From assembly GCA_020831765.1 (NCBI GenBank), contig JAFIFY010000040.1:1-61052 (forward strand): 61,052 nucleotides of DNA. The letters are read 5' to 3'. Source of the DNA: Phycisphaeraceae bacterium (GTDB taxonomy: Bacteria > Planctomycetota > Phycisphaerae > Phycisphaerales > Phycisphaeraceae). The stretch's first letter is position 1. The number at the start of each line of letters is the position of its first letter. The notes beneath the pieces were generated by a model. It did not search any database. It saw nothing but the letters and a program-made list of their open reading frames with translations, and was not told where the DNA came from. Shown one piece after another: positions 1 through 61,052 of the stretch. The translations under genes and the position numbers were made by a program.

Positions 1-57
1 GCGGCGCAGGGGCAGCCCCTCCATGACCTGTACGAAGATGGTGCGGCCGACATACAT
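1..57 (-). CDS. IS4-family transposase, N-terminal end only (cut by window edge)
   Basis: The first 19 codons of a minus-strand gene run off the left edge of the window. The peptide MYVGRTIFVQVMEGLPLRR resembles the start of IS4-type transposases carrying a DUF4372 domain, which begin with a short 'G-x-x-V/I-F-x-Q-x-M-x-x-L-P' stretch before the catalytic DDE domain. An AGGAG ribosome binding site lies about 7 bases before the ATG at 57. The insertion sequence should extend leftwards. Its right terminal inverted repeat would lie somewhere in 58-458, but I could not recognise it. With so few residues the family call is tentative. Confidence 0.5.
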   Translation of the reverse strand, partial: MYVGRTIFVQVMEGLPLRR

Positions 58-458
58 GAGCCTCTCCTGTTGGCAAGGAAAGATCCCATGATCGGAGCAA
101 ATTCAAGTCGATGCAGGTCATGGAGGTCCGCAGGTTCCGTGTCCAAAGGCACTTAGAGCGATTTGGAGTTCAAACGTTGGGACAGTAGTGGTTGCGTAAC
201 AGAATCATGCCATCCCCTTCTTTGATCCTTTTCCAAATACCAAGGTGCGGTGCAACTGAACCATCAAGCTGATTCAGACCTGCGCTGGGCCACCCGGTGT
301 CGCGCTTCGGAAATGAATCCTCCGTTGCACTTCCCCTGATTCGAATCGTGACCCATATCCACACCATATCACATATCAGAAGACAAATCAAGTTTTTTTT
401 GACACGGCCGCTCACCGACGGCGCGGCCGAGTGACCGGCCAGACGCTACATTGACCGG
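58..458. other. Intergenic stretch between the transposase edge and trmB
   Basis: This stretch of about 400 bases is visibly more AT-rich than its surroundings, especially 355-405. It should hold the right end of the putative IS and the trmB promoter. A TTGACA-like hexamer occurs at 399-404, but no good -10 follows at the usual distance. A minus-strand 81-codon frame at 170-415 resembles no known protein and is not called. Confidence 0.5.
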
Positions 459-1124
459 ATGGCTGAGCCTTTCAAGAGTGAGAAGTTTGATGTTGGCCGG
501 GTCGGGCTGACCGAGTCGGACCTTCCTCCGTGGGAGTCCGGGCCGATCGAGTTGGATCGGTGGTTCGGGCCGGAGCGGCGCGGCAAGCGGTTCGAACTGG
601 AGATTGGATCGGGCAAGGGCACGTTTCTGGTGCAGCAGGCCGCGCTGCAGCCGGAGGTCAACTTCATCGGCATCGAGTATGCGTTCTCGATCTGGCGTTA
701 CGCGGCCGATCGGGTGCGACGCCGGGGTCTGGCTGATCGTGTCCGGCTGATCTACGCCGATGCGGCGTTCGTGATCCGAAACTACTTCGGCGATGGGGTG
801 TTCGGCTGCATTCACCTCTACTTTCCCGACCCCTGGCCCAAGGCCAGACACCACAAGCGCCGCTTCGTGCAGGAGGATAACCTTCGGGAACTGGAGCGCA
901 TCCTCGCCCCGGATGGGCGCATCCTGATCGCCACCGACCACGCCGACTACTTCGAGTGGATGAACGAGAAGATCGCTGGGGTGGGGGATGTTCTGGTACC
1001 CATGCCGTTCACGCGGCCGGCATCGGCGGGGGAAGAAGAACTGGTCGGCACCAACTTCGAACGGAAGTATCGGCGTGAGGGCCGACCGTTTTTCTCGGTG
1101 GCGCTGGAGAAGGCGCGGCGATAG
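459..1124 (+). CDS. trmB: tRNA (guanine-N7-)-methyltransferase
   Basis: This enzyme uses S-adenosylmethionine to methylate G46 in the variable loop of tRNAs in the cytoplasm. The 221-residue length is normal for bacterial TrmB. The SAM-binding loop ELEIGSGKG is at residues 47-54, followed by the acidic motif GIEY. The diagnostic FPDPWPK motif is at 122-128 and the HKRR block just after, together forming the tRNA/catalytic region. The C-terminus ends in a typical 'PFF' aromatic segment. No strong Shine-Dalgarno precedes the ATG. The last 48 bases, including the stop codon, are repeated at 3193-3240, which suggests that the 3' end of this gene was used as an integration site. The gene itself is intact. 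Confidence 0.95.
   Translation: MAEPFKSEKFDVGRVGLTESDLPPWESGPIELDRWFGPERRGKRFELEIGSGKGTFLVQQAALQPEVNFIGIEYAFSIWRYAADRVRRRGLADRVRLIYADAAFVIRNYFGDGVFGCIHLYFPDPWPKARHHKRRFVQEDNLRELERILAPDGRILIATDHADYFEWMNEKIAGVGDVLVPMPFTRPASAGEEELVGTNFERKYRREGRPFFSVALEKARR
1077..1124 (+). repeat. Direct repeat copy 1 (att-like, 3' end of trmB)
   Basis: These 48 bases match 3193-3240 at 46 of 48 positions, and the last 39 bases (1086-1124 against 3202-3240) are identical. Similarity stops exactly at the trmB stop codon. Such duplications of a target gene's 3' end are typical left by site-specific integration. Confidence 0.85.
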
Positions 1125-1266
1125 CGACAGCCATCCGGCTGGCACATTGGGAGGCGGAGGTATGGACTTCCCCACGATTGGTGGGCGCGCAGGGAGGGTT
1201 GTTCCAGACGGTTACCGGGCGGCTTGCCTTTGCTGGGGCCTGGCGGCCCGGTTGCATTCCCATTTA

Positions 1267-2208
1267 TTACGGCTTCCACGGTCCCGGCGGGTTCCAGGCC
1301 TGGTTGAAGGGCTGGTTGTCGGTGAGGGCCTTTATGACGGATGCGAGGAATTCGGCGAGGTGGGCGACGAGTCGCGGGAATTCGTCGGGCAGACCGGAGG
1401 GTCGGGCCCTGTGGTGGACGTATTCAAGGCGTTTGAGGAATGCGGCCCACTGGGTTTGCTTGTCGGGCTGGTTGGCGAAGTCGGGGGTGAGGGCCAGCGG
1501 CTGAGCGGGGATGGGCGTGCGGCGCTGGGCGAAGGTGGCGGCGACGGCCTGGGTGAGGGTTGAACCGTCGAAGGGGAAGTTGCGGGCGAGGAACCAGAGG
1601 TCGTGGAAGTCTTTCATGCGGCTGTTGAGTCGGCCGAGGCGGACCATGGCGTGCAGCTTCTCGGCGACGATGCTGGGCCGGCTGTAGCCGCGAAGGCGCG
1701 GTGCGGGCAGATCGAGCAGGACGGGGTAATCCAGTTCGACCGGGCCGGGGACGATGGGGTCGGCAAAGCCGATGTCCACGTGCAGGTCGAGTCGGGCGTT
1801 GCCGAGTCGGGTGTGGAGGTAGACGCGGACGCCGTGGTAGTCGGCTTCCTCGGTGATGCGTTCGGCGCGGATGTGGTCGGGGTCGAAGGCCAGTCCGTCG
1901 GGCTGAACGTCCTGGCGGCAGACGTCTCGGAAGGCGTCGCTGACGGCGTCGAGGTCGTTGCTCATTCGGCCGAGCAGGTCGATGTCGTGGGTGGCGCGAA
2001 AGTCGTGGCCGCGCCAGGCGGTCAGCAGCACCGCGCCTTTGAGGATGAACCGCCCGGCGTGGCGGGAGCGGGACAGGCGGTAGAGTAGTCGCTCGATGGC
2101 GTAGTACATCAGCAGGTCGTTGAAGGGTCGACCGGTCTGGCGGGCGAGGTTAAGCAGCCGCTGGTGGACGGAGTGGGCGAGGTTACGGGGGCGGGGGGCG
2201 TCGTTCAC
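1267..2208 (-). CDS. AbiEii-type nucleotidyltransferase toxin (type IV toxin-antitoxin)
   Basis: AbiEii/MenT-like toxins are nucleotidyltransferases that stop growth, and several are phage-defence effectors; MenT homologues add nucleotides to tRNA acceptor stems. The 313-residue protein has the fold's signature: a KGA segment at 57-59 (usually KGG), then R-A-T-H-D-I-D-L with the catalytic aspartates at 75 and 77. A later conserved block reads EKLHAM...R...RMKDFHDLW. It starts with GTG and overlaps the last 4 bases of the antitoxin gene upstream, so the two are translationally coupled. Whether the toxin is active cannot be judged from sequence alone, but the catalytic residues are in place. 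Confidence 0.88.
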   Translation of the reverse strand: MNDAPRPRNLAHSVHQRLLNLARQTGRPFNDLLMYYAIERLLYRLSRSRHAGRFILKGAVLLTAWRGHDFRATHDIDLLGRMSNDLDAVSDAFRDVCRQDVQPDGLAFDPDHIRAERITEEADYHGVRVYLHTRLGNARLDLHVDIGFADPIVPGPVELDYPVLLDLPAPRLRGYSRPSIVAEKLHAMVRLGRLNSRMKDFHDLWFLARNFPFDGSTLTQAVAATFAQRRTPIPAQPLALTPDFANQPDKQTQWAAFLKRLEYVHHRARPSGLPDEFPRLVAHLAEFLASVIKALTDNQPFNQAWNPPGPWKP

Positions 2209-2852
2209 AGCATGGCCTCCAGGTACGGCCGCATGATGTTGGCGACGCGGCAGATGTCGGCGTAGTGCATCAGTTCATCGACGCTGGCCTTGCGGTGGCG
2301 GCGGCAGAGGCGCAGGGCCTCGATGGCGATGTCCAGGCCGATCTTGTTGCGGTACTTGAAACAGTCGGCGACGGTCTTGGGGGTGCTGTAGACGGGCACG
2401 TCGACGCCGTCAATTGCGTGGTGCTCGACGCCCTCTCGGAAGGCCCGGCCGCTGAACCAGAAGATGCGGAGCGGCGGGTGCTGCAGCTTGGGGATATTGC
2501 CGCGCCGCTGGAGGGCGAGGTCAACCCGGTGGGGAATCTGCGTGGTGATGCCGTGGAACGACAGCGCCGAGACCATGCAGATGATGCCCTTGGGCACGGC
2601 CGAGGCGACGGCGACGAGGTCGGGCTGGGACAGGGGCGGCAGGTCGGCCAGTCGGTAGAAGCCGCGCGCGACGGTGTCGAGCCTGCCTTGGTCGCGCAGG
2701 GCGTAGAGGATTCTGGGGTGGATGCCCAGTTCGAGGGCCTGACCGGTACGCAGCATGCCTCCGTGGCGATGGAAGATCGCCAGGGCCCTGTCCTCGGCGG
2801 ATGGATTGCGTGTCGTTTTCATGGCGTGGCTGTTGGATAGATAGTACGTCAT
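2205..2852 (-). CDS. AbiEi-type antitoxin / transcriptional regulator
   Basis: The 215-residue protein matches the AbiEi antitoxin family: an N-terminal winged helix that binds the promoter for autoregulation (residues about 20-70, with a HGGMLRTGQALELGIHPRILYALRDQG-type start that I split here as HGGMLRTGQ and LRDQGRL) followed by the C-terminal antitoxin domain (STPKTVADCFKYRNKIG, then LRLCRRHRKASVDEL). It precedes and overlaps the toxin gene by 4 bases. The start at 2852 gives ten extra residues compared with an internal ATG at 2822; neither has a clear ribosome binding site, so the start is uncertain. Confidence 0.87.
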   Translation of the reverse strand: MTYYLSNSHAMKTTRNPSAEDRALAIFHRHGGMLRTGQALELGIHPRILYALRDQGRLDTVARGFYRLADLPPLSQPDLVAVASAVPKGIICMVSALSFHGITTQIPHRVDLALQRRGNIPKLQHPPLRIFWFSGRAFREGVEHHAIDGVDVPVYSTPKTVADCFKYRNKIGLDIAIEALRLCRRHRKASVDELMHYADICRVANIMRPYLEAML

Positions 2853-2924
2853 TTATCGGCATGAGCCAAGCCATTTATCCGGTCCGCGTGCCGCCCTCGC
2901 TGTTTCATTGCACATCCAGCCCGG

Positions 2925-3110
2925 GCCGCGCCGTCCTTGCTGGGGGCCATGCCGGCCAAGCTGGCGGACCTGGGGGCACGACGGGGCGTGGCCGTGGTGT
3001 GCGTGTCGCACCTGAACAGGGGCGCGGGTCGTTCGGCGGTGTACCGTGTGACCGGCTCGGCCACGTCGTCAAGCGGACAGACCAGCGTGGAACGGTACAG
3101 GTCACGCTGA
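2925..3110 (+). pseudogene. Fragment of a RepA-like AAA ATPase (replicative helicase)
   Basis: In the plus-strand frame that includes 2949, a short conserved stretch reads GVAVVCVSHLNRG followed by RSAVYRVTGS. This matches the Walker-B-proximal and following segments of RepA/DnaB-like ATPases of plasmids and phages, where the family consensus is 'VxVLLVSHLNK...ALYRVTGS'. The frame stops at 3110, no Walker A motif is found upstream, and the ATPase core is otherwise missing. It is therefore a degraded fragment between the AbiE pair and the second direct repeat, supporting a mobile origin for this interval. Confidence 0.6.
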
Positions 3111-3192
3111 TGATCTCCATGGCGAGGAAGGAGGTGCCCCGCGAGCATGAGATGTGACCCGGTTGGGGCTATTCTAAATGCGCGTTGACAAC

Positions 3193-3240
3193 GAGGGGCG
3201 GCCGTTTTTCTCGGTGGCGCTGGAGAAGGCGCGGCGATAG
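3193..3240 (+). repeat. Direct repeat copy 2 (duplicate of the trmB 3' end)
   Basis: This copy reproduces the last 15 codons and stop of trmB with only two base differences. It has no upstream coding context: an in-frame ATG at 3178 directly follows a TAA, so only a 20-residue peptide could be made. It is best explained as the far attachment site left by integration. Confidence 0.85.
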
Positions 3241-3284
3241 CTGCTTCGCTTCGGTCGGCTTCTTGGCAGGCGTTGCCATGGCCT

Positions 3285-4625
3285 TCAGATCGCCAGGACA
3301 TTGGCCGGTTTGAACGCAGGGCCCAGAACCTTGGATGGATCGACAGTCAACCAGTGCTGGAGCAGCGAGGCATAGACCGACCGGAAATCGAGTTGATGCG
3401 CCAGGTCGCCGCGCTCGAGTTTGTCGAGGCTGGGGTGCGGGCCGATGAGGCCGGGCTTGATGTGCGAGCCGAAGAGGAACACGGGGCCGGCAGCGCCGTG
3501 GTCGGTGCCTGCGCTGGCGTTTTCGCTGACGCGCCGGCCGAACTCGCTGAAGGCCATGGTGATGACGCGGTCGTGATGGCCGGTGGCGCGAAGCTCGGCA
3601 TCGAACGCCTTCATCGCCTGGGCGAACTGGCCGAGCAGGCCGTCGTGGCGTCCGGGCTGTCCGGCGTGGGTATCAAAGCCGCCCATGCCGACGTAATAGA
3701 CTCGGGTGGGCATCTGGGCTCGGATCATCGCGGCGACGGTTTGTAGATCGCGTGCCAGCGGGCTATTGGGGAAGGTGGTCGCCGCGCCGCGTGCCACGGC
3801 CTGGCGAATGCGCGCCGACTCGACGCGGGCATCGAGCGATGTTCGCTTCACGAATGCCGCCTCGTCGCCCTGAGAGGGATCGGCCCCGGCCTGATCGCGA
3901 AGGCTCGCCAGCGCCGCCAGTTCCTCGGGTGTGACCATCATGCCGTAGCTCTGGGCCATTTCCGGGTCGATGTCCTCGCCGAACCATCGAAAGAGATTGG
4001 CCTGCTCGAACGTCACGGGCCGGGCCTTGCGGCCAATGGTGGCCAGGGGCGCTTCACGGCCGAGGGCGAGCATGCCGTCGGGCGATGGTTTTTGATAGCC
4101 CGAACGCCTTGAAGCCGCCGCAGTGCTGGCGCGGGCTTTCTCATCCATCGCGCGGCCGAGCCAGCCATAGCCGTTGCGCCCAAGCGTGTCGCCAGTGTGC
4201 CAGATGTCCATGCTGGCAAAGTGCGATCGGTTGGGGTTGGGATATCCCACACCCTGAATGATCGATGCCGCGCCATTGTCCATCAATTCCATCAATGGCC
4301 GCAATCGCGGGTGAAGGCCGACCTCCTGACTCGGGCCGAGGGAGAGCACCTGGTCGCGTGCGACGGCGATGCGCGGGCGGTTGCGGTAGTAAAGCTCGTG
4401 GCGGTAGGGGATGACGGTGTTCAGGCCATCATTGCCGCCGGAAAGCTGCACGATGACCAGAACGCGCTGGTCGGGTAGCCCCGCCGCGCCCGCCACCGCG
4501 GTGGATGGGCGGCTCATGGCCAGGGCGCTTCGCTCCAGGAAGCTGGGCAGCGTCCAGGCGGTGGAGGCCAGGACCATGCCGGTCTTGAGGAACTGCCGAC
4601 GGGTGTAGGCATTGGATTCGGTCAT
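3285..4625 (-). CDS. DUF1501 family protein, Tat-exported
   Basis: DUF1501 proteins are secreted members of the alkaline-phosphatase/sulfatase-like fold, very abundant in Planctomycetota; their substrate is unknown. The 446-residue product starts with a twin-arginine leader (RRQFLKTG at about residues 9-16, then a hydrophobic stretch). Family blocks include VIVQLSGGNDGLNTVIPY, GVGYPNPNRSHF, GGFDTHAGQ and FSEFGRRVSEN, then a DHGAAGP segment near the C-terminus. I chose the ATG at 4625 because GGAG lies 9 bases upstream and it puts the RR motif near the N-terminus; an ATG at 4640 is also possible. It lies 83 bases downstream of the DUF1800 gene, the usual partner order. Confidence 0.9.
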   Translation of the reverse strand: MTESNAYTRRQFLKTGMVLASTAWTLPSFLERSALAMSRPSTAVAGAAGLPDQRVLVIVQLSGGNDGLNTVIPYRHELYYRNRPRIAVARDQVLSLGPSQEVGLHPRLRPLMELMDNGAASIIQGVGYPNPNRSHFASMDIWHTGDTLGRNGYGWLGRAMDEKARASTAAASRRSGYQKPSPDGMLALGREAPLATIGRKARPVTFEQANLFRWFGEDIDPEMAQSYGMMVTPEELAALASLRDQAGADPSQGDEAAFVKRTSLDARVESARIRQAVARGAATTFPNSPLARDLQTVAAMIRAQMPTRVYYVGMGGFDTHAGQPGRHDGLLGQFAQAMKAFDAELRATGHHDRVITMAFSEFGRRVSENASAGTDHGAAGPVFLFGSHIKPGLIGPHPSLDKLERGDLAHQLDFRSVYASLLQHWLTVDPSKVLGPAFKPANVLAI

Positions 4626-4708
4626 GGGTGGTTGCTCCATCCAGCGGGTTGCGATCGATTGGAAAAGGGGCGGGGCGGACCTTCGGGCGGCGAAGCGACG
4701 GAGTTTGT

Positions 4709-6199
4709 CTAAACCAACTGAAACTCGGGCAGGGCGGTGATCAGGATCATCAGTCGGCGAAGATGAGCCGGTGTCGGTTGCGGCCGGGTCGCGCAATAGG
4801 CTCGAAGGGCATTGAGACGATTGGCCGGCAGATTCGGGCCCGAGTTGAGCATGGCACCGAGCAGCAGCGGCAGGGCATCGGTCAGTGTCGCCGGACGCTC
4901 GCTGCCCAGGAGTGGTTGCGGATCGGCCGGGGGCAAGGCGCGGCCACGTCTGCCGATCATGCGCGGGTCACCCTCGATCAGATAAGCCGCCGTGTTCTGC
5001 CGGGCAAAGAGCGTCGAGGTGTTGATCCACGTTCGCCCGCCATCCCAGCCGCCGACGGTCGGAGGGTCAAAGAGGCGTTGGCCCATCACACCCATCTGAT
5101 TGGCGATCAGTTGCCAGTCGCGGTTGGGGGATCCGAGCGTTCGGGCAAGTCCGAAGACCAGGTGGGCCGGGCTGCGGATCATCCGCGAGCGGGTTGGTGC
5201 TTCATAGAAGGCCCGGCTGGTGAAAAGCCGGGTCAACACGGGCGTGAGATCGAAGTTCCATCGCTCCAGTTCCGCCGCGATGGCATGGATGATCGTGTTG
5301 GCCGACTCGGGCGTATCCACGGCCGGCACATCTTCAACAAAGTGGCGATAGAGCTTCCAGGCGATGTGGCGACGGCAGGCGGGCTGGGACAGCAGCAGGG
5401 GGACGAGCCGCCGGGCATTGAAGGCCTCGGTTTGGCCCAGGATCGTCTTGGGGCCGGGGTCGTGCAGTCGCGGGCGGAGCACGAATGAGTGATCATCGAT
5501 GCCGTGACCGCTCAGCGCCCGGGCGGTTTCGGCGATGTCGTGTTCGGAGTAGTTGCCTTCGCCGAGGGTGAAAAGTTCGAGCAGTTCCCGGGCCAGGTTC
5601 TCATTGGGCCGGCCGCGCACGTTGCGGTGATTGTCCAGATAACGCAGCAGGGCCGGATCGTGAAGCATGGCTTCCAGCAGCAGATCGAACCGCGGGGCGT
5701 GGCGGCGGAACAGGTGATGTTGCTGGTAGAGCATGTGACTGTCGCGGATGACACGAAAGCTGCTGGTAAAGTGCCCATGCCAGAGCAGGGCGAGGTTTTC
5801 TTCCAAAGGCCGGGGCGAACGGGCCAAGTGGGCGAGCCACCAACGTTCCAGTTGTGCTGCCTGCTGCCGATCACGCCTGCGGGCATCGTTGCGCATCATT
5901 TCAAAGCGCGTGAGGGCTTCGCGGTCGTCCTCGCGACGTGCTCGGGCCTGTTCCTGTCGCTCCTCGACGGTCAGGGGTCGGATGATGTCCGGGTCCGAGA
6001 CCATGGCCGGCAGCGAATCATCCGGGGGTAACTGGTCGAAGTGGACCAGTTCCATCACCGATCGTTCCAGCCCCTGCGTGGCGAATCGTTGGATGGTGGC
6101 TGGAGGTGCGCCAAATGCTGCGCGGCAGAGCAGGTGACGGGCATGATCACGATCAAACGAATCCACGGCCAACGGCGCAAGCGGATCAGAACGCATCAT
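4709..6199 (-). CDS. DUF1800 family protein
   Basis: DUF1800 proteins are large proteins of unknown function encoded directly before DUF1501 genes in many Planctomycetota, Bacteroidota and Proteobacteria. The roughly 496-residue product opens with HLLCRAAFGAPPATIQ, carries ERWWLAHLARSPRPLEENL and LLWHGHFTSSF, then the NENLARELLELFTLGEGNY block, and a late FDPPTVGGWDGGRTWINT segment. All of these are family hallmarks. The ATG at 6199 is preceded by GGAG at 7 bases; longer in-frame starts lack this. It is probably co-transcribed with the DUF1501 gene. No obvious signal peptide is visible. Confidence 0.9.
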   Translation of the reverse strand: MMRSDPLAPLAVDSFDRDHARHLLCRAAFGAPPATIQRFATQGLERSVMELVHFDQLPPDDSLPAMVSDPDIIRPLTVEERQEQARARREDDREALTRFEMMRNDARRRDRQQAAQLERWWLAHLARSPRPLEENLALLWHGHFTSSFRVIRDSHMLYQQHHLFRRHAPRFDLLLEAMLHDPALLRYLDNHRNVRGRPNENLARELLELFTLGEGNYSEHDIAETARALSGHGIDDHSFVLRPRLHDPGPKTILGQTEAFNARRLVPLLLSQPACRRHIAWKLYRHFVEDVPAVDTPESANTIIHAIAAELERWNFDLTPVLTRLFTSRAFYEAPTRSRMIRSPAHLVFGLARTLGSPNRDWQLIANQMGVMGQRLFDPPTVGGWDGGRTWINTSTLFARQNTAAYLIEGDPRMIGRRGRALPPADPQPLLGSERPATLTDALPLLLGAMLNSGPNLPANRLNALRAYCATRPQPTPAHLRRLMILITALPEFQLV

Positions 6200-6454
6200 G
6201 TTGTCGCTCCGAAGTGGCGGGCCGGGGCCTGTCACAGGATGGGTAACGTTTCGGCCTGATGGGGCATTGCCACGCCGCTGGATAAGCATACGCTGATCCG
6301 GCCATGGCGGTTTCAGCCGGTGGGCGGGATCGGCTTGGTACAGGCCGTGGCCCCGGGAAGCGGGCCTGCCCGGGGGGCGTTATATTCGGGCATGGGCAAT
6401 AACGGACGCCGCCCGGCGTTTCGACGTTCCCGGTCCCTTCGCATGGAGTTGTTC

Positions 6455-7585
6455 ATGAGATCTGAGTCAAGACAGCGGTCGGTCCGACGTGGCTGGGTGC
6501 GACCAAGCCTCGTCGCGGTAATGGCTTGCGTCGGCCTCTTGTTGCCGATGATGGTCGGCTGTGGGACGTCGCGGACGGTTCACGTCTCCAGCCATCCACC
6601 GGATCATCCGGCGCTGCAACTGCTTTCGGAATTTGAGCAGGACCTGGGCCATCCGCCGGTCGGTGGGGCCAATTCACCGCCGCCCAGCGAGCCGTTGCCG
6701 TTTGTCATCGACCTGGCCGAGATCGATGCGGGGGGATTCCAGATTCAAGTGCCCACGGGCCGGTATCAAGCGCCACCCGGCGGCGCTCCGAACTATCGCG
6801 TGCCCGGGCCGATCGCGGCCTTCCGAGGTCCGGATGGAGTATGGCGAGGGCGAGGCTATCTGGAGACCTACCCCCGGCTTCAGGCGTTCTCCGGGTCGCA
6901 CGAGCGGAGGGGCACGGAAACGATCGTGACGCTGGACTATCGCTTCGAGGATGACCGGCGCTATCAGGTTGAGATGGTGGTGGGCGGGGGCATGGTCCGC
7001 ATGAGCGAGCAAGCCCAACTCGGGCCTCGCAACCTGTTTGTCATGGATTTTTACTATCGCTGGCAGCCTTCGGTCGCCTTCGCCATCAACCGCACGGCCG
7101 AGCATCATGCCTTTCTGTATCTGCCTTGCTACTACGACAAACCGGAGGTGACGATCCGGCCGCCGCTGCTTATTCCCAACGATCTTGTGGATGAGGATGA
7201 AGGCATCCTGCCGCCGGATCGCCAGCCGTCGGGCGTCGCCATTCTGAGCCGTGATTCGGAGCAACGCGATATCGCCGGCTTCTGGATGCGTCAGGTGGAC
7301 CAGTGGGAGGGTCGCGACTCGATGGGGATGCAGCTCTGGCAACGCCGACAGCTTCCCGGCGAGCCGGCCAGCCGACACTTTGTCGGCCCGGAGACCAAGA
7401 GCGATTCGACCCCCAATCCCCGAACGGCCGCGATGCTCGGCCCCTCGCTCTATGAAGGTCATGTGACCGCCGAGTTCAGCCTTGGCACGGGTACGCGACA
7501 GATGGCGTTCACCGTTGTGGCCAAGCCCGAGGAGCATGATCAGATGCCCGAGCCTTTCAAGCAGCGCGCCGCCGCGCACCGTTGA
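6455..7585 (+). CDS. Secreted lipoprotein-like protein sharing a domain with the adjacent lyase
   Basis: I do not recognise a named family. The product of about 376 residues begins with a basic N-terminus, a hydrophobic stretch and MMVGCG, a plausible but imperfect lipobox, so it may be a lipoprotein. From about residue 85 it has an FQIQVPTGRY...VPGPIAAF...RGYLE...YRFEDDRRYQVEM pattern that parallels VRMPTGRV...APGPVVSI...DGYLD...YRFDDPDRNYTVDL in the next gene's product, so the two share a beta-sheet domain. The ATG at 6455 has GGAG 6 bases upstream. The next gene starts 73 bases downstream on the same strand, which suggests a joint role. Confidence 0.7.
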   Translation: MRSESRQRSVRRGWVRPSLVAVMACVGLLLPMMVGCGTSRTVHVSSHPPDHPALQLLSEFEQDLGHPPVGGANSPPPSEPLPFVIDLAEIDAGGFQIQVPTGRYQAPPGGAPNYRVPGPIAAFRGPDGVWRGRGYLETYPRLQAFSGSHERRGTETIVTLDYRFEDDRRYQVEMVVGGGMVRMSEQAQLGPRNLFVMDFYYRWQPSVAFAINRTAEHHAFLYLPCYYDKPEVTIRPPLLIPNDLVDEDEGILPPDRQPSGVAILSRDSEQRDIAGFWMRQVDQWEGRDSMGMQLWQRRQLPGEPASRHFVGPETKSDSTPNPRTAAMLGPSLYEGHVTAEFSLGTGTRQMAFTVVAKPEEHDQMPEPFKQRAAAHR

Positions 7586-7658
7586 CCATGGACTCACGAT
7601 CGTTCCATCCCGTTCCTGTGATACTTTCGCTTCAAGCCCTCTGACTGAGGATCAGCCC

Positions 7659-10600
7659 ATGCGTTTCTGGATTCTTCTTTCGACTCTGGTGTTCATCGCG
7701 GCCACGACCGCGCCGCTGCATGCATTTGAGAAGGTGTTCGCGGTCAATGAGTATTTCGGCGTGGAATATGAAAACGAACCGGTTTCATTCGATGTGGAAT
7801 TCGATACACCGGTCCGGGCCGATCGTATCCGCCTGGACCCCGGGCCATGGCAGGTCGAGATTCTTGAGGGTACGCCCGAGCGTGTGACCCGGGCCCGCAT
7901 CTGGACACTGGTGACGTTTCAGCATCGGGTGGAACAGGATGATCAGGGACGTGAACGGACGCGCCCCGCGCCGGCCGCGGATCGGCACATGCTCTTTACC
8001 GTTACGGTGGGCGATCGACCCGCGAGGGCGGACGTTGAGCATCCGTTCACGGTTCAACCGGTCGAGCGCCGACCATTCGGGCAAGTGGCGGAGGTGAGCA
8101 ATGGCGTGGTGCATGTGCGCATGCCGACCGGCCGGGTGCGGGATGAGAGCGGAGTTTCAGCGTTCCATGCACCGGGTCCGGTGGTCTCGATCTCGCGCGA
8201 TGGTCGGGAATGGATCGGCGATGGATATCTCGATTCGATGCATCGTGTCGTTGAGATCCAAAGCGAAATCGAACAGGGGCCTGTCTTCCTGCGCAATCGC
8301 ATCACCTATCGCTTCGACGATCCCGACCGGAACTACACGGTGGACCTTCGCCTGTTCGCGGGCAAGCCGTTTGTCACCCTGGATGAATCGTTCAATCTGG
8401 GTGGCAACAGCCGGTTCGTGTTCAACTATGACGATTGGGACGCGGATGCTTTCTTTCAACCGGGTGATGCGCGGCTGTATGGCTGGGAATCGATCACGGC
8501 GAACAATCCCGCGCAGGATTTCATTCAGATCGAGGGGCAGAAGGCGCTTTCCCGCCTGGTGATATGGTCGCAGTTCAATTATTTCCGGGGCAAGCAGGAG
8601 ACGATCGCGCTCAAGCAGCCGGATGTGGCGGCGCATCGCGCGGCCTACGAGGCGGCGATGGAGCGATACGAGCGTGACAGCGAGCGCTACCAGCAACTGG
8701 TCGCTGAGTATGAAGAGGCGATGAAGGCGTATCGGGAGGCGATGGAGCGGTATGAGGCCGATCCCGAGGAGTTCGGCCGCGCCCCGCAGGAGCCGCGGGC
8801 CGTTCGCATGCGTGAACCTCGTGAACCGGAGTGGCGGGAGGTGGAGCGGATCACCTACAGCCGGGCCGGGGCTTCGATGGAAACCAAGAACCTGGCGACG
8901 CCGGGCGGAGACAGCCTGGCGGTCGGCGCGTTTTACATCCGTCCGGATCAGTGGACGCGGGCCAAGATCAACCATGTCGATCTGGTCATGCGACCGGAAG
9001 TGCCCGGCGATCGGATGACGCGCGGCGTGGTGGGTTTGTCTGGTGCGGTGCAACGGATCGCCATGGAGGCATGGCTGATTGATGGCCGGCGACGTTGGGC
9101 GATGTTCGCGGTCCCCTCGGGCGATCGCCACTTCTTCGCCAAGGCCCACGTCACCGAGGGCGTCTGGCCGCTGGATCGCATCAACCGCCTGCCGCTGGTC
9201 TGGAACAGCGATGGCTCGCCGGTCAAGCCCGAGCACACCGCGCCCAGGGGTGATGGCGTTGCCGGCGGCGCTGCCCAGCCGGTCCTTCGAGGCACTGGTG
9301 GCCGCAGCGGATTGCAGTACTTCAACGGCTCGAGCCCCCATATCCGGGGCACATCGCCCGATGCCCGCGGACTCGAGGGCCAGATGGTGGAGGTCCGGGC
9401 CGAGACGGCCGACATCAACCGATTGGTCAGTACGGCGATGAACGCCTATCTCTCGGCCGACGATTCGGCGTACCCCAGCATTCGAGCCATGCTTCCCTGG
9501 ACCGATCCCGAGGCGATCAATCCGTTCTACCAGGGCATGGAGAATCAGAACTTCAACGCGGACCTTTATCGCTACGTCTCGAAGTTCGGCATCGACCTCA
9601 AGCGCATGGGCCATCCGGAAGCCGATCGCTTCATTCAGCATGCCGTGGACAGCTTCGACCTGGCTCTGGATGTGTATGTGTATCCCGAGAGCGGCACTTG
9701 GGAAGAAAGCCACGGTTACGCCGCGCACACCATCCGCACGGTGATGCCGATGGTGATGGGGTTGCGGGCGATCGGGGCGAGGGATTTTCTGGAGGATGTC
9801 CGCTTCGCCCGAATGCTGGAGTTCTTCGTGGATGTGTACTCGCCGCGCGATAAGGAATTCGGCAACCGGGTGGTGCCGCCGGTGGGCGATCATGGTCTTA
9901 GCCGAAATACGCCCGGTCAGCGACTGGGTCGATTCCTGCCCAATTTCGCCCAGTCGCGCAACCCGGATGTGCATCGCATTCTCGGTCGCGTGACCGGTCT
10001 CATGGTTGAGGATGGCGAAGAAATTCCCGAAGGCATCGAGCCGGTCGAACCCGATCTGCGAAGCCGGTGGCTGCGCGGCTATGGCACGGTGCTGCGGGCC
10101 ATCGTCCCGGACAAGGGCGAGAGCTTCGCCGTCGTCCGGTCCGGTCAATCCTGGGGGCATCATCACCAGGACAAGGGTTCGCTCTGGTTCTGGGGCCGCA
10201 ATGTCCACTTTTTCGGCGATAATTCATGGGGCTCGCCCCCGGGCGGGACCTACTGGAATCCCTTCAAGCAGGGGCCGGCCAGCGGAACACAGATCGAGTT
10301 TGTCGGTATCAACAACTGGCCGTTGCCCTGCAAGTATCCGGCGGCTTGGATCAGCGATGAGGATTACCGGCGCGAATACGGCTATGACTATGTCAATGCA
10401 CGCAACATGTTCCCGTATAACCCGCGCCTGGACCTGGCCCAATCCACTCCCGTGGCGCTGCACCAGGGATATGACCGGCAGGTGCTGTTCATCCATCCGG
10501 ACATCATGATCGTTCGTGACAATGTTCAGACCACCTGCCCTACGGTCTGGCGTTTTCACTCTTACCAGATGGAACGGACGGACATTCGAGGCGGCGCGGC

Positions 10601-11033
10601 GACGCTGCGCAGCACGCATGGTGTGACCGGCCAGCTACAAATGGTTTATCCCGATGGGATCGAGTTCAAGACGCTGGACCGGTTTCCGGAGATTCATCCG
10701 GACACGGGTCAGACATCCCAATGGGCCGGCCAGCCCTTCACGACGTTGCAGATGGAGTGGCCGATGCCCATGAGCAGTGATGCGACCTGGGTTTTCGGCG
10801 TCCACGGTGATCGCCAGGCCCAGCCTCGCATCCAGCGCCTCGATGAGAAGGGCCGCGTCGTGCGCATCACCCTGGCCGATGGAACGATCATCACCAGTCT
10901 GATGAACATCGAGCCGTTCACTTTCGCCGGTCACGGCATCCGCTTCGAGGGCAAGGTGGGGATTGTGATCGAGCGGCCCGGTGAGCCGGTCCGGATGCAT
11001 CCCATCCGCGCCCAGCGCCTCACGCGCGACTGA
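7659..11033 (+). CDS. Large secreted heparinase II/III-like polysaccharide lyase
   Basis: The 1124-residue protein has a signal peptide (about residues 1-21, ending LHA). An N-terminal beta-rich region is shared with the preceding lipoprotein. A highly charged, Tyr-rich helical repeat (about 321-385, pattern YEAAMERYERD then YEEAMKAYREAMERYEAD) is a likely coiled coil. An alpha/alpha-toroid region follows with the EESHGYAAHTI segment near 683. A heparinase II/III-like beta-sandwich carries GHHHQDKGS near 833, resembling the family's HxHxDxGS motif. I expect beta-elimination on uronic-acid polymers outside the cytoplasm, but the substrate is unknown. A GAGG lies 8 bases before the ATG. The helical insert is unusual for a lyase. 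Confidence 0.78.
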   Translation: MRFWILLSTLVFIAATTAPLHAFEKVFAVNEYFGVEYENEPVSFDVEFDTPVRADRIRLDPGPWQVEILEGTPERVTRARIWTLVTFQHRVEQDDQGRERTRPAPAADRHMLFTVTVGDRPARADVEHPFTVQPVERRPFGQVAEVSNGVVHVRMPTGRVRDESGVSAFHAPGPVVSISRDGREWIGDGYLDSMHRVVEIQSEIEQGPVFLRNRITYRFDDPDRNYTVDLRLFAGKPFVTLDESFNLGGNSRFVFNYDDWDADAFFQPGDARLYGWESITANNPAQDFIQIEGQKALSRLVIWSQFNYFRGKQETIALKQPDVAAHRAAYEAAMERYERDSERYQQLVAEYEEAMKAYREAMERYEADPEEFGRAPQEPRAVRMREPREPEWREVERITYSRAGASMETKNLATPGGDSLAVGAFYIRPDQWTRAKINHVDLVMRPEVPGDRMTRGVVGLSGAVQRIAMEAWLIDGRRRWAMFAVPSGDRHFFAKAHVTEGVWPLDRINRLPLVWNSDGSPVKPEHTAPRGDGVAGGAAQPVLRGTGGRSGLQYFNGSSPHIRGTSPDARGLEGQMVEVRAETADINRLVSTAMNAYLSADDSAYPSIRAMLPWTDPEAINPFYQGMENQNFNADLYRYVSKFGIDLKRMGHPEADRFIQHAVDSFDLALDVYVYPESGTWEESHGYAAHTIRTVMPMVMGLRAIGARDFLEDVRFARMLEFFVDVYSPRDKEFGNRVVPPVGDHGLSRNTPGQRLGRFLPNFAQSRNPDVHRILGRVTGLMVEDGEEIPEGIEPVEPDLRSRWLRGYGTVLRAIVPDKGESFAVVRSGQSWGHHHQDKGSLWFWGRNVHFFGDNSWGSPPGGTYWNPFKQGPASGTQIEFVGINNWPLPCKYPAAWISDEDYRREYGYDYVNARNMFPYNPRLDLAQSTPVALHQGYDRQVLFIHPDIMIVRDNVQTTCPTVWRFHSYQMERTDIRGGAATLRSTHGVTGQLQMVYPDGIEFKTLDRFPEIHPDTGQTSQWAGQPFTTLQMEWPMPMSSDATWVFGVHGDRQAQPRIQRLDEKGRVVRITLADGTIITSLMNIEPFTFAGHGIRFEGKVGIVIERPGEPVRMHPIRAQRLTRD

Positions 11034-11083
11034 GCCGGATATTTCCGGGCCCGGAAATCCGGCGCTGGAGATATGCTCGGCGG

Positions 11084-13102
11084 CTAGGCATCGTCCTTGC
11101 GCGATTCAGAATTGCGCAGCGAATCATCCTCATCGCGAGGCGGTTGCTCATCATGATCCGTGAGCTTGATGACGTACGTCTGTGAAGCCAGATCGCTCAG
11201 ACGCTGGCGGTGTGGGGTCAGAATCGGCAAGAGAAGCAGCGGCAGGGCGATCAGGTCGATGATCTTGAGCAGATTGCGGATCAGAACGGGGCCGGGCCGG
11301 GGGTTTAGACCCTCCCGGTCAATCACGCGAAGCCCCATAATCGCCTTGCCCAGCCCGCGAAGCCCCAGGGTTTCGGTCACCAGGCAGATCGACAGATAGG
11401 TCATCATCCAGGCCAGAAACGGTGCCATATCGGCCCAGGATGCGGCCATGACGGGATGGGCGACCATAAGGCCCAGCATGCTGGTTCCGGTCACGATGCC
11501 CGTGATCATGCCGGCCAGCAGAAGGTCCCACCCCCCGGCCACGAACCGGAAATTCAGGGGAGCGATCGTGCTGTTCGCGGGCAGCTTGGGCGCACTGGCC
11601 GCGGCCGACTGGCGGATCAGCACGCCGACAATGCCGAAGGTCACCAGGTACATGACCGTGATCGCCAGGATGCGCGCGGCGGTGGGAAACGTGGTGTCCC
11701 GGCGCTTGCGAAGCTCGATCTCCGGTTCGACCTGCCCGCGCAAGTCCAGCGTCGTCCAACGGACCCGGTCAGTTGATTCCGTGACCGCCAGGCCGATGCG
11801 CTGTCCCGCGGCGATCAGGGCATGGACGGCCCCGGGCTCAACTTCGCCGATGCGCAGTTGGCCCAGCCGAAGGGGAGAGACCGGTGAATCGGGCGATTCA
11901 CCATCGCCACCTCGACGGCCCACATCATCACGGAGCAGCCAGAGTTGACATTCCACGGCGTCACGCATGCGCATGGTCACACCCAGGGCAACCTGCCGGC
12001 CGATGCTGAGCACCTCCATCGTGCCATCTCCACCGGGCGGGCGCAGCGTATCGATTTCGTACCGAGTCAGTCGCCAGCCGGCCTGTTCATTGTCCGATCC
12101 GGTTGCCTGCCAGACATGCAGCGATCGGCCCGATCCGTAGTCGACCAGAATGACCGGCTTGTCCGAATCGGCGGGATTCTCGGCGATCCAAAGCCGATCG
12201 AGCGCGGCCGAATCGGCGCTCGCTTCGGATTCATCGGCATCGGCCGCGTCGGGATCGGACAGGGCTCGAGGCAGGTTCAGGCGTTGCCACTGACTGTCAT
12301 TTCGCGAGAGACGCAGAATGGCGAAGCGTGGCAGTTCCACACCGCCTTGGGCTTGAGGCTCGGCTTGATCAGGTTCACGGTTCTCCGGCTCACGTTCGGG
12401 CTCGGAATCGGTTTGGCCAGTCGGATCAAGTTCGTCCGGCGGCGTGGGGAGGCCGAGCCCCGGGATCGAGAAGATCGGCGATGGTCCGGGATCAACCCAG
12501 TCGGTTTCCTCGCGGGCGGGTTCACCACCGTCCCGGCGCGCGGGTGCATGATCGTGCGCATCACCGATGGCGGGTAGATCAGCGATGCGCCGGAGGGAAT
12601 GCCGATCTTCGATTCGCACAATCGCCCAGAGCGTTCCCTGGATCGTGAGCAGCCGCTGGATGCGCACCCCTCGCGGAAGCGCCGCGGCCCAACGGGGTTG
12701 AAAGCGCCAAAGCTGATCCACCGGAAGCTGCCGCGGCTCAAGGCTCTGGACCGCCAGGTCGTCGTAGATGATCCAGAGCCGGCCCCGACCGGCGGCCACG
12801 CCGTGCCTGGCGATTCGGCCGAACAACTCCGGGCCATCGGCGAACCCGGGCGGATCTGCGTCCAGCGGGGCGTACCAGAAGCGGAACCGCCCCTCGGAAC
12901 GGGGCTGAACCGACCATATCCCGGTCTCATCCCCGACCGGCGCGATGTGATCGGTCTCATACTCGGCCCGCCCCGAGTTCGGCGAATCGGCGGCAACCGA
13001 TCGGAGACCGCCGGTAAGGCTGGTGTGGCTCAGCACAATGAGCATCAGCAGAGCAATGATCATCGCCGCGCGGGTTGTGATGGATCGAAATTGCAGAGCC
13101 AT
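11084..13102 (-). CDS. RDD-domain membrane protein with a large extracytoplasmic N-terminal region
   Basis: The 672-residue protein has an N-terminal hydrophobic segment (about 12-30), about 450 residues of Trp- and Arg-rich sequence that may form a beta-propeller-like sensor, then a membrane segment (ILAITVMYLVTFGIVGVLI) and a C-terminal RDD domain (FRFVAGGWDLLLAG through RGLGKAIMGLRVIDREG, then LIRNLLKIIDLIALPLLLLPIL). RDD proteins are membrane proteins, some of them ion transporters; the role here is unknown. An acidic, Glu/Pro-rich linker occurs in the middle (EPEREPENREPDQAE). The ATG at 13102 lacks a strong Shine-Dalgarno. It is divergent from waaA. Confidence 0.75.
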   Translation of the reverse strand: MALQFRSITTRAAMIIALLMLIVLSHTSLTGGLRSVAADSPNSGRAEYETDHIAPVGDETGIWSVQPRSEGRFRFWYAPLDADPPGFADGPELFGRIARHGVAAGRGRLWIIYDDLAVQSLEPRQLPVDQLWRFQPRWAAALPRGVRIQRLLTIQGTLWAIVRIEDRHSLRRIADLPAIGDAHDHAPARRDGGEPAREETDWVDPGPSPIFSIPGLGLPTPPDELDPTGQTDSEPEREPENREPDQAEPQAQGGVELPRFAILRLSRNDSQWQRLNLPRALSDPDAADADESEASADSAALDRLWIAENPADSDKPVILVDYGSGRSLHVWQATGSDNEQAGWRLTRYEIDTLRPPGGDGTMEVLSIGRQVALGVTMRMRDAVECQLWLLRDDVGRRGGDGESPDSPVSPLRLGQLRIGEVEPGAVHALIAAGQRIGLAVTESTDRVRWTTLDLRGQVEPEIELRKRRDTTFPTAARILAITVMYLVTFGIVGVLIRQSAAASAPKLPANSTIAPLNFRFVAGGWDLLLAGMITGIVTGTSMLGLMVAHPVMAASWADMAPFLAWMMTYLSICLVTETLGLRGLGKAIMGLRVIDREGLNPRPGPVLIRNLLKIIDLIALPLLLLPILTPHRQRLSDLASQTYVIKLTDHDEQPPRDEDDSLRNSESRKDDA

Positions 13103-13252
13103 GGGGTTCAAGCGTTCGGATTCCGACCGTGAGCGTGACACCTTATCCAGAATAGCTTGGCACCGCTGGCAAGGCCGTGGCTGTCCCCGGGGGCGACGGC
13201 CGCGACCGGTGGTGATTCGGTGTTCGCTCCGTGCCACTACAATCGCCGCACT

Positions 13253-14569
13253 ATGGGAATCGGGATCGATCTGGCATATGGCGCGGCGGCGGTGGGACTG
13301 GCACCGGTCCTGCTCGTTAAACGCCATCGGCGTGGCCGATTGAGAACCGATTGGCGCGCCCGGTTCGGTCACGGCGAGGCGTTGCCCGATTCCGACCGTC
13401 CCACTCTGCTGATTCATGCGGTCAGTGTAGGCGAGGCGCACGCCGTTGAGCCGCTGATCGACCTGCTGTTACGCCCGCGGGCCGTGCCGGTGCCGGACGG
13501 GGACGCGGCGAAGGTCGAGCCGGCGTGCCGTGTGGTTCTGTCGGTGTCAACCGATACCGGATTCGAACGCGCCACCCGGCTGTATCAGGGCCGGGCGCAG
13601 GTTGTTCGGTTTCCTTACGATTTTTCGTGGATGGTCCGCAGATTCCTGGACCGCATCCGCCCGGACATGGTGGCCCTGGCCGAGTTGGAGGTCTGGCCCA
13701 ATTTCACACAGATATGCAGGGCTCGCGGCATCGCCATCGGTGTGATCAACGGCAGACTGACCGAACGAAGCTTTCGCGGGTATCGCCGGTTCCTGCCGCT
13801 GGTGCGTCCGATGTTCGGTCGGCTGGATTTTGTCGGTGCCCAGACCCGTGCGATCGCGGCCCGCTTCGGTGCCTTGGGCGTGGCGGATGCCAGGATCACG
13901 GTCACCGACAGCGTCAAGTGGGATCAGGCGGCGGTTCGGGATGATTGCCCGGGAAGTCGCGAGATGGCCGAAGCGATGGGCATCGATGCCGGCAGGCCGC
14001 TCGTGGTGGCCGGTTCGACTGCGCCGGGCGAAGAGGAGATGTTGATCAAGGGATGTCCGCCCGGGGTACAGCTTCTTCTGGCACCGAGGCGAAGCGAACG
14101 GTTTGCCGAGGTCGCGCAAATGATGCCGGATGTGGTGCGGCGAAGCGCGTGTGCCGATGGGACGAGCCGTTCGGTGGATGGCCGCCGGTTCTTCCTGCTG
14201 GATACCATGGGTGAACTGACCAAGGCCTACGCCCTGGCGGACGCCGTTGTGGTGGGACGGAGTTTTCTGGGGCTCTATGGTTCCAATGTCCTGGAGCCAG
14301 TGGCCCTGGGTAAGCCAACCTTGATCGGGCCGCATTACGGTGACTTTCAGGAAATAGTCGATGCCCTCGTCGATCGGGAAGCGATCGTGGTGACGCCGGA
14401 TCCGTGGCCCGCCATTCAACGTTTGCTGGCCGATCGTTCCATGGCTGCCGCGATGGCGGAACGGGGGCGGGCGGTTATCCTAGAGCATCAAGGTGTCGCC
14501 CAGCGCACGCTTGAATTGTTGTGGCGGCACGGGCTGGAGCGCTCCGGGCCGTCGTCCCACGTGGGTTGA
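13253..14569 (+). CDS. waaA: 3-deoxy-D-manno-octulosonic acid (Kdo) transferase
   Basis: WaaA (KdtA, GT30) transfers Kdo from CMP-Kdo to lipid A precursors at the inner membrane. The 438-residue protein has the N-terminal KRHRRGRLRTDWRARFG segment, HAVSVGEAHAVEPL with its conserved Glu, VALAELEVWPNF, GVINGRLTERSFRGYRRF, and the GT-B donor-site block GRSFLGLYGSNVLEPVALG followed by GPHYGDF. These are diagnostic. Its presence implies an outer membrane with Kdo-type lipopolysaccharide. The start at 13253 follows no strong ribosome binding site; a much longer reading frame upstream has no family similarity. It ends 6 bases before proB. Confidence 0.93.
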   Translation: MGIGIDLAYGAAAVGLAPVLLVKRHRRGRLRTDWRARFGHGEALPDSDRPTLLIHAVSVGEAHAVEPLIDLLLRPRAVPVPDGDAAKVEPACRVVLSVSTDTGFERATRLYQGRAQVVRFPYDFSWMVRRFLDRIRPDMVALAELEVWPNFTQICRARGIAIGVINGRLTERSFRGYRRFLPLVRPMFGRLDFVGAQTRAIAARFGALGVADARITVTDSVKWDQAAVRDDCPGSREMAEAMGIDAGRPLVVAGSTAPGEEEMLIKGCPPGVQLLLAPRRSERFAEVAQMMPDVVRRSACADGTSRSVDGRRFFLLDTMGELTKAYALADAVVVGRSFLGLYGSNVLEPVALGKPTLIGPHYGDFQEIVDALVDREAIVVTPDPWPAIQRLLADRSMAAAMAERGRAVILEHQGVAQRTLELLWRHGLERSGPSSHVG

Positions 14570-14575
14570 TACATC

Positions 14576-15841
14576 ATGCCATCATCGGAATTGCGTTCAA
14601 CTGTTCTCGGCCGCGCCCGCAGCTTGGTGGTAAAGCTGGGGACACAACTGCTGACCCGGCCGGATGGGGCTTGCGGTGATGGTTCGCGGCGGTCCCGCCG
14701 CGCTTCGGTCAAGGCGGCTCGGACGGCGGATGCGACGGGCAGGGGGCATCGCCGGACCGATGCCGCGCACGATGTGGCCGAGGGCTGGAATCCGATCGAT
14801 CGGGAGCTTCTCCGGGGGATCGCCGGACAGATTCGACGACTGCGCGACCGGGGCATTGAAGTCACGATGGTCTCCAGCGGTGCAATCGGTTCGGGATGCG
14901 CGCTATTGGGCATGGAGCGGGAGCGGGGCGATCTTGCCCAGCAACAGGCACTGGCGGCCGTCGGTCAGCCGCGCCTGATGGGCTACATGCATGAGACATT
15001 CGGCGAGCAGGGCCTGAAGGTGGCCCAACTGTTGCTGACGCGGGGCGATTTCGATGACCGCACACGGTTCCTTAACATCCGCAACTGCATCCTGAAGCTG
15101 CATCAGCTAGGCTGCGTGCCGATCGCCAATGAGAACGACACGGTCTCGATCGATGAGCTTCGCTTCGGCGATAACGACATGCTGGCGGCCCTGGTCACGA
15201 ATCTGCTCCGGGCCGACGCCCTGATCCTGCTGACCGTGGTGGACGGCATCCTCGACCGGGAGGGCAATCGATTGGACCTTGTCCGGTCGGCCGATGAAGC
15301 GCTTAAGTTCGACCGGCGCGAGACCTCCTTGCTGGGCACCGGCGGCATCCGGTCCAAGATCATGGCCGCGACGTTGGCCAGCAATGCCGGTGAGGTGGCG
15401 GTGGTCGCCAACGGACGCGAGCCGGACATCCTCACCCGGCTGATCGAAGGTGAATCTCTGGGCACCATCTTCGTCCCCTCGCAGCGCAAACTGGACAGCC
15501 GCAGGCGCTGGATCGGCCTTACCCGGCGGCCCACCGGGCGAATCACCGTGGACCAGGGCGCCGTCGCCGCCCTGGTGCAGCGCGGCAAGAGCCTTCTGGC
15601 CAGCGGCATCGTCAAGGTCGAAGGAAACCTGCTCAAGGGTGATGTGGCCGCCGTGCTGGGGCCGGATGGGGCGGAAGTGGCCCGGGGACTGTGCAATTAC
15701 AGCATGGAGGAGCTTGCCCTGATCGCGGGTAAGAAGTCGAGCCAATTCGAGAAACTGCTTGGCCGGCCGGCCTATGCTGAGGTGATCCACCGCGACAACC
15801 TCGTGGTGAGTCAGGCGGCCGGGGGCGGCAAGCCGATATAA
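14576..15841 (+). CDS. proB: Glutamate 5-kinase
   Basis: ProB phosphorylates glutamate with ATP as the first step of proline synthesis in the cytoplasm. The kinase domain shows VVKLGTQLL at 18-26, VSSGAIGSG at 99-107, NENDTVSIDELRFGDND and TGGIRSKIMAA; a C-terminal PUA domain starts around residue 325 (GRITVDQGAVAALVQRGKSLLASG split over that region). At 421 residues it is longer than the roughly 370 usual. The excess is an Arg/Ala-rich stretch at about 28-72 inserted between the first ATP-binding strand and the first helix. The insert keeps the frame. The gene starts 6 bases after waaA and is probably co-transcribed. No proA is present here. Confidence 0.92.
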   Translation: MPSSELRSTVLGRARSLVVKLGTQLLTRPDGACGDGSRRSRRASVKAARTADATGRGHRRTDAAHDVAEGWNPIDRELLRGIAGQIRRLRDRGIEVTMVSSGAIGSGCALLGMERERGDLAQQQALAAVGQPRLMGYMHETFGEQGLKVAQLLLTRGDFDDRTRFLNIRNCILKLHQLGCVPIANENDTVSIDELRFGDNDMLAALVTNLLRADALILLTVVDGILDREGNRLDLVRSADEALKFDRRETSLLGTGGIRSKIMAATLASNAGEVAVVANGREPDILTRLIEGESLGTIFVPSQRKLDSRRRWIGLTRRPTGRITVDQGAVAALVQRGKSLLASGIVKVEGNLLKGDVAAVLGPDGAEVARGLCNYSMEELALIAGKKSSQFEKLLGRPAYAEVIHRDNLVVSQAAGGGKPI

Positions 15842-15880
15842 TCAAGTAGGTTCAGTAAGTCTCCTTCGGAGGATCGACCG

Positions 15881-16789
15881 ATGATCCGGTCCCGTTTTTT
15901 CGTGATGGCTCTGGGGTGTCTGCTGCTGGCCGCGTGGGTGGAGCACGCTGGTGCTCAGCAGTTGCCCGGTCGGGGCAGTTGGGCGGTCTGCACCATTCAG
16001 GGCTTTGGGCAGACCCGGCATGAGGGCAACCTCTTTGCCACGGTGACCCTGACGCACTTGGCATCCAATCGGACGTTCACCGTCACCGTGGACAACGAGC
16101 AGCCGGACAATCCCAACACCATCAGCCCGAAATTCGCCAATCTGCTTCGCGAGTTGCGGCCTAACGACTTTGTCGAAATCCGAACGGGCAATCGCGGCCA
16201 CCGCCAGCAGCTCCGCGATATCCGCCGTTACAACCTTCAACCCGGCGAAGAGCTGCCGGGCCACTTTGTCTATGTCAGTCACCGCAACGCGGACATCAAT
16301 TACCAGACCGGCACGATCGAGCGACCCGCGACGGTGCAGGTGCGCAAGCTCGGCGAGAATCTGACGCTGACCGTTCCCAACGTGCGCAGGGACGGCGACT
16401 TGCTGCCGGACCCGGACCTGATGGCGATGCTCATGACTCTTCGCCGGGATGATGTGGTGATGGTTCGAGTACGCCGCGCCGGCGAAGCGAACGTGATCAA
16501 CCACCTGCAACGGTATCACCCGACTCGACACGGAGAGTTCGTGGAATCGTTCACAGTCGGCTTCAATCCCGCCAAGCCCGCCGTGCGCATCTCGGCCGAT
16601 GATGGAACTTCCTTCTCGCTGGTCCTGCCCGGCCGGATGGTTCGCGATGAATGGGTGGCCGATCCCCGGTTGATGAATCAGATCGAGCGGCTCGAGCGCG
16701 GCGACCGCGTGACTTTCGATGTCCATGAGGTAGGCAACGAGATGGTTCTACGCGCCATCCGACCGGGCCCGCCCCGGCCACGGTCCTGA
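15881..16789 (+). CDS. Secreted protein of three tandem ~85-residue repeats, unknown function
   Basis: No known family is recognised. The 302-residue product has a clear signal peptide (hydrophobic core LGCLLLAAWVEHAGA) after a strong GGAGG site 8 bases before the ATG. The mature protein appears to be three related modules of about 80-90 residues: each has a beta-strand-rich first half, then a helix of the type 'DPDLMAMLMTLRRDDVVMV' or 'DPRLMNQIERLERGDRVTF' and a terminal strand. The first module has PKFANLLRELRPNDFVEI at the equivalent position. It lies 39 bases after proB, but its function appears unrelated. Confidence 0.72.
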   Translation: MIRSRFFVMALGCLLLAAWVEHAGAQQLPGRGSWAVCTIQGFGQTRHEGNLFATVTLTHLASNRTFTVTVDNEQPDNPNTISPKFANLLRELRPNDFVEIRTGNRGHRQQLRDIRRYNLQPGEELPGHFVYVSHRNADINYQTGTIERPATVQVRKLGENLTLTVPNVRRDGDLLPDPDLMAMLMTLRRDDVVMVRVRRAGEANVINHLQRYHPTRHGEFVESFTVGFNPAKPAVRISADDGTSFSLVLPGRMVRDEWVADPRLMNQIERLERGDRVTFDVHEVGNEMVLRAIRPGPPRPRS

Positions 16790-16960
16790 TCGGTCGGAGC
16801 CGGGGAGTCAATGACACATGATGGGGAGGCAGGGCGCGCCGCGGCACGCCGTTACGCGCGTGCCAGGGCTGCCCGGGGAGCGGTCGTCGTTTCCGACGGG
16901 CCCTTGGCCGACGGACGTTCGCTATAATGCCAGCCTTTTCTTACTCAGGAGTATCGTTCG

Positions 16961-17326
16961 ATGGCTGAGAAAACCGACTCGAATCCGAACCCAACCGCCC
17001 ATGCCACCGCCCAGCCGGGCCAGCAGCAAGTGCGCCTGCGCCTCGATGAAGCCGGGATGACCACGACCTATTCCAACGCCTTCCGCACCAACACATCGGC
17101 TGAGGAAGTGTTCGTGGATTTCGGGATGAACCTGATGATGCCGGCCGCCCAGGGCGGTGAGGGCTCCCAGAATGTGGGCGAGATGATCTTCAAGCTCAAC
17201 AACCGGGTCGTGCTCAACTATTACACGGCCAAGCGACTGGCGATGGTACTGGGCCAGATCGTCAGCCGCCATGAGCAGCAGTTCGGCGAGTTGAAGCTCA
17301 ACGTCAACGAGCGGCGAACGGGATAA
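16961..17326 (+). CDS. DUF3467 family protein
   Basis: This 121-residue cytoplasmic protein resembles DUF3467: an N-terminal disordered segment, then TTTYSNAFRTNTSAEEVFVDFG, a family hallmark (conserved 'YSN...S..E...DF'), and a C-terminal NNRVVLNYYTAKRLAMVLGQIVSRHE helix-rich part (shown as two halves, NNRVVLNYYTAKRL and AMVLGQIVSRHE). The function is unknown. A good AGGAG ribosome binding site lies 8 bases before the ATG. It is a single-gene unit between a secreted protein and the convergent lyase operon. Confidence 0.85.
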   Translation: MAEKTDSNPNPTAHATAQPGQQQVRLRLDEAGMTTTYSNAFRTNTSAEEVFVDFGMNLMMPAAQGGEGSQNVGEMIFKLNNRVVLNYYTAKRLAMVLGQIVSRHEQQFGELKLNVNERRTG

Positions 17327-17500
17327 AGCGCCCGCCGAATCGACCGCCGAGGTATACGGCCGCGCGGCACCGCGGTCAGTGGGGATGCATTGTGCCTGTT
17401 GCTTGCGGTTGCCGCATTGGAAGGATGTCGCGGTCGGTGTGATTCACTCGGGGCCGCTGATTCGGGCCAGGCGAACGTCCGCGGCCTTAAGGCCAGTCGA

Positions 17501-19513
17501 TCATTGGCCAAATACGATTCGTCCGTTTTCCAGCTTCACGGACTGATCGCCGACTCGCACGCCGCCGGCCAGTCCCTTGTCGGTGGCGGTCACGCGCGGC
17601 ACTGACCCGCGTTGCAGCGTCATGATGATTTCGATCTGTTCGGCCTCGGTATCGATGGTGATGAAATTGGCATGCGGGGCATTGGTGGTGGATCGAATTT
17701 CAATATCGGCTGGGGCGACCACTGTACCGACCAGCGTGGCGTCACCGATTCGGGCGGTGAATTTTCCGCCATCGGAATCGAATCGCACATCGCCGCCCAG
17801 GTGCATGATCCAGGCCCGCGGAGCGCCCGCGACCCCTTCGAGCCGATCAGAAAATACAAAAACCGCGGGCGCGCCGGACTTGCCACTGTAGTCGACCCCA
17901 ATGGTCCTGCTTCCCGTGAATTCGCCCCCCTCGGCCACCGGGATTTCCCGGGTCACGCGGCGATTCTCTTCATCGCGCTCAGTTCGCCGGATACTCTCGG
18001 TCGTCCGATTCAATCGGCCGGAGACGGTGAATTGTCCGGATGCGGTCTCTGAATCATCGTCCCATGTGAAGCTGCCCATCGTCCAGTCCGAGCGAAGGTC
18101 GTACATACGATCCCTGCCAAGCGTTGTGTGAATCGAGAAGACATTGTCCTGCCGCCCAGCGCCAGGCGCGTGGCTCCATGCACCGGCATGTGGCCCGGCG
18201 TGGCCCGCGAAATAGCCGCCCAACCCGAGAATGCGGATGCCGGCGTTGTGGACCGCCAGAACAACATCATCAGGACCGTCCCATCCTGATCGGACGACTG
18301 TCATATTGGCCTTCGCGGAATGGACCAGGTTGGGCAGGGTCTCATACGGCGAGTTTGGCGATGAACGATCGATCAGGCCGTTCCGGAGCATTTCCAGCCC
18401 CTCGTGCGGACGGACGATTCCAAGGAACCGATCGCCATCCAGCCGATCCATCAGCCACCGCGCATGATTCAGCATTGGTTCATCCAACCATGCCGCCGCC
18501 GCCGCGAAGATGCCGCCGCGGTCCAGGGCGGGCGTGAAGGGGCCGATCATCGGGATGCCGGCACCGGGAACGGTCAGGTAGAGCATCGGCGTGATGGCAT
18601 GCTTGATCGCCGGGTGTTGCGAAAGGTCGCGTCCGAGCACCAGTTTCGAGGCCCGGACGTAGGGAAGCACGCCGGATGCCATGGCGGCCTGTCGAACCGC
18701 TTCGCCATGGGGGCTGAAGCCTCCGTCACCGATGGAATCCATGAAATTGACGATCACGCGTTCCGAACGCCGGATGCGATCGAGCAGTTCCCCGTCGTCG
18801 GATCCGTTGAGCAGCACCATCTCCGCCATGCCCGCCGCCGCGTAGGCCATGACGTGGTCAGGTTGGCTTCTCCGGGCCGAGTCGGCGGCCTTGCGGATGG
18901 CTTGGGCCTCCTCGATCAGAAACTTGCGCACACGCTCCCGCGCATCACGGCTCCAGGATTGGTTGCAGAGGTCAAAGGCCACGGCGGTTCCGTGCAGACG
19001 CGAAGCGCGATCAACCAGATCGAGCTGGGCCACCATGGGGTAGCCGACGATCTCGACAAGAACCGCTTCGCGCGCCTTGTTCACGTGGCTTCGATCGTCC
19101 GTCAACAGGTACAACGCTCCGTTGCCCGCGGACTTGAAGCCCGCCTCCTTGACCACATCGCGGTTCCGGCCGGTCAGCGGCAGGGCATCCATCAGCCGTT
19201 GAGCCTGTTCCATGCGGCGGACGATGCGCTTGCCCCAGTCCGTCTCGGCCGCGCTCCGTACGGCGTTGACTTCCGCTTCACCTCGCACGATGAGTCGCGG
19301 GTATTCATCAGCGCCTGGAAGCATGTGCCCTTCGACCATCCGGACATTGCCGATCGCGGCGACGGGAATACAGAGCGAAACGATTGCCAGGAGGGAGGCG
19401 CAGACGCTCGCCAGGCTCAGGGTCGGCGTGTTCCGACGGCATGGTGCGGGCCGACGGTCAACGGATGCCTCTTGGGCCTGGTGGCTCGAATGATGCGGGA
19501 GTACTTCGGTCAT
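17501..19513 (-). CDS. Secreted heparinase-like protein, short member of a three-gene paralogous family
   Basis: The product of about 670 residues has a hydrophobic leader (SLASVCASLLAIVSLCIPVAA region) after a long basic N-terminus. An alpha-helical toroid region runs to about residue 300 and carries the DSIGDGGFSPHGEAV segment near 259, where the two larger paralogues have GIGDGGF or GVGDGGF. A beta-rich C-terminal half includes IRILGLGGYFAGHAG and the VDYSGKSGAPA motif near 539, ending VRVGDQSVKLENGRIVFG. These blocks align with the genes at 22598 and 25758. The start at 19513 has GGAG 9 bases upstream; an ATG at 19528 is possible. It is the last gene of the operon. A lyase role is inferred. 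Confidence 0.72.
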   Translation of the reverse strand: MTEVLPHHSSHQAQEASVDRRPAPCRRNTPTLSLASVCASLLAIVSLCIPVAAIGNVRMVEGHMLPGADEYPRLIVRGEAEVNAVRSAAETDWGKRIVRRMEQAQRLMDALPLTGRNRDVVKEAGFKSAGNGALYLLTDDRSHVNKAREAVLVEIVGYPMVAQLDLVDRASRLHGTAVAFDLCNQSWSRDARERVRKFLIEEAQAIRKAADSARRSQPDHVMAYAAAGMAEMVLLNGSDDGELLDRIRRSERVIVNFMDSIGDGGFSPHGEAVRQAAMASGVLPYVRASKLVLGRDLSQHPAIKHAITPMLYLTVPGAGIPMIGPFTPALDRGGIFAAAAAWLDEPMLNHARWLMDRLDGDRFLGIVRPHEGLEMLRNGLIDRSSPNSPYETLPNLVHSAKANMTVVRSGWDGPDDVVLAVHNAGIRILGLGGYFAGHAGPHAGAWSHAPGAGRQDNVFSIHTTLGRDRMYDLRSDWTMGSFTWDDDSETASGQFTVSGRLNRTTESIRRTERDEENRRVTREIPVAEGGEFTGSRTIGVDYSGKSGAPAVFVFSDRLEGVAGAPRAWIMHLGGDVRFDSDGGKFTARIGDATLVGTVVAPADIEIRSTTNAPHANFITIDTEAEQIEIIMTLQRGSVPRVTATDKGLAGGVRVGDQSVKLENGRIVFGQ

Positions 19514-19571
19514 CAGGCTGAACTCCATACATTGGAACGTCGGGATACAAAACTATATTCGCGTTTACCGA

Positions 19572-20909
19572 TCAATCGGATCCGGTCATCAAACGCATCA
19601 TCAGGGAGAAGCCCATCGTGCCGCCGGCATTCTCGACCCGGTAGAGCACGCGGTTCTGGCCTTGTTCGAGGCTGATGAGCTGGATGTTCTCCATGGCATT
19701 GTAGGGCTTGCGATGCGTCGGGCTGATCCAGACCAGTTCATCATTGATCCAGAGCTTGCCGTAGTCATCGGTCGCGGTGGCGATCCACACCTGACGAGGT
19801 CGATCGGAATAGATTTCGGTGAAGGCGTAATAGATTCCGTAGCCGACCACATCGCGCGGCTCGATCTTCCAATGCGCGTGACGTTGGCCACCGGGATTGA
19901 CGAAGCCAGTCTGCTTGAAGTCCCAGGTGAGCTGCCGGCCATCGAGGCCGGTGAAGACATCATCCAGGTTGACGTTGACTTCCGGGCCGAATCGGGTGTC
20001 CAGGGTGGTACGCCTTCGGTCGCTGGGGAACGGACCGATGATGTACCAGGTATCGACATAGAGCCACTCATCGATTCGACCGCCGGTCACCAGTCGCCGA
20101 CCGGGAATGGCATCAAAATGGCCGACATCCGGCGCCAGGGTGAAGTCAAGCTCATCGGGCATGAGCTCCGGGCCGCGATAACCGAGCATGGCGATGTCAT
20201 CGGCCGAAAACCTCAGCGTCAGACCATCACCCGTGGCCGTGTCGCTCTTGCGTGTGAACTCCAACAGCTTCTCGGAGCTGTCGATGATCTCGCGCATCTC
20301 GATGACCGATCGCGTGATCTGCTCCTTGAAGGCTTCGACGCGATCGAGCTCCCTGGCTGAAGCGATGAAGACGTATAGGGCGTCAGGGTCCAGATCGCGG
20401 CGGCTGGGCCGGGGAATGGCGGCCTGTTCGTAGGCCTCATCGAAGTGGAAGCCCTGGCCGGTTCCCACCATTCGCGCGGCCAGGAATTCGCGGTACATTG
20501 TCACCAGGTCCTGCTCGATCGCGCGGGAGACCGCGTATATCTCGTCGATGGGCAGATTCTGGACATCAGCGATGGATGCCTTCGCACGGAACTCGGCTTC
20601 GACATCCTCGATGGCCTGAAGATCGGCTTCGGTCAGCTCCGCATCGCGAATCCATCGGTCCCGGATTTCGGCCATCTGGGAATGAATCTCGCGAAGCTGG
20701 CCGAATTCATCCACCATCCGCACGCGTCGCTTTTCGCGGAAGTTTTCGATGACGGAGCGAAGCTGGGCCGCGGATATGCTCGGCCGATCGCCGCGCCCGA
20801 AGATCAGATCGCGAGCCGCCAGGATCACGATGACGGTAATCATCAGGAAAAGGGCCAACGCGACAAGGCGGTGGGTCCAGTCAATTTTGGGTTCAAGGGA
20901 TTTCGCCAT
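19572..20909 (-). CDS. Membrane-anchored protein with coiled coil and C-terminal lectin-like domain
   Basis: The 445-residue protein has one N-terminal membrane segment (about residues 12-34) preceded by a short basic cytoplasmic tail, then a charged helical region (about 50-120), and a C-terminal part starting VDTWYIIGPFPSDRR. The 'WYxIGPF' motif, followed by a VWIATATDDYGKLWINDELVW strand pattern and closing GQNRVLYRVENAGGTMGFSL, is typical of PA14/lectin-like sandwiches in Planctomycetota. It sits directly downstream of exbB-exbD, where TonB is commonly encoded, and has the same topology (single N-terminal anchor, long periplasmic part), but no TonB C-terminal domain is seen. A role as a motor-driven glycan-binding partner is inference. 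Confidence 0.7.
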   Translation of the reverse strand: MAKSLEPKIDWTHRLVALALFLMITVIVILAARDLIFGRGDRPSISAAQLRSVIENFREKRRVRMVDEFGQLREIHSQMAEIRDRWIRDAELTEADLQAIEDVEAEFRAKASIADVQNLPIDEIYAVSRAIEQDLVTMYREFLAARMVGTGQGFHFDEAYEQAAIPRPSRRDLDPDALYVFIASARELDRVEAFKEQITRSVIEMREIIDSSEKLLEFTRKSDTATGDGLTLRFSADDIAMLGYRGPELMPDELDFTLAPDVGHFDAIPGRRLVTGGRIDEWLYVDTWYIIGPFPSDRRRTTLDTRFGPEVNVNLDDVFTGLDGRQLTWDFKQTGFVNPGGQRHAHWKIEPRDVVGYGIYYAFTEIYSDRPRQVWIATATDDYGKLWINDELVWISPTHRKPYNAMENIQLISLEQGQNRVLYRVENAGGTMGFSLMMRLMTGSD

Positions 20910-21171
20910 GGGTTCCAGGCCTGCCGGCCCGCTCCGTGTCAGCCAATAAACTCGAATCAAACGCCTTGGGGTACTTCATCCGTGATGCCCGGTGCGCCGC
21001 ATGCTCAGGCCGGCGCGGCGACGCCATCGCGCCGGTCAGCCACTCAGTCGCCTTACGGTCCCGATCCTGGGCCTGTTCGATGATCGTCGGCACTTCAGCC
21101 CGGAGGACGGTGCCACCGGCCACAAACGGGCAATGCGGACCATCGGAACTCTTCCGTGAGGAATCACTCAT
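20893..21171 (-). CDS. Small hypothetical protein between exbD and the anchored lectin-like protein
   Basis: This 92-codon frame starts 20 bases after the exbD stop and overlaps the start of the next gene by 17 bases, as expected for tightly packed operon genes. Its third codon positions are mostly G or C in the middle part, like genuine genes here. The product is charged, has no signal peptide or membrane segment, and matches no family I know. The ribosome binding site is weak (GGA). It could instead be noncoding spacer. Confidence 0.45.
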   Translation of the reverse strand: MSDSSRKSSDGPHCPFVAGGTVLRAEVPTIIEQAQDRDRKATEWLTGAMASPRRPEHAAHRASRMKYPKAFDSSLLADTERAGRPGTHGEIP

Positions 21172-21191
21172 GATTCGATCCGGTCGTGGGG

Positions 21192-21602
21192 CTATTCCAT
21201 CTCGACGCGGAAGCTCCAGTCATTCAAGCCGTAATGCTTGAGGGTGTCCATCAGCGGGTATAGATGCATGAACTGGGCACGGTGGTCGATCTCGAACCGG
21301 ATGCGATGTTCGGGGAACTGCTGCTGTTGCCTTCGCACCGCATCGAGGAAGCCCTGCTGTGCCACCTGGCTGTCGCCGACGTAGACGATGCCATCACGGG
21401 TGACGCGGATCACCATATCCCGATCACGGGGCTTGACTTCCGCCACGGCCTGGCCGGGGGGCGGAAGCTCGATGCCCAGTTCCTTGATCGATTTCTTCGT
21501 GACCGCGATCACGATGAAGAAGATCAGGAGTAGGAACACGCAGTCGATCAGCGGCCCCATCTGCACTTCCGTGCTTTCACTTCGATCAAGTCTTACTTTC
21601 AT
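21192..21602 (-). CDS. exbD: ExbD/TolR-type biopolymer transport protein
   Basis: The 136-residue protein has the ExbD plan: a short cytoplasmic N-terminus, one membrane helix with the conserved aspartate (MGPLIDCVFLLLIFFIVIA, Asp about residue 20), a proline-rich linker (ELPPPGQAVAE) and a periplasmic domain. With ExbB it forms a proton-driven motor that moves a TonB-like partner. An ideal AAGGAGG lies 8 bases before the ATG, and the gene overlaps exbB by 4 bases. Its setting among secreted polysaccharide lyases suggests a dedicated motor. Confidence 0.92.
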   Translation of the reverse strand: MKVRLDRSESTEVQMGPLIDCVFLLLIFFIVIAVTKKSIKELGIELPPPGQAVAEVKPRDRDMVIRVTRDGIVYVGDSQVAQQGFLDAVRRQQQQFPEHRIRFEIDHRAQFMHLYPLMDTLKHYGLNDWSFRVEME

Positions 21603-22486
21603 GCCTTGCCTCCTTGCGGAGCGGGTGTGGCCGGACGGGCCGTGGCCGGCGCGGCGGGCGGCACGGCTGCTCCCGAGCTGGGGCCATCAGTGCCGCGGCT
21701 GAGGAACCACGTATGCATCAGCGTGGTGATTTCCTGCCCGAGAAGGTTGGCGAAGTGGCTGGTCCGGCTTCTGAAGTAGTGGTACAGGGCCAGGGCCGGA
21801 AGGGCGATGATCAGACCGGTCGCGGTGGTGATCAGGGCCTTGCCGATATCGCCGGCCAGTGCCGAAGGTTCATCCATGCTGCCGACGACTTCGATGGTGC
21901 GGAACGCGCCGGTCAAGCCGAACACGGTACCCAGAAGTCCCAACAGCGGGGCCATGGTGCCGACGGCGATCAGTGGATAGACGCGGCGGGAATGCTGTTC
22001 CATGTCGCGGCTGGCGATGTCCTCGGCGGCGGTGGTCAGGTGTTCGTAGGTGTTGCCGCGATGCTCGGCCAGGAAGCTGACGACCTCGCCCAGCGTGCTG
22101 CGGCTGTTGCGGCCCTGCCGCACGATGCCGGCGTAGTCCCCGCTCTGCCAGAGCCGGTTGACTCGATCCGCCAGGCCCTTGGGCGCGATATTGCGTCGTT
22201 GCAGGCTGATCAGTCGTTCGATCGAAAAGACCAGGGCCACCGCGGCCATGAAGGCCAGGAAGTACATCGTCACACCGCCGGTGTGCCAGTCCACCACCAG
22301 GCTTTCCCAGCGGTCACGCAGTGTCGTGGCGGCCTCGGTCTCCAACGCCGCCGGGACGGCCTCTTCCGTGGCGGCGGCTTCGCCATTGGCCGCTTCTTCT
22401 TCGGCCATGGCCATGTGCGGGACCAGGAATCCCATCGCCGCGATCAGCGCGGCCAGAGTCCATCTTGCTGCATACAGTCGTTTCAC
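21599..22486 (-). CDS. exbB: MotA/TolQ/ExbB proton channel protein
   Basis: The 295-residue product has an N-terminal signal-like hydrophobic stretch (residues about 1-28), an Ala/Glu-rich segment, a first membrane helix (VTMYFLAFMAAVALVFSIERL; the 'SIERL' end is typical), a cytoplasmic domain, and the conserved channel region PLLGLLGTVFGLTGAF followed by DIGKALITTATGLIIALPAL. This is the MotA/TolQ/ExbB fold that conducts protons. It starts with GTG, with AAGGAG 6 bases upstream. It lies 111 bases downstream of a 992-residue lyase-like gene and overlaps exbD. Confidence 0.93.
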   Translation of the reverse strand: MKRLYAARWTLAALIAAMGFLVPHMAMAEEEAANGEAAATEEAVPAALETEAATTLRDRWESLVVDWHTGGVTMYFLAFMAAVALVFSIERLISLQRRNIAPKGLADRVNRLWQSGDYAGIVRQGRNSRSTLGEVVSFLAEHRGNTYEHLTTAAEDIASRDMEQHSRRVYPLIAVGTMAPLLGLLGTVFGLTGAFRTIEVVGSMDEPSALAGDIGKALITTATGLIIALPALALYHYFRSRTSHFANLLGQEITTLMHTWFLSRGTDGPSSGAAVPPAAPATARPATPAPQGGKA

Positions 22487-22597
22487 TTGATTCTCCTTGA
22501 CTGGACCTTGGGTATCGTCGCACCCATATGCGTCTTGCCGCCCTGACCAGGGGTGGCAAGGTCTGGTTGGTGTCGTGGATTCCGATGTGGCTGCACA

Positions 22598-25576
22598 TCA
22601 GCGTTCGGAATCGGTCGTATCCCCCAGAATTATCCGTTTGCCATCAAACCGAACGGTTCGCTCGCCGATCGTCACCCGGGCGTCAGGGCCCTGCCCATCG
22701 ACCTTAACTTCCGGTGTCGGCTCATCATTGCGGTTGATGGTCATGATCACGAAAAAATCGTCGCCTCCTTCGGCCGTGGCCCTTCGAAGCGTACCGTGGA
22801 ACGCCGTTCGCGCCGCTCCGATTTCAACTTCCTCGGTTCCGGCCGAGATGGATAACGATGCGGGCTGTATGAAAATTGCGTTGAGGGTGGAACCGTCCTG
22901 CGTGAATCTGAATCCCCGGTCGGTGATGGTGGGTCGGACCGAGGGCAACTGCCATGTCCACAGCTTCCGGCCGCCTCCGCGGATCGAATCCACCATGACG
23001 ATCATCGCCGGGGCACCGCTTTTGCCGCTGTAATCAAAGGCCACCGCGCGCAGGCCGGTAATGTTCGATTCCGGACGCACCCCGGTCATGGGGATGAACA
23101 TCGAGTCGAAAAAGCGCTGCGACCGCCTTGCGTAGACATAAGCCATGTCCATGGTCAGGCTCATCGAGCCGTCTTCCCATTTTTCCAGATGCGTAAGCCT
23201 GGCGTTGCCGCTTTGATTGATGTCATCGTCCGGAAGCAATACGACCGAGTAGTTTTCCCTGGCTCCGCCCCGCTCGCTCCGGGTCGTGGTCCACTGGCTG
23301 CCCATCCCGGCGAAGTGAACCGCCCCGGCATTGGGATGATTCCAGCCAACGATCGGGGCCGCCTTGAGAAAAACCTGGCCGACAAAGTCATCGCCGTCGC
23401 GGAAGCCGGACCGGCTGACGTAGTGACCGAAGGTATCGGCCCGCCAATGGCGCGGCATCCCCTCGTCGGGGTGGATGGGGTCCATGCCCAGCGGATAGTT
23501 GATGAACGCCTGCGTCAGGGCCAGGGCATTGCCACCGCGTCCACCCGTGGCCGTGAAGACATTGCCCGCATCTTCACGATGATTGACATCGGCCAAGCGA
23601 TTCCAGACCCAGAGGGCCGAGGGCTGGTATTCCGAGGGGATCGCCGAAAAAGCCGAGGCCAGCCAATGCTGATCGACCGTGACGACACTGTTGATGGCGT
23701 GGGTTCGCGGGCGGCCGGACTCGGGGAAGACCATCTGCATGATCTGGCGGGGCATCAGGTGGGAAACATCAGGATGGGGCGATGCCGCGCGCCCGACGAA
23801 ATTTCGATGAACACCGGCGTACACCGTGGGATAGAAGCTCGATATATTGCTGTATCCGCCGGTCTCGGCCTTGAAGCCGCCATCGCCGATGCCCCAGCGA
23901 TAGTGCTGGTAGACCTGGAACCAGCCGCGCTCGACCCAGAACTGATGCCGCGTATCGATCCCCGTCTCCTTCCAGAGCGCTTGATCCCGCTCCCAGAGCC
24001 GACGCTGGATGGAATAAACGCCCAGCGCGGTGGATTGCGTCGGGTCGTTCGTGGCGAGGGTGAACTTCGGGCCCACGGTGCCGCGCCCCCGTGGCACGCG
24101 TGCCTCGATCAGCACGGTGTGGACGCCCGGCCTCAGGCGATAGTAGAGGTCCGGATCAAGCTCCATGCCGGACAGGAAGGTTCGCTCGTGCTCGCTGGTT
24201 GGACTGTATCCAACGACCTTCTCTTCCGTGACGCGAATGGCGGTGAAGTAAACCGAAACCGATCCCTCCCCGCCGCCAACCGTTTTGGCCAGATCAATGC
24301 CGGATTCGCCGGCGGCTTCATCGGGCAGTTGACTGAAGGTCAGTTTCTTCTGAACGAACCACCCGCCGCCTGGAGTCGTGTAGGTGGATTCGCTGCCTTC
24401 CCCCGGCGTTGCGCGCTCGTATCCGCCCAGTTGCGTGAGCACATCGCGACTGACCTCGGCAGGCAGCCGGCCGCTCCATATCCAGCCGGATGTCGGCAGT
24501 TCGCCGGGAACCAGTTCCGTAATGCCCACGCCCTTGCCCGGCCTGTAGTTATCGCGGGCATTGATGATGCGGGCCCGTTCGATGGGATTGCGCGGAGCGC
24601 GGGGCGCGGGCCCCTTTTCGCCCCAGAGCACCATGGCGGTCATCGCGGCAATTCCGCGTGCCGGGCCGTAGTAGTTGCTGCATGGATGGAAGTTGGCGTG
24701 GTTGGTCATCAGGATGTACTGACGGCGATCCGTCAGTTCCTCCAACTCGCGACGAATGCGGGCGCGAAAGTCCGCGGGCCAGGCCTCACAACAGAGGTCG
24801 TAAGTCAACGCCACCGCGAATATTTCATGGCCGAACCCGCCCGAGCCAAAACCTTCAGTGGTTACCTGATTCGGATACTGCCGCTGAATCCACTCCATGG
24901 CGCGGCGGGCGTACGCTTCATCGCCGGTCAGTTGATAGAGCATGCCCAGACTCAGCGAATCTTCACGCTGACGGATCGCCGCCAGGTATGCCTGGCCGAA
25001 CCGCGTATCGAGCTTCGCCCTCAGCGCGGGCAGATCGGACTTTCTAAACAGCACACGCGGGCGCTCATCCGGTTCCGGAGGTGTGAATCCGGGGCGGAGT
25101 GGCCGCCGGGGCATCAGTTCACCTTCGATCCGTCCCCCGATGGGATGACCGTCGAACTGGCCTGAATATCGACCTTCCACACGACCATCCGCCTTGCGGT
25201 CCAGGGTCAGGGTGAGGAACGCCGGCCACTCGCCTTTACGCCAGAAATCGCCGACCACCAACAGGCTTAATTCGATCTCGATCTTTTCGTCGGTGACCGT
25301 CGCCTTGTCCACGAGGCCGAAGTGCTCGCCGATGCTAAAGTGAAACGCCTTGCCCCAGACCCGCCGCCAGCGGCCCTCATCCGCGACCATGTAAAGCAAG
25401 AGGTTGGCTCGATCCTCGGATTGCTGGGCATCGCGCGGCAACGCATCGTAGAGGACCAGTTCAAGTTCGCCCGTCAATGCATGTGCCGGTTCGGAGTGAC
25501 CACCGATCACGAACATCAATAGAACAGCAGTCAGAAAACTAATTGGCTTGAACTTGGTTTGAAGTTGAGTCGGCAT
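22598..25576 (-). CDS. Large secreted heparinase-like polysaccharide lyase
   Basis: The 992-residue protein has a signal peptide (hydrophobic FLTAVLLMFVIGG, cleavage near AHA), an N-terminal beta domain (about 35-150; LELVLYDALPRDAQ, RWRRVWGKAFHF) shared with the next paralogue, then an alpha-toroid lyase region beginning RPRVLFRKSDLPALRAKL and including LTYDLCCEAWP, HPCSNYYGPARG and YRWGIGDGGF near 560. A C-terminal beta region holds FAGMGSQW, FDYSGKSGAPA near 845 and a closing VTIGERTVRFDGKRIILGD. Asn/His/Tyr residues suitable for heparinase-type elimination are present, but the catalytic set is not certain. It is 181 bases from the paralogue upstream. Confidence 0.77.
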   Translation of the reverse strand: MPTQLQTKFKPISFLTAVLLMFVIGGHSEPAHALTGELELVLYDALPRDAQQSEDRANLLLYMVADEGRWRRVWGKAFHFSIGEHFGLVDKATVTDEKIEIELSLLVVGDFWRKGEWPAFLTLTLDRKADGRVEGRYSGQFDGHPIGGRIEGELMPRRPLRPGFTPPEPDERPRVLFRKSDLPALRAKLDTRFGQAYLAAIRQREDSLSLGMLYQLTGDEAYARRAMEWIQRQYPNQVTTEGFGSGGFGHEIFAVALTYDLCCEAWPADFRARIRRELEELTDRRQYILMTNHANFHPCSNYYGPARGIAAMTAMVLWGEKGPAPRAPRNPIERARIINARDNYRPGKGVGITELVPGELPTSGWIWSGRLPAEVSRDVLTQLGGYERATPGEGSESTYTTPGGGWFVQKKLTFSQLPDEAAGESGIDLAKTVGGGEGSVSVYFTAIRVTEEKVVGYSPTSEHERTFLSGMELDPDLYYRLRPGVHTVLIEARVPRGRGTVGPKFTLATNDPTQSTALGVYSIQRRLWERDQALWKETGIDTRHQFWVERGWFQVYQHYRWGIGDGGFKAETGGYSNISSFYPTVYAGVHRNFVGRAASPHPDVSHLMPRQIMQMVFPESGRPRTHAINSVVTVDQHWLASAFSAIPSEYQPSALWVWNRLADVNHREDAGNVFTATGGRGGNALALTQAFINYPLGMDPIHPDEGMPRHWRADTFGHYVSRSGFRDGDDFVGQVFLKAAPIVGWNHPNAGAVHFAGMGSQWTTTRSERGGARENYSVVLLPDDDINQSGNARLTHLEKWEDGSMSLTMDMAYVYARRSQRFFDSMFIPMTGVRPESNITGLRAVAFDYSGKSGAPAMIVMVDSIRGGGRKLWTWQLPSVRPTITDRGFRFTQDGSTLNAIFIQPASLSISAGTEEVEIGAARTAFHGTLRRATAEGGDDFFVIMTINRNDEPTPEVKVDGQGPDARVTIGERTVRFDGKRIILGDTTDSER

Positions 25577-25757
25577 TGAACTTTTGGCCGGCGATTGGAA
25601 GCGCCGTCTCCGGCAACAGGGTCAAGTCGGCATAACGCCTGATGCGTGGAGTTATTGTCCGTGCCTGGGCGCGGATGGCCCATGCGGACCCCCGCCCAGA
25701 GCGGCAGCTCCAGATCGAACAGGGATTGCCTGTCAGCGGGGCGTGGGCGGGTCCGCA

Positions 25758-28700
25758 TCAACGTTCGCCCAGAACAATCTTCCGGCCATCGAAGCGGACG
25801 GTGCGATCGCCGACGGTGACGGCCGCATCCATGCCGCGACCGGACACGGTCATCTCCGGTGCCGGCCCATCCTGGATGGTGAGTACGACGAAGAAATCGC
25901 CCTCGTCGTTGCGAGCCCAGACGGAATTGTTGTGCATTTCGACTCCTCGACCCGCATCTTTGTCGCTCTTGAACCAGACATCGCCCGCAATTCCGCGCTG
26001 TTCGGCACTGATGGCCGCCTGGGTGACGAATCGGGCGTTAAGCAGAGCGTTGTCTTTGCGGATCTGGAAACCGTGATCGTTGACCGAGACCTTGTCAAGA
26101 TCGCCGCGAGCAAGGGATCGGGGCCGAAGTCCGCCGCCCTCGCCGCCGTACATCTGAATGCCGCCAAGCTGCCAGCTCCATACCTTGGCCCCTCCGCCGC
26201 GCACCCGGTCCACGATGACGACCATGACCGGTGCCCCGGACTTGCCGCTGTAATCCACCGCCACCGCGCGGAGGCCGGAAATGCCCGAGTCCTTCCACCC
26301 ATCGTTGAGTCGCAGGCCGGTGAGCCGATCAAAGAGCGGCATCTCCCGTCCCCGCGCATCGCGATTGCGGCCGGCATAGACATCGCTCATGTCGAACGTG
26401 ACGGTTCCGGAACCATCATCGAGCGCTTGATGATGGATTACCTTTCCCGGAACCCTGTTGTTGACCTCATCCTCGGGCAGGAGCACAAGATTCTCCATCC
26501 AGCGGAAATGGTTCTGCCGGAACTCCGGTCCGTGCGCCCAGACATGCCCGAGGCCCATGATCCGGAACGAGCCGGTGTTGGATCGCCGCCAGATATCGGG
26601 ATGGCCGCCACCAATCACCTGCACGAGGGCATCACCCTCGCCTTCATGCCGGTTTCGGAAGGCGAACCAGCCGGCATGCGGGGCATGCCAGGTCAGGGGC
26701 ATGACTTCCCTGGGATGCTGGGGCTCCATGTCCAGCGGGTAGGTCAGGAAAGGATAGAACGCCGGGCCCCGGGTCAGCAACCTGGGCAGGTCGGATTCAT
26801 CGCTGATGCCCACGTGCCGGTTCCATGCCCAGAGCGCAGCGCGTTGATACCGCTCGGGCACCAGGGGAAACATGGCGGCGAAATAGCTTCCTGAAACATC
26901 CCGGTTCTCGATGTAATCGCGAATGACCAGTTCGTTGGGACCATTGATGTCCTGAGAGAACGGCGCTTCTTCGGGATCGGGCGGATAGAGCATGCTGAAG
27001 ATGGCCCGTGGAATCACCATGCTGACATCCGGCCTTGCCGAAAGATCGCGGCCGAACATCCTGCGATAGACCAGGGCATAGCGGTTGGTGCCTTCCAGCC
27101 CCATGGTCGAGTAGTCGCCCGCCGGGAAGCCGCCGTCACCGACGCCCAGGCGAATCTGCTGATACATCATCCAGCGGCCGAGAGTGAACAGGTCCAGGCA
27201 GTCGGCATCCATCCGCCCCAGCCGCTCCCATTGATCGCGCCGCCATTGCCAATCCTCCATGGCACGGTCATGTTGCCAGGTGATCTCATCCCGCGCGGCG
27301 CGAGCATCGGCCGCGGACAACTCGACGAGGCGCGGGCTCATCATGATCCGCCCCCACTGGCTGGTCTGTCCGATCCGGGCCTCGATCAGAAGCGGGTGAC
27401 GACCGGGATCGAGGCGAATCACCTCTCCCTGACGAAGCTCAACGCCGCCCAGCCATGCCCGCGTTTCGACCGATTGATCGTTGGTGATATCGAGCCGAAC
27501 CCACCGCGCGGCATCATTCTCGATCGCGGTATAGGCATAAACGTTTGAGTAGAAGATGCGCTCGGCGGCGAAGGTCAGATCAACCGTGCCACGGAAAATG
27601 CCGCGCTCAGGATCGATCAGTTTGAACCGATCCGTGCGCTTACCGATGGTCAGTTCCTGCCCTGAACGGGGCCGAAACGCTCCAGGCCCTCCGGATTCGC
27701 GGAAAGGATCATCACCCGCCTCGGGCTGGAACCCACCGGCCACCAGCCATTCAAGAATCGCCTCTCCCGGGCGCAACTGGACGACCGGGACTCCCTGAGC
27801 CGGGGCAAAGTCCTTGTCCGCCTGGATGTGTTCGGTGGTGTTGGGCGCATCCGGGCGAGGCGGTTCGGAACCGGTTTCTCCAAGAACCGACAGACCGCCC
27901 AGGGCCGCGCCGTAGAGGATGGGCCCGATGTAGTTTCCACCGATGGTCCAGTTGATTTCGTTGTGGAATGTGGCGCGCGAGTAATAGAGACGATCCGAGG
28001 CGTTGAGCAGATACTGACGAACCTCATCCCGGAATTCCTGATCCCACGCCTCGTAACAGAGGTCGAACGTCAGAGCCACCTGCTCCAAACGCCGTCCCCA
28101 CACGCGCGCCCGGTCGATTTTGGTACCACTGTCGGTATCGGCCATCAGCGCAATCACTTGCCTCCGAGCCTGCGCGGCCAAGTCAGCATCGCCCGTCAAC
28201 TGGTAGCGAACACCGAGGCCGACCGCATCAGTGAGCTGCTCCATGGCAGCGCGTCCGAAGGGCGTTTTGGCGCGTTGGCGAAGCTCGGCGAGCTCGGACT
28301 TTTTGAACAGCACGCGGGGCCGAGGCTGCTTGATCAACTCGCTGATGGACAATCCGGCATCATCGTCATGAACGGTGATGCTGGCGCGGGCATGGCCGAC
28401 GATCTCATGGCCCTTGAAGCGGCCTTTGAATTCTCCGACCACATCGCCGTTGTCGGCGGCCTCGGTCAGCTTCACGTTGAACTCGGCGAACCCCGCGGCG
28501 GGCACCCAGCTATCTCCGCGAATGTCCATCACCAGGCGAATCTCGGCCGGGTCGTCGGTCTGGTTCGGGTTGTCCTTTCCGGAGGCCAGAAACCGCCCCG
28601 GCGTGGCCCCGGTCACGATGCCTGGGTGGTATGTTCCAGCATAGCGTGCCGCGATGCCCCAAACGCGCTCCCACTGGCCATCTTCTTTGAGCAAGGTGAC

Positions 28701-28877
28701 CATCAGCGAAGCGCGGCGACCCGATGGGTCCGCGCCGTGGAAAAGTGCTCCATCAAGGACCAGCGTCATCTGTATCCGTTCGGCCTGGGCCGGAGTGGCC
28801 GCGACCAGAAGCCCCAGACATGCGGCCAGTAGAGCCAACATGGGGACATGAAAGCTTTGTGTCACGAATCGTTTCAT
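25758..28877 (-). CDS. Large secreted heparinase-like polysaccharide lyase (paralogue)
   Basis: The 1039-residue product starts after GGAGT 7 bases upstream and has a signal peptide (MLALLAACLGLLVAATPAQA core). Domains follow the same order as in the 22598 gene: beta domain (MTLVLDGALFHGADPSG, QWERVWGIAARY), toroid region (RPRVLFKKSELAELR, LTFDLCYEAW, INWTIGGNYIGP, IRLGVGDGGFPAGDYS near 579), and C-terminal sheet with IMGLGHVWAHGPEFRQN, VDYSGKSGAPVM near 872 and VTVGDRTVRFDGRKIVLGE. Two extra toroid-sheet insertions (one rich in Trp and Arg near 480-560) are larger than in its sister. The spacing to the GH gene upstream is only 26 bases, so the two are co-transcribed. The substrate is unknown. 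Confidence 0.78.
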   Translation of the reverse strand: MKRFVTQSFHVPMLALLAACLGLLVAATPAQAERIQMTLVLDGALFHGADPSGRRASLMVTLLKEDGQWERVWGIAARYAGTYHPGIVTGATPGRFLASGKDNPNQTDDPAEIRLVMDIRGDSWVPAAGFAEFNVKLTEAADNGDVVGEFKGRFKGHEIVGHARASITVHDDDAGLSISELIKQPRPRVLFKKSELAELRQRAKTPFGRAAMEQLTDAVGLGVRYQLTGDADLAAQARRQVIALMADTDSGTKIDRARVWGRRLEQVALTFDLCYEAWDQEFRDEVRQYLLNASDRLYYSRATFHNEINWTIGGNYIGPILYGAALGGLSVLGETGSEPPRPDAPNTTEHIQADKDFAPAQGVPVVQLRPGEAILEWLVAGGFQPEAGDDPFRESGGPGAFRPRSGQELTIGKRTDRFKLIDPERGIFRGTVDLTFAAERIFYSNVYAYTAIENDAARWVRLDITNDQSVETRAWLGGVELRQGEVIRLDPGRHPLLIEARIGQTSQWGRIMMSPRLVELSAADARAARDEITWQHDRAMEDWQWRRDQWERLGRMDADCLDLFTLGRWMMYQQIRLGVGDGGFPAGDYSTMGLEGTNRYALVYRRMFGRDLSARPDVSMVIPRAIFSMLYPPDPEEAPFSQDINGPNELVIRDYIENRDVSGSYFAAMFPLVPERYQRAALWAWNRHVGISDESDLPRLLTRGPAFYPFLTYPLDMEPQHPREVMPLTWHAPHAGWFAFRNRHEGEGDALVQVIGGGHPDIWRRSNTGSFRIMGLGHVWAHGPEFRQNHFRWMENLVLLPEDEVNNRVPGKVIHHQALDDGSGTVTFDMSDVYAGRNRDARGREMPLFDRLTGLRLNDGWKDSGISGLRAVAVDYSGKSGAPVMVVIVDRVRGGGAKVWSWQLGGIQMYGGEGGGLRPRSLARGDLDKVSVNDHGFQIRKDNALLNARFVTQAAISAEQRGIAGDVWFKSDKDAGRGVEMHNNSVWARNDEGDFFVVLTIQDGPAPEMTVSGRGMDAAVTVGDRTVRFDGRKIVLGER

Positions 28878-28903
28878 TGTCTTACTCCAGTAGTCATGGA
28901 TGA

Positions 28904-31900
28904 TTAATCAGGGGTACCGGATTCGCGGTCGGATCCGGTCGTATGGTGTTCGAGCACGATGCTGCTCATGCAAACGTGGTAGCCAGGCCGGCCCGGGTCG
29001 CCCAGTTCGAAGCGGACGGGCGTCTGTGGCTTGAGTCCGGCAAGGTCGAGCGGCAGTTCCATGATTCGATTGCCGTTGTCGGCGGTCATGGCGCGGGGCA
29101 GTACCAGACGCTGTTCGCCGATCTTCACCACCGCTTCACCTTCGGCGACTTCCTCGACCACGATGCGCAGCCGCGCGGCCGTGGCCGTCGCCAGCTTGTC
29201 GGCCGGAAGCGTGATGGTGGTTTCCAACGGCTGATCACGGCGAATCCATTGCAGGATATCCGGCGAGAAGTGCTGCGTTCGGGATACCTGGTCGTGCTCG
29301 ACGATGTCGCCCTTGAGTGGAATGGTGATTTTCCAGGCCATGCGGGCATCAAGCTGAATGTCAAAACGCGCCGTCCGCTCATCCAGCTTCACGTTCTCCT
29401 GACGTTCGAGGTCAATCTCGAAGGTGGTCATGTCCACAACGTTGCGCTCGATCGTGCCCGTGTCGAAGCGCGTGCCGGTGGGCGCATCGATCGTCAGCTT
29501 CGCCTCACGCGGGAAGCGATGGTCATTAAATACGACCACGACCAGCTCCTGCCCGTGCTCGGTCGTCCAGCCCGGTGGGAGGGCCTTGGGGTCGGTTCCA
29601 TCAACCGAGGCGACAACCCAGACGCCCGGATCATCGGTCGTGGCTTCGATGAGCCTGCCGCGCAGGTTGGTCAACATGCCGTAACCGACGCGCATCATCT
29701 GCGGTGTGTGGGTGGGATGCAGCACCGTACGGGTCAATAGCTTGTCAGGGCTCTGCTTGATGCTGTAAATCAGGTCGCGGACGTTGTAGACCATGCGCCG
29801 GTATTCGCGGGCCTGTCGCGCGGCTTCCGGCGTGGTGATCGCGCCTCGGGCCGGGGCGTCGACCAGGTCGTTGGTTTCGGTATTGGCGCTGTAGAGCCAC
29901 TTGCCGTGTTCGGTCATCGCGTAGGCCGTGGCCACCTCATAGCTGCCGTTCATGGCCGTGGTGTCGCCCTGGTAGTGGTGTTCATCCAGGGCATCGATCC
30001 ATTCAATGTGCTGGTCGATGGTCGGCTTGTACAGCATCTCCCACGCCGCCCAGTGGTCCTCATGCCATCGGAAACCCCATCCGGCGATCAGAATGATCTC
30101 CGGATGCGTCTTCTTGATCTCCGGCGCGATGGCTCCCAGCATCTGGTCGTAGATCCACCCGTTCCCCTTGCCCGACCAGTAGCTGAACGCCGTGGTGTCA
30201 TAAACTTCCCAGCCCCGATTGCCTCGGCGCCAGGCGAAGTAAGGAATCTCCGGGCCGAGCTCCCCGTTGGGATAGCGGATACGCACCGGCTTGTCTTCGC
30301 CCGCGTTCTCGACATCATAAAACTGGGTGTTGAAGTTGACTCGCGATCGCTCGGCCCAGTTCAGATAGGGCTCGTTCCAGAATTGAAACGCGACCTTCTC
30401 GCCGCTGTTCCTGGCGTTTTCAGCGAATCTTCGTCCCCAGTCGGCGAACCACCGCTCCCAGTTGGGATTGCGCAGCATGTACGCCGGTTCCTTGCGCTCG
30501 CCCAGGCAGTCAATGAAGTACATTTCGGCTCGCCGGTGCTCGGGGGCCGGTCGCAGGTCGCCCTCGAATAACGCCACCAGAAGGTGACGATTCAATCGCA
30601 TCACCTCGGTGTCGTTCAGTTTTCCTTCGGCCAGGCGCGATGCCAGCTTGCGGGCCGGTTCTTCAAGATTGACCGTCGCCATCGCCTGAGCATCGTAAAG
30701 TTCGCGCTGGCGCATCAGGCGGTTGAACGCATCGCGCACCAGCCGCCGGCCTCGATCTTCGGCTCGCTGATCCGGGTTCAATCGCGATAAGTCCCGCATC
30801 GACCGCTCATCCAGCCGACTCCGGAGGTGGGCGATCGCAGCGCTGGGGGGTGGCTGGTCGTCGTTGCCTGGGATGACCCTGGCGATGATCGCCGCGCTGT
30901 CGAGCACATCATCATCGTTCAGGAGTTGGCGATGCTGCTCGGGGATGCGCGGCTGGGTGGAGGGATGGAGGTACCGTTGCGTGCCCGGACGGAATTCCTG
31001 GGGAACATCCGGCGCGTAACCGCCGAAGATGGCCGCCGGAACCACATTGTGGTCGTTGATCGACAGCGTCCGACCGCTGACCCGGAGTTGGGCCGGCTGG
31101 CGTTCAATCTTGTCAAACGGCGCCCCGAAGGTGTAGATCGCACCCAGCGTGAACTCAACCTTGCCCACACCCAGCGGGTTGATCACGCCAATGGCCATCT
31201 CGCTGATGCGTGAAAAATCCAAGGTGTAGTCGGCATCCATGTGGTTGCCCGGCGCAACCCACTCCGCTTCGGCGAAATCCTCGAAATGAAGCTCGACACG
31301 ATTCGACTCACGGCTCAGGGGAACGGCATTGCGGATGTAGTACCAGCCGCCCTCGGCCTCGCGAAGCCATATCGAAACCGCCGCATCATCGCGTGGTTGT
31401 TCGGTGCTGATCTCGACTCGAAGCTGCGAGAATCCGGAGATGTCTTTCGGTTCGGCGAATCGCAGCATCGCCAGGCGGGCAAAGTTCCAGTTCTGGCGGC
31501 GTTCGCCCATGTCGAAACCCATGGCCACGCCTTCACCCGGAATCCACTGCCCGCTGGTCCATTGACCGGGGCCGGCCACTGGCAGCAGGCGTCCTGTGAT
31601 GTTGGCGGTGGTCTCCTGGCCATCCTGTCGTATGCCAACGGTCCCCCGCACAGGACGATGGGCCTGAGGAACCATGGCCTGCACCGTCCAGAATCCGCCG
31701 GCGAACCAGTCCGGATCGTCGGCATCGGCGATTGCCGGGACTTCGGCCTGAATCGTCAGACGCGTGCTGGCACGGGTCGGTTGGCCCTCATCGGCGGTCA
31801 GTGAGAATTGCAGTTGCATGGCGCGATCGGACAACTCGATCTCGCCCGGTTGGATCGTGATGCTTCGCCGCCGCTCGTTGCGAAACCGTCCCTCGGTTTG

Positions 31901-32191
31901 CGTCCAGCGGCCGTTGATCCGTGTCAACTTGATCTCCAGCGGCCCGGCCGCCTCGCCCACGCCCGGGACAGCCCCGGCGGGGATCCGCAGCTCGACGCTG
32001 AAGGCATCTGGCCCAATCGTGGGTATTGAATTCGACAAATCAACCAGTGGCCGATTTGGTGATTGTGCCGGAACATCTGCGACAACGACGCCGCCCAGGA
32101 ACCCGGCAGTGACCCAGAAGCCCAGAGCAAGCAATCTCCAGAACGACGATCGACGGGCGAGTTGCGGGATTGGCATCAGAAGAATTCTCAT
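28904..32191 (-). CDS. Secreted multi-domain glycoside hydrolase (clan GH-A-like, WNEP motif)
   Basis: The protein of about 1095 residues has an N-terminal signal/anchor region, a beta domain resembling that of the neighbouring lyases, a second sandwich (about 200-340) that looks like a carbohydrate-binding module, and a TIM-barrel-like catalytic part. In the barrel, FQFWNEPYLNWAERS (Glu about 613) fits the acid/base of clan GH-A, and SANTETNDL (Glu about 779) fits the nucleophile. A C-terminal beta domain follows. The same blocks recur in the gene at 57110. The start at 32191 has GGAG 10 bases upstream; a GTG at 32212 is also open. It is the first gene of the lyase-ExbBD operon. The GH family was not identified. 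Confidence 0.78.
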   Translation of the reverse strand: MRILLMPIPQLARRSSFWRLLALGFWVTAGFLGGVVVADVPAQSPNRPLVDLSNSIPTIGPDAFSVELRIPAGAVPGVGEAAGPLEIKLTRINGRWTQTEGRFRNERRRSITIQPGEIELSDRAMQLQFSLTADEGQPTRASTRLTIQAEVPAIADADDPDWFAGGFWTVQAMVPQAHRPVRGTVGIRQDGQETTANITGRLLPVAGPGQWTSGQWIPGEGVAMGFDMGERRQNWNFARLAMLRFAEPKDISGFSQLRVEISTEQPRDDAAVSIWLREAEGGWYYIRNAVPLSRESNRVELHFEDFAEAEWVAPGNHMDADYTLDFSRISEMAIGVINPLGVGKVEFTLGAIYTFGAPFDKIERQPAQLRVSGRTLSINDHNVVPAAIFGGYAPDVPQEFRPGTQRYLHPSTQPRIPEQHRQLLNDDDVLDSAAIIARVIPGNDDQPPPSAAIAHLRSRLDERSMRDLSRLNPDQRAEDRGRRLVRDAFNRLMRQRELYDAQAMATVNLEEPARKLASRLAEGKLNDTEVMRLNRHLLVALFEGDLRPAPEHRRAEMYFIDCLGERKEPAYMLRNPNWERWFADWGRRFAENARNSGEKVAFQFWNEPYLNWAERSRVNFNTQFYDVENAGEDKPVRIRYPNGELGPEIPYFAWRRGNRGWEVYDTTAFSYWSGKGNGWIYDQMLGAIAPEIKKTHPEIILIAGWGFRWHEDHWAAWEMLYKPTIDQHIEWIDALDEHHYQGDTTAMNGSYEVATAYAMTEHGKWLYSANTETNDLVDAPARGAITTPEAARQAREYRRMVYNVRDLIYSIKQSPDKLLTRTVLHPTHTPQMMRVGYGMLTNLRGRLIEATTDDPGVWVVASVDGTDPKALPPGWTTEHGQELVVVVFNDHRFPREAKLTIDAPTGTRFDTGTIERNVVDMTTFEIDLERQENVKLDERTARFDIQLDARMAWKITIPLKGDIVEHDQVSRTQHFSPDILQWIRRDQPLETTITLPADKLATATAARLRIVVEEVAEGEAVVKIGEQRLVLPRAMTADNGNRIMELPLDLAGLKPQTPVRFELGDPGRPGYHVCMSSIVLEHHTTGSDRESGTPD

Positions 32192-32420
32192 CACGGGGGA
32201 ACTCCGGAACACGCCGGAGATGGATCAAGGGCCAACGCCAGTGTCGGCTTCCTATTGTGCCCGGATGCCTGAGTAAGAAAAAAAACAACAATGCTGTGTA
32301 AGAACCGGGCAGCGGAGATTTTGTGACCGCCTGGATCGGGACTTGAATGCACGGTTGGCACCATCGGTGGACCAGCTTTCGATTCCGGTATGATCGTCTG
32401 GTCTGACCGAGGAGAATTCC

Positions 32421-33239
32421 GTGCGTGAGGCTCTGGAGTTGTGGGCCGGTGATGGCCCGACCGGTTCGCATGGGCAGAAGCCGGTCCTTGTACCGCATTT
32501 ACTTGAAACCGGACAGGCTAAAGCTGATTCCGGCCGGCCGTGTGTCCTGATCCTGCCGGGTGGGGGGTACAGCCATCTTGCCGCGCATGAAGGTGATCCG
32601 GTCGCGCATGCGTTCCGGGAACGGGGCTTTCACGCGGCGGTCCTTCGGTACCGTGTTCAACCCTGCCGGCATCCATCGCCCCTGCACGATGTTCAGCGGG
32701 CGGTGAGAATGATGCGTGCCTCGGCCCTGGAGTGGCGGATCGACCCATCGAAAATCGCCGTGCTTGGGTTCAGCGCCGGGGGCCACCTCGCGGCGAGCGC
32801 GGCCAATCATTACGATCGTTTTCCATCGCCGGATGATGATCTGGCCGAGCGGTATTCGGCTCGACCGGATGCATCCATCCTCTGCTATGCGGTTCTGGAT
32901 GCGTTCGAGTATGCCCATGCCGGTTCATTCGCATCCCTGCTCGGGCCGAACCCTGAATCATCGTTGCTCAGCCAGTTGAGCATGCCCGATCAGGTCCACC
33001 GGGCCACGCCGCCGACGTTCCTCTGGCATACGGCCGACGATCCCGTCGTGCCGGTGGGCGGGGCGCTGCGTTATGCCGAAGCGCTGGTTCGTGCGGGGGT
33101 TGCCTGCGAGATGCATGTTTTTGCCCACGGGCGGCACGGGTTGGGTCTGGCCCTTGACCGGCCGGAGATCGCATCGTGGGTCGATATGGTGGCGAGGTTT
33201 CTGAATCAGGTCTTCGACGGTGGCTCAGTGAGTGCATGA
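32421..33239 (+). CDS. Alpha/beta-hydrolase, acetyl-xylan-esterase-like
   Basis: This 272-residue protein fits the BD-FAE/acetylxylan-esterase-like alpha/beta-hydrolase group that removes acyl groups from sugars. The oxyanion strand LILPGGGYSHLA is near residues 43-54. The nucleophile elbow GFSAGG has Ser118, TADDPVVPV gives Asp207 and GRHGLG gives His239, so the triad is complete. No signal peptide is evident. GTG start with GAGGAG 6 bases upstream. The last bases overlap the next gene's ATG (ATGA), so the two are coupled. Its promoter region faces the lyase operon divergently, consistent with a joint glycan-processing role. Confidence 0.85.
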   Translation: MREALELWAGDGPTGSHGQKPVLVPHLLETGQAKADSGRPCVLILPGGGYSHLAAHEGDPVAHAFRERGFHAAVLRYRVQPCRHPSPLHDVQRAVRMMRASALEWRIDPSKIAVLGFSAGGHLAASAANHYDRFPSPDDDLAERYSARPDASILCYAVLDAFEYAHAGSFASLLGPNPESSLLSQLSMPDQVHRATPPTFLWHTADDPVVPVGGALRYAEALVRAGVACEMHVFAHGRHGLGLALDRPEIASWVDMVARFLNQVFDGGSVSA

Positions 33240-34537
33240 GTTATCTTGTGGGTATGGGTGACACCGCAGGTCTGGAAAATCCGTTTCCCGCTCCCCGCTG
33301 GAATGTCCCGATCTTTGATGGGCATCTGGACCTGGCATGGAACGCGCTGGGTTACGGCCGCGACCAGACCCTGCCGCTGGCTGAAATCCGCATGCGCGAG
33401 ATGCCGACCACATCGGAAAACGGTAGAGGCGCGGCCGCCGGGCTCGCCCGGGGTAGAGACTCTGGCCCCGCCTCAACCCCCGGAACCACCCCCGCTCCCG
33501 CCCCCGCCCCCGGAATCGGCCCCGGAACCGCCACGGTCTGTCTGCCTGAACTCCGCCGCGCAGGCGTGGCCATGGTCCACGCGACGATCTTTCAGCGAAC
33601 GGGCAATCGCAAGGGGCCGCGCGAGATGCTCCTTCGCGCTGATCCGGATTTCGCTTCACCGGCCCTGACGCATGCCGCGGCGTGCGGACAGCTTGCCTAC
33701 TACCAACTGCTCGAGCGACGGGGTGAAGTCGTCTGTCTGAACTCGGCTCCGGCGGTGGCCGAGCATTGGCGGCAGTGGCAGGCGGGCGCGGCGGATCTAG
33801 TGGGCATCATCCTGCTGATGGAATGCGCGGATGCGATCAGCGATGTCGAGGAACTGGACTGGTGGCGGCGGCGGGGGCTTTGCGGATTGAGCCTCTCGCA
33901 TGTCCAGCGATCAACCTACGCCGCGGGCAACGACTGCCCGGAGTCGGATGGAGGCTTGACCGACGCGGGCCGACAATTGCTGGTGCGCATGGCGGAACTG
34001 GGGCTGGCGCTGGACCTGAGCCACCTCTCGGACCGCAGCTTCGAAGAAGCGGAGGATCGGTTCGAGGGATGGGTGTATGCCAGCCACTGCAACTGCCGCA
34101 GACTGGTTCCCGGCCCGAGACAACTGACCGACCGGCAGATCGGGCGGATTGGCGCGCGGGGCGGGGTGGTCGGCGTGGTCCTGTGTAACTTCATGCTCTC
34201 AACGTCAGAGGCAAAGCCCCCCGCGCGTGATTTGATCTCGCTGCGCCATGTCGCCGAGCACATCGACCACATCTGCCAGGTGACCGGCTCGATTGAGCAC
34301 GTGGGCGTGGGCAGCGATCTGGACGGCGGCTTCGGCCGCGAGCATGTTCCACGTGAAGTCGAATCCATCGCCGGCCTGCGTCTGCTGCCGGAGTGGCTCA
34401 ACAAGCGGGGCTTCACCGATCGGGACATCCGCCGGATACTCGGGGAGAACTGGGTTTCGTTCTGGATACGTTGTCTGGAAGGGCCGGGCGAACTCACTTC
34501 GCCGGGCGGAGACGACATCTCGAACCAGGCGGATTGA
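33236..34537 (+). CDS. Membrane dipeptidase-like metallopeptidase, family M19
   Basis: M19 enzymes are binuclear zinc peptidases of the amidohydrolase fold that cleave dipeptides, including some with D-amino acids. The 433-residue product has the HLD metal motif (FDGHLDLAWN, His30 and Asp32), the bridging Glu in LLMECAD, DLSHLSDRSF, SHCNCR...PRQLTDRQIG, and VGVGSDLDGG. A Gly/Pro/Ala/Arg-rich stretch (about residues 60-99) is an unusual insertion between the first strand and the next helix. The start overlaps the preceding esterase stop (ATGA). No signal peptide is visible, so it may act in the cytoplasm. Confidence 0.9.
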   Translation: MSYLVGMGDTAGLENPFPAPRWNVPIFDGHLDLAWNALGYGRDQTLPLAEIRMREMPTTSENGRGAAAGLARGRDSGPASTPGTTPAPAPAPGIGPGTATVCLPELRRAGVAMVHATIFQRTGNRKGPREMLLRADPDFASPALTHAAACGQLAYYQLLERRGEVVCLNSAPAVAEHWRQWQAGAADLVGIILLMECADAISDVEELDWWRRRGLCGLSLSHVQRSTYAAGNDCPESDGGLTDAGRQLLVRMAELGLALDLSHLSDRSFEEAEDRFEGWVYASHCNCRRLVPGPRQLTDRQIGRIGARGGVVGVVLCNFMLSTSEAKPPARDLISLRHVAEHIDHICQVTGSIEHVGVGSDLDGGFGREHVPREVESIAGLRLLPEWLNKRGFTDRDIRRILGENWVSFWIRCLEGPGELTSPGGDDISNQAD

Positions 34538-34554
34538 TCAGGGAGGTTTGATCA

Positions 34555-35478
34555 GTGAATCAATCGACGGTGCGGATCGGAATCATCGGCGGAACGGGGC
34601 TGGACGAGGCTTTCGCTCAAGACCAGGGCGAATCTGTGGAATTGGATACGCCGTTCGGTAAACCGGCCGGGCCGATCCTTCGGATCAGGCGGCGGAAGGT
34701 CGAGCTGGCGATCCTCAAGCGTCACGGCCCGGGCCATCGGTTTCCGCCGCACAAGGTGCCGTTTCAGGCCAATATTTTCGCCATGAAGCTGCTGGGCGTG
34801 ACGCACATCATCGCCACGGGCGCGACCGGAAGCCTTCGCGAGGAAATCCGGCCCGGCGATCTGGTCATTGTCGATCAGGTGATTGATAGGACGTTCCGCC
34901 GCCCCGGCACCTTTTTCGACCATGCCGCCGTGCATGTGGAGCTGCCTTCGCCATTCTGCCCGGTGATGCGCCGCTGGTTGATCAACGCAGGACACCGATT
35001 GTTCGCAGGCGTCCCAGAGAGTGAGGCCCGCCCCCGGATTCATGAGCAGGGAACCTATGTCTGCATGGAAGGACCGCAGTTCTCGACCCGCGCTGAAAGC
35101 CTGATGCATCGGCAGTGGGGCGGCGACCTGATCGGGATGACCGCCATGCCCGAAGCCAAACTCGCGCGCGAGGCTGAGATCGCCTATGCGCTCATCGGTT
35201 TGCCTACGGATTACGACTGCTGGCGCGAAGCGGGGCACGCATCGGCGGGCGCGGATGAGGCGTCCATCCTCTCGATGGTGATCGCCAATCTCGAGCGTGC
35301 CGCCAATGCCAGCCTGCGCCTGATCGATGAGGCGATCAGCGATATCCATCCGCTTCAAGCTGAGCCCAGCCCGGCCCATGATGCCTTGAAGATGGCCATC
35401 TGGACCGCGCGCGACCGGATTGATGAAGATGAAAAGCGCAGACTGGCACCGCTCTGGGGGCGCTGGCTGGAGAGTTGA
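34555..35478 (+). CDS. mtnP: S-methyl-5'-thioadenosine / purine nucleoside phosphorylase
   Basis: This family phosphorolyses MTA or related nucleosides, releasing adenine for salvage. The 307-residue protein has GIIGGTGLDE at the start, TGATGSLREEIRPGDLVIVDQ, the MEGPQFSTRAES substrate loop, GMTAMPEAKLAREAE and the LPTDYDCW segment. TAMPEA plus the DYDCW context favours MTA phosphorylase over inosine phosphorylase, though substrate discrimination is not certain. GTG start with GGGAGG 8 bases upstream. It follows the M19 gene by 17 bases, so it is likely in the same operon. Confidence 0.9.
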   Translation: MNQSTVRIGIIGGTGLDEAFAQDQGESVELDTPFGKPAGPILRIRRRKVELAILKRHGPGHRFPPHKVPFQANIFAMKLLGVTHIIATGATGSLREEIRPGDLVIVDQVIDRTFRRPGTFFDHAAVHVELPSPFCPVMRRWLINAGHRLFAGVPESEARPRIHEQGTYVCMEGPQFSTRAESLMHRQWGGDLIGMTAMPEAKLAREAEIAYALIGLPTDYDCWREAGHASAGADEASILSMVIANLERAANASLRLIDEAISDIHPLQAEPSPAHDALKMAIWTARDRIDEDEKRRLAPLWGRWLES

Positions 35479-35507
35479 TCCGGGAGGCGATGGGGTTCGC
35501 CGTCGCT

Positions 35508-36320
35508 TCAGGTTTTCAGGAGGTGGCGGCGGATGAAACGTGCGGTGGCCTGTACCTCAAGTTCCTGGCCCAGGGCATGGCCGGCTTCATCGTTGATGAC
35601 CAGTTCCGACTGGACACCGGCCTCGGTGAGCTTCTGGTGGTAGGACTGGCCGTTCCAGAGCGGAACCTGTTCATCGAGGCGTCCGAAGACCAGGAGGTGA
35701 GGCGGCGCCTGGGGATGAACGTGATACACCGGGCTGGCGGCGCGGGCCACATCCATGCGTTCTTCATAGGGGCCGCCGATCAGTGCCGTCACCAGCGGGT
35801 GGATACCCACGCCGGGGTTGGGATCGGTCGCCGCGCGGACAAAGTCCGTCGGGCCGCACCAGTTGACCACGGCGGTGACGGCCGTGGATTGATCGTGGTG
35901 GGGGCCATCGCCTTCCCATTGCGGCTGATCGGCGGTCAGGCCCATGAGTGAAACCAGGTGCCCGCCCGCCGAGATGCCCCAGACGACGATCCGACCGGCA
36001 TCGAAGTTGTAAGTCGAGGCATGGGCCCGAAGCCAGCGGAGCATGGTCTTGCAGTCATGCAGGCAGGCGGGAAAGGGGGCCTCGCCGCTGAATCGGTAGG
36101 TCGTGGCCGCCACGGCGATGCCCTCATCGAACAGACGCGGCGCAAAGGGCGGCCGATACTGCGTTCCCTGTTTCCAGCCGCCCCCGTGGACATACATCAC
36201 CAGGGGCGTCGGACGATCGGAGCGCGGCAGGTAAAGATCCGCGACCAGTTCCCGTTGGCCGTTGGCCGTTGGCACGCGAGCCACCGGCACCTCAAGCAAC
36301 ACCCGATGTTCACTGGGCAT
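35508..36320 (-). CDS. Alpha/beta-hydrolase, esterase/lipase-like (BD-FAE group)
   Basis: The 270-residue product has the HGGGW oxyanion motif at about 45-49, GISAGG with Ser117, FGRLDEQVPLW carrying the Asp and an EAGHALG segment with the His. These resemble feruloyl/acetylxylan-type carbohydrate esterases. I chose the ATG at 36320 because GGAG lies 7 bases upstream; an ATG at 36395 would add a hydrophobic leader (LVAALPVAWIVPCLAA) and make the protein secreted, but lacks a ribosome binding site. The gene lies convergent to mtnP. Confidence 0.82.
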   Translation of the reverse strand: MPSEHRVLLEVPVARVPTANGQRELVADLYLPRSDRPTPLVMYVHGGGWKQGTQYRPPFAPRLFDEGIAVAATTYRFSGEAPFPACLHDCKTMLRWLRAHASTYNFDAGRIVVWGISAGGHLVSLMGLTADQPQWEGDGPHHDQSTAVTAVVNWCGPTDFVRAATDPNPGVGIHPLVTALIGGPYEERMDVARAASPVYHVHPQAPPHLLVFGRLDEQVPLWNGQSYHQKLTEAGVQSELVINDEAGHALGQELEVQATARFIRRHLLKT

Positions 36321-36429
36321 GGAAGCACTCCAGGTCAGGCGATGCGCGGCAAGGCAGGGAACAATCCAGGCCACGGGCAACGCCGCCACGAGCATAGCAA
36401 CCGAATGCCGTGTGTCGCTATCGCGCGAA

Positions 36430-38622
36430 TCAGATGTCGTATTCGAACTGCCGCGCCAGCAGGTCCAGAACCTTCATCGCGGCGTGGGCGATGACTGTAC
36501 CGGGGCCGAAGATCGCCACCGCTCCGGCCTTATGGAGCGCATCGTAATCCTGTGGCGGAATGACGCCGCCGACCACGATCAGGATGTCCTCGCGGCCGAG
36601 CTCGGCCAGCGCTTTGCGCAGCGCGGGGACCAGGGTCAGATGCCCGGCGGCCAGCGAACTGACCGCGCAGATGTGGACATCGTTCTCCACCGCCTGCCGC
36701 GCGGTCTCCTCGGGGGTCTGGAAGAGCGGGCCGACATCGACATCAAAACCCAGGTCGGCATAGGCGCTTGCGACCACCTTCTGACCGCGATCATGTCCAT
36801 CCTGACCCATCTTGGCGATCAGAATGCGCGGCCGACGGCCTTCAAGCTCTTCAAACTTCTCAACGCGATCGAGTACTTGTCGGACCATATCGCTCTGAGC
36901 ACCCACTTCTCCGGCATAGACGCCGCTGATGGTCTGGATATCGGCCTGGTGGCGGCCATAGACCTCCTCCAGGGCATTGGAAATCTCGCCAACGGTCGCC
37001 ATGGCCCGCGCTGCATCCACACAAAGCTCCAGCAGGTTACCCTCGCCCGAACGCGCTGCTTCGGTCAGCCGCGCCAACTCCCGCTTGACCGCGCCATCAT
37101 CGCGCATCGCGCGAAGCTCGGCCAAACGCTTGACCTGCGCTTCGAGCACCACAGTGTTGTCCACCTTCAGCACATCAATTTGCTCTTCGGTGTCCAGTCG
37201 ATACTTGTTGACGCCCACCACGGTCTGGCGGCCGGAGTCGATCCGGGCCTGCGTTCGCGCCGCCGCCTCCTCGATGCGCAGCTTTGGAATGCCTTTTTCG
37301 ATGGCTTTGGCCATGCCGCCCAGGTCTTCCACCTCCTGGATATGCGCCCACGCTTTCGTGGCCAGTTCGTGAGTCAGTCGCTCGACGTAGTAGCTGCCGC
37401 CCCATGCATCGACCACCTTGCAGGTATCGGTCTCCTGCTGGAGGAAGAGTTGGGTGTTTCTGGCGATCCGGGCCGAGAAGTCGGTCGGCAGGGCCAGCGC
37501 TTCATCCAGGGCATTGGTGTGCAGGCTCTGGGTATGGCCCTGGGTCGCGGCCATGGCCTCGATGCAGGTTCGCACCACGTTGTTGTAGACATCCTGAGCC
37601 GTCAGGCTCCAGCCGCTGGTCTGGCTGTGTGTTCGCAGCGACATGCTCTTGGGGTTCTTGGGCTCGAATCGTTTGATGAGCTTGGCCCAGAGCATGCGCG
37701 CGGCACGAAGCTTGGCGATCTCCATGAAGAAGTTCATGCCCACCGCCCAGAAGAAGCTCAACCGAGGCGCAAAGGCATCGACGGTCAAGCCCGCCTTGAG
37801 ACCGCTGCGCACATATTCCACACCATCGGCCAGCGTGTAGGCCAGCTCCAGGTCGGCCGTCGCCCCGGCTTCCTGCATGTGGTAGCCCGAGATGCTGATG
37901 CTGTTGAACCGGGGCATCCGCTTGCTGGTGAAGGCGAAGATGTCCGAGATGATCCGCATGCTGGGTTCGGGCGGATAGATGTAGGTATTGCGGACCATGA
38001 ATTCCTTGAGGATGTCGTTCTGGATGGTGCCCGAGAGCTGCTCGGGCTTCACGCCCTGTTCCTCGGCGGCGAGGATGTAGAGCGCCATCACCGGCAGGAC
38101 AGCACCGTTCATGGTCATCGAGACGCTCATCTTGTCCAGCGGAATGCCATCAAATAGAATGCGCATATCCAGGATCGAATCGATCGCCACACCGGCCATG
38201 CCCACATCGCCGGGCACGCGCGGATGGTCCGAGTCATAGCCACGGTGCGTGGCCAGATCGAAGGCGATGCTCAGGCCCTTCTGGCCGGCCGTGAGATTGC
38301 GGCGATAGAACGCGTTGGACTCCTCGGCGGTGGAAAAGCCGGCGTATTGCCGCACGGTCCAAGGCTGGAGCACGTACATGGTCGCATAGGGGCCGCGCAG
38401 AAATGGCGGCAGGCCGGGCATCGTGTTCAGATGCTCGATGCCATCGAGGTCGCGGCCGGTGAACAGCGGCTTGACCGGAATCTTCTCGGCGGTATTCCAG
38501 TGCAGTTCATCGGTATCGCGGCCCAGGGCGCGATCGGCACGGTCTTTCCAGGTCTCGATCGTGTCCGAATCGCGGCGGGAGGATTTCAGAGCCACTTGCG
38601 TATAGTCAGGAATCGCACTCAT
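36430..38622 (-). CDS. mutB: Methylmalonyl-CoA mutase, large (catalytic) subunit
   Basis: MutB interconverts (R)-methylmalonyl-CoA and succinyl-CoA with adenosylcobalamin. The 730-residue protein has the barrel blocks [21 protein letters not shown] (N-terminal half [11 protein letters not shown]), [42 protein letters not shown], and [26 protein letters not shown] (split). The C-terminal B12-binding domain carries GQDGHDRG, whose His coordinates cobalt, and FGPGT. It starts at ATG 38622, sharing one base with the mutA stop (TGATG), so the subunits are coupled. Neither an epimerase nor a MeaB chaperone is in the window. Confidence 0.95.
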
Positions 38623-40751
38623 CAAAGAACGCCCTCCTCGCGAAGCAGGTCGCGAAGTGTGGAAAGAACATCACATCGAATGAAAATAAACCGATCCACG
38701 CCCGCCTCCCGATAGATGACTTCGTTGGAACCCGGGTGCCCGGCCAGGATCAGGTCGCGGGCACCGGCCCGCCGCAGCGCGGGGCCGACCTTCCCGACCA
38801 TCTCCTGATAAACCGGATCGCTCGAACAGATCACGGCGATTTTGGCGCCGCTGGCCCGGAACGACTCGGCCGCCGCGTCGGCGTCGGCAAAGCCATTGTT
38901 GCCGATCACCTCGAACCCGCCGGCCTCGAAGAAGTTGCGGCTGTAGGTCGCGCGGGCGATATGTGCGGCCACCGGGCCGAGATTGGCCAGGAACACCTTC
39001 GGCCGCGCACCGGTCCGTTCCATGTAGGCATCGCTGGCATCGCGAAGCTGCTCGAAGGGCTCGGCATAAGGATGCGGCGAAAGTGGGGGCTGGGTGATTG
39101 GCGCTGGGTCCGGCACCAGCGCCTTATGGATATCGGCCAACGAGGCATCGCCGCCGGCGGCATCCACCGCCGCTTCCATGATCGCGCCGGGCCTGCCCGA
39201 TGACAGGGCGCGGCTGACGATGGTGCAGGCGACCTGGCCGCCGGTCTGCTCGCCGCGCGCTGAACGCCTGGCCATGGCGGCGTGTCGGATCCCAGCAAAA
39301 TCCGGCGCGGTGCGCACCACCGGCTTCTCGCCGAGGTTGGGAAACTCGCTGACACCGGTGATCGGGTCCTTGCGCGTCGAAAGATTTTTGAGCCGGGGTT
39401 TGAACGCCGAATCAATCTGCTGGGCGATCCAGCCATCCGCCAGCGCCTCGGCCATGCCGCCTTGCTGTTCGACCTGTTGGAAGACCTGCCAGGACTTCTC
39501 GGCCAGTTCATCGGTAAGGCTTTCCAGCATCCAGCAACCACCGGCCGGATCGACCACCCGCAGCAGGTGCGATTCCTCCTGGAGGATGATGGCGGTATTG
39601 CGCGCGATGCGGCGGGCAAGGTCATCCGGCAGGCCGATGGCCTTGTCGAACGGCTCGGAGGTGATGGTCTGTGCGCCGCCCACGGCCGCGGTGAAACAGC
39701 AGACGGTGTTGCGCAGCATGTTGACCCACGGATCGCGCGCGGTGATCACGCGCTTGCTCATTCGGGCGTGCATGCGCATCGGTGCTTCATCGGGATCGAT
39801 GCCCGCGGCGCTGAGCACCGAAGCCCAGAGTTTGCGGGCCGCGCGAAGCTTGGCGATCGCGAGAAACTGATTACATCCAAGGCTGTAGGCAAAGCGAATC
39901 TGCCGGGCTGCATCGAGGATGGACATGCCCCGGTCGGTCATGGCGCGCAGGTAGCAGACGGCGGTGGCCATGGAGAAACCCAGGTCCTGTGCCGCGTGCG
40001 CTCCGGCGTGATGGTAGGGGCCAGAGCCCACGCGCACCGCCGTCATGCCCGGCGCGTGGCGATTCGTCCAGGCCGCCAGTTCGGCCATCTGCCCCAGCGC
40101 CTGCTGGATCGAGCAGGGCAGTCGTCCATCGCGTGCCAGCACGGCCAGCGGATCGGCGTTGAAAGCGCCGCTGACCTTGTCGAGGCTGAGCCCGCGCGTC
40201 TGCCAGAGCGAAGCGAGCATCGCCGCCGCCGGGAGGAACGCCGCGCCCGCTTCCAGGTGGATACCGACCATATCCAGATGCACACCCGCCAGGACCAGAT
40301 CGAGATCCTGCCGGGCGTAGATGGGTAGGCCATCGCGGCCGACCAGATGTCGTGCTTCTTCCATTTCAGGGTCAAGCAGATTCCTCGCCGCGGCATCGAG
40401 GCGTAGCAGCAGGCTGTTCACGCCGCGCTCCAGGTCGGTGAGTATCGCGGCCTGCGTCAGTGCCAGATCGGGGTGCATGTGTTCCTGGCACAGTTCCCAG
40501 CCGGTGACGGCGTTGCCCAACAGACCACCGCCGCGCGTCGTCGGAGCCATCCCGGGAAACCCGGAGGGATCGCCTTGCGCATCCCAGTGCTGGGCACAGT
40601 AAACCGGCTGGATGCCAATGCCTTCGTAGGTCTGGCTGACCAGTCGCTTTTCGAACGGCGCGCCTTTGAGATCGGTTTCCACGACCTGCCGCCACTCTTC
40701 GTAGCTGACGGGCGGAAAATCCTCAAGCAATTCCAGTTCGCTCGTGATCAT
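38622..40751 (-). CDS. mutA: Methylmalonyl-CoA mutase, small subunit
   Basis: This 709-residue subunit pairs with MutB. It has the mutase barrel ([51 protein letters not shown] region) and a B12-like C-terminal domain, but the DxHxxG cobalt-ligand motif of MutB is absent (the equivalent region reads [27 protein letters not shown]; shown here as [15 protein letters not shown]), as is normal for the non-catalytic small subunit. The ATG at 40751 has AAGGA about 11 bases upstream and gives a typical length; the upstream extension has no family similarity. Confidence 0.92.
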
Positions 40752-41139
40752 CGGTGTGAATCCTTGTTTTCCAGGCGCCCATGCGCGGCGGCGCTTCCGC
40801 TTGGGCGTACAAATGGTGGCGTTACGCTCCCATGGGTCGGTCCGAAGCCGTTCCGGTCGCGGCTGGGCAGGCATTATAGCAAAAATCGGATGCGTTAGTC
40901 GCTTGAGTGAATTTTTCTGGATCATCGGGTCAGGAATTGAAATCCGGGGCCACCACCTTATGCCGTAAAGTATGAATCGATATTGATTTAGCTCCTTCAT
41001 TCCTGACTGGAGGGCGAATGATCCGCTTGACTTCTCCCTGATAAGCGATTATCAATAACCAGGTGTTTCGAAAGTCGCTTCCACAGTGGTGTCCGCTGGC
41101 AGGCAGGACTGTGTTTCGGGTGTGCCAAGGAGTGAAATC
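40752..41139. other. Divergent intergenic region between mutA and the PEP-CTERM protein gene
   Basis: These 388 bases are AT-richer than the flanking genes (notably 40870-40990) and hold the promoters of two divergent units. I saw no cobalamin riboswitch, no RNA gene and no convincing sigma-70 pair. A perfect 6-base inverted repeat with a 4-base spacer lies at 41039-41054. Confidence 0.55.
41039..41054. promoter_or_regulatory. Candidate operator dyad, TGATAA-N4-TTATCA
   Basis: The 16 bases TGATAAGCGATTATCA have perfect 6-base arms around a 4-base spacer, 86 bases before the GTG start at 41140. The arms match half-sites of Fur-type boxes, but the spacing is one base longer than the usual 7-1-7 layout, so the regulator is uncertain. 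Confidence 0.35.
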
Positions 41140-42054
41140 GTGCTGGATCGAACTTACCTGCGGGCGACGATTGGGGTGCTGGTCTGCGGGCTCGCCGCCG
41201 CGACCGCCAGTGCCCAGCCCTGGGATTACACCGAAGGCCATGTGGACAAGGCGTTGCGCTATGAGCATGGCCAACTTCGCTGGGTTTACATGTTCGATTC
41301 CGGTGCGGTGCTCGATGGCACCCCGGTCCCCAGCGCGGGAACCATTTTCGAGACCGATCAGGTCGTGACCGTGGTTCCCGAGTTTCGGGAGATCGCCTCG
41401 CCATTTGATATTCCTTTTCTTGGCGTACAGGTCGATGACCCGATCTGGACATTGCCGCCCAATTTTGTGCCGGGCGTTCCGGAGCTTGGGTTCGATACCG
41501 GCAATCTCGTGGCTACGGATTGGAGCGGCAAGATGACGTTGTCGCTGGAGTCGGTGTCCGGACCGGGCGAGTTCGCCATCTGGCAGACCACCGGGCCGGG
41601 CCAGTTCGTCCACTATTGGTCATCGCTGGAACCGTACAACACGCCCTTTGAAGCATTCGTACCCGACCACACGCATTTCTCGATGGGTTTCACCGCCCCG
41701 GGCTATTACCAAGTCGAGCTCAAGGTACTGGGCACCTTGGTCGGTGGTCAGGAGATATCAGGCATCAACACATTCACCTTCCGCGTGGAGCCGGTGCCTT
41801 TCCTGCCCGGCGATGCCAACCTCGATGGCGTGGTCGATGATCTGGACCTTGCGATCGTTCAGGCCAATTTCGGTCAGCTCGTCTCAGGCTGGTCGGACGG
41901 GGATTTCACCGGAGATGGCCGCGTCAGTCTGCGGGATGCATTCATCCTCTCCGAAAACTATTCGCCAATTTCAATGACCATGATTCCGGAACCGGTCAGC
42001 CTTGCGGTTCTGGGTTTGGGTGCTCTTGTGCTGATGGGGCGGAGCGTGCGGTGA
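41140..42054 (+). CDS. Secreted PEP-CTERM protein with dockerin-like repeat
   Basis: The 304-residue protein starts at GTG 41140, which has AAGGAG 7 bases upstream; an upstream ATG at 41086 lacks this. The signal peptide (TYLRATIGVLVCGLAAATASA) is followed by a beta-rich region containing a choice-of-anchor-like pattern (HVDKALRYEHGQLRWVYMF split: HVDKALRYEH), a dockerin-like pair of EF motifs (GDANLDGVVDDLDLAI, then GDFTGDGRVSLRDAF) and a C-terminal PEP-CTERM tail (IPEPVSLAVLGLGALVLMG plus a short basic end). Such tails are cut and anchored by an exosortase. The biological role is unknown. A rho-independent terminator follows. Confidence 0.85.
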   Translation: MLDRTYLRATIGVLVCGLAAATASAQPWDYTEGHVDKALRYEHGQLRWVYMFDSGAVLDGTPVPSAGTIFETDQVVTVVPEFREIASPFDIPFLGVQVDDPIWTLPPNFVPGVPELGFDTGNLVATDWSGKMTLSLESVSGPGEFAIWQTTGPGQFVHYWSSLEPYNTPFEAFVPDHTHFSMGFTAPGYYQVELKVLGTLVGGQEISGINTFTFRVEPVPFLPGDANLDGVVDDLDLAIVQANFGQLVSGWSDGDFTGDGRVSLRDAFILSENYSPISMTMIPEPVSLAVLGLGALVLMGRSVR

Positions 42055-42077
42055 AGGAAGGCGCATGACCCTCATGC

Positions 42078-42111
42078 AAAGCCCGCCATGCCATGTGCCG
42101 CGGGCTTTTTT
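42078..42111 (+). terminator. Rho-independent terminator
   Basis: A perfect 9-base stem (AAAGCCCGC at 42078-42086 with GCGGGCTTT at 42100-42108), a 13-base loop and a T-run through 42111 lie 24 bases after the PEP-CTERM protein stop. It ends that transcript before the next plus-strand gene. Confidence 0.88.
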
Positions 42112-42144
42112 CTTGCGGATTCGCCTGTACGGGGCCTGAAGCCG

Positions 42145-44739
42145 ATGAGTGATGCCAGACCGATTCATTGGCGCTTTTACAGCGCTGCCCTGGGGCTGGC
42201 GTTGGTCAGTGGCATGGCGGCCCTGAGCCATCAACTGCTCTGGACACGTCGATTGATCGATCTCCTGGGCGCTGGTCATGAGTCTTCAGCTCGTGTCTTT
42301 GGGGCGTTCTTCCTTGGCCTGGCGTTGGGCGCGGCGGCGGCATCGGGGCTGCTTCGGCGGGTAAACAGGCCGTGGCGTTGGATCGCCTCGATCGAACTTG
42401 CCGTGATACTTCTGAGCCTGCCGGCTCTGCTGCTTCCACGGTGGACCGGATGGATATGGCCGTGGCTGGGCGAGGCCGGCCTTGTGGGTTGGCAGGGCGG
42501 CGCGGTTAAGCTGGTGGCATCGCTGATCGTCGTCCTGCCTCCGGCCACGGCGATGGGAATGACGCTGCCGATCCTGGTTCCCGCTGTGCTGCGCGGCGGT
42601 GCCCAGCTTGGCCGACATGGCACGTGGATATACGCCATCAACACGCTTGGCGGCGTCATCGGACTGGGACTGGTCATGCTGGCGTTGCTCCAGTGGCTGG
42701 GTGCCTGGGGTTCCATGATCGCGGCCATGGGGATGAACGCCATCGTCGTGCTCTGGGCGTTGCTCCTCGATCGCTGGGACCAGCCCAGGACCATGGCAAG
42801 CGCCGGACCCACCGCAACCAGCACGCCCATCAGTCCCGATGTGCGGCGATGGTCAATGATTCTGGCGTTCATGTCCGGTTTTGCGATCCTGGGCTTTGAG
42901 GTGGCCGCGCTCCAGGTGCTCATGCTGGTTGCGCCGCTTTCCTTCTATGCCCCAAGCGCCATTCTGATGGTGATCATTTTCATTCTCGCGTTGGGCGCGG
43001 CGATCGCACCGGCGCTTAGACGTGGCATCGGCTCGTCCATCGGGCTGATGATTGGTGTCCTGATCCTCGCCGGCATCTTGACCGTCACCACGCCGCCGTG
43101 GTTCTTTCAGGTGGCCGAGCAGACGGGAGAACTCGTTTCAGCACCCAGCCTCGGTCGCTGGTTCTTGAACCTTGCCATCCTCACGGCGTTGAGTCTGGGG
43201 CCGGCGATGCTGCCCGCGGCCCTGGTGTTTCCGCTCATCCTCGGCTGGGTCAGCGCTGAAGGGGACCGGGGTGGCCGGACGCTGGGTTGGCTGCTGGCCG
43301 CGAACGGGATCGGTGGATTGCTCGGAGCGGAGTTTGCCTATCGGCTCTTGTTGCCGATGCTGGGACCGCATCAGACGATTGGTGTGATCGGCCTGCTTTA
43401 CCTGTTCAGTGGCCTGGCCCTGGCGATCCACATGGCACGGCCTCGCTGGATACCGGTGTTGCCGACGGTGGCGGCCACGGTGGCCTGCGTTCTGATGATC
43501 ACGATGGTGCTTGGCGACTTGCCCTTGTTCAACCAGCGTATGGGTTGGACCGCGCTTGCCCAGCGAAGCGGCCGCGAGGGAACGGTTGCGGTGATCGAGG
43601 GCGTGGGCCTGGGCCGATCCATGCTGATGAGCAATCAATACGTACTCGGCGGGACGGCCGCGCGATGGGACCAGGAGCGTCAGGCGCATCTTCCGATGTT
43701 GCTTCATCCGCAACCAAAACGAGTGGCCGCGATCGGTCTGGCCACGGGCATCACACCCGGCGCGGCACTCCAGCATCGGGCGGTTGAATCGGTGACGGCG
43801 ATTGAACTTTCGCCGCTGGTGATCGAACTGGCTGAACATTACTTCGCGGAATACAACGGAAATATTGTTGGTGACCCCAGAGCGCGCATCATCGTCGAGG
43901 ATGGACGAACCTACATCGCCTCGGCCCGGGAGCAGTTCGATGTCGTCCTTGGCGATCTCTTTCTCCCATGGGGGCCGGGCGAAGCGAGGCTGTACAGCCG
44001 TGAGCACTTCGAAGCCGTGAAGATGTCGCTGGCTCCTGGAGGTGTTTTCTGCCAGTGGCTTGCCATGTATCAGCTTACGCCCGAGCAGTTTCGAAGCATC
44101 GCCGCGACATTCCAGAGGGTTTTTCCCCGAACCCATGTCGTGATCGGCGGCTTTCAGTCCCATCAGCCGATGCTTGGTCTTGTGGGATTCAAGGATGCCC
44201 AATGGGATTGGCAGGTGATCGAGGCCCGTACGCGGGAGGTCAGGGATGATGGAATTGGCGATCCGCTTGCGCGCTGGGCGGCGGGCTTGAGACTGCTTCA
44301 CCTCGGCGAACTGGCGGAAGCGTCCGTGCTTGCGGCTGGCCCGGGATCCGCGTCGTCGGGATCGGAACTTCCTGGCGCGATGCTTCCGGGGGACAGGCTT
44401 CCGGGGGTGCGGATCAATACGTTGGACAATATGTGGGTTGAGCTGGATGCGGGTTTGAGGCGATTGACCCAGCGCCCTGATCAGGTTTATCACATCGGGC
44501 CACGTTGGTTGAACGAATTGAATCGACTGGAGGGGAGCTTCCTTCCAGCCGAGGGGTTGAGTGAATCGGCCAGACTTCGCGGGAAGTTGATCGCGTGGGA
44601 TCTGATGCCGGTGTCAGCAAGGGATCAGTCGGGACTGATAGACCTTTACAGTCGCATGCCTTTTGATCTGATCGGTGATGCCCAAGGGGATCCAACGAGA
44701 TGGCCCGGCGATCGGCGAGTCCTGGGGCCTGGCCGGTGA
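42145..44739 (+). CDS. Fused polytopic membrane protein / spermidine-synthase-like methyltransferase fold
   Basis: The 864-residue protein has about 12 or more hydrophobic helices in residues 1-470 (MFS-like layout, starting YSAALGLALVSGMAAL and including ASGLLRRVNRPWRWIASIELAV; second quoted piece trimmed to SGLLRRVNRPW) and a C-terminal Rossmann domain with IGLATGITPGAAL near 527 and AIELSPLVIELAEHYF, then DGRTYIASAREQFDVVLGD. This is the fused 'spermine/spermidine synthase-like' family found in many bacteria, in which the membrane domain replaces the usual N-terminal part. Polyamine synthesis is not proven for these fusions. ATG at 42145 lacks a strong ribosome binding site. Confidence 0.82.
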   Translation: MSDARPIHWRFYSAALGLALVSGMAALSHQLLWTRRLIDLLGAGHESSARVFGAFFLGLALGAAAASGLLRRVNRPWRWIASIELAVILLSLPALLLPRWTGWIWPWLGEAGLVGWQGGAVKLVASLIVVLPPATAMGMTLPILVPAVLRGGAQLGRHGTWIYAINTLGGVIGLGLVMLALLQWLGAWGSMIAAMGMNAIVVLWALLLDRWDQPRTMASAGPTATSTPISPDVRRWSMILAFMSGFAILGFEVAALQVLMLVAPLSFYAPSAILMVIIFILALGAAIAPALRRGIGSSIGLMIGVLILAGILTVTTPPWFFQVAEQTGELVSAPSLGRWFLNLAILTALSLGPAMLPAALVFPLILGWVSAEGDRGGRTLGWLLAANGIGGLLGAEFAYRLLLPMLGPHQTIGVIGLLYLFSGLALAIHMARPRWIPVLPTVAATVACVLMITMVLGDLPLFNQRMGWTALAQRSGREGTVAVIEGVGLGRSMLMSNQYVLGGTAARWDQERQAHLPMLLHPQPKRVAAIGLATGITPGAALQHRAVESVTAIELSPLVIELAEHYFAEYNGNIVGDPRARIIVEDGRTYIASAREQFDVVLGDLFLPWGPGEARLYSREHFEAVKMSLAPGGVFCQWLAMYQLTPEQFRSIAATFQRVFPRTHVVIGGFQSHQPMLGLVGFKDAQWDWQVIEARTREVRDDGIGDPLARWAAGLRLLHLGELAEASVLAAGPGSASSGSELPGAMLPGDRLPGVRINTLDNMWVELDAGLRRLTQRPDQVYHIGPRWLNELNRLEGSFLPAEGLSESARLRGKLIAWDLMPVSARDQSGLIDLYSRMPFDLIGDAQGDPTRWPGDRRVLGPGR

Positions 44740-44779
44740 TGGAAAATCTCCGGGCTCGGGCGGGCGGTCCGCTTTGGGT

Positions 44780-45406
44780 TCACGGCCCATCGAGCCGGAA
44801 GTTGGAAAGCAGCGGCCAGCCGATGATGCGGCAGTCCAGGTCACGAAGCCAGCCGGCGACAGCGTGGTTGCAGTTGAAGCCGAACCAGTAGCTTCGGGGG
44901 TGGTCGGCAAAGTAAAGCCGCATGGCCGGGTTGTACAAGGGATCATCCGTTTGTGCATGGATTTCATCCAGGCGCAGCATCAGATCGCTGACCAGGCCGC
45001 GCTCGACAGTCAGTGACAGCGTTCGAGCGCCGCGTGAGACCACTTCGATGGATGTCGGGCGATGATGGCCGCCCGCGGACCATCGTCCCAACGTGCCCCG
45101 TGTGGGAAAAAACAGCGTCGGGCCGACTCGGTACCACTGCGATCGGTTCTCGGCGAACCAGAGCCATTCACCGTAGGCGTACTCGACCAGTATGCCTTCC
45201 TGATCGGGCATCACAAGGCTGCTGTGCCGGCCATAGTCCACCACATAAACGGTGACCGGGTTCTCGACCGAGGCGGGGGGAATGATGCGTGTGGCGCAGC
45301 TGGCCTGCGTCACCAGGGCCGCGGCGATGAGCAACATGCCCAGCAGCAGCAGCAACCTGCGCCGTCGGGTCAGGGTGTCGGTCAACCTGGAGAATCCGCC
45401 TCTCAT
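44780..45406 (-). CDS. Putative lipoprotein, DUF2459-like
   Basis: The 208-residue product has a basic N-terminus, a leucine-rich hydrophobic segment and an SCAT end that may serve as a lipobox. The mature part has YVVDYGRHSSLVMP, WLWFAENRSQWYRVGPTLFFPTRGTLG (trimmed: WLWFAENRSQWYRVGPTLFF), and GFNCNHAVAGWLRDL. The His in GRHSS, and the Cys/His in NCNH, recall DUF2459 and NlpC/P60-like enzymes, but I cannot verify this. The start overlaps the stop of the 45403 gene (ATGA), so the pair is translationally coupled. Confidence 0.6.
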   Translation of the reverse strand: MRGGFSRLTDTLTRRRRLLLLLGMLLIAAALVTQASCATRIIPPASVENPVTVYVVDYGRHSSLVMPDQEGILVEYAYGEWLWFAENRSQWYRVGPTLFFPTRGTLGRWSAGGHHRPTSIEVVSRGARTLSLTVERGLVSDLMLRLDEIHAQTDDPLYNPAMRLYFADHPRSYWFGFNCNHAVAGWLRDLDCRIIGWPLLSNFRLDGP

Positions 45407-46437
45407 AGGCTGCGCTCCCGCTCGCGGCGGCGGGCCATTTCCTCCATGGCCGCGTCGGGCGATTCGGGCAGGGGTTCGACTTCGGCCAGCTCCTCTTCAT
45501 CCTCTTCATCGGTATCGGTCGCCCGGAGCCTGGCCTGCCCGACTTTGGATGCCCCCAGGGGCTGGGGCTGATTCAGGCTCATGCGCATCAATCGCCGCAG
45601 GAAGTAGAAGAAGACCAGCAGGACGATGACCGCCGTGGTGATGATGGTCGTCCAGCTCCCGCCTCCGAACGCGGCACCGCCGGTCGGGGTGACCCTGGCC
45701 TCGCCCGCGACGCGATCAGCCGTTCTGGCGACGAAGACTGGATAGTCGGTCTCAACGTTGCCTCGCCGGGTATCCACGTTGCGCCAGAGCTTGAAGAAGC
45801 GAGCCATCAGTTCCACTTGATCGCCGAAGGCGACATCGTCGGGCGGATCGGAGAGATAGACGATGATGGATTCGGGTTTACGCGGGTCGCGGTCTAGCTT
45901 GAGCACCCATTCGGTGAGATTCTCCGTATGGGGCCCGCGGACGGTCATGGTCTGGACCGGATCGCTTTGAACCAGAAAGCCCCGAAGGGAGAACAGCTTG
46001 CCTCGCATCGCCTCGGGCTGTTGGTGGATGACGGTGTAATCCGGCACCATATAACCGCCGGTTGGTGGCTGTTCCCAGCGATCGACATGACGAACCAGGA
46101 CATCAAACCCCGGGTTGTGCGGCGCGCGAACCGTCGTCCGGTCTTCGGTGGTCTGGCGCAGGATGACCGCCTCGCGCTGCGTGAGCGGTGGGCCTCCGAA
46201 GCTGTAATCCATCGCTTGCGCTGGAGCCGGCGGCCGCTCCTCCGATTCGTTCACGGCATCGACATCGTGATTGACCAGTTGGTTATCCGCATCGTCAGCC
46301 ACGGCGATCACCGACAGTGAGCAGAGCAGAGCAAACACCAACAGCCATGGACGCGGTCGTCCCCATCGGCCCGGCTCCATCGCCGCCGACAGCAACGACC
46401 GTCGGGTGAACCAGCAATGGGTTGGCAATCGATTCAT
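45403..46437 (-). CDS. Secreted/membrane protein with OB-like domain and C-terminal anchor, unknown
   Basis: No family is recognised. The roughly 344-residue product has an N-terminal signal-type segment (WLLVFALLCSLSVIAVA), a periplasmic region with an OB-like beta pattern (GKLFSLRGFLVQSDPVQT then WVLKLDRDP and VAFGDQVELMARFFKLW), a single membrane helix near residues 262-283 (TIITTAVIVLLVFFYFL) and an acidic cytoplasmic tail (DTDEEDEEELAEVEP). The ATG at 46437 follows AGGA at 8 bases; upstream ATG/GTG starts are also open. It lies 60 bases after pssA and overlaps the 44780 gene. Confidence 0.65.
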   Translation of the reverse strand: MNRLPTHCWFTRRSLLSAAMEPGRWGRPRPWLLVFALLCSLSVIAVADDADNQLVNHDVDAVNESEERPPAPAQAMDYSFGGPPLTQREAVILRQTTEDRTTVRAPHNPGFDVLVRHVDRWEQPPTGGYMVPDYTVIHQQPEAMRGKLFSLRGFLVQSDPVQTMTVRGPHTENLTEWVLKLDRDPRKPESIIVYLSDPPDDVAFGDQVELMARFFKLWRNVDTRRGNVETDYPVFVARTADRVAGEARVTPTGGAAFGGGSWTTIITTAVIVLLVFFYFLRRLMRMSLNQPQPLGASKVGQARLRATDTDEEDEEELAEVEPLPESPDAAMEEMARRRERERSL

Positions 46438-46497
46438 ATCTTCCATCCTGTGAACCATCGGCGGCGGTCGGAAACTCACCGGCCGGGAACGGGGTGA

Positions 46498-47538
46498 TCA
46501 GCGGCCCGAACCATTGCCCGCCGTATCGACCGAATCTTTCGACGCATTCGCGGGCTGGGGCTGGTCGGCCTCATGATCATCCGTCTTTGGGGCCGAAGGG
46601 TTCGATTCGCTCGCGGCTTCGCCCGCAGGACGCCCATCGGGTGCCGGTACGCCGAATTCCCGGCCCCGCAGCGCCTTTCCCAGAGGTGCGCTGACGGCGT
46701 AGGCGACAAAAACGACCGCCAGAACCCAACTTGGCCACATGACCAGCAGGATCAGCGCCGCGACGATGCGCGCCACCTCCCTGAATCTTACGCGCCCCCG
46801 GATATAGCGGTTCATGATGTGGACATAGGACAATCGACTGATCATCGCGAAGCTGACCAGCAGCATGACGCAAAGCAACACCGTCGCCGATGTCGCCATA
46901 CGCCAGTCGGCATTTGTGGCGGCCGGACCATCGGCGCCCTCGGCCGTTGTCGCGACGATACCGGGATCGAGAAAATCATGCAGCAGGACCAGGCTCGCCA
47001 GGGTGCCGGCGGCCCCCGGCGTCGGCAGGCCTTTGAAGTAGTTCGGATCGGTCGCGACTCCGAGCCGGTGTTCGACGTTGAAGCGGGCCAGGCGGAGCGC
47101 GGCGAACGCGACAAACAGCAGCGCGATGCCCAGCGCGGTTCGGTTGTAAAGGCTGTTGATCGTATCGGAGACGAACGGCTCGCCCACACCGATCAGCAGA
47201 ACCACCAGCATGGCCGGGGCGACACCGAAGGTGACCATGTCCGCCATGCTGTCAAGCTGTTCACCCAGCTCACTGGTCTGGCGTGTCAGTCGCGCCAGGC
47301 GGCCGTCGAGCGCATCGAATCCCATGCCCAGAAAGATGAACACCGCGCCGAACGCGATGGGCGACCACTCAAAGGGCATGGTGGTGGCCGGATCGCGAGT
47401 GGCGAAGAAGATCGCCAGGAAGCCGCAGACCACGTTGCCCAGGGTCATGATCGTCGGTAAAAGCGGGGCATACCGCCCGGGCGGCCGCCTGGCCTTATCC
47501 CGTCGTGTTGAGCGCAGCTTTCGGCCGGGTCTGGGCAT
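46498..47538 (-). CDS. pssA: CDP-diacylglycerol-serine O-phosphatidyltransferase
   Basis: PssA makes phosphatidylserine from CDP-diacylglycerol and serine at the membrane. The product of about 346 residues has LPTIMTLGNVVCGFLAIFF near its start and the full CDP-alcohol phosphotransferase motif D-G-x2-A-R-x8-G-x3-D-x3-D in DALDGRLARLTRQTSELGEQ continuing to two Asp residues. At least six hydrophobic segments follow. A disordered acidic/Pro-rich C-terminal tail of about 70 residues is longer than usual. The ATG at 47538 is preferred because the frame upstream is proline-rich and unrelated. The gene lies between sucB and the membrane protein, all on the same strand. Confidence 0.88.
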   Translation of the reverse strand: MPRPGRKLRSTRRDKARRPPGRYAPLLPTIMTLGNVVCGFLAIFFATRDPATTMPFEWSPIAFGAVFIFLGMGFDALDGRLARLTRQTSELGEQLDSMADMVTFGVAPAMLVVLLIGVGEPFVSDTINSLYNRTALGIALLFVAFAALRLARFNVEHRLGVATDPNYFKGLPTPGAAGTLASLVLLHDFLDPGIVATTAEGADGPAATNADWRMATSATVLLCVMLLVSFAMISRLSYVHIMNRYIRGRVRFREVARIVAALILLVMWPSWVLAVVFVAYAVSAPLGKALRGREFGVPAPDGRPAGEAASESNPSAPKTDDHEADQPQPANASKDSVDTAGNGSGR

Positions 47539-47661
47539 GGTTCTGGCCGGTGTGGGTCTTGGGCGGCGTTGGATGCTCCAGTCGCCGCGCGGGCTTGGGC
47601 CATGATGGATCGAAGGCCTCGGCCGCGGGTATGGATCAGGTTTCGCCGGCGACCGGTCCAA

Positions 47662-48897
47662 TCAGAGCTCGATCATGATCCGCAAGGGCGTCTCGATGGT
47701 TTCCTTAACCCGCTTGAGGAACGTCACCGCCTCGCGTCCATCGACGATCCGATGATCGTAGCTCAGGGCAAGATACATCATCGGCCGGACCACCACCTGC
47801 CCGTTCCGCACGACCGCGCGTTCCTGGATGGCATGCAGCCCGAGAATGCCGCTCTGGGGCGGGTTCAGGATCGGCGTGGAGAGCATCGAGCCGTAGATGC
47901 CGCCATTGCTGATCGTGAACGTGCCGCCCTGAAGTTCGTGCAGCTCAAGCGTGTTGTTCCGGGCGCGGCCACCCAAGTCGGCGATCGTCTGTTCGATCTG
48001 CCCGAAGCCCAGTCGATCGGCATGGCGGATGACCGGAACCACCAGCCCCTTTCCTCCGCCGACGGCCACGCCGATGTCATAACGCTTGAAGAACGCGATG
48101 GAATTGCCGTGCATCTGTGCGTTGACCTGCGGCACTTCCTTCAGGCCCTCGACCACAGCCTTGACGAAGAAACTCATGAATCCGAGCTTGACGCCGTACC
48201 GCTGCTGGAACGCTTCCTGATACTCCTTCCGCAGCGCGATCACTTCGCTCATGTCCACTTCATTGAAGGTGGTGAGGATCGCCGCATTCCGCTGCGCCTC
48301 GACCAGCCGCTCGGCGATGCGGCGGCGAAGTGGGGTCATGGGCACCAGCTCGGCGTCTTCGAGATCAACCTCCTGCTTCGGCGCGGCCTTGGATTCGGAT
48401 TTGGTCGAATACCGGTCTGAATCGACTTTACCCTTAGTGGTGGGCTTGTCTTCCGCGGATTCCTTCACGGATTCCTTGTCTTTCGCGGGTGACTTATCTT
48501 CCGGGGATGCCTTGTCTTCCGGGGGTGAGGAGGAGTCGTCCTTTTTGTCCTTGGCCGCGCTCTTGGATTTTTCTTCGCTTGCTTTGGACTTGGTATTCTT
48601 CGATTCGGAGGATTCCGACTTTTTCTTGTCGTCGGATACGCTGGAGGAGGACGAGGCGCCGTTGGACTCCAGCAGGCCGATGACATCGCCCACCGCCGCG
48701 GCTTCGCCAGCGCTCTTGAGCACCTTGCCCAGCACGCCGGCCTCCGGCGCGGGAACCTCGACGGTGACCTTGTCGGTTTCGATCTCGACCACCGGCTCAT
48801 CTTTCTCAACAGAATCGCCTTCCTGCTTAAGCCAGGAGCCGATTTGCACCTCGGTGATCGATTCACCGACGTTGGGGACCTTAAGTTCCACGCTCAT
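47662..48897 (-). CDS. sucB: 2-oxoglutarate dehydrogenase E2 (dihydrolipoyl succinyltransferase), lacking a recognisable E3-binding domain
   Basis: SucB moves the succinyl group to CoA in the TCA cycle. The 411-residue protein has a lipoyl domain (1-76, lipoyl Lys43 in ETDKVTV) and a catalytic CAT domain (from about 184, PMTPLRRRIAERLVEAQRN; active-site SYDHRIVDG with His382 and Asp386). Between them, about 79-183 is a Ser/Lys/Glu/Asp-rich low-complexity linker. The peripheral-subunit-binding domain normally present here, which docks E1/E3, is not recognisable. The gene follows sucA by about 160 bases. Start ATG 48897 lacks a strong Shine-Dalgarno. Confidence 0.93.
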   Translation of the reverse strand: MSVELKVPNVGESITEVQIGSWLKQEGDSVEKDEPVVEIETDKVTVEVPAPEAGVLGKVLKSAGEAAAVGDVIGLLESNGASSSSSVSDDKKKSESSESKNTKSKASEEKSKSAAKDKKDDSSSPPEDKASPEDKSPAKDKESVKESAEDKPTTKGKVDSDRYSTKSESKAAPKQEVDLEDAELVPMTPLRRRIAERLVEAQRNAAILTTFNEVDMSEVIALRKEYQEAFQQRYGVKLGFMSFFVKAVVEGLKEVPQVNAQMHGNSIAFFKRYDIGVAVGGGKGLVVPVIRHADRLGFGQIEQTIADLGGRARNNTLELHELQGGTFTISNGGIYGSMLSTPILNPPQSGILGLHAIQERAVVRNGQVVVRPMMYLALSYDHRIVDGREAVTFLKRVKETIETPLRIMIEL

Positions 48898-49059
48898 AGG
48901 GGTTCATATCTCAGTTGCGGGTCATGGAAAAACGATCGTCATTGGGCACGCTGAAAACCGCCAACAGCATACCCGTTTCGCCGTCGAAGCCGTTCTGATC
49001 GGCCTAGTCGCGGCGAAAGATCATATGGCATGCGGCGCTGGCGTGAGGCCGAGGCCCGA

Positions 49060-52017
49060 TCACCCCACCTCCGCGAATGCATCTTCGAGGATGCGGTCCT
49101 GTTCGGTCCGGTGGGCCTTGGCCGACCCGGTCGCCGGGCTGGCCGAGTCCGGGCGCATCAGTCCACGGAAACGCCCACCCGTCCGAGCGTTGAGGGCATC
49201 CCCGAAGCGCACTTTCATGTAACGCCATGCTCCCATGTTTCCGGGCTCTTCCTGCACCCAGAAAACTTCGGCTCCGGGCGGGTACGGTTCGAGCGCGGCC
49301 ATCAGCGCATCCTCGGTGAGGGGGTGGAGTTGTTCAAGCCGGATGATCGCCACCTGCGATTCCTTCTCAAGTTGCTTACGCTGTTCGGCCAGTTCGTAAT
49401 GGATCTTGCCGGTACACAGGATGACGCGCCGCACCTGATCATCACGGCCCGAAACATCGTCGGGAATGATCCGCTGAAACCGCCCCTCGAACTCCGCCAG
49501 CGAACTGGTCGCCGCGGGCAGGCGAAGCATGCTCTTGGGTGTCATGATGAACAGCGGCTTGCGCCACGTCCGGAGCACCTGTCGCCGCAACAGGTGGAAT
49601 ATCTGGGCCGGGGTGGTGGGGTAGGTGACCTGAATGTTGTCATCAGCGGCCAGCAGCAGCAAGCGTTCAAGCCGGCCGCTGGAATGCTCGGGCCCCTGGC
49701 CTTCAAAACCATGCGGCAGCAGAACAACCAACCCGCTCAGGCGGTTCCACTTATCCTCCCCACTGGCGATGAACTGATCGACAATGACCTGCGCGGCGTT
49801 GATGAAGTCGCCGAACTGGGCTTCCCAGAGCGTCAGGCCATCCGGGCGATCAAGGCTGTAGCCGTATTCGAATCCGAGCACACCGGCCTCGGAAAGCGGG
49901 CTGTTGTAGAACTCCACCGGTGACTGGGTTTCGCTCAGGTTCTGGAAGACCGGCCAGGTTCGATCGTCCTCGATGTCATGCAGCACCGCGTGACGATGGC
50001 TGAAGGTTCCCCTTTCGCAGTCCTGTCCCGACATGCGGATGCGCCAGCCCTCGACGGCGAGGCTGGCATAGGCCAAGGCTTCACCGGCCGCCCAGTCGAG
50101 CGGGCGCTTGCTTTCAGCCATCTCCAGTCGCTGGTCGAGCAGACGGCGGATTTTGGGATGAACGTTGAAATCTTGAGGTACGGCGCAAAGTTGCTTGAGC
50201 AGGTGCTTGAGTTCGTTGGCCGCGACGGTGGTGTCCACTTCGGGGACGTCGGCTTCGTGGCCACCCTGGTAGACATTCCACACGCTGGGCGGCTTCTTGG
50301 CCGCCGTCGCCGATGAAGCGGAGCGCGCCGCGGTCAATTCCGATTCCAGGTGCTCCAGCCGCTGTTCGGCGATGGCATTGGCTTCGTCCTCGCTGATGCC
50401 GCCGAGCTTGAGCAGATGCTCGAGGTAGCCCTCGCGCACACCCTTGCGCTGGCCGATGGCCTTGTAGAGGCGGGGCTGGGTGAATGAAGGCTCATCGCCT
50501 TCGTTATGGCCTCGCTTGCGATAGCAGTACATGTCGATGAACGCATCGCGCCCGAACTGGCGCCGAAAATCGAGACTGAGCTGCAATGCCTGGGCGACGG
50601 CCTCGGGGTCTTCGCCATTGACGTGGAAGATCGGCGAGGCGAGCATCTTGGCCACACTGGTGGCATAAAGCGTGGAGCGTGCCTGTTGCGGGCCGGTCGT
50701 AAAGCCGATCTGGTTGTTGACGATGATGTGCAGGGCTCCGCCCGTATCGTAGCCGGGCAGCTCGCTCAGGTTCAGGGTCTCCGGCACGATGCCTTCGCCG
50801 GCGAAAGCCGCATCGCCGTGAATGAGGACCACCAGGCCCTTCTGCCGCCATCCCGGGCCGCCCCGATCCATCTTGGCCCGCATCCGGCCGAGGGCGACCG
50901 GGTTGATGTACTCGAGGTGACTGGGATTGAAGCAGAGCGAGAGATGGACCTTTTCGCCCCGAGCGGTTGTCCAGTCGCTGGAATGGCCCATGTGATACTT
51001 CACATCGCCTCGCCCCAACAGCGAGGCGTGGTCGGAATCCTCGAATTCACGGAAAATCTGCTTGGCGCTCTTGCCCAGAATGTTGGCCAGTACATTGAGC
51101 CGCCCGCGATGGGCCATGGCCATCACGATCTCGCGAACGCCCTGGCCGCCGGCTTTCTCGATGGCCATCTCCAGAAGCGGAATCAGGCTCTCGCCGCCTT
51201 CGAGGCTGAAGGTCTTGGCCCCCAGGTATTTCTTCTGGACGAACTGCTCGAAGATGACCGCATCGGTCAGTCGTGTCAGGATTCGCAGTTGCTGGGGACG
51301 GTCCAGGTGGATTCGGTTTTCCGTTCCCTCCATCCGCTCTTGCAGCCACTCCCGCATCTCCAGATCATCGATGTGCATGTACTGCACGCCGATGTAGCGG
51401 CAATAGGTGTTCTGCAGCAGGCTGATGATCTGCCGGAGGGTGAGCGTTCGCTGGTTCCTTCGTGAGGAACTCATCGTGAAAACCCGATCCATATCCTGGT
51501 CGGTCAGGCCGTAGAAGGCCGGATCGAGCTCCGGCGGCGAATGGCGAGGCTGGCCCAGCGGATCGAGCTGGGCGATCCGATGGCCGCGCACTCGGATGTT
51601 GCGGATGAGCTGATCGACCCGGTGTTGCAGATCGAGGACAGCCTGGGGCGTGGCGGCGGGGGTCGATGGCGCTGCGGTCTGGGCGTCCGGGGCGGTGCCG
51701 ACGGTGGGCAGGAGCGCACCCGGACTTCCGTTGCTCCCCTCCGACTTGCGGGTTGGGGCCGGCCGCGTGCGGCCATTACCGTTGATCGCGGGAGCCTCCC
51801 GGCCAAGGGCACGCGCGGCAAAGTAGCCCCGCGGCTGGCGGCCGTTCGAGGGCCGATTGGCTGGCGATTCCGATGGATCAGCGCCTTCCGGGCTCTGGGC
51901 TTCGAAGATCGCCTGCCAGTACTCCGGAACCGAGTCCGGCTGCCGACTCCACGCTTCAAAAAGCTCTTCAACGTATGCCAGGTTGTGGCTGCTTAGATGA
52001 ATCGACGGGTCACCCAT
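49060..52017 (-). CDS. sucA: 2-oxoglutarate dehydrogenase E1 component
   Basis: SucA is the thiamine-diphosphate-dependent decarboxylase of the complex. The roughly 985-residue protein has the N-terminal SSHNLAYVEELFEAW segment, HRGRLNVLANILGKSAKQIF in the first pyrimidine domain, the ThDP block GDAAFAGEGIVPETLNLSEL with VNNQIGFTTGPQQAR, YCYRKRGHNEGDEPSFTQP, and transketolase-like blocks near the C-terminus (EYGYSLDRPDGLTLWEAQFGDF split to FEYGYSLDRP; PHGFEGQGPEHSSGRLERLL). The size is normal. An ATG at 52017 or a TTG at 52023 could start it; GAGGA lies better placed for the TTG. It is divergent from accA across about 300 bases that presumably hold both promoters. Confidence 0.96.
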   Translation of the reverse strand: MGDPSIHLSSHNLAYVEELFEAWSRQPDSVPEYWQAIFEAQSPEGADPSESPANRPSNGRQPRGYFAARALGREAPAINGNGRTRPAPTRKSEGSNGSPGALLPTVGTAPDAQTAAPSTPAATPQAVLDLQHRVDQLIRNIRVRGHRIAQLDPLGQPRHSPPELDPAFYGLTDQDMDRVFTMSSSRRNQRTLTLRQIISLLQNTYCRYIGVQYMHIDDLEMREWLQERMEGTENRIHLDRPQQLRILTRLTDAVIFEQFVQKKYLGAKTFSLEGGESLIPLLEMAIEKAGGQGVREIVMAMAHRGRLNVLANILGKSAKQIFREFEDSDHASLLGRGDVKYHMGHSSDWTTARGEKVHLSLCFNPSHLEYINPVALGRMRAKMDRGGPGWRQKGLVVLIHGDAAFAGEGIVPETLNLSELPGYDTGGALHIIVNNQIGFTTGPQQARSTLYATSVAKMLASPIFHVNGEDPEAVAQALQLSLDFRRQFGRDAFIDMYCYRKRGHNEGDEPSFTQPRLYKAIGQRKGVREGYLEHLLKLGGISEDEANAIAEQRLEHLESELTAARSASSATAAKKPPSVWNVYQGGHEADVPEVDTTVAANELKHLLKQLCAVPQDFNVHPKIRRLLDQRLEMAESKRPLDWAAGEALAYASLAVEGWRIRMSGQDCERGTFSHRHAVLHDIEDDRTWPVFQNLSETQSPVEFYNSPLSEAGVLGFEYGYSLDRPDGLTLWEAQFGDFINAAQVIVDQFIASGEDKWNRLSGLVVLLPHGFEGQGPEHSSGRLERLLLLAADDNIQVTYPTTPAQIFHLLRRQVLRTWRKPLFIMTPKSMLRLPAATSSLAEFEGRFQRIIPDDVSGRDDQVRRVILCTGKIHYELAEQRKQLEKESQVAIIRLEQLHPLTEDALMAALEPYPPGAEVFWVQEEPGNMGAWRYMKVRFGDALNARTGGRFRGLMRPDSASPATGSAKAHRTEQDRILEDAFAEVG

Positions 52018-52320
52018 ATCCAACGTTTATCCTCGCTAGGGGGCCCAGCGCAAGGGCCGATGCGATCGGGTCGGAACAGGGGTGGACCCGGCCGGTTTGA
52101 GTCCTTTATGATATCGACCGTGCATCGCCGCGTGGTGGCGAATTTCCGAGTTTCTTCGGACGGTCGATGACCGGATCGACTCGCGGCCACGGGCGGGCCG
52201 GTTCGGGCCGGGCGACCCGCGCTGGGTGGTTCCAGCAGGGCCGAAGCGGGTCCGGATAAAAAGTTCTACAGGTATGAAGATGCGTTCCTGTGTTCATGAA
52301 CCTGAGTCAAGGATGGTGCG

Positions 52321-53349
52321 ATGAGCCAAGCCATGAATCCCGGTCTGGAGCCGACCCCCTCCGTGACGGTCGATCTCGATTTCGAGCGCCCACTGGCCCA
52401 GCTCGAACGCCAGATCAGTCACTTGGAATCGAGCCTGGCCCAGGCAAGGCGCTCCGACGATGAATCGTCGGGTCGCGAGGATGACTTTGCGATGGAAATT
52501 CGCAAGCTTCGCGAGAGCCATACCACGATGCTCAGGAAAATCTACGAGAACCTGAGCGGGGCCAACACGGTCAAGGTCGCGAGGCACCCGGCGCGTCCGC
52601 AGACTGTGGACTACCTGCGGCACATCGTCAAGGATTTCTGCGAGTTGCACGGCGATCGGACCTTTGGTGACGATCCGGCCATCATCTGCGGCTTCGGCAG
52701 AATCGGCTCGCACAAGTGCATGCTGATCGGCCATCAGAAGGGGCGCGACACCCGCGAGCGGATTCACTGCAACTTCGGCATGGCCCACCCGGAAGGCTAT
52801 CGCAAGGCACTGCGGGCGATGAAGCTGGCCGAGAAATACCGACTGCCGGTGGTCTGTCTGATCGATACGCCCGGGGCTTTTCCCGGCATCGGCGCCGAGG
52901 AACGCGGCCAGGCGCAGGCGATTGCGGTCAACATCATGGAGATGGCCAGGCTGCGGACACCGATCCTGGCCGTCATCATCGGCGAAGGCGGCAGCGGCGG
53001 AGCACTGGGCATCGGCGTGGCCGATCGCACCGCCATGCTGCAATATGCCTGGTACAGCGTGATCTCGCCCGAAGCGTGCAGTTCCATCCTTTGGAAGACC
53101 GCTGAACAGACCGAAAAAGCGGCCGAGGCGCTGAAGCTGACGGCCCGGGACAATCTGAAGCTGGGGACGATCGATGGCATCCTTGAGGAGCCGTTGGGTG
53201 GGGCGCATCGCAATCCCCTGGTGATCTACGACCGGGTCGAAAAGTGGGCCACGCAGCACTTGCGGGAAATCAAGCGGTTCAAGATCGAAAACCTGATCCG
53301 TCGCCGGCAGGAGCGGCTGGGCAAGCTCGGCCGGTATGCCGACGTGTGA
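52321..53349 (+). CDS. accA: Acetyl-CoA carboxylase, carboxyltransferase subunit alpha
   Basis: AccA, with AccD, transfers the carboxyl group from carboxybiotin to acetyl-CoA to make malonyl-CoA. The 342-residue protein has an N-terminal helical part (LDFERPLAQLERQISHLE), DYLRHIVKDFCELHGDRTFGDD (shown as FCELHGDRTFGDD), KGRDTRERIHCNFGMAHPEGYR (shown as RERIHCNFGMAHPEGYRK), IDTPGAFPGIGAEERGQ, IGEGGSGGALGIGVADR and YSVISPEACSSILWK, all family hallmarks. AAGGA lies 7 bases before the ATG. AccD, AccB and AccC are not in this window. Confidence 0.96.
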   Translation: MSQAMNPGLEPTPSVTVDLDFERPLAQLERQISHLESSLAQARRSDDESSGREDDFAMEIRKLRESHTTMLRKIYENLSGANTVKVARHPARPQTVDYLRHIVKDFCELHGDRTFGDDPAIICGFGRIGSHKCMLIGHQKGRDTRERIHCNFGMAHPEGYRKALRAMKLAEKYRLPVVCLIDTPGAFPGIGAEERGQAQAIAVNIMEMARLRTPILAVIIGEGGSGGALGIGVADRTAMLQYAWYSVISPEACSSILWKTAEQTEKAAEALKLTARDNLKLGTIDGILEEPLGGAHRNPLVIYDRVEKWATQHLREIKRFKIENLIRRRQERLGKLGRYADV

Positions 53350-53404
53350 GCGCCATCCTTCAGCACGCGGCGGTGACTTGATCAGAACCCGAGGTATCCA
53401 GGAC

Positions 53405-54088
53405 TCAGTTCGTGTTGTTGAAGTGCAGCGATACGTGACCGTCAAGATGAACGCCGTTGGTGGAGTTGATCACGCTCATGGAACCGGGGCGCCCGTGTAT
53501 ATGTTGTCGTTGCGAAGCGGGAACGGTGGGGCTGTTGCCGTAGACGTTGGGCCGCTGAGGTCGGAAGGTGAAGTTGTCCCATGCGTAACGTTGCTGAGAT
53601 ACACTGGCCCCCAACTCGCTGACCGGCCGTTGAAGCGTCGGTCCGGAGTTCAGGAAGGCATAGGTGCTGCCGAAGTCAACGAACGGGGTATTCAGTTGGC
53701 ATGTCCAGGCGCCCGGTACCGCGGCCATATATCCCAGGCGATCGAAAACCGCCGACAGGCCGTACTCCTCTGGCCCCTGGCCGTCGAGCATTGTTCCGGC
53801 AAGCACGCGATAGGACGCCACGATCTGTGCCGGTGTCCCCGGTTCGAGGGCTGAAGGGCCTGGCAGGCGTTCGTTGTTATCCACCGAATACCCCATGCCC
53901 GCCTGGAATATGGAGCGGAGGTTGGCCAGGCACTGGGTGTTGCGGGCCGCATCACGCGCCCCGGCCAGTGCGGGCAGAAGAATGCCGATCAGCAGGGCGA
54001 TGATGCTGATGACCACCAGGAGCTCGATGAGCGTGAACCCGCGCGGCAGTCGCTGACCAAGGGGCTGGGGATATCGAATCCGTGCCAT
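53405..54088 (-). CDS. Type II secretion pseudopilin-like protein (DUF1559-like)
   Basis: The 227-residue protein has a prepilin leader: a basic N-terminus, then the cleavage/methylation motif [20 protein letters not shown], with processing between Gly and Phe by a prepilin peptidase. The globular part ends in an HLDGHVSL segment, a version of the H-x-D-G motif seen in Planctomycetota pseudopilins (DUF1559). Expected to be assembled at the inner membrane as a minor pseudopilin or sensor of secretion systems. AGGA lies 10 bases before the ATG. Confidence 0.85.
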
Positions 54089-54196
54089 GGGTTTGTTTTC
54101 CTGGGCTTATCCCCTCAACGGCTCCTGTGCCCTGGCTGAATCACCATCCGGCCGGCCCACGACCATGCACGGGGCAGAGGTCCTTCACGAATCGTA

Positions 54197-54238
54197 GGAG
54201 GCTCCTCCCGGACCATGCGCGATCCGGGAGGAACCTCC
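54197..54238. repeat. Long inverted repeat, hairpin between PEP-CTERM and pseudopilin genes
   Basis: A 16-base stem (54197-54212 with 54223-54238) with one mismatch encloses a 10-base loop. It lies just after the PEP-CTERM protein at 54278 (minus strand), so it may terminate that transcript. The bases following on the minus strand do not form a T-run, so intrinsic termination is doubtful and a processing or stability hairpin is equally possible. Confidence 0.55.
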
Positions 54239-54277
54239 GCGTTCGGTTCTTCGCGACCCATGGGGCGGGTCACCGGG

Positions 54278-55354
54278 TCAGGCCCCTCTGCGCCGCAGCA
54301 GTGCCAGGGCACCGATCCCCAGCAGGCTCAACGATGCCGGTTCGGGAATCGCAAAGAAACCCGGCGAAGCTCCGTCGGTCATGTACCACGCCAGGTTGTC
54401 ATCAAACCAGGTCAGCTTCCAGACCTGTGAGCCTCCACCCGTGTTGGCTTCGAGCTGGCCGCGCGTGATCACGACATCCAGCGTGCCGACGGGGTCCACA
54501 GGATCGAAAGCCAGAATGTCGCGACCGGACAGCTCGAAAAAGTAGATCAGACCATCCGGCGCGAAGAACAAGTCACGGAAGCTGACGCTCGTGCCCGGCG
54601 CATTGCCCTGGGCCGAGTTGAAGTCCGACTGGCTCAGAGCCGTCACGCCGGAACTGGTCGCCGGATCCCAGCGATAGATCGCATTGCCCGCATTCCGTCC
54701 CCAGTAGATGCGATCGTCGGCATCCACGGCCAAGCCGCCGTTGATGATCGTCGAGCCCGCAACCGAGTCGAGTTCGGCACTGGTGATCGCGACGGAGACC
54801 GCCCCGATCGGGTCGACCTTGATGATCGAAGCCGAGGTTCCATCCCGTGCAAACAGGTTGCCGGTGCTGTCGATCGTGTAGGTGCTGGTCAGATTCGCCG
54901 TGCCCGAACCGGTCGCGGCGGCGATCGACGCCGTCGAGGCCCGAAGACTTGGGACGCCCGCCAGGAGGTCGACTTCATACACCGCGTTGGCGAAGCTGTT
55001 GGAGAACACGATCTCCCCACCGACCACCTCCGAGCCGAACTGGCCCGACAACCTGGTGGTACCGGCCAAAGTTTGCCAGGTGGCGGTATCCATCAGGGTG
55101 GTGATCGACTGTCCGGGCGTGCCGGCACTGGCCACCTTTTGGATGACATCAACGCCTGCCGGAGCCGTACGGGCGAAAACGTAAACGTCCGGCCCATCCA
55201 CGGCGACGCTGTCAAAGAACGTCGCTCCGGTCCCAGCGACCGCATCAGCGAACGTGAAGACCTGTTCAAAGAAACCGTGGGCGGACGATCCGGCCATGGC
55301 CACGGCCAGAGCGGCCGCGCTGGTGAGTGAACCCTTGATGACTCGATGCTTCAT
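54278..55354 (-). CDS. Secreted PEP-CTERM protein, beta-propeller-like
   Basis: The 358-residue product starts at an ATG with AAGGAG about 7 bases upstream. It has a signal peptide (LTSAAALAVAMAGSSAHG), repeated short strand motifs (DLLAGVPSLRAST, DSTGNLFARDG, DADDRIYWGRNAGNAIYRWD, FAPDGLIYFFELSG) suggestive of a beta-propeller with about 50-residue blades, and a PEP-CTERM tail (AIPEPASLSLLGIGALALL then RRRG). The tail predicts exosortase-dependent sorting. The function is unknown. Confidence 0.83.
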   Translation of the reverse strand: MKHRVIKGSLTSAAALAVAMAGSSAHGFFEQVFTFADAVAGTGATFFDSVAVDGPDVYVFARTAPAGVDVIQKVASAGTPGQSITTLMDTATWQTLAGTTRLSGQFGSEVVGGEIVFSNSFANAVYEVDLLAGVPSLRASTASIAAATGSGTANLTSTYTIDSTGNLFARDGTSASIIKVDPIGAVSVAITSAELDSVAGSTIINGGLAVDADDRIYWGRNAGNAIYRWDPATSSGVTALSQSDFNSAQGNAPGTSVSFRDLFFAPDGLIYFFELSGRDILAFDPVDPVGTLDVVITRGQLEANTGGGSQVWKLTWFDDNLAWYMTDGASPGFFAIPEPASLSLLGIGALALLRRRGA

Positions 55355-55429
55355 TCTGCTTCTCCTTACTGGATCACGAGAGACTGGCGAAAAACGCTTT
55401 CCCGCCATTGGGTTGTTCGTTACTGTCGA

Positions 55430-56473
55430 TCAGGGCGACTCCGTGCGTCGGCCCCGCCTCGACAAGATCAATGACCCGCCAGCGACCAGAATCACGATCG
55501 AAGCGGGCTCAGGTATCGCCATCGGCGGACTTGACTGGTAATTCTCAAAGTGAAGGAAGGCATCACGCAGACCGACCCGCTTGTCCCCGGTGAAGTCACC
55601 GTCAAGCCAGTTGGCGCCTTCCAGCCCGAGGTTGGCCTGAAGGATGGCCAGGTCCTGGTCATTCACGAAACCGTCCGTGTTGGCATCACCGGCGATGAAC
55701 GGGAACGGGCTGGAATCGCCTTCGAAGAAGACCATGTCCAGCCTGATTTGGCCGGGCCGACCCAGCACGGTGTCGTAGTTGTCCAGCCCGAAATTGGTGA
55801 TGTAAATGTCCTCTCCGGGAGCGAATTGTGTCACCAGGCGGACGTCCACGGTCACGGCATGGTCGAGCAGCGATCCGAAGTCGTAGGTGTAGTCCAGGAT
55901 CCAGTGATTGGTCTGCAATGCGTAGAAGGGATCCTGATTACCCCACGCTTCATGCACATCAATCAGGGCAAAGTCAACGAATTCCTCACCGTTGATCGAA
56001 TACTGCAACTGCTGATATCGCGATGCTGAGCTTTGAACCAGCATATCGAAGCGCATCACGATGTTGGTCCAGTCCATCGTGTTGAAGCTGAACTCGAACC
56101 CCGCGGTCTTGTCGCCCGTTCCCTGCGGCGGATACTGATTGGCCATGATCGCCGAATCATCATCCTTGGGCGTGGGGTCGCTGGACTTGTTGTTCGGGAA
56201 CGATGGCTGGCTGGAGTCAGCGAAGACAAAACCGTTGCCGACGGTGCTTCCGCTGACACCCCCGATGAGCTCGATCGATGCATTGCCCGTCAGGTCAATG
56301 ACCGGAACGCTGGTACCGGTGGTCCCGGTTCCGACGCCTGGCAGATTGAAGTCCCAGAAGATGACCGTTTCGGCCGAAGCTGCGGCTGGCAAAACAAGAA
56401 GCGCGGCCAAGGCCGGAACAATGACACGGTTCGAGAGGTGCCGCATTTTGGAGTTGCTCCGTTCCAATTTCAT
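55430..56473 (-). CDS. Secreted PEP-CTERM protein with dockerin-like repeat
   Basis: The roughly 347-residue protein has a signal peptide (VIVPALAALLVLPAAASA), a beta-sandwich-like region (FWDFNLPGVGTG, FADSSQPSFPNN), a dockerin-like EF pair (GDANTDGFVNDQDLAI and GDFTGDKRVGLRDAF) and a PEP-CTERM tail (AIPEPASIVILVAGGSLIL then RRGRR). It is homologous in its C-terminal third to the protein at 41140. Two adjacent ATGs (56476, 56473) are available; GAGGA is best spaced for the second, and a third at 56446 has GGAG upstream. A Fur-like box lies about 130 bases upstream. Confidence 0.83.
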   Translation of the reverse strand: MKLERSNSKMRHLSNRVIVPALAALLVLPAAASAETVIFWDFNLPGVGTGTTGTSVPVIDLTGNASIELIGGVSGSTVGNGFVFADSSQPSFPNNKSSDPTPKDDDSAIMANQYPPQGTGDKTAGFEFSFNTMDWTNIVMRFDMLVQSSASRYQQLQYSINGEEFVDFALIDVHEAWGNQDPFYALQTNHWILDYTYDFGSLLDHAVTVDVRLVTQFAPGEDIYITNFGLDNYDTVLGRPGQIRLDMVFFEGDSSPFPFIAGDANTDGFVNDQDLAILQANLGLEGANWLDGDFTGDKRVGLRDAFLHFENYQSSPPMAIPEPASIVILVAGGSLILSRRGRRTESP

Positions 56474-56476
56474 CAT

Positions 56477-57109
56477 CCTTCCTCAGGTTGCCTGAGCACA
56501 TCACCAAGGCCAACCATTACTTCACAAGACCGCACACTTGGTGAAGATCATCCGTCTGTCCTCGCGATCGCGAGGCGACAGGGCCAGATGCAGAATAATT
56601 GAGAATGAGTCTCAATGTCAAGTGTGCTGGGCCGCACCGAAACGTAACTGCCCGGAAGTCGATGCGGCAAGTTCGTTCCCTTGCCCGGTGGGCTTGGCCC
56701 GGCGAGGTTGAAGCTATCGCTCTAACCGAGACGCCGTGAGGGATTCTCCTTCTTGCAGCAGCCAGTCTTCAACACTTGAAACCATAGAAGCGAAAGTCGA
56801 TCTTCCTCTGAGATGGAGAGTAGACCATGAATACGACAATGTCAACGCAAGAAGCGCGATTTCTCCGCATTTTCACAAGTAAACAGCGAGTGACCACCCC
56901 GATGGGGGATCGAGATTCACATAGAAAATGAGGAAACCCAACCTACCTGATTCTGACTATCACTTTCGCTCACTCGATGCGGAGATGAAACGTTCAAAAG
57001 GCGCAGGGTCGCCCCCCTTGATGGCCAGCCGTGTCTCCTTTGTTCGTCAAGCCATCCGCTCGCGGGAACGTCGCGCCCTGCACGGGCGGACCAACGGGGA
57101 TTTTCGGCC
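56477..57109. other. Intergenic region with Fur-like site and no clear gene
   Basis: This 633-base stretch separates the PEP-CTERM gene from the glycosidase at 57110. It holds a Fur-like box (56599-56615) and an AT-richer part (56740-56950). A 34-codon frame at 56827-56931 with a GGAG upstream overlaps a 76-codon frame at 56928-57158 by ATGA; both are short and resemble nothing known. Confidence 0.5.
56599..56615. promoter_or_regulatory. Candidate Fur (ferric uptake regulator) box
   Basis: The 17 bases TTGAGAATGAGTCTCAA contain TGAGAAT-G-AGTCTCA, which fits the 7-1-7 Fur inverted repeat (consensus TGATAAT-N-ATTATCA) with the arms matching each other except at one position. It lies about 130 bases before the PEP-CTERM protein start, an acceptable distance for a regulatory site. 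No iron-uptake gene is next to it. Confidence 0.45.
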
Positions 57110-59182
57110 CTACCGTGTGGCGCGATCGGTCAGGATGCTTGCCATGACGATGCGATAGGCATCGCGGTCGCCGCGCGCGCCGGACGGGTCACGGGTGAAT
57201 CGCAGGGTGTTCTGGGCTTCGATCCTTTCAGGATCGATGGGCAGCCGGAGGGTGAAATTCCGGCCGGCGGGCAATTCAATCTCCTGTCCGTTGAGGGTCA
57301 ATCGCACTTCCCGGTCCACGACACGTTCAAAGGCGATCTGAAGCCATGCCCGGTCGGCTCTGCTTCGGCCCGTTTCGGGAACGGGGATGGTCAGGGTCAG
57401 GGGCTTATCGTTGGCCACATCGTTCAGAACGCCTTCTTTGGCGAAGAACTGCCGACGCTGAATCTGGGGCTGGCCATCACGAACGGGTCTTGCGTTCTCC
57501 AGTGGGAGCACGTAGCGGACCGCCTGGTGACGGGCAAGCGTGGTGCTCAGCTCAACCTGCCGACCGCCGGCATCCTGCGGTGACTCGAGCACCGCCAACC
57601 GTCGTTCGCCGCCCTCACGGGCAGCGCCGATGGTGGCGATGGTTCCGGGCTTGAACGTTGCGCGATCGGGCGCGGCGACATGGAAGTTGACTGCACGCTC
57701 CTGGCTGGAGTTGTTGATCGCCATCACCACCAGGCGATCGTTGTTGATGCCGCTGACCGCCCAGATGTCCGGGTCGTCGCTGATCGTCCGCACCATCGGG
57801 CCGCGCAGTTCCCGCAGCAGGCGGAAGGCCTGGCCTTCGCCCTGTTCGCGTGGCTGATGGGTGGTTCGCGAGCCGACCTTGGCTGGGCTGTGGTAGGCCA
57901 GCTCCAGGACATCGCGGAGCATGTAGCTGGCTCGCCCGGCCGCGGCCCTGACGGCATCGGGCTCCCGTTCCTCCAGGGCCTGAACGCCGTGAACGGCCGG
58001 ATCCTGACCAGGGCCGCACTCGGTATTGAACGAACGAATCCACTTGTCATGCCGGCTTACGGTGTAGGCGGTGGCCATCTCGTACCAGACCGTCACCATC
58101 CTCGGGTTGATGCCGTAGTGATGCTCGCAGATGCCATCGATGTAATCGATCGCTTCATCGAGCATGGGCTGGAGCAACTGCCGCCAGACCGCCCAGTCGC
58201 CGTGGTGATAGCCAAAATCCCAACCAGCGATGATCTGCACATCGGGATTGACCTGGCGAATGGCCTTGGCCCACGGCTTGAACATCCACATGTAGAACTG
58301 GTAATTCTGCTTGCCGGACCAGAAGCTGACCTGCGTGGGGTCTTCAATGCCCCATTGCTCGACGACGGTGAAGGTCTGTTCCTGGCGATTGGTGAAATAC
58401 CAATCGGCGGGGCTTCGGCCGCGGAAGGTATCGCCGGGTTTGAGTCCATCGGGAATGGCCACGCCGTAGTAGATGCGGCCATCCTCGCCCTTGGCCCAGT
58501 GCTTGCGCCAGCGTAGGTGTTCCAGCGGTTCATCCCAACCCTTGATCGTCACCGGACCGCCATCCTTGGCCTTGGTTTCATCGTAGAAGCGGGGATGGTA
58601 ATGATTGCGGGCAGAGCCGTGGCTTCGCGAAGCCCAGTTCAGATAAGGCTCATTCCAGAACTCGGCATAGAAGGTGCGTTCGGGATGGGCGAGCGTACGC
58701 TGGGCATATTCACGACCGATCCGATCGTAGAACTGGCGGAAGTTGGGATCGGTCAGCAGGGTGGCGACCTGGTATCGATCGCCCTGGCAATCGATGACCA
58801 CGGGCATGTCGCGGTAGGTATCGCGGATGTTGCCTTCGCCGTCCAGCACGCGGGAGTTCGAGCCCGGTCCGAAGAAGATGCCACGGAAGCAGTCGATGCC
58901 CCATTCGCGGGCGGTCTCCGGATCGTGCCGTGCCGAATGGACACCAAAAAGTCCTCGGGGGATTTCGATCTGGCCGTTGATGTCGATCCGCTGACCATCG
59001 ACGACCACCACGGCCGGCGGCGGTGCTGGTTGATCCGCCCGGGCGCTGGGGCCCAGCTTGAAGCCCAGTAGCAGGAAACAGGATGCCACGGCAAGGGTCA
59101 GGCCCAAAGCGCGGCCATGGGTGCGATGGATGGCGGGTGCCGTTGGGCGACGATGGTGGTGATGGGATGCAAGGTGAGGCAT
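57110..59182 (-). CDS. Secreted glycoside hydrolase (clan GH-A-like), short paralogue of the 28904 gene
   Basis: The 690-residue protein has a signal peptide (ALGLTLAVASCFLLLGF), then directly a barrel-like catalytic part. AEFWNEPYLNWASRS holds the putative acid/base Glu178, and SFNTECGPG the putative nucleophile Glu near 387; IIAGWDFGYHHGDWAVW and ICEHHYGINPR are shared with the 28904 gene. A C-terminal beta domain follows. It lacks the N-terminal modules of that paralogue. AAGG lies 7 bases before the ATG. The identity of the substrate and GH family are unknown. Confidence 0.8.
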   Translation of the reverse strand: MPHLASHHHHRRPTAPAIHRTHGRALGLTLAVASCFLLLGFKLGPSARADQPAPPPAVVVVDGQRIDINGQIEIPRGLFGVHSARHDPETAREWGIDCFRGIFFGPGSNSRVLDGEGNIRDTYRDMPVVIDCQGDRYQVATLLTDPNFRQFYDRIGREYAQRTLAHPERTFYAEFWNEPYLNWASRSHGSARNHYHPRFYDETKAKDGGPVTIKGWDEPLEHLRWRKHWAKGEDGRIYYGVAIPDGLKPGDTFRGRSPADWYFTNRQEQTFTVVEQWGIEDPTQVSFWSGKQNYQFYMWMFKPWAKAIRQVNPDVQIIAGWDFGYHHGDWAVWRQLLQPMLDEAIDYIDGICEHHYGINPRMVTVWYEMATAYTVSRHDKWIRSFNTECGPGQDPAVHGVQALEEREPDAVRAAAGRASYMLRDVLELAYHSPAKVGSRTTHQPREQGEGQAFRLLRELRGPMVRTISDDPDIWAVSGINNDRLVVMAINNSSQERAVNFHVAAPDRATFKPGTIATIGAAREGGERRLAVLESPQDAGGRQVELSTTLARHQAVRYVLPLENARPVRDGQPQIQRRQFFAKEGVLNDVANDKPLTLTIPVPETGRSRADRAWLQIAFERVVDREVRLTLNGQEIELPAGRNFTLRLPIDPERIEAQNTLRFTRDPSGARGDRDAYRIVMASILTDRATR

Positions 59183-59236
59183 AACGACCTTGACGGCTGA
59201 CCCACCGAGTTATTGCGTTCCAGCCGCCCGTTATCG

Positions 59237-60823
59237 CTATTGATCGAGGTTGACCACGGTTGGCCGGAACAGGGCTCGCGTTCCCGCCGGTGTGTCCATC
59301 ACCTCGTAGCCCAGATCGCGGAGTTGAGCCTTGATCGCATCGGCCTGCGCGAAATCACGTGCGCGGCGGGCATCCCCAACCGCTGCCAGACGGCCCTGAA
59401 GTTCCTCAGCCGCAAGCGGTCCCTCGGCCAGTGCTTCGGGCGTCCCAACGGGCTGGGGAAAGACCACCCCCAACACCGAGTCGATTTTCTGAAGGATGGC
59501 CAACTTCCTGGCCGGATCGCCCTTGGGCTTGTCGAGCCAGGCGAAAACGGTGCCGATCGCGCCGGCGATGTTCAGATCGTCGGCCAGCATCTCGACGAAC
59601 TGCTTGAGCTCAGGCTCATTCAGCCCGGCGGGCGGCAGCTCGGCCAGTCGCTGGGGCCCGCCGATCCGTTCGATCCAGAGCGTCGCCGCGCGGCGAAGCT
59701 CGCTGACGGCCATGGCCGATTCGTGAAGACCGCGGAAGGTGAAGTCCATGTTGGTGCGGTAGTGGCTTCGGATCAGTGCCCAGCGAAGAATGGCTGGATG
59801 CACAGGATGGCCGGTCGCCCGGCCTTCGGTGATGTCGCGGCAGGTGAAGAAGGTGCCGGCGCGCTTGCTCATCTTGGCGCCTTCGACCAGCAGATGGCGG
59901 GCATGCATCCAGAAGCGGGCGAAGTACTCCCGGCCTGAAGCGCCGCATGACTGGGCGATTTCACATTCGTGGTGGGGGAAGATGTTGTCTTCGCCGCCGG
60001 TGTGGATGTCGATCGTTTCCCGCCCCAGCCGCGCGGTGGCCATGGCCGAGCATTCGATATGCCAGCCCGGATAGCCGGCGCCCCACGGGCTGTCCCATTT
60101 CATCAGGTGCCTGGCATCGGGCTTCCACAGGAGGAAGTCGGCGGGGTGGCGCTTGGCGGCCTGGTTTTCCTGGTCGATCCGCCCGCCAGCGCCGCCTCGC
60201 AGGGCTTCGAGGGAGTTGCCGCTGAGTTTGCCGTAGTCGGGGAACGACTCGACGGAGTAGTACACAGCGCCATCGGTGCCCTGGTAGGCATGGCCGCGCT
60301 CGATCAATCGCTGGATCATCGCCTGCATCTGCGGGATGTGATCGGTTGCCCGGGGCATGCGCGACTGGGCGGGATCATCATGAAATTCAGAAGCGATGCG
60401 CAGGCCCAGGGCCAGGCCATCCTCGACGAATGCCCGGCTGTAGAAGGTCGCGATCTGGTAGGGATCATCCGGGTCGCTGACCATGTCCGCGCCCGGTGGC
60501 AGCTTCCCGGCCTTCTTATCTTCCCGAAGCCGGCGTGCCGCGGCCTGCATCTTGTCCTCGCCGGCACCATCGGCCACCGAATCTTCGGTCATGTGCCCCA
60601 CATCGGTGATGTTCATCACCTGGTCGACCCGCAGGCCGATGAGTTCGAGGAAGCGGCGCAGCACATCCGCGAAGAGAAAGGTTCGAAAGTTCCCGATGTG
60701 GGCGAAGTCGTAAACCGTCGGCCCGCAGTTGTACATCCGAACCAACCCGGGCTCGATCGGCTCGAACGGCTCGACCTGCCGGGTGAGCGAATTGAAGAAT
60801 CGGACATCAACAGGTAGAGGCAT
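59237..60823 (-). CDS. cysS: Cysteinyl-tRNA synthetase
   Basis: CysS charges tRNA-Cys in the cytoplasm. The 528-residue class I enzyme has the first Zn ligand Cys and HIGH-type motif in YNCGPTVYDFAHIGN, ITDVGHMTEDSVADGAGEDK, YPGWHIECSAMA and the HECEIAQS second zinc-binding part, and the KMSKR loop in GAKMSKRAGTFFT. The start at 60823 gives MPLPVDVRFFNSLTRQ; a frame open further upstream lacks homology. The C-terminal anticodon-binding part is present, and it is of normal to slightly long length. Confidence 0.96.
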   Translation of the reverse strand: MPLPVDVRFFNSLTRQVEPFEPIEPGLVRMYNCGPTVYDFAHIGNFRTFLFADVLRRFLELIGLRVDQVMNITDVGHMTEDSVADGAGEDKMQAAARRLREDKKAGKLPPGADMVSDPDDPYQIATFYSRAFVEDGLALGLRIASEFHDDPAQSRMPRATDHIPQMQAMIQRLIERGHAYQGTDGAVYYSVESFPDYGKLSGNSLEALRGGAGGRIDQENQAAKRHPADFLLWKPDARHLMKWDSPWGAGYPGWHIECSAMATARLGRETIDIHTGGEDNIFPHHECEIAQSCGASGREYFARFWMHARHLLVEGAKMSKRAGTFFTCRDITEGRATGHPVHPAILRWALIRSHYRTNMDFTFRGLHESAMAVSELRRAATLWIERIGGPQRLAELPPAGLNEPELKQFVEMLADDLNIAGAIGTVFAWLDKPKGDPARKLAILQKIDSVLGVVFPQPVGTPEALAEGPLAAEELQGRLAAVGDARRARDFAQADAIKAQLRDLGYEVMDTPAGTRALFRPTVVNLDQ

Positions 60824-60941
60824 AAGGTTTGCCCAATATTGGGTTTGGGATTCGGCCGCCGGCGTGGTCGCCTGGCTGGGGGACCATAATAACAGGGCGT
60901 TGGGCAGCGCCACTTGACCGAGCCGCATTCGGAGGGTATGG

Positions 60942-60959
60942 TTTACGTAAAAGTAAACT
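60942..60959. promoter_or_regulatory. Candidate operator, GTTTAC-N6-GTAAAC
   Basis: GTTTACGTAAAAGTAAAC contains perfect 6-base arms (60942-60947 and 60954-60959) and, inside it, the palindrome TTTACGTAAA. It ends 6 bases before the ATG at 60966, a position suited to repression of that gene. Related MerR-family operators have similar ACGT cores, but the regulator is not identifiable. Confidence 0.4.
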
Positions 60960-60965
60960 CTGCCC

Positions 60966-61052
60966 ATGGCCAATCCGCCCGACACCCCGATCCCCTACAA
61001 GGGGCGACGCGCCACACTGCGCTATGCGGTGTTGGCCACCGGATCGATGCCG
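60966..61052 (+). CDS. Start of an unidentified gene (cut by window edge)
   Basis: The frame from ATG 60966 is open for 29 codons to the end of the window. The peptide begins MANPPDTPIPYKGRRATLRY and continues with AVLATGSMP. There is no ribosome binding site that I can recognise, and too little sequence to name a family. It is transcribed divergently from cysS. Confidence 0.45.
   Translation, partial: MANPPDTPIPYKGRRATLRYAVLATGSMP

Follow-up and report, generated by a model that had tools for sequence, protein, structure and literature searches.

An ExbB-ExbD motor, a membrane-anchored protein (ANC), exported lyases and a putative glycosidase are encoded together in a Phycisphaeraceae genome, and comparison across genomes showed that the conserved unit is exbB-exbD-transducer, not the full lyase operon. 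This module is a further and apparently undescribed class of transducer driven by an ExbBD/TolQR-type motor, which is widespread and carries a tip of predicted sugar-binding type. For the operon analyzed here, we give an even chance to the reading that a proton-driven motor and a dedicated periplasmic transducer operate with the exported enzymes, which are lyases of polyuronate type and a glycosidase.

Gene content of the operon

The window, that is, the whole stretch of 61,052 nucleotides that was analyzed, is contig C113 of a host genome of 4.71 Mb. Seven genes on the minus strand (GHA, LyB, LyC, ExbB, ExbD, ANC, and LyS) were accepted as real and extend from position 32191 to 17501 (Table 1). 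In the order GHA to LyS, they are separated by 26, 181, 111, −4 (overlap), 282, and 43 bases; the GHA reading frame may also start at 32212. The original prediction had described a same-strand operon of eight genes with gaps of 26 to 181 bases. While seven of these genes stood, the eighth, a small unknown of 92 residues, was rejected, given that its coding score was −0.02 per codon in comparison with 0.13 to 0.25 in its neighbors and that it was absent from the gene calls; this reading frame is probably spurious and noncoding. Since it carries no coding signal, the real gap between ExbD and ANC is 282 bases, and the predicted range is true only if the frame is counted. No terminator-like site was detected in the gap between LyC and exbB (22487–22597), but such sites are no more frequent in the region than chance predicts. 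Scans for Rfam families and tRNA genes found none in the window. The identities proposed for ExbB and ExbD were confirmed by Pfam (PF01618, 4.8e-25, and PF02472, 1.3e-20, respectively), and residue D20 of ExbD aligns with the motor aspartate of solved ExbD.

Table 1. Positions of the genes, domains, and rejected reading frame of the operon in the window
Feature	Positions	Strand	Basis
GHA, exported GH-A-like glycosidase, 1094–1095 aa, WNEP and NTE motifs	28904..32191	-	ORF, coding score, family common to lyase-rich genomes
Shared N-terminal domain of GHA	31568..32002	-	hhalign probability 98, E 1e-13
LyB, exported heparinase/alginate-lyase-like protein, 1039 aa	25758..28877	-	Heparinase II profile 5.5e-11
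Shared N-terminal domain of LyB	28368..28778	-	domain profile 3.7e-31
LyC, exported heparinase/alginate-lyase-like protein, 992 aa	22598..25576	-	profile and Foldseek top 20 on low-confidence model
Shared N-terminal domain of LyC	25082..25477	-	hhalign and domain profile
ExbB-type motor subunit, 295 aa, N-terminal export-like extension	21599..22486	-	PF01618 4.8e-25; matches solved ExbB and TolQ
ExbD-type motor subunit, 136 aa, with the channel Asp (D20)	21192..21602	-	PF02472 1.3e-20; alignment to solved ExbD
92-aa ORF, probably not a gene	20893..21171	-	coding score −0.02 per codon; absent from gene calls
ANC, TonB/TolA-like transducer of 445 aa with a conserved position next to exbB-exbD	19572..20909	-	homologue neighborhoods, alignment, structure model
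Predicted transmembrane helix of ANC, ALALF in place of SxxxH	20802..20879	-	model and motif comparison
Predicted helical stalk of ANC	20229..20771	-	model
Predicted C-terminal jelly roll of ANC (WxxxGPF domain), GH2 sugar-binding/PA14-like	19581..20099	-	VIA Z 11.5 to 2vzs; PA14 in Foldseek
LyS, short heparinase-like protein, 675 aa, lacking the shared N-terminal domain	17501..19528	-	member of lyase alignment; domain profile gives no match

Anatomy and distribution of the transducer

ANC gave no match in Pfam or NCBIfam, where no model covers its family. A structure model built on an alignment of 51 relatives was confident (mean pLDDT 84) and consisted of a transmembrane helix (residues 11–36), a helical stalk (residues 47–227), a hinge that was predicted poorly, and, at the C-terminus, a jelly roll (about residues 264–445). 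This tip aligned to the N-terminal sugar-binding domains of GH2 enzymes (2vzs, Z 11.5, rmsd 2.8 over 132 residues); all of the 50 structure matches listed had a Z of 10 or more, and PA14 carbohydrate-binding domains were among the Foldseek matches. The model thus agrees with the description of ANC as an anchored lectin-like protein, sugar binding being a prediction. With this predicted architecture ANC occupies the place of TonB, so that the operon does appear to encode a transducer, which the original prediction had overlooked. At some loci (e.g., L084, L086, L094, and L096), the tip is encoded by a gene of its own, apart from the gene for the transmembrane helix and stalk. A similar tip domain is also found in other large proteins of these genomes, with no exbBD within the short stretch examined; therefore the tip alone is not diagnostic, whereas the three-part protein is.

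The SxxxH spacing, as applied here to the transmembrane helix, is known from TonB. It was present within the helix in 54 of the 77 ANC copies with a recognizable transmembrane helix, as compared with 6 of 272 other N-terminal hydrophobic helices of the same loci and 3% of shuffled segments, which indicates that most of the family are TonB/TolA-like energy transducers with a swapped tip. A leucine at +11 and a serine or threonine at +15 are also kept in 20 of the copies that carry SxxxH. An SHLS motif common to TonB and TolA has been described (Williams-Jones et al., 2025, PMC12204202).

The ANC copy of the window has ALALF and no SxxxH; the copy in L117 and the majority of those located next to two exbD genes are likewise exceptions. 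Because the histidine is missing, coupling in the window copy may run through contacts with ExbD or be weakened. A rival explanation is that this copy is degenerate or uncoupled, in which case ANC would be no more than a sensor or glycan-binding protein anchored in the membrane, and the motor would be partnerless here. The altered motif and the long branch of this copy in trees are in line with that idea; nevertheless exbB, exbD, and the transducer gene are intact, the ExbD aspartate is present, and the histidine is also missing from many homologues whose loci have two exbD genes; we regard the idea as improbable. As a separate observation, the copies beside a doubled exbD (L052, L122, L126, L132, L146, and others), which mostly lack the SxxxH histidine, hint at a different mode of coupling.

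Neighborhoods of ANC homologues were scanned in one genome per species (84,980 species), which yielded 80 loci, genes outside the window being called with a rough gene caller. At 69 of the 80 loci, an ANC homologue lies beside exbD and, contig permitting, exbB, and a second exbD is frequent; at the remaining 11, ANC was not called by the rough caller (7) or the gene was cut or at a contig edge (4). The adjacency of exbB/exbD with the anchored WxxxGPF protein, for which a search had been proposed, is therefore conserved. The module had been ascribed to Planctomycetota, where it does occur, but its hosts reach far beyond this phylum and include Verrucomicrobiota, Lentisphaerota, Kiritimatiellota, and Pseudomonadota (Massilia, Inhella, and Luteibacter).

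Across 88 distinct loci there was no further universal neighbor, and most ANC loci elsewhere have no CAZyme neighbors, so that the idea of lyases as a constant component of the module was rejected. In the host genome itself, a further exbB-exbD-ANC set (L037), whose ANC has SxxxH, is not accompanied by lyases, and a LyB-LyC pair (L155) is not accompanied by exbBD. Two more exbB-exbD sets were observed in the same genome, at L040 6453–11815 and L042 3209–7147, one followed by a protein of 1031 residues and the other by proteins of 855 and 610 residues. The lack of a universal fourth gene and the scarcity of CAZyme neighbors favor the main rival explanation, namely that the module is a general Tol-like envelope transducer that moves or tethers outer-membrane or peptidoglycan partners, and that the lyases are there only by co-regulation or lineage history. 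Its presence in Massilia, Inhella, and Luteibacter, which are rich in TonB-dependent receptors, points in the same direction. We consider this role a real possibility, albeit a doubtful one in view of the linkage to lyases described below.

Lyases, glycosidase, and their linkage to the module

A profile of 21 relatives of LyB, LyC, and LyS matched Heparinase II at 5.5e-11 and also matched a PL35 chondroitinase and several alginate lyases. A model of LyC was used as support only, owing to its low confidence (mean pLDDT 54, five sequences); all its 20 significant Foldseek matches were lyases or the related dermatan-sulphate epimerase. The profile and the predicted fold bear out the term heparinase-like, and the three proteins form a family with a heparinase/alginate-lyase fold, predicted to combine a helical toroid and a beta-sandwich. 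They share the profile match and these predicted elements with Heparinase II/III-like, PL15, PL17, and PL35 lyases, from which they differ in being remote (10–14% identity in the fold matches), in an extra N-terminal domain and in having no Pfam match. The N-termini of LyB, LyC, and LyS are of an ordinary export type. Of 61 relatives, only three (the host genome, G001, and G033) have a strongly expanded LyC family, with about 10 copies per genome or more. A second lyase-like family, with a PFILWT motif and 760–844 residues (L050 g02, L058 g06, L164 g03, and L184 g03), was repeatedly encountered next to LyC or the motor module; Pfam gave no match for the one member searched, and no significant match to the group was found in the PDB.

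The assignment of GHA as GH-A-like was upheld in part: WNEP and NTE motifs and a paralogue speak for it, whereas neither Pfam nor the PDB gave a match. A second, divergent member of the GHA family is present in the same window (57110–59182, minus strand; phmmer 9e-56), where it lies downstream of a gene (59237–60985) that encodes a cysteinyl-tRNA-synthetase-type domain. LyB and LyC share homology with GHA over their N-terminal 130 residues or so, which hhalign aligned to the N-terminal region of GHA with a probability of 98 and an E of 1e-13. Controls with ExbD, the ANC tip, shuffled columns, and GHA segments from elsewhere in the protein all gave 2.3% or less. This shared and unannotated domain is also present in a 281-aa protein beside LyC (L184_g05) and in a PQQ-like protein (L109_g02), and it may serve the enzymes in common for docking or binding.

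It had been proposed as a counter-argument that the lyases and exbBD might never be associated elsewhere; however, LyC-type lyases were found near the motor module in other genomes. In L117 (Phycisphaerae), a 1453-aa fusion of a transmembrane segment, HEAT repeats, and LyC lies directly upstream of exbB (2181–6542); in L109 (Verrucomicrobia UBA6053), a LyC-type lyase 38% identical to LyC of the window is adjacent to the module and divergently oriented; and in G201 such a lyase is located a few genes from the module on the same contig. A TM-HEAT-LyC fusion also follows an ANC gene in G068, with no exbBD beside that gene. HEAT-repeat and PQQ-propeller-like proteins recur in lyase-linked loci. 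A further fusion of a transmembrane helix, HEAT repeats, and a LyC-type lyase adjoins the transducer in L065 (9391–12528).

A survey of 392 genomes of the phylum, with thresholds of E below 1e-40 for true ANC and at most 1e-90 for LyC, detected ANC in 11, LyC lyases in 8, and both in 5 genomes, a co-occurrence with a Fisher p of 3e-7, or 7e-6 without the host genome, the 392 genomes being counted regardless of kinship. In a transducer tree, which is a quick tree with long branches, all lyase-linked copies fell into one clade of 13 rows (SH-aLRT 93). LyC lyases (E at most 1e-90) were present in 9 of 9 genomes of this clade and in 0 of 24 genomes whose ANC copies are all of other types, kinship again being ignored.

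Chance adjacency of unrelated genes deserved consideration, since the host genome has many lyase copies and some adjacency is to be expected. Adjacency in four other genomes together with the co-occurrence (p values as above, kinship ignored) make chance an unlikely cause, and we attach the lowest probability to it, close to negligible. The same recurrence, in one case in another phylum, and the clade that tracks LyC presence (9/9 vs. 0/24) argue against a purely Tol-like role. Co-encoded lyases and the TM-anchored HEAT-lyase fusions in L117 and L065 might also be read as signs that the motor drives the export or surface display of lyases and not glycan handling. We found this very improbable: Pfam revealed no secretion component among the operon products, and the lyase N-termini are ordinary. 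Accordingly, of the "energised glycan capture or secretion machine" put forward in the original prediction, a motor-transducer with a recurrent lyase link was retained, but nothing pointed to secretion.

If motor, transducer, and enzymes do work together, as we propose, the ExbB-ExbD motor would pull or swing the ANC stalk, the tip would grip a glycan or a glycan-bearing outer-membrane partner, and acidic polysaccharide would be drawn into the periplasm, or held there, while the lyases cut it. The absence of SxxxH from the window copy, the many transducer loci without a CAZyme neighbor, and the separate occurrence in the host genome of a motor-transducer set and of a LyB-LyC pair count against this proposal, and no outer-membrane channel was identified for it. 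Glycan capture or import by the module is plausible.

Relation to known systems and significance

The original prediction reported neither TonB nor a TonB-dependent receptor, and this held throughout the host genome, where TonB_C (PF03544) and TonB-dependent receptors (PF00593) were absent while positive controls were found. Among 27 other ANC genomes, TonB-dependent receptors were present in 20 and TonB_C in 18; several had neither, including the lyase-rich L117, L092, and L103, although some of these are incomplete. The cultured carriers Planctomycetales ZRK34 and Kiritimatiellota B12222 both have TonB-dependent receptors, and B12222 has no LyC-type lyases at E 1e-90. Since ANC genomes without a TonB-dependent receptor exist, ANC appears not to need one, and in genomes that do have TonB, ANC comes in addition to it.

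Ton, Tol, and transducers tipped with a vWA domain have been described, and a diversity of motor-driven systems is considered left to discover (Williams-Jones et al., 2025, PMC12204202). The ANC module resembles the Ton system in its ExbB-ExbD motor, its TM-anchored three-part transducer, and the SxxxH of most homologues; it differs in a jelly-roll tip that is not TonB_C, in the lack of TonB_C and TonB-dependent receptors in the host genome, and in the lack of SxxxH in the window copy. With Tol-Pal (TolQ-TolR-TolA) it has in common a motor and a transducer whose helical stalk is like that of gammaproteobacterial TolA, but the tip is different and Pfam detected no TolB or Pal among the operon products. 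The vWA force transducers (PMC12204202) are likewise adjacent to a motor, bear an SHLS-containing transmembrane helix and a swapped C-terminal domain, and occur in PVC hosts; they have a vWA fold and often an upstream TPR gene, whereas the ANC tip is modeled as an all-beta jelly roll without a Pfam match. The main text of that study (PMC12204202) does not name a jelly-roll tip, and a literature search, with most subscription journals outside its reach, returned no other description of a transducer tipped in this way. Glycan enzymes beside uptake-related genes recall the PUL/SusCD selfish uptake of Bacteroidota; in contrast, the host genome is devoid of any TonB-dependent receptor (PF00593) and the motor is encoded in the operon.

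A bolder reading is that PVC bacteria capture acidic polysaccharides and import them in a "selfish" manner by a TonB-independent, proton-driven machine, in which a motor-driven sugar-binding rod would replace TonB, TonB-dependent barrels, and SusD, and the enzymes would share a docking domain for it. We regard this as rather unlikely. Uptake of chondroitin sulphate by Planctomycetes has been attributed to an "analogous but unknown mechanism" (Reintjes et al., 2017, PMC5520146), and for this question the module is a candidate gene set and not a demonstrated mechanism. The closest described periplasmic transducers with ExbBD/TolQR-type motors are Ton, Tol, and the recently proposed vWA class. 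One transducer clade of the family described here tracks the expansion of polyuronate-type lyases, partly in genomes without detectable TonB or TonB-dependent receptors, and the motor-and-rod pair is a testable candidate for the handling of large acidic sugars in bacteria that have neither TonB nor its receptors.
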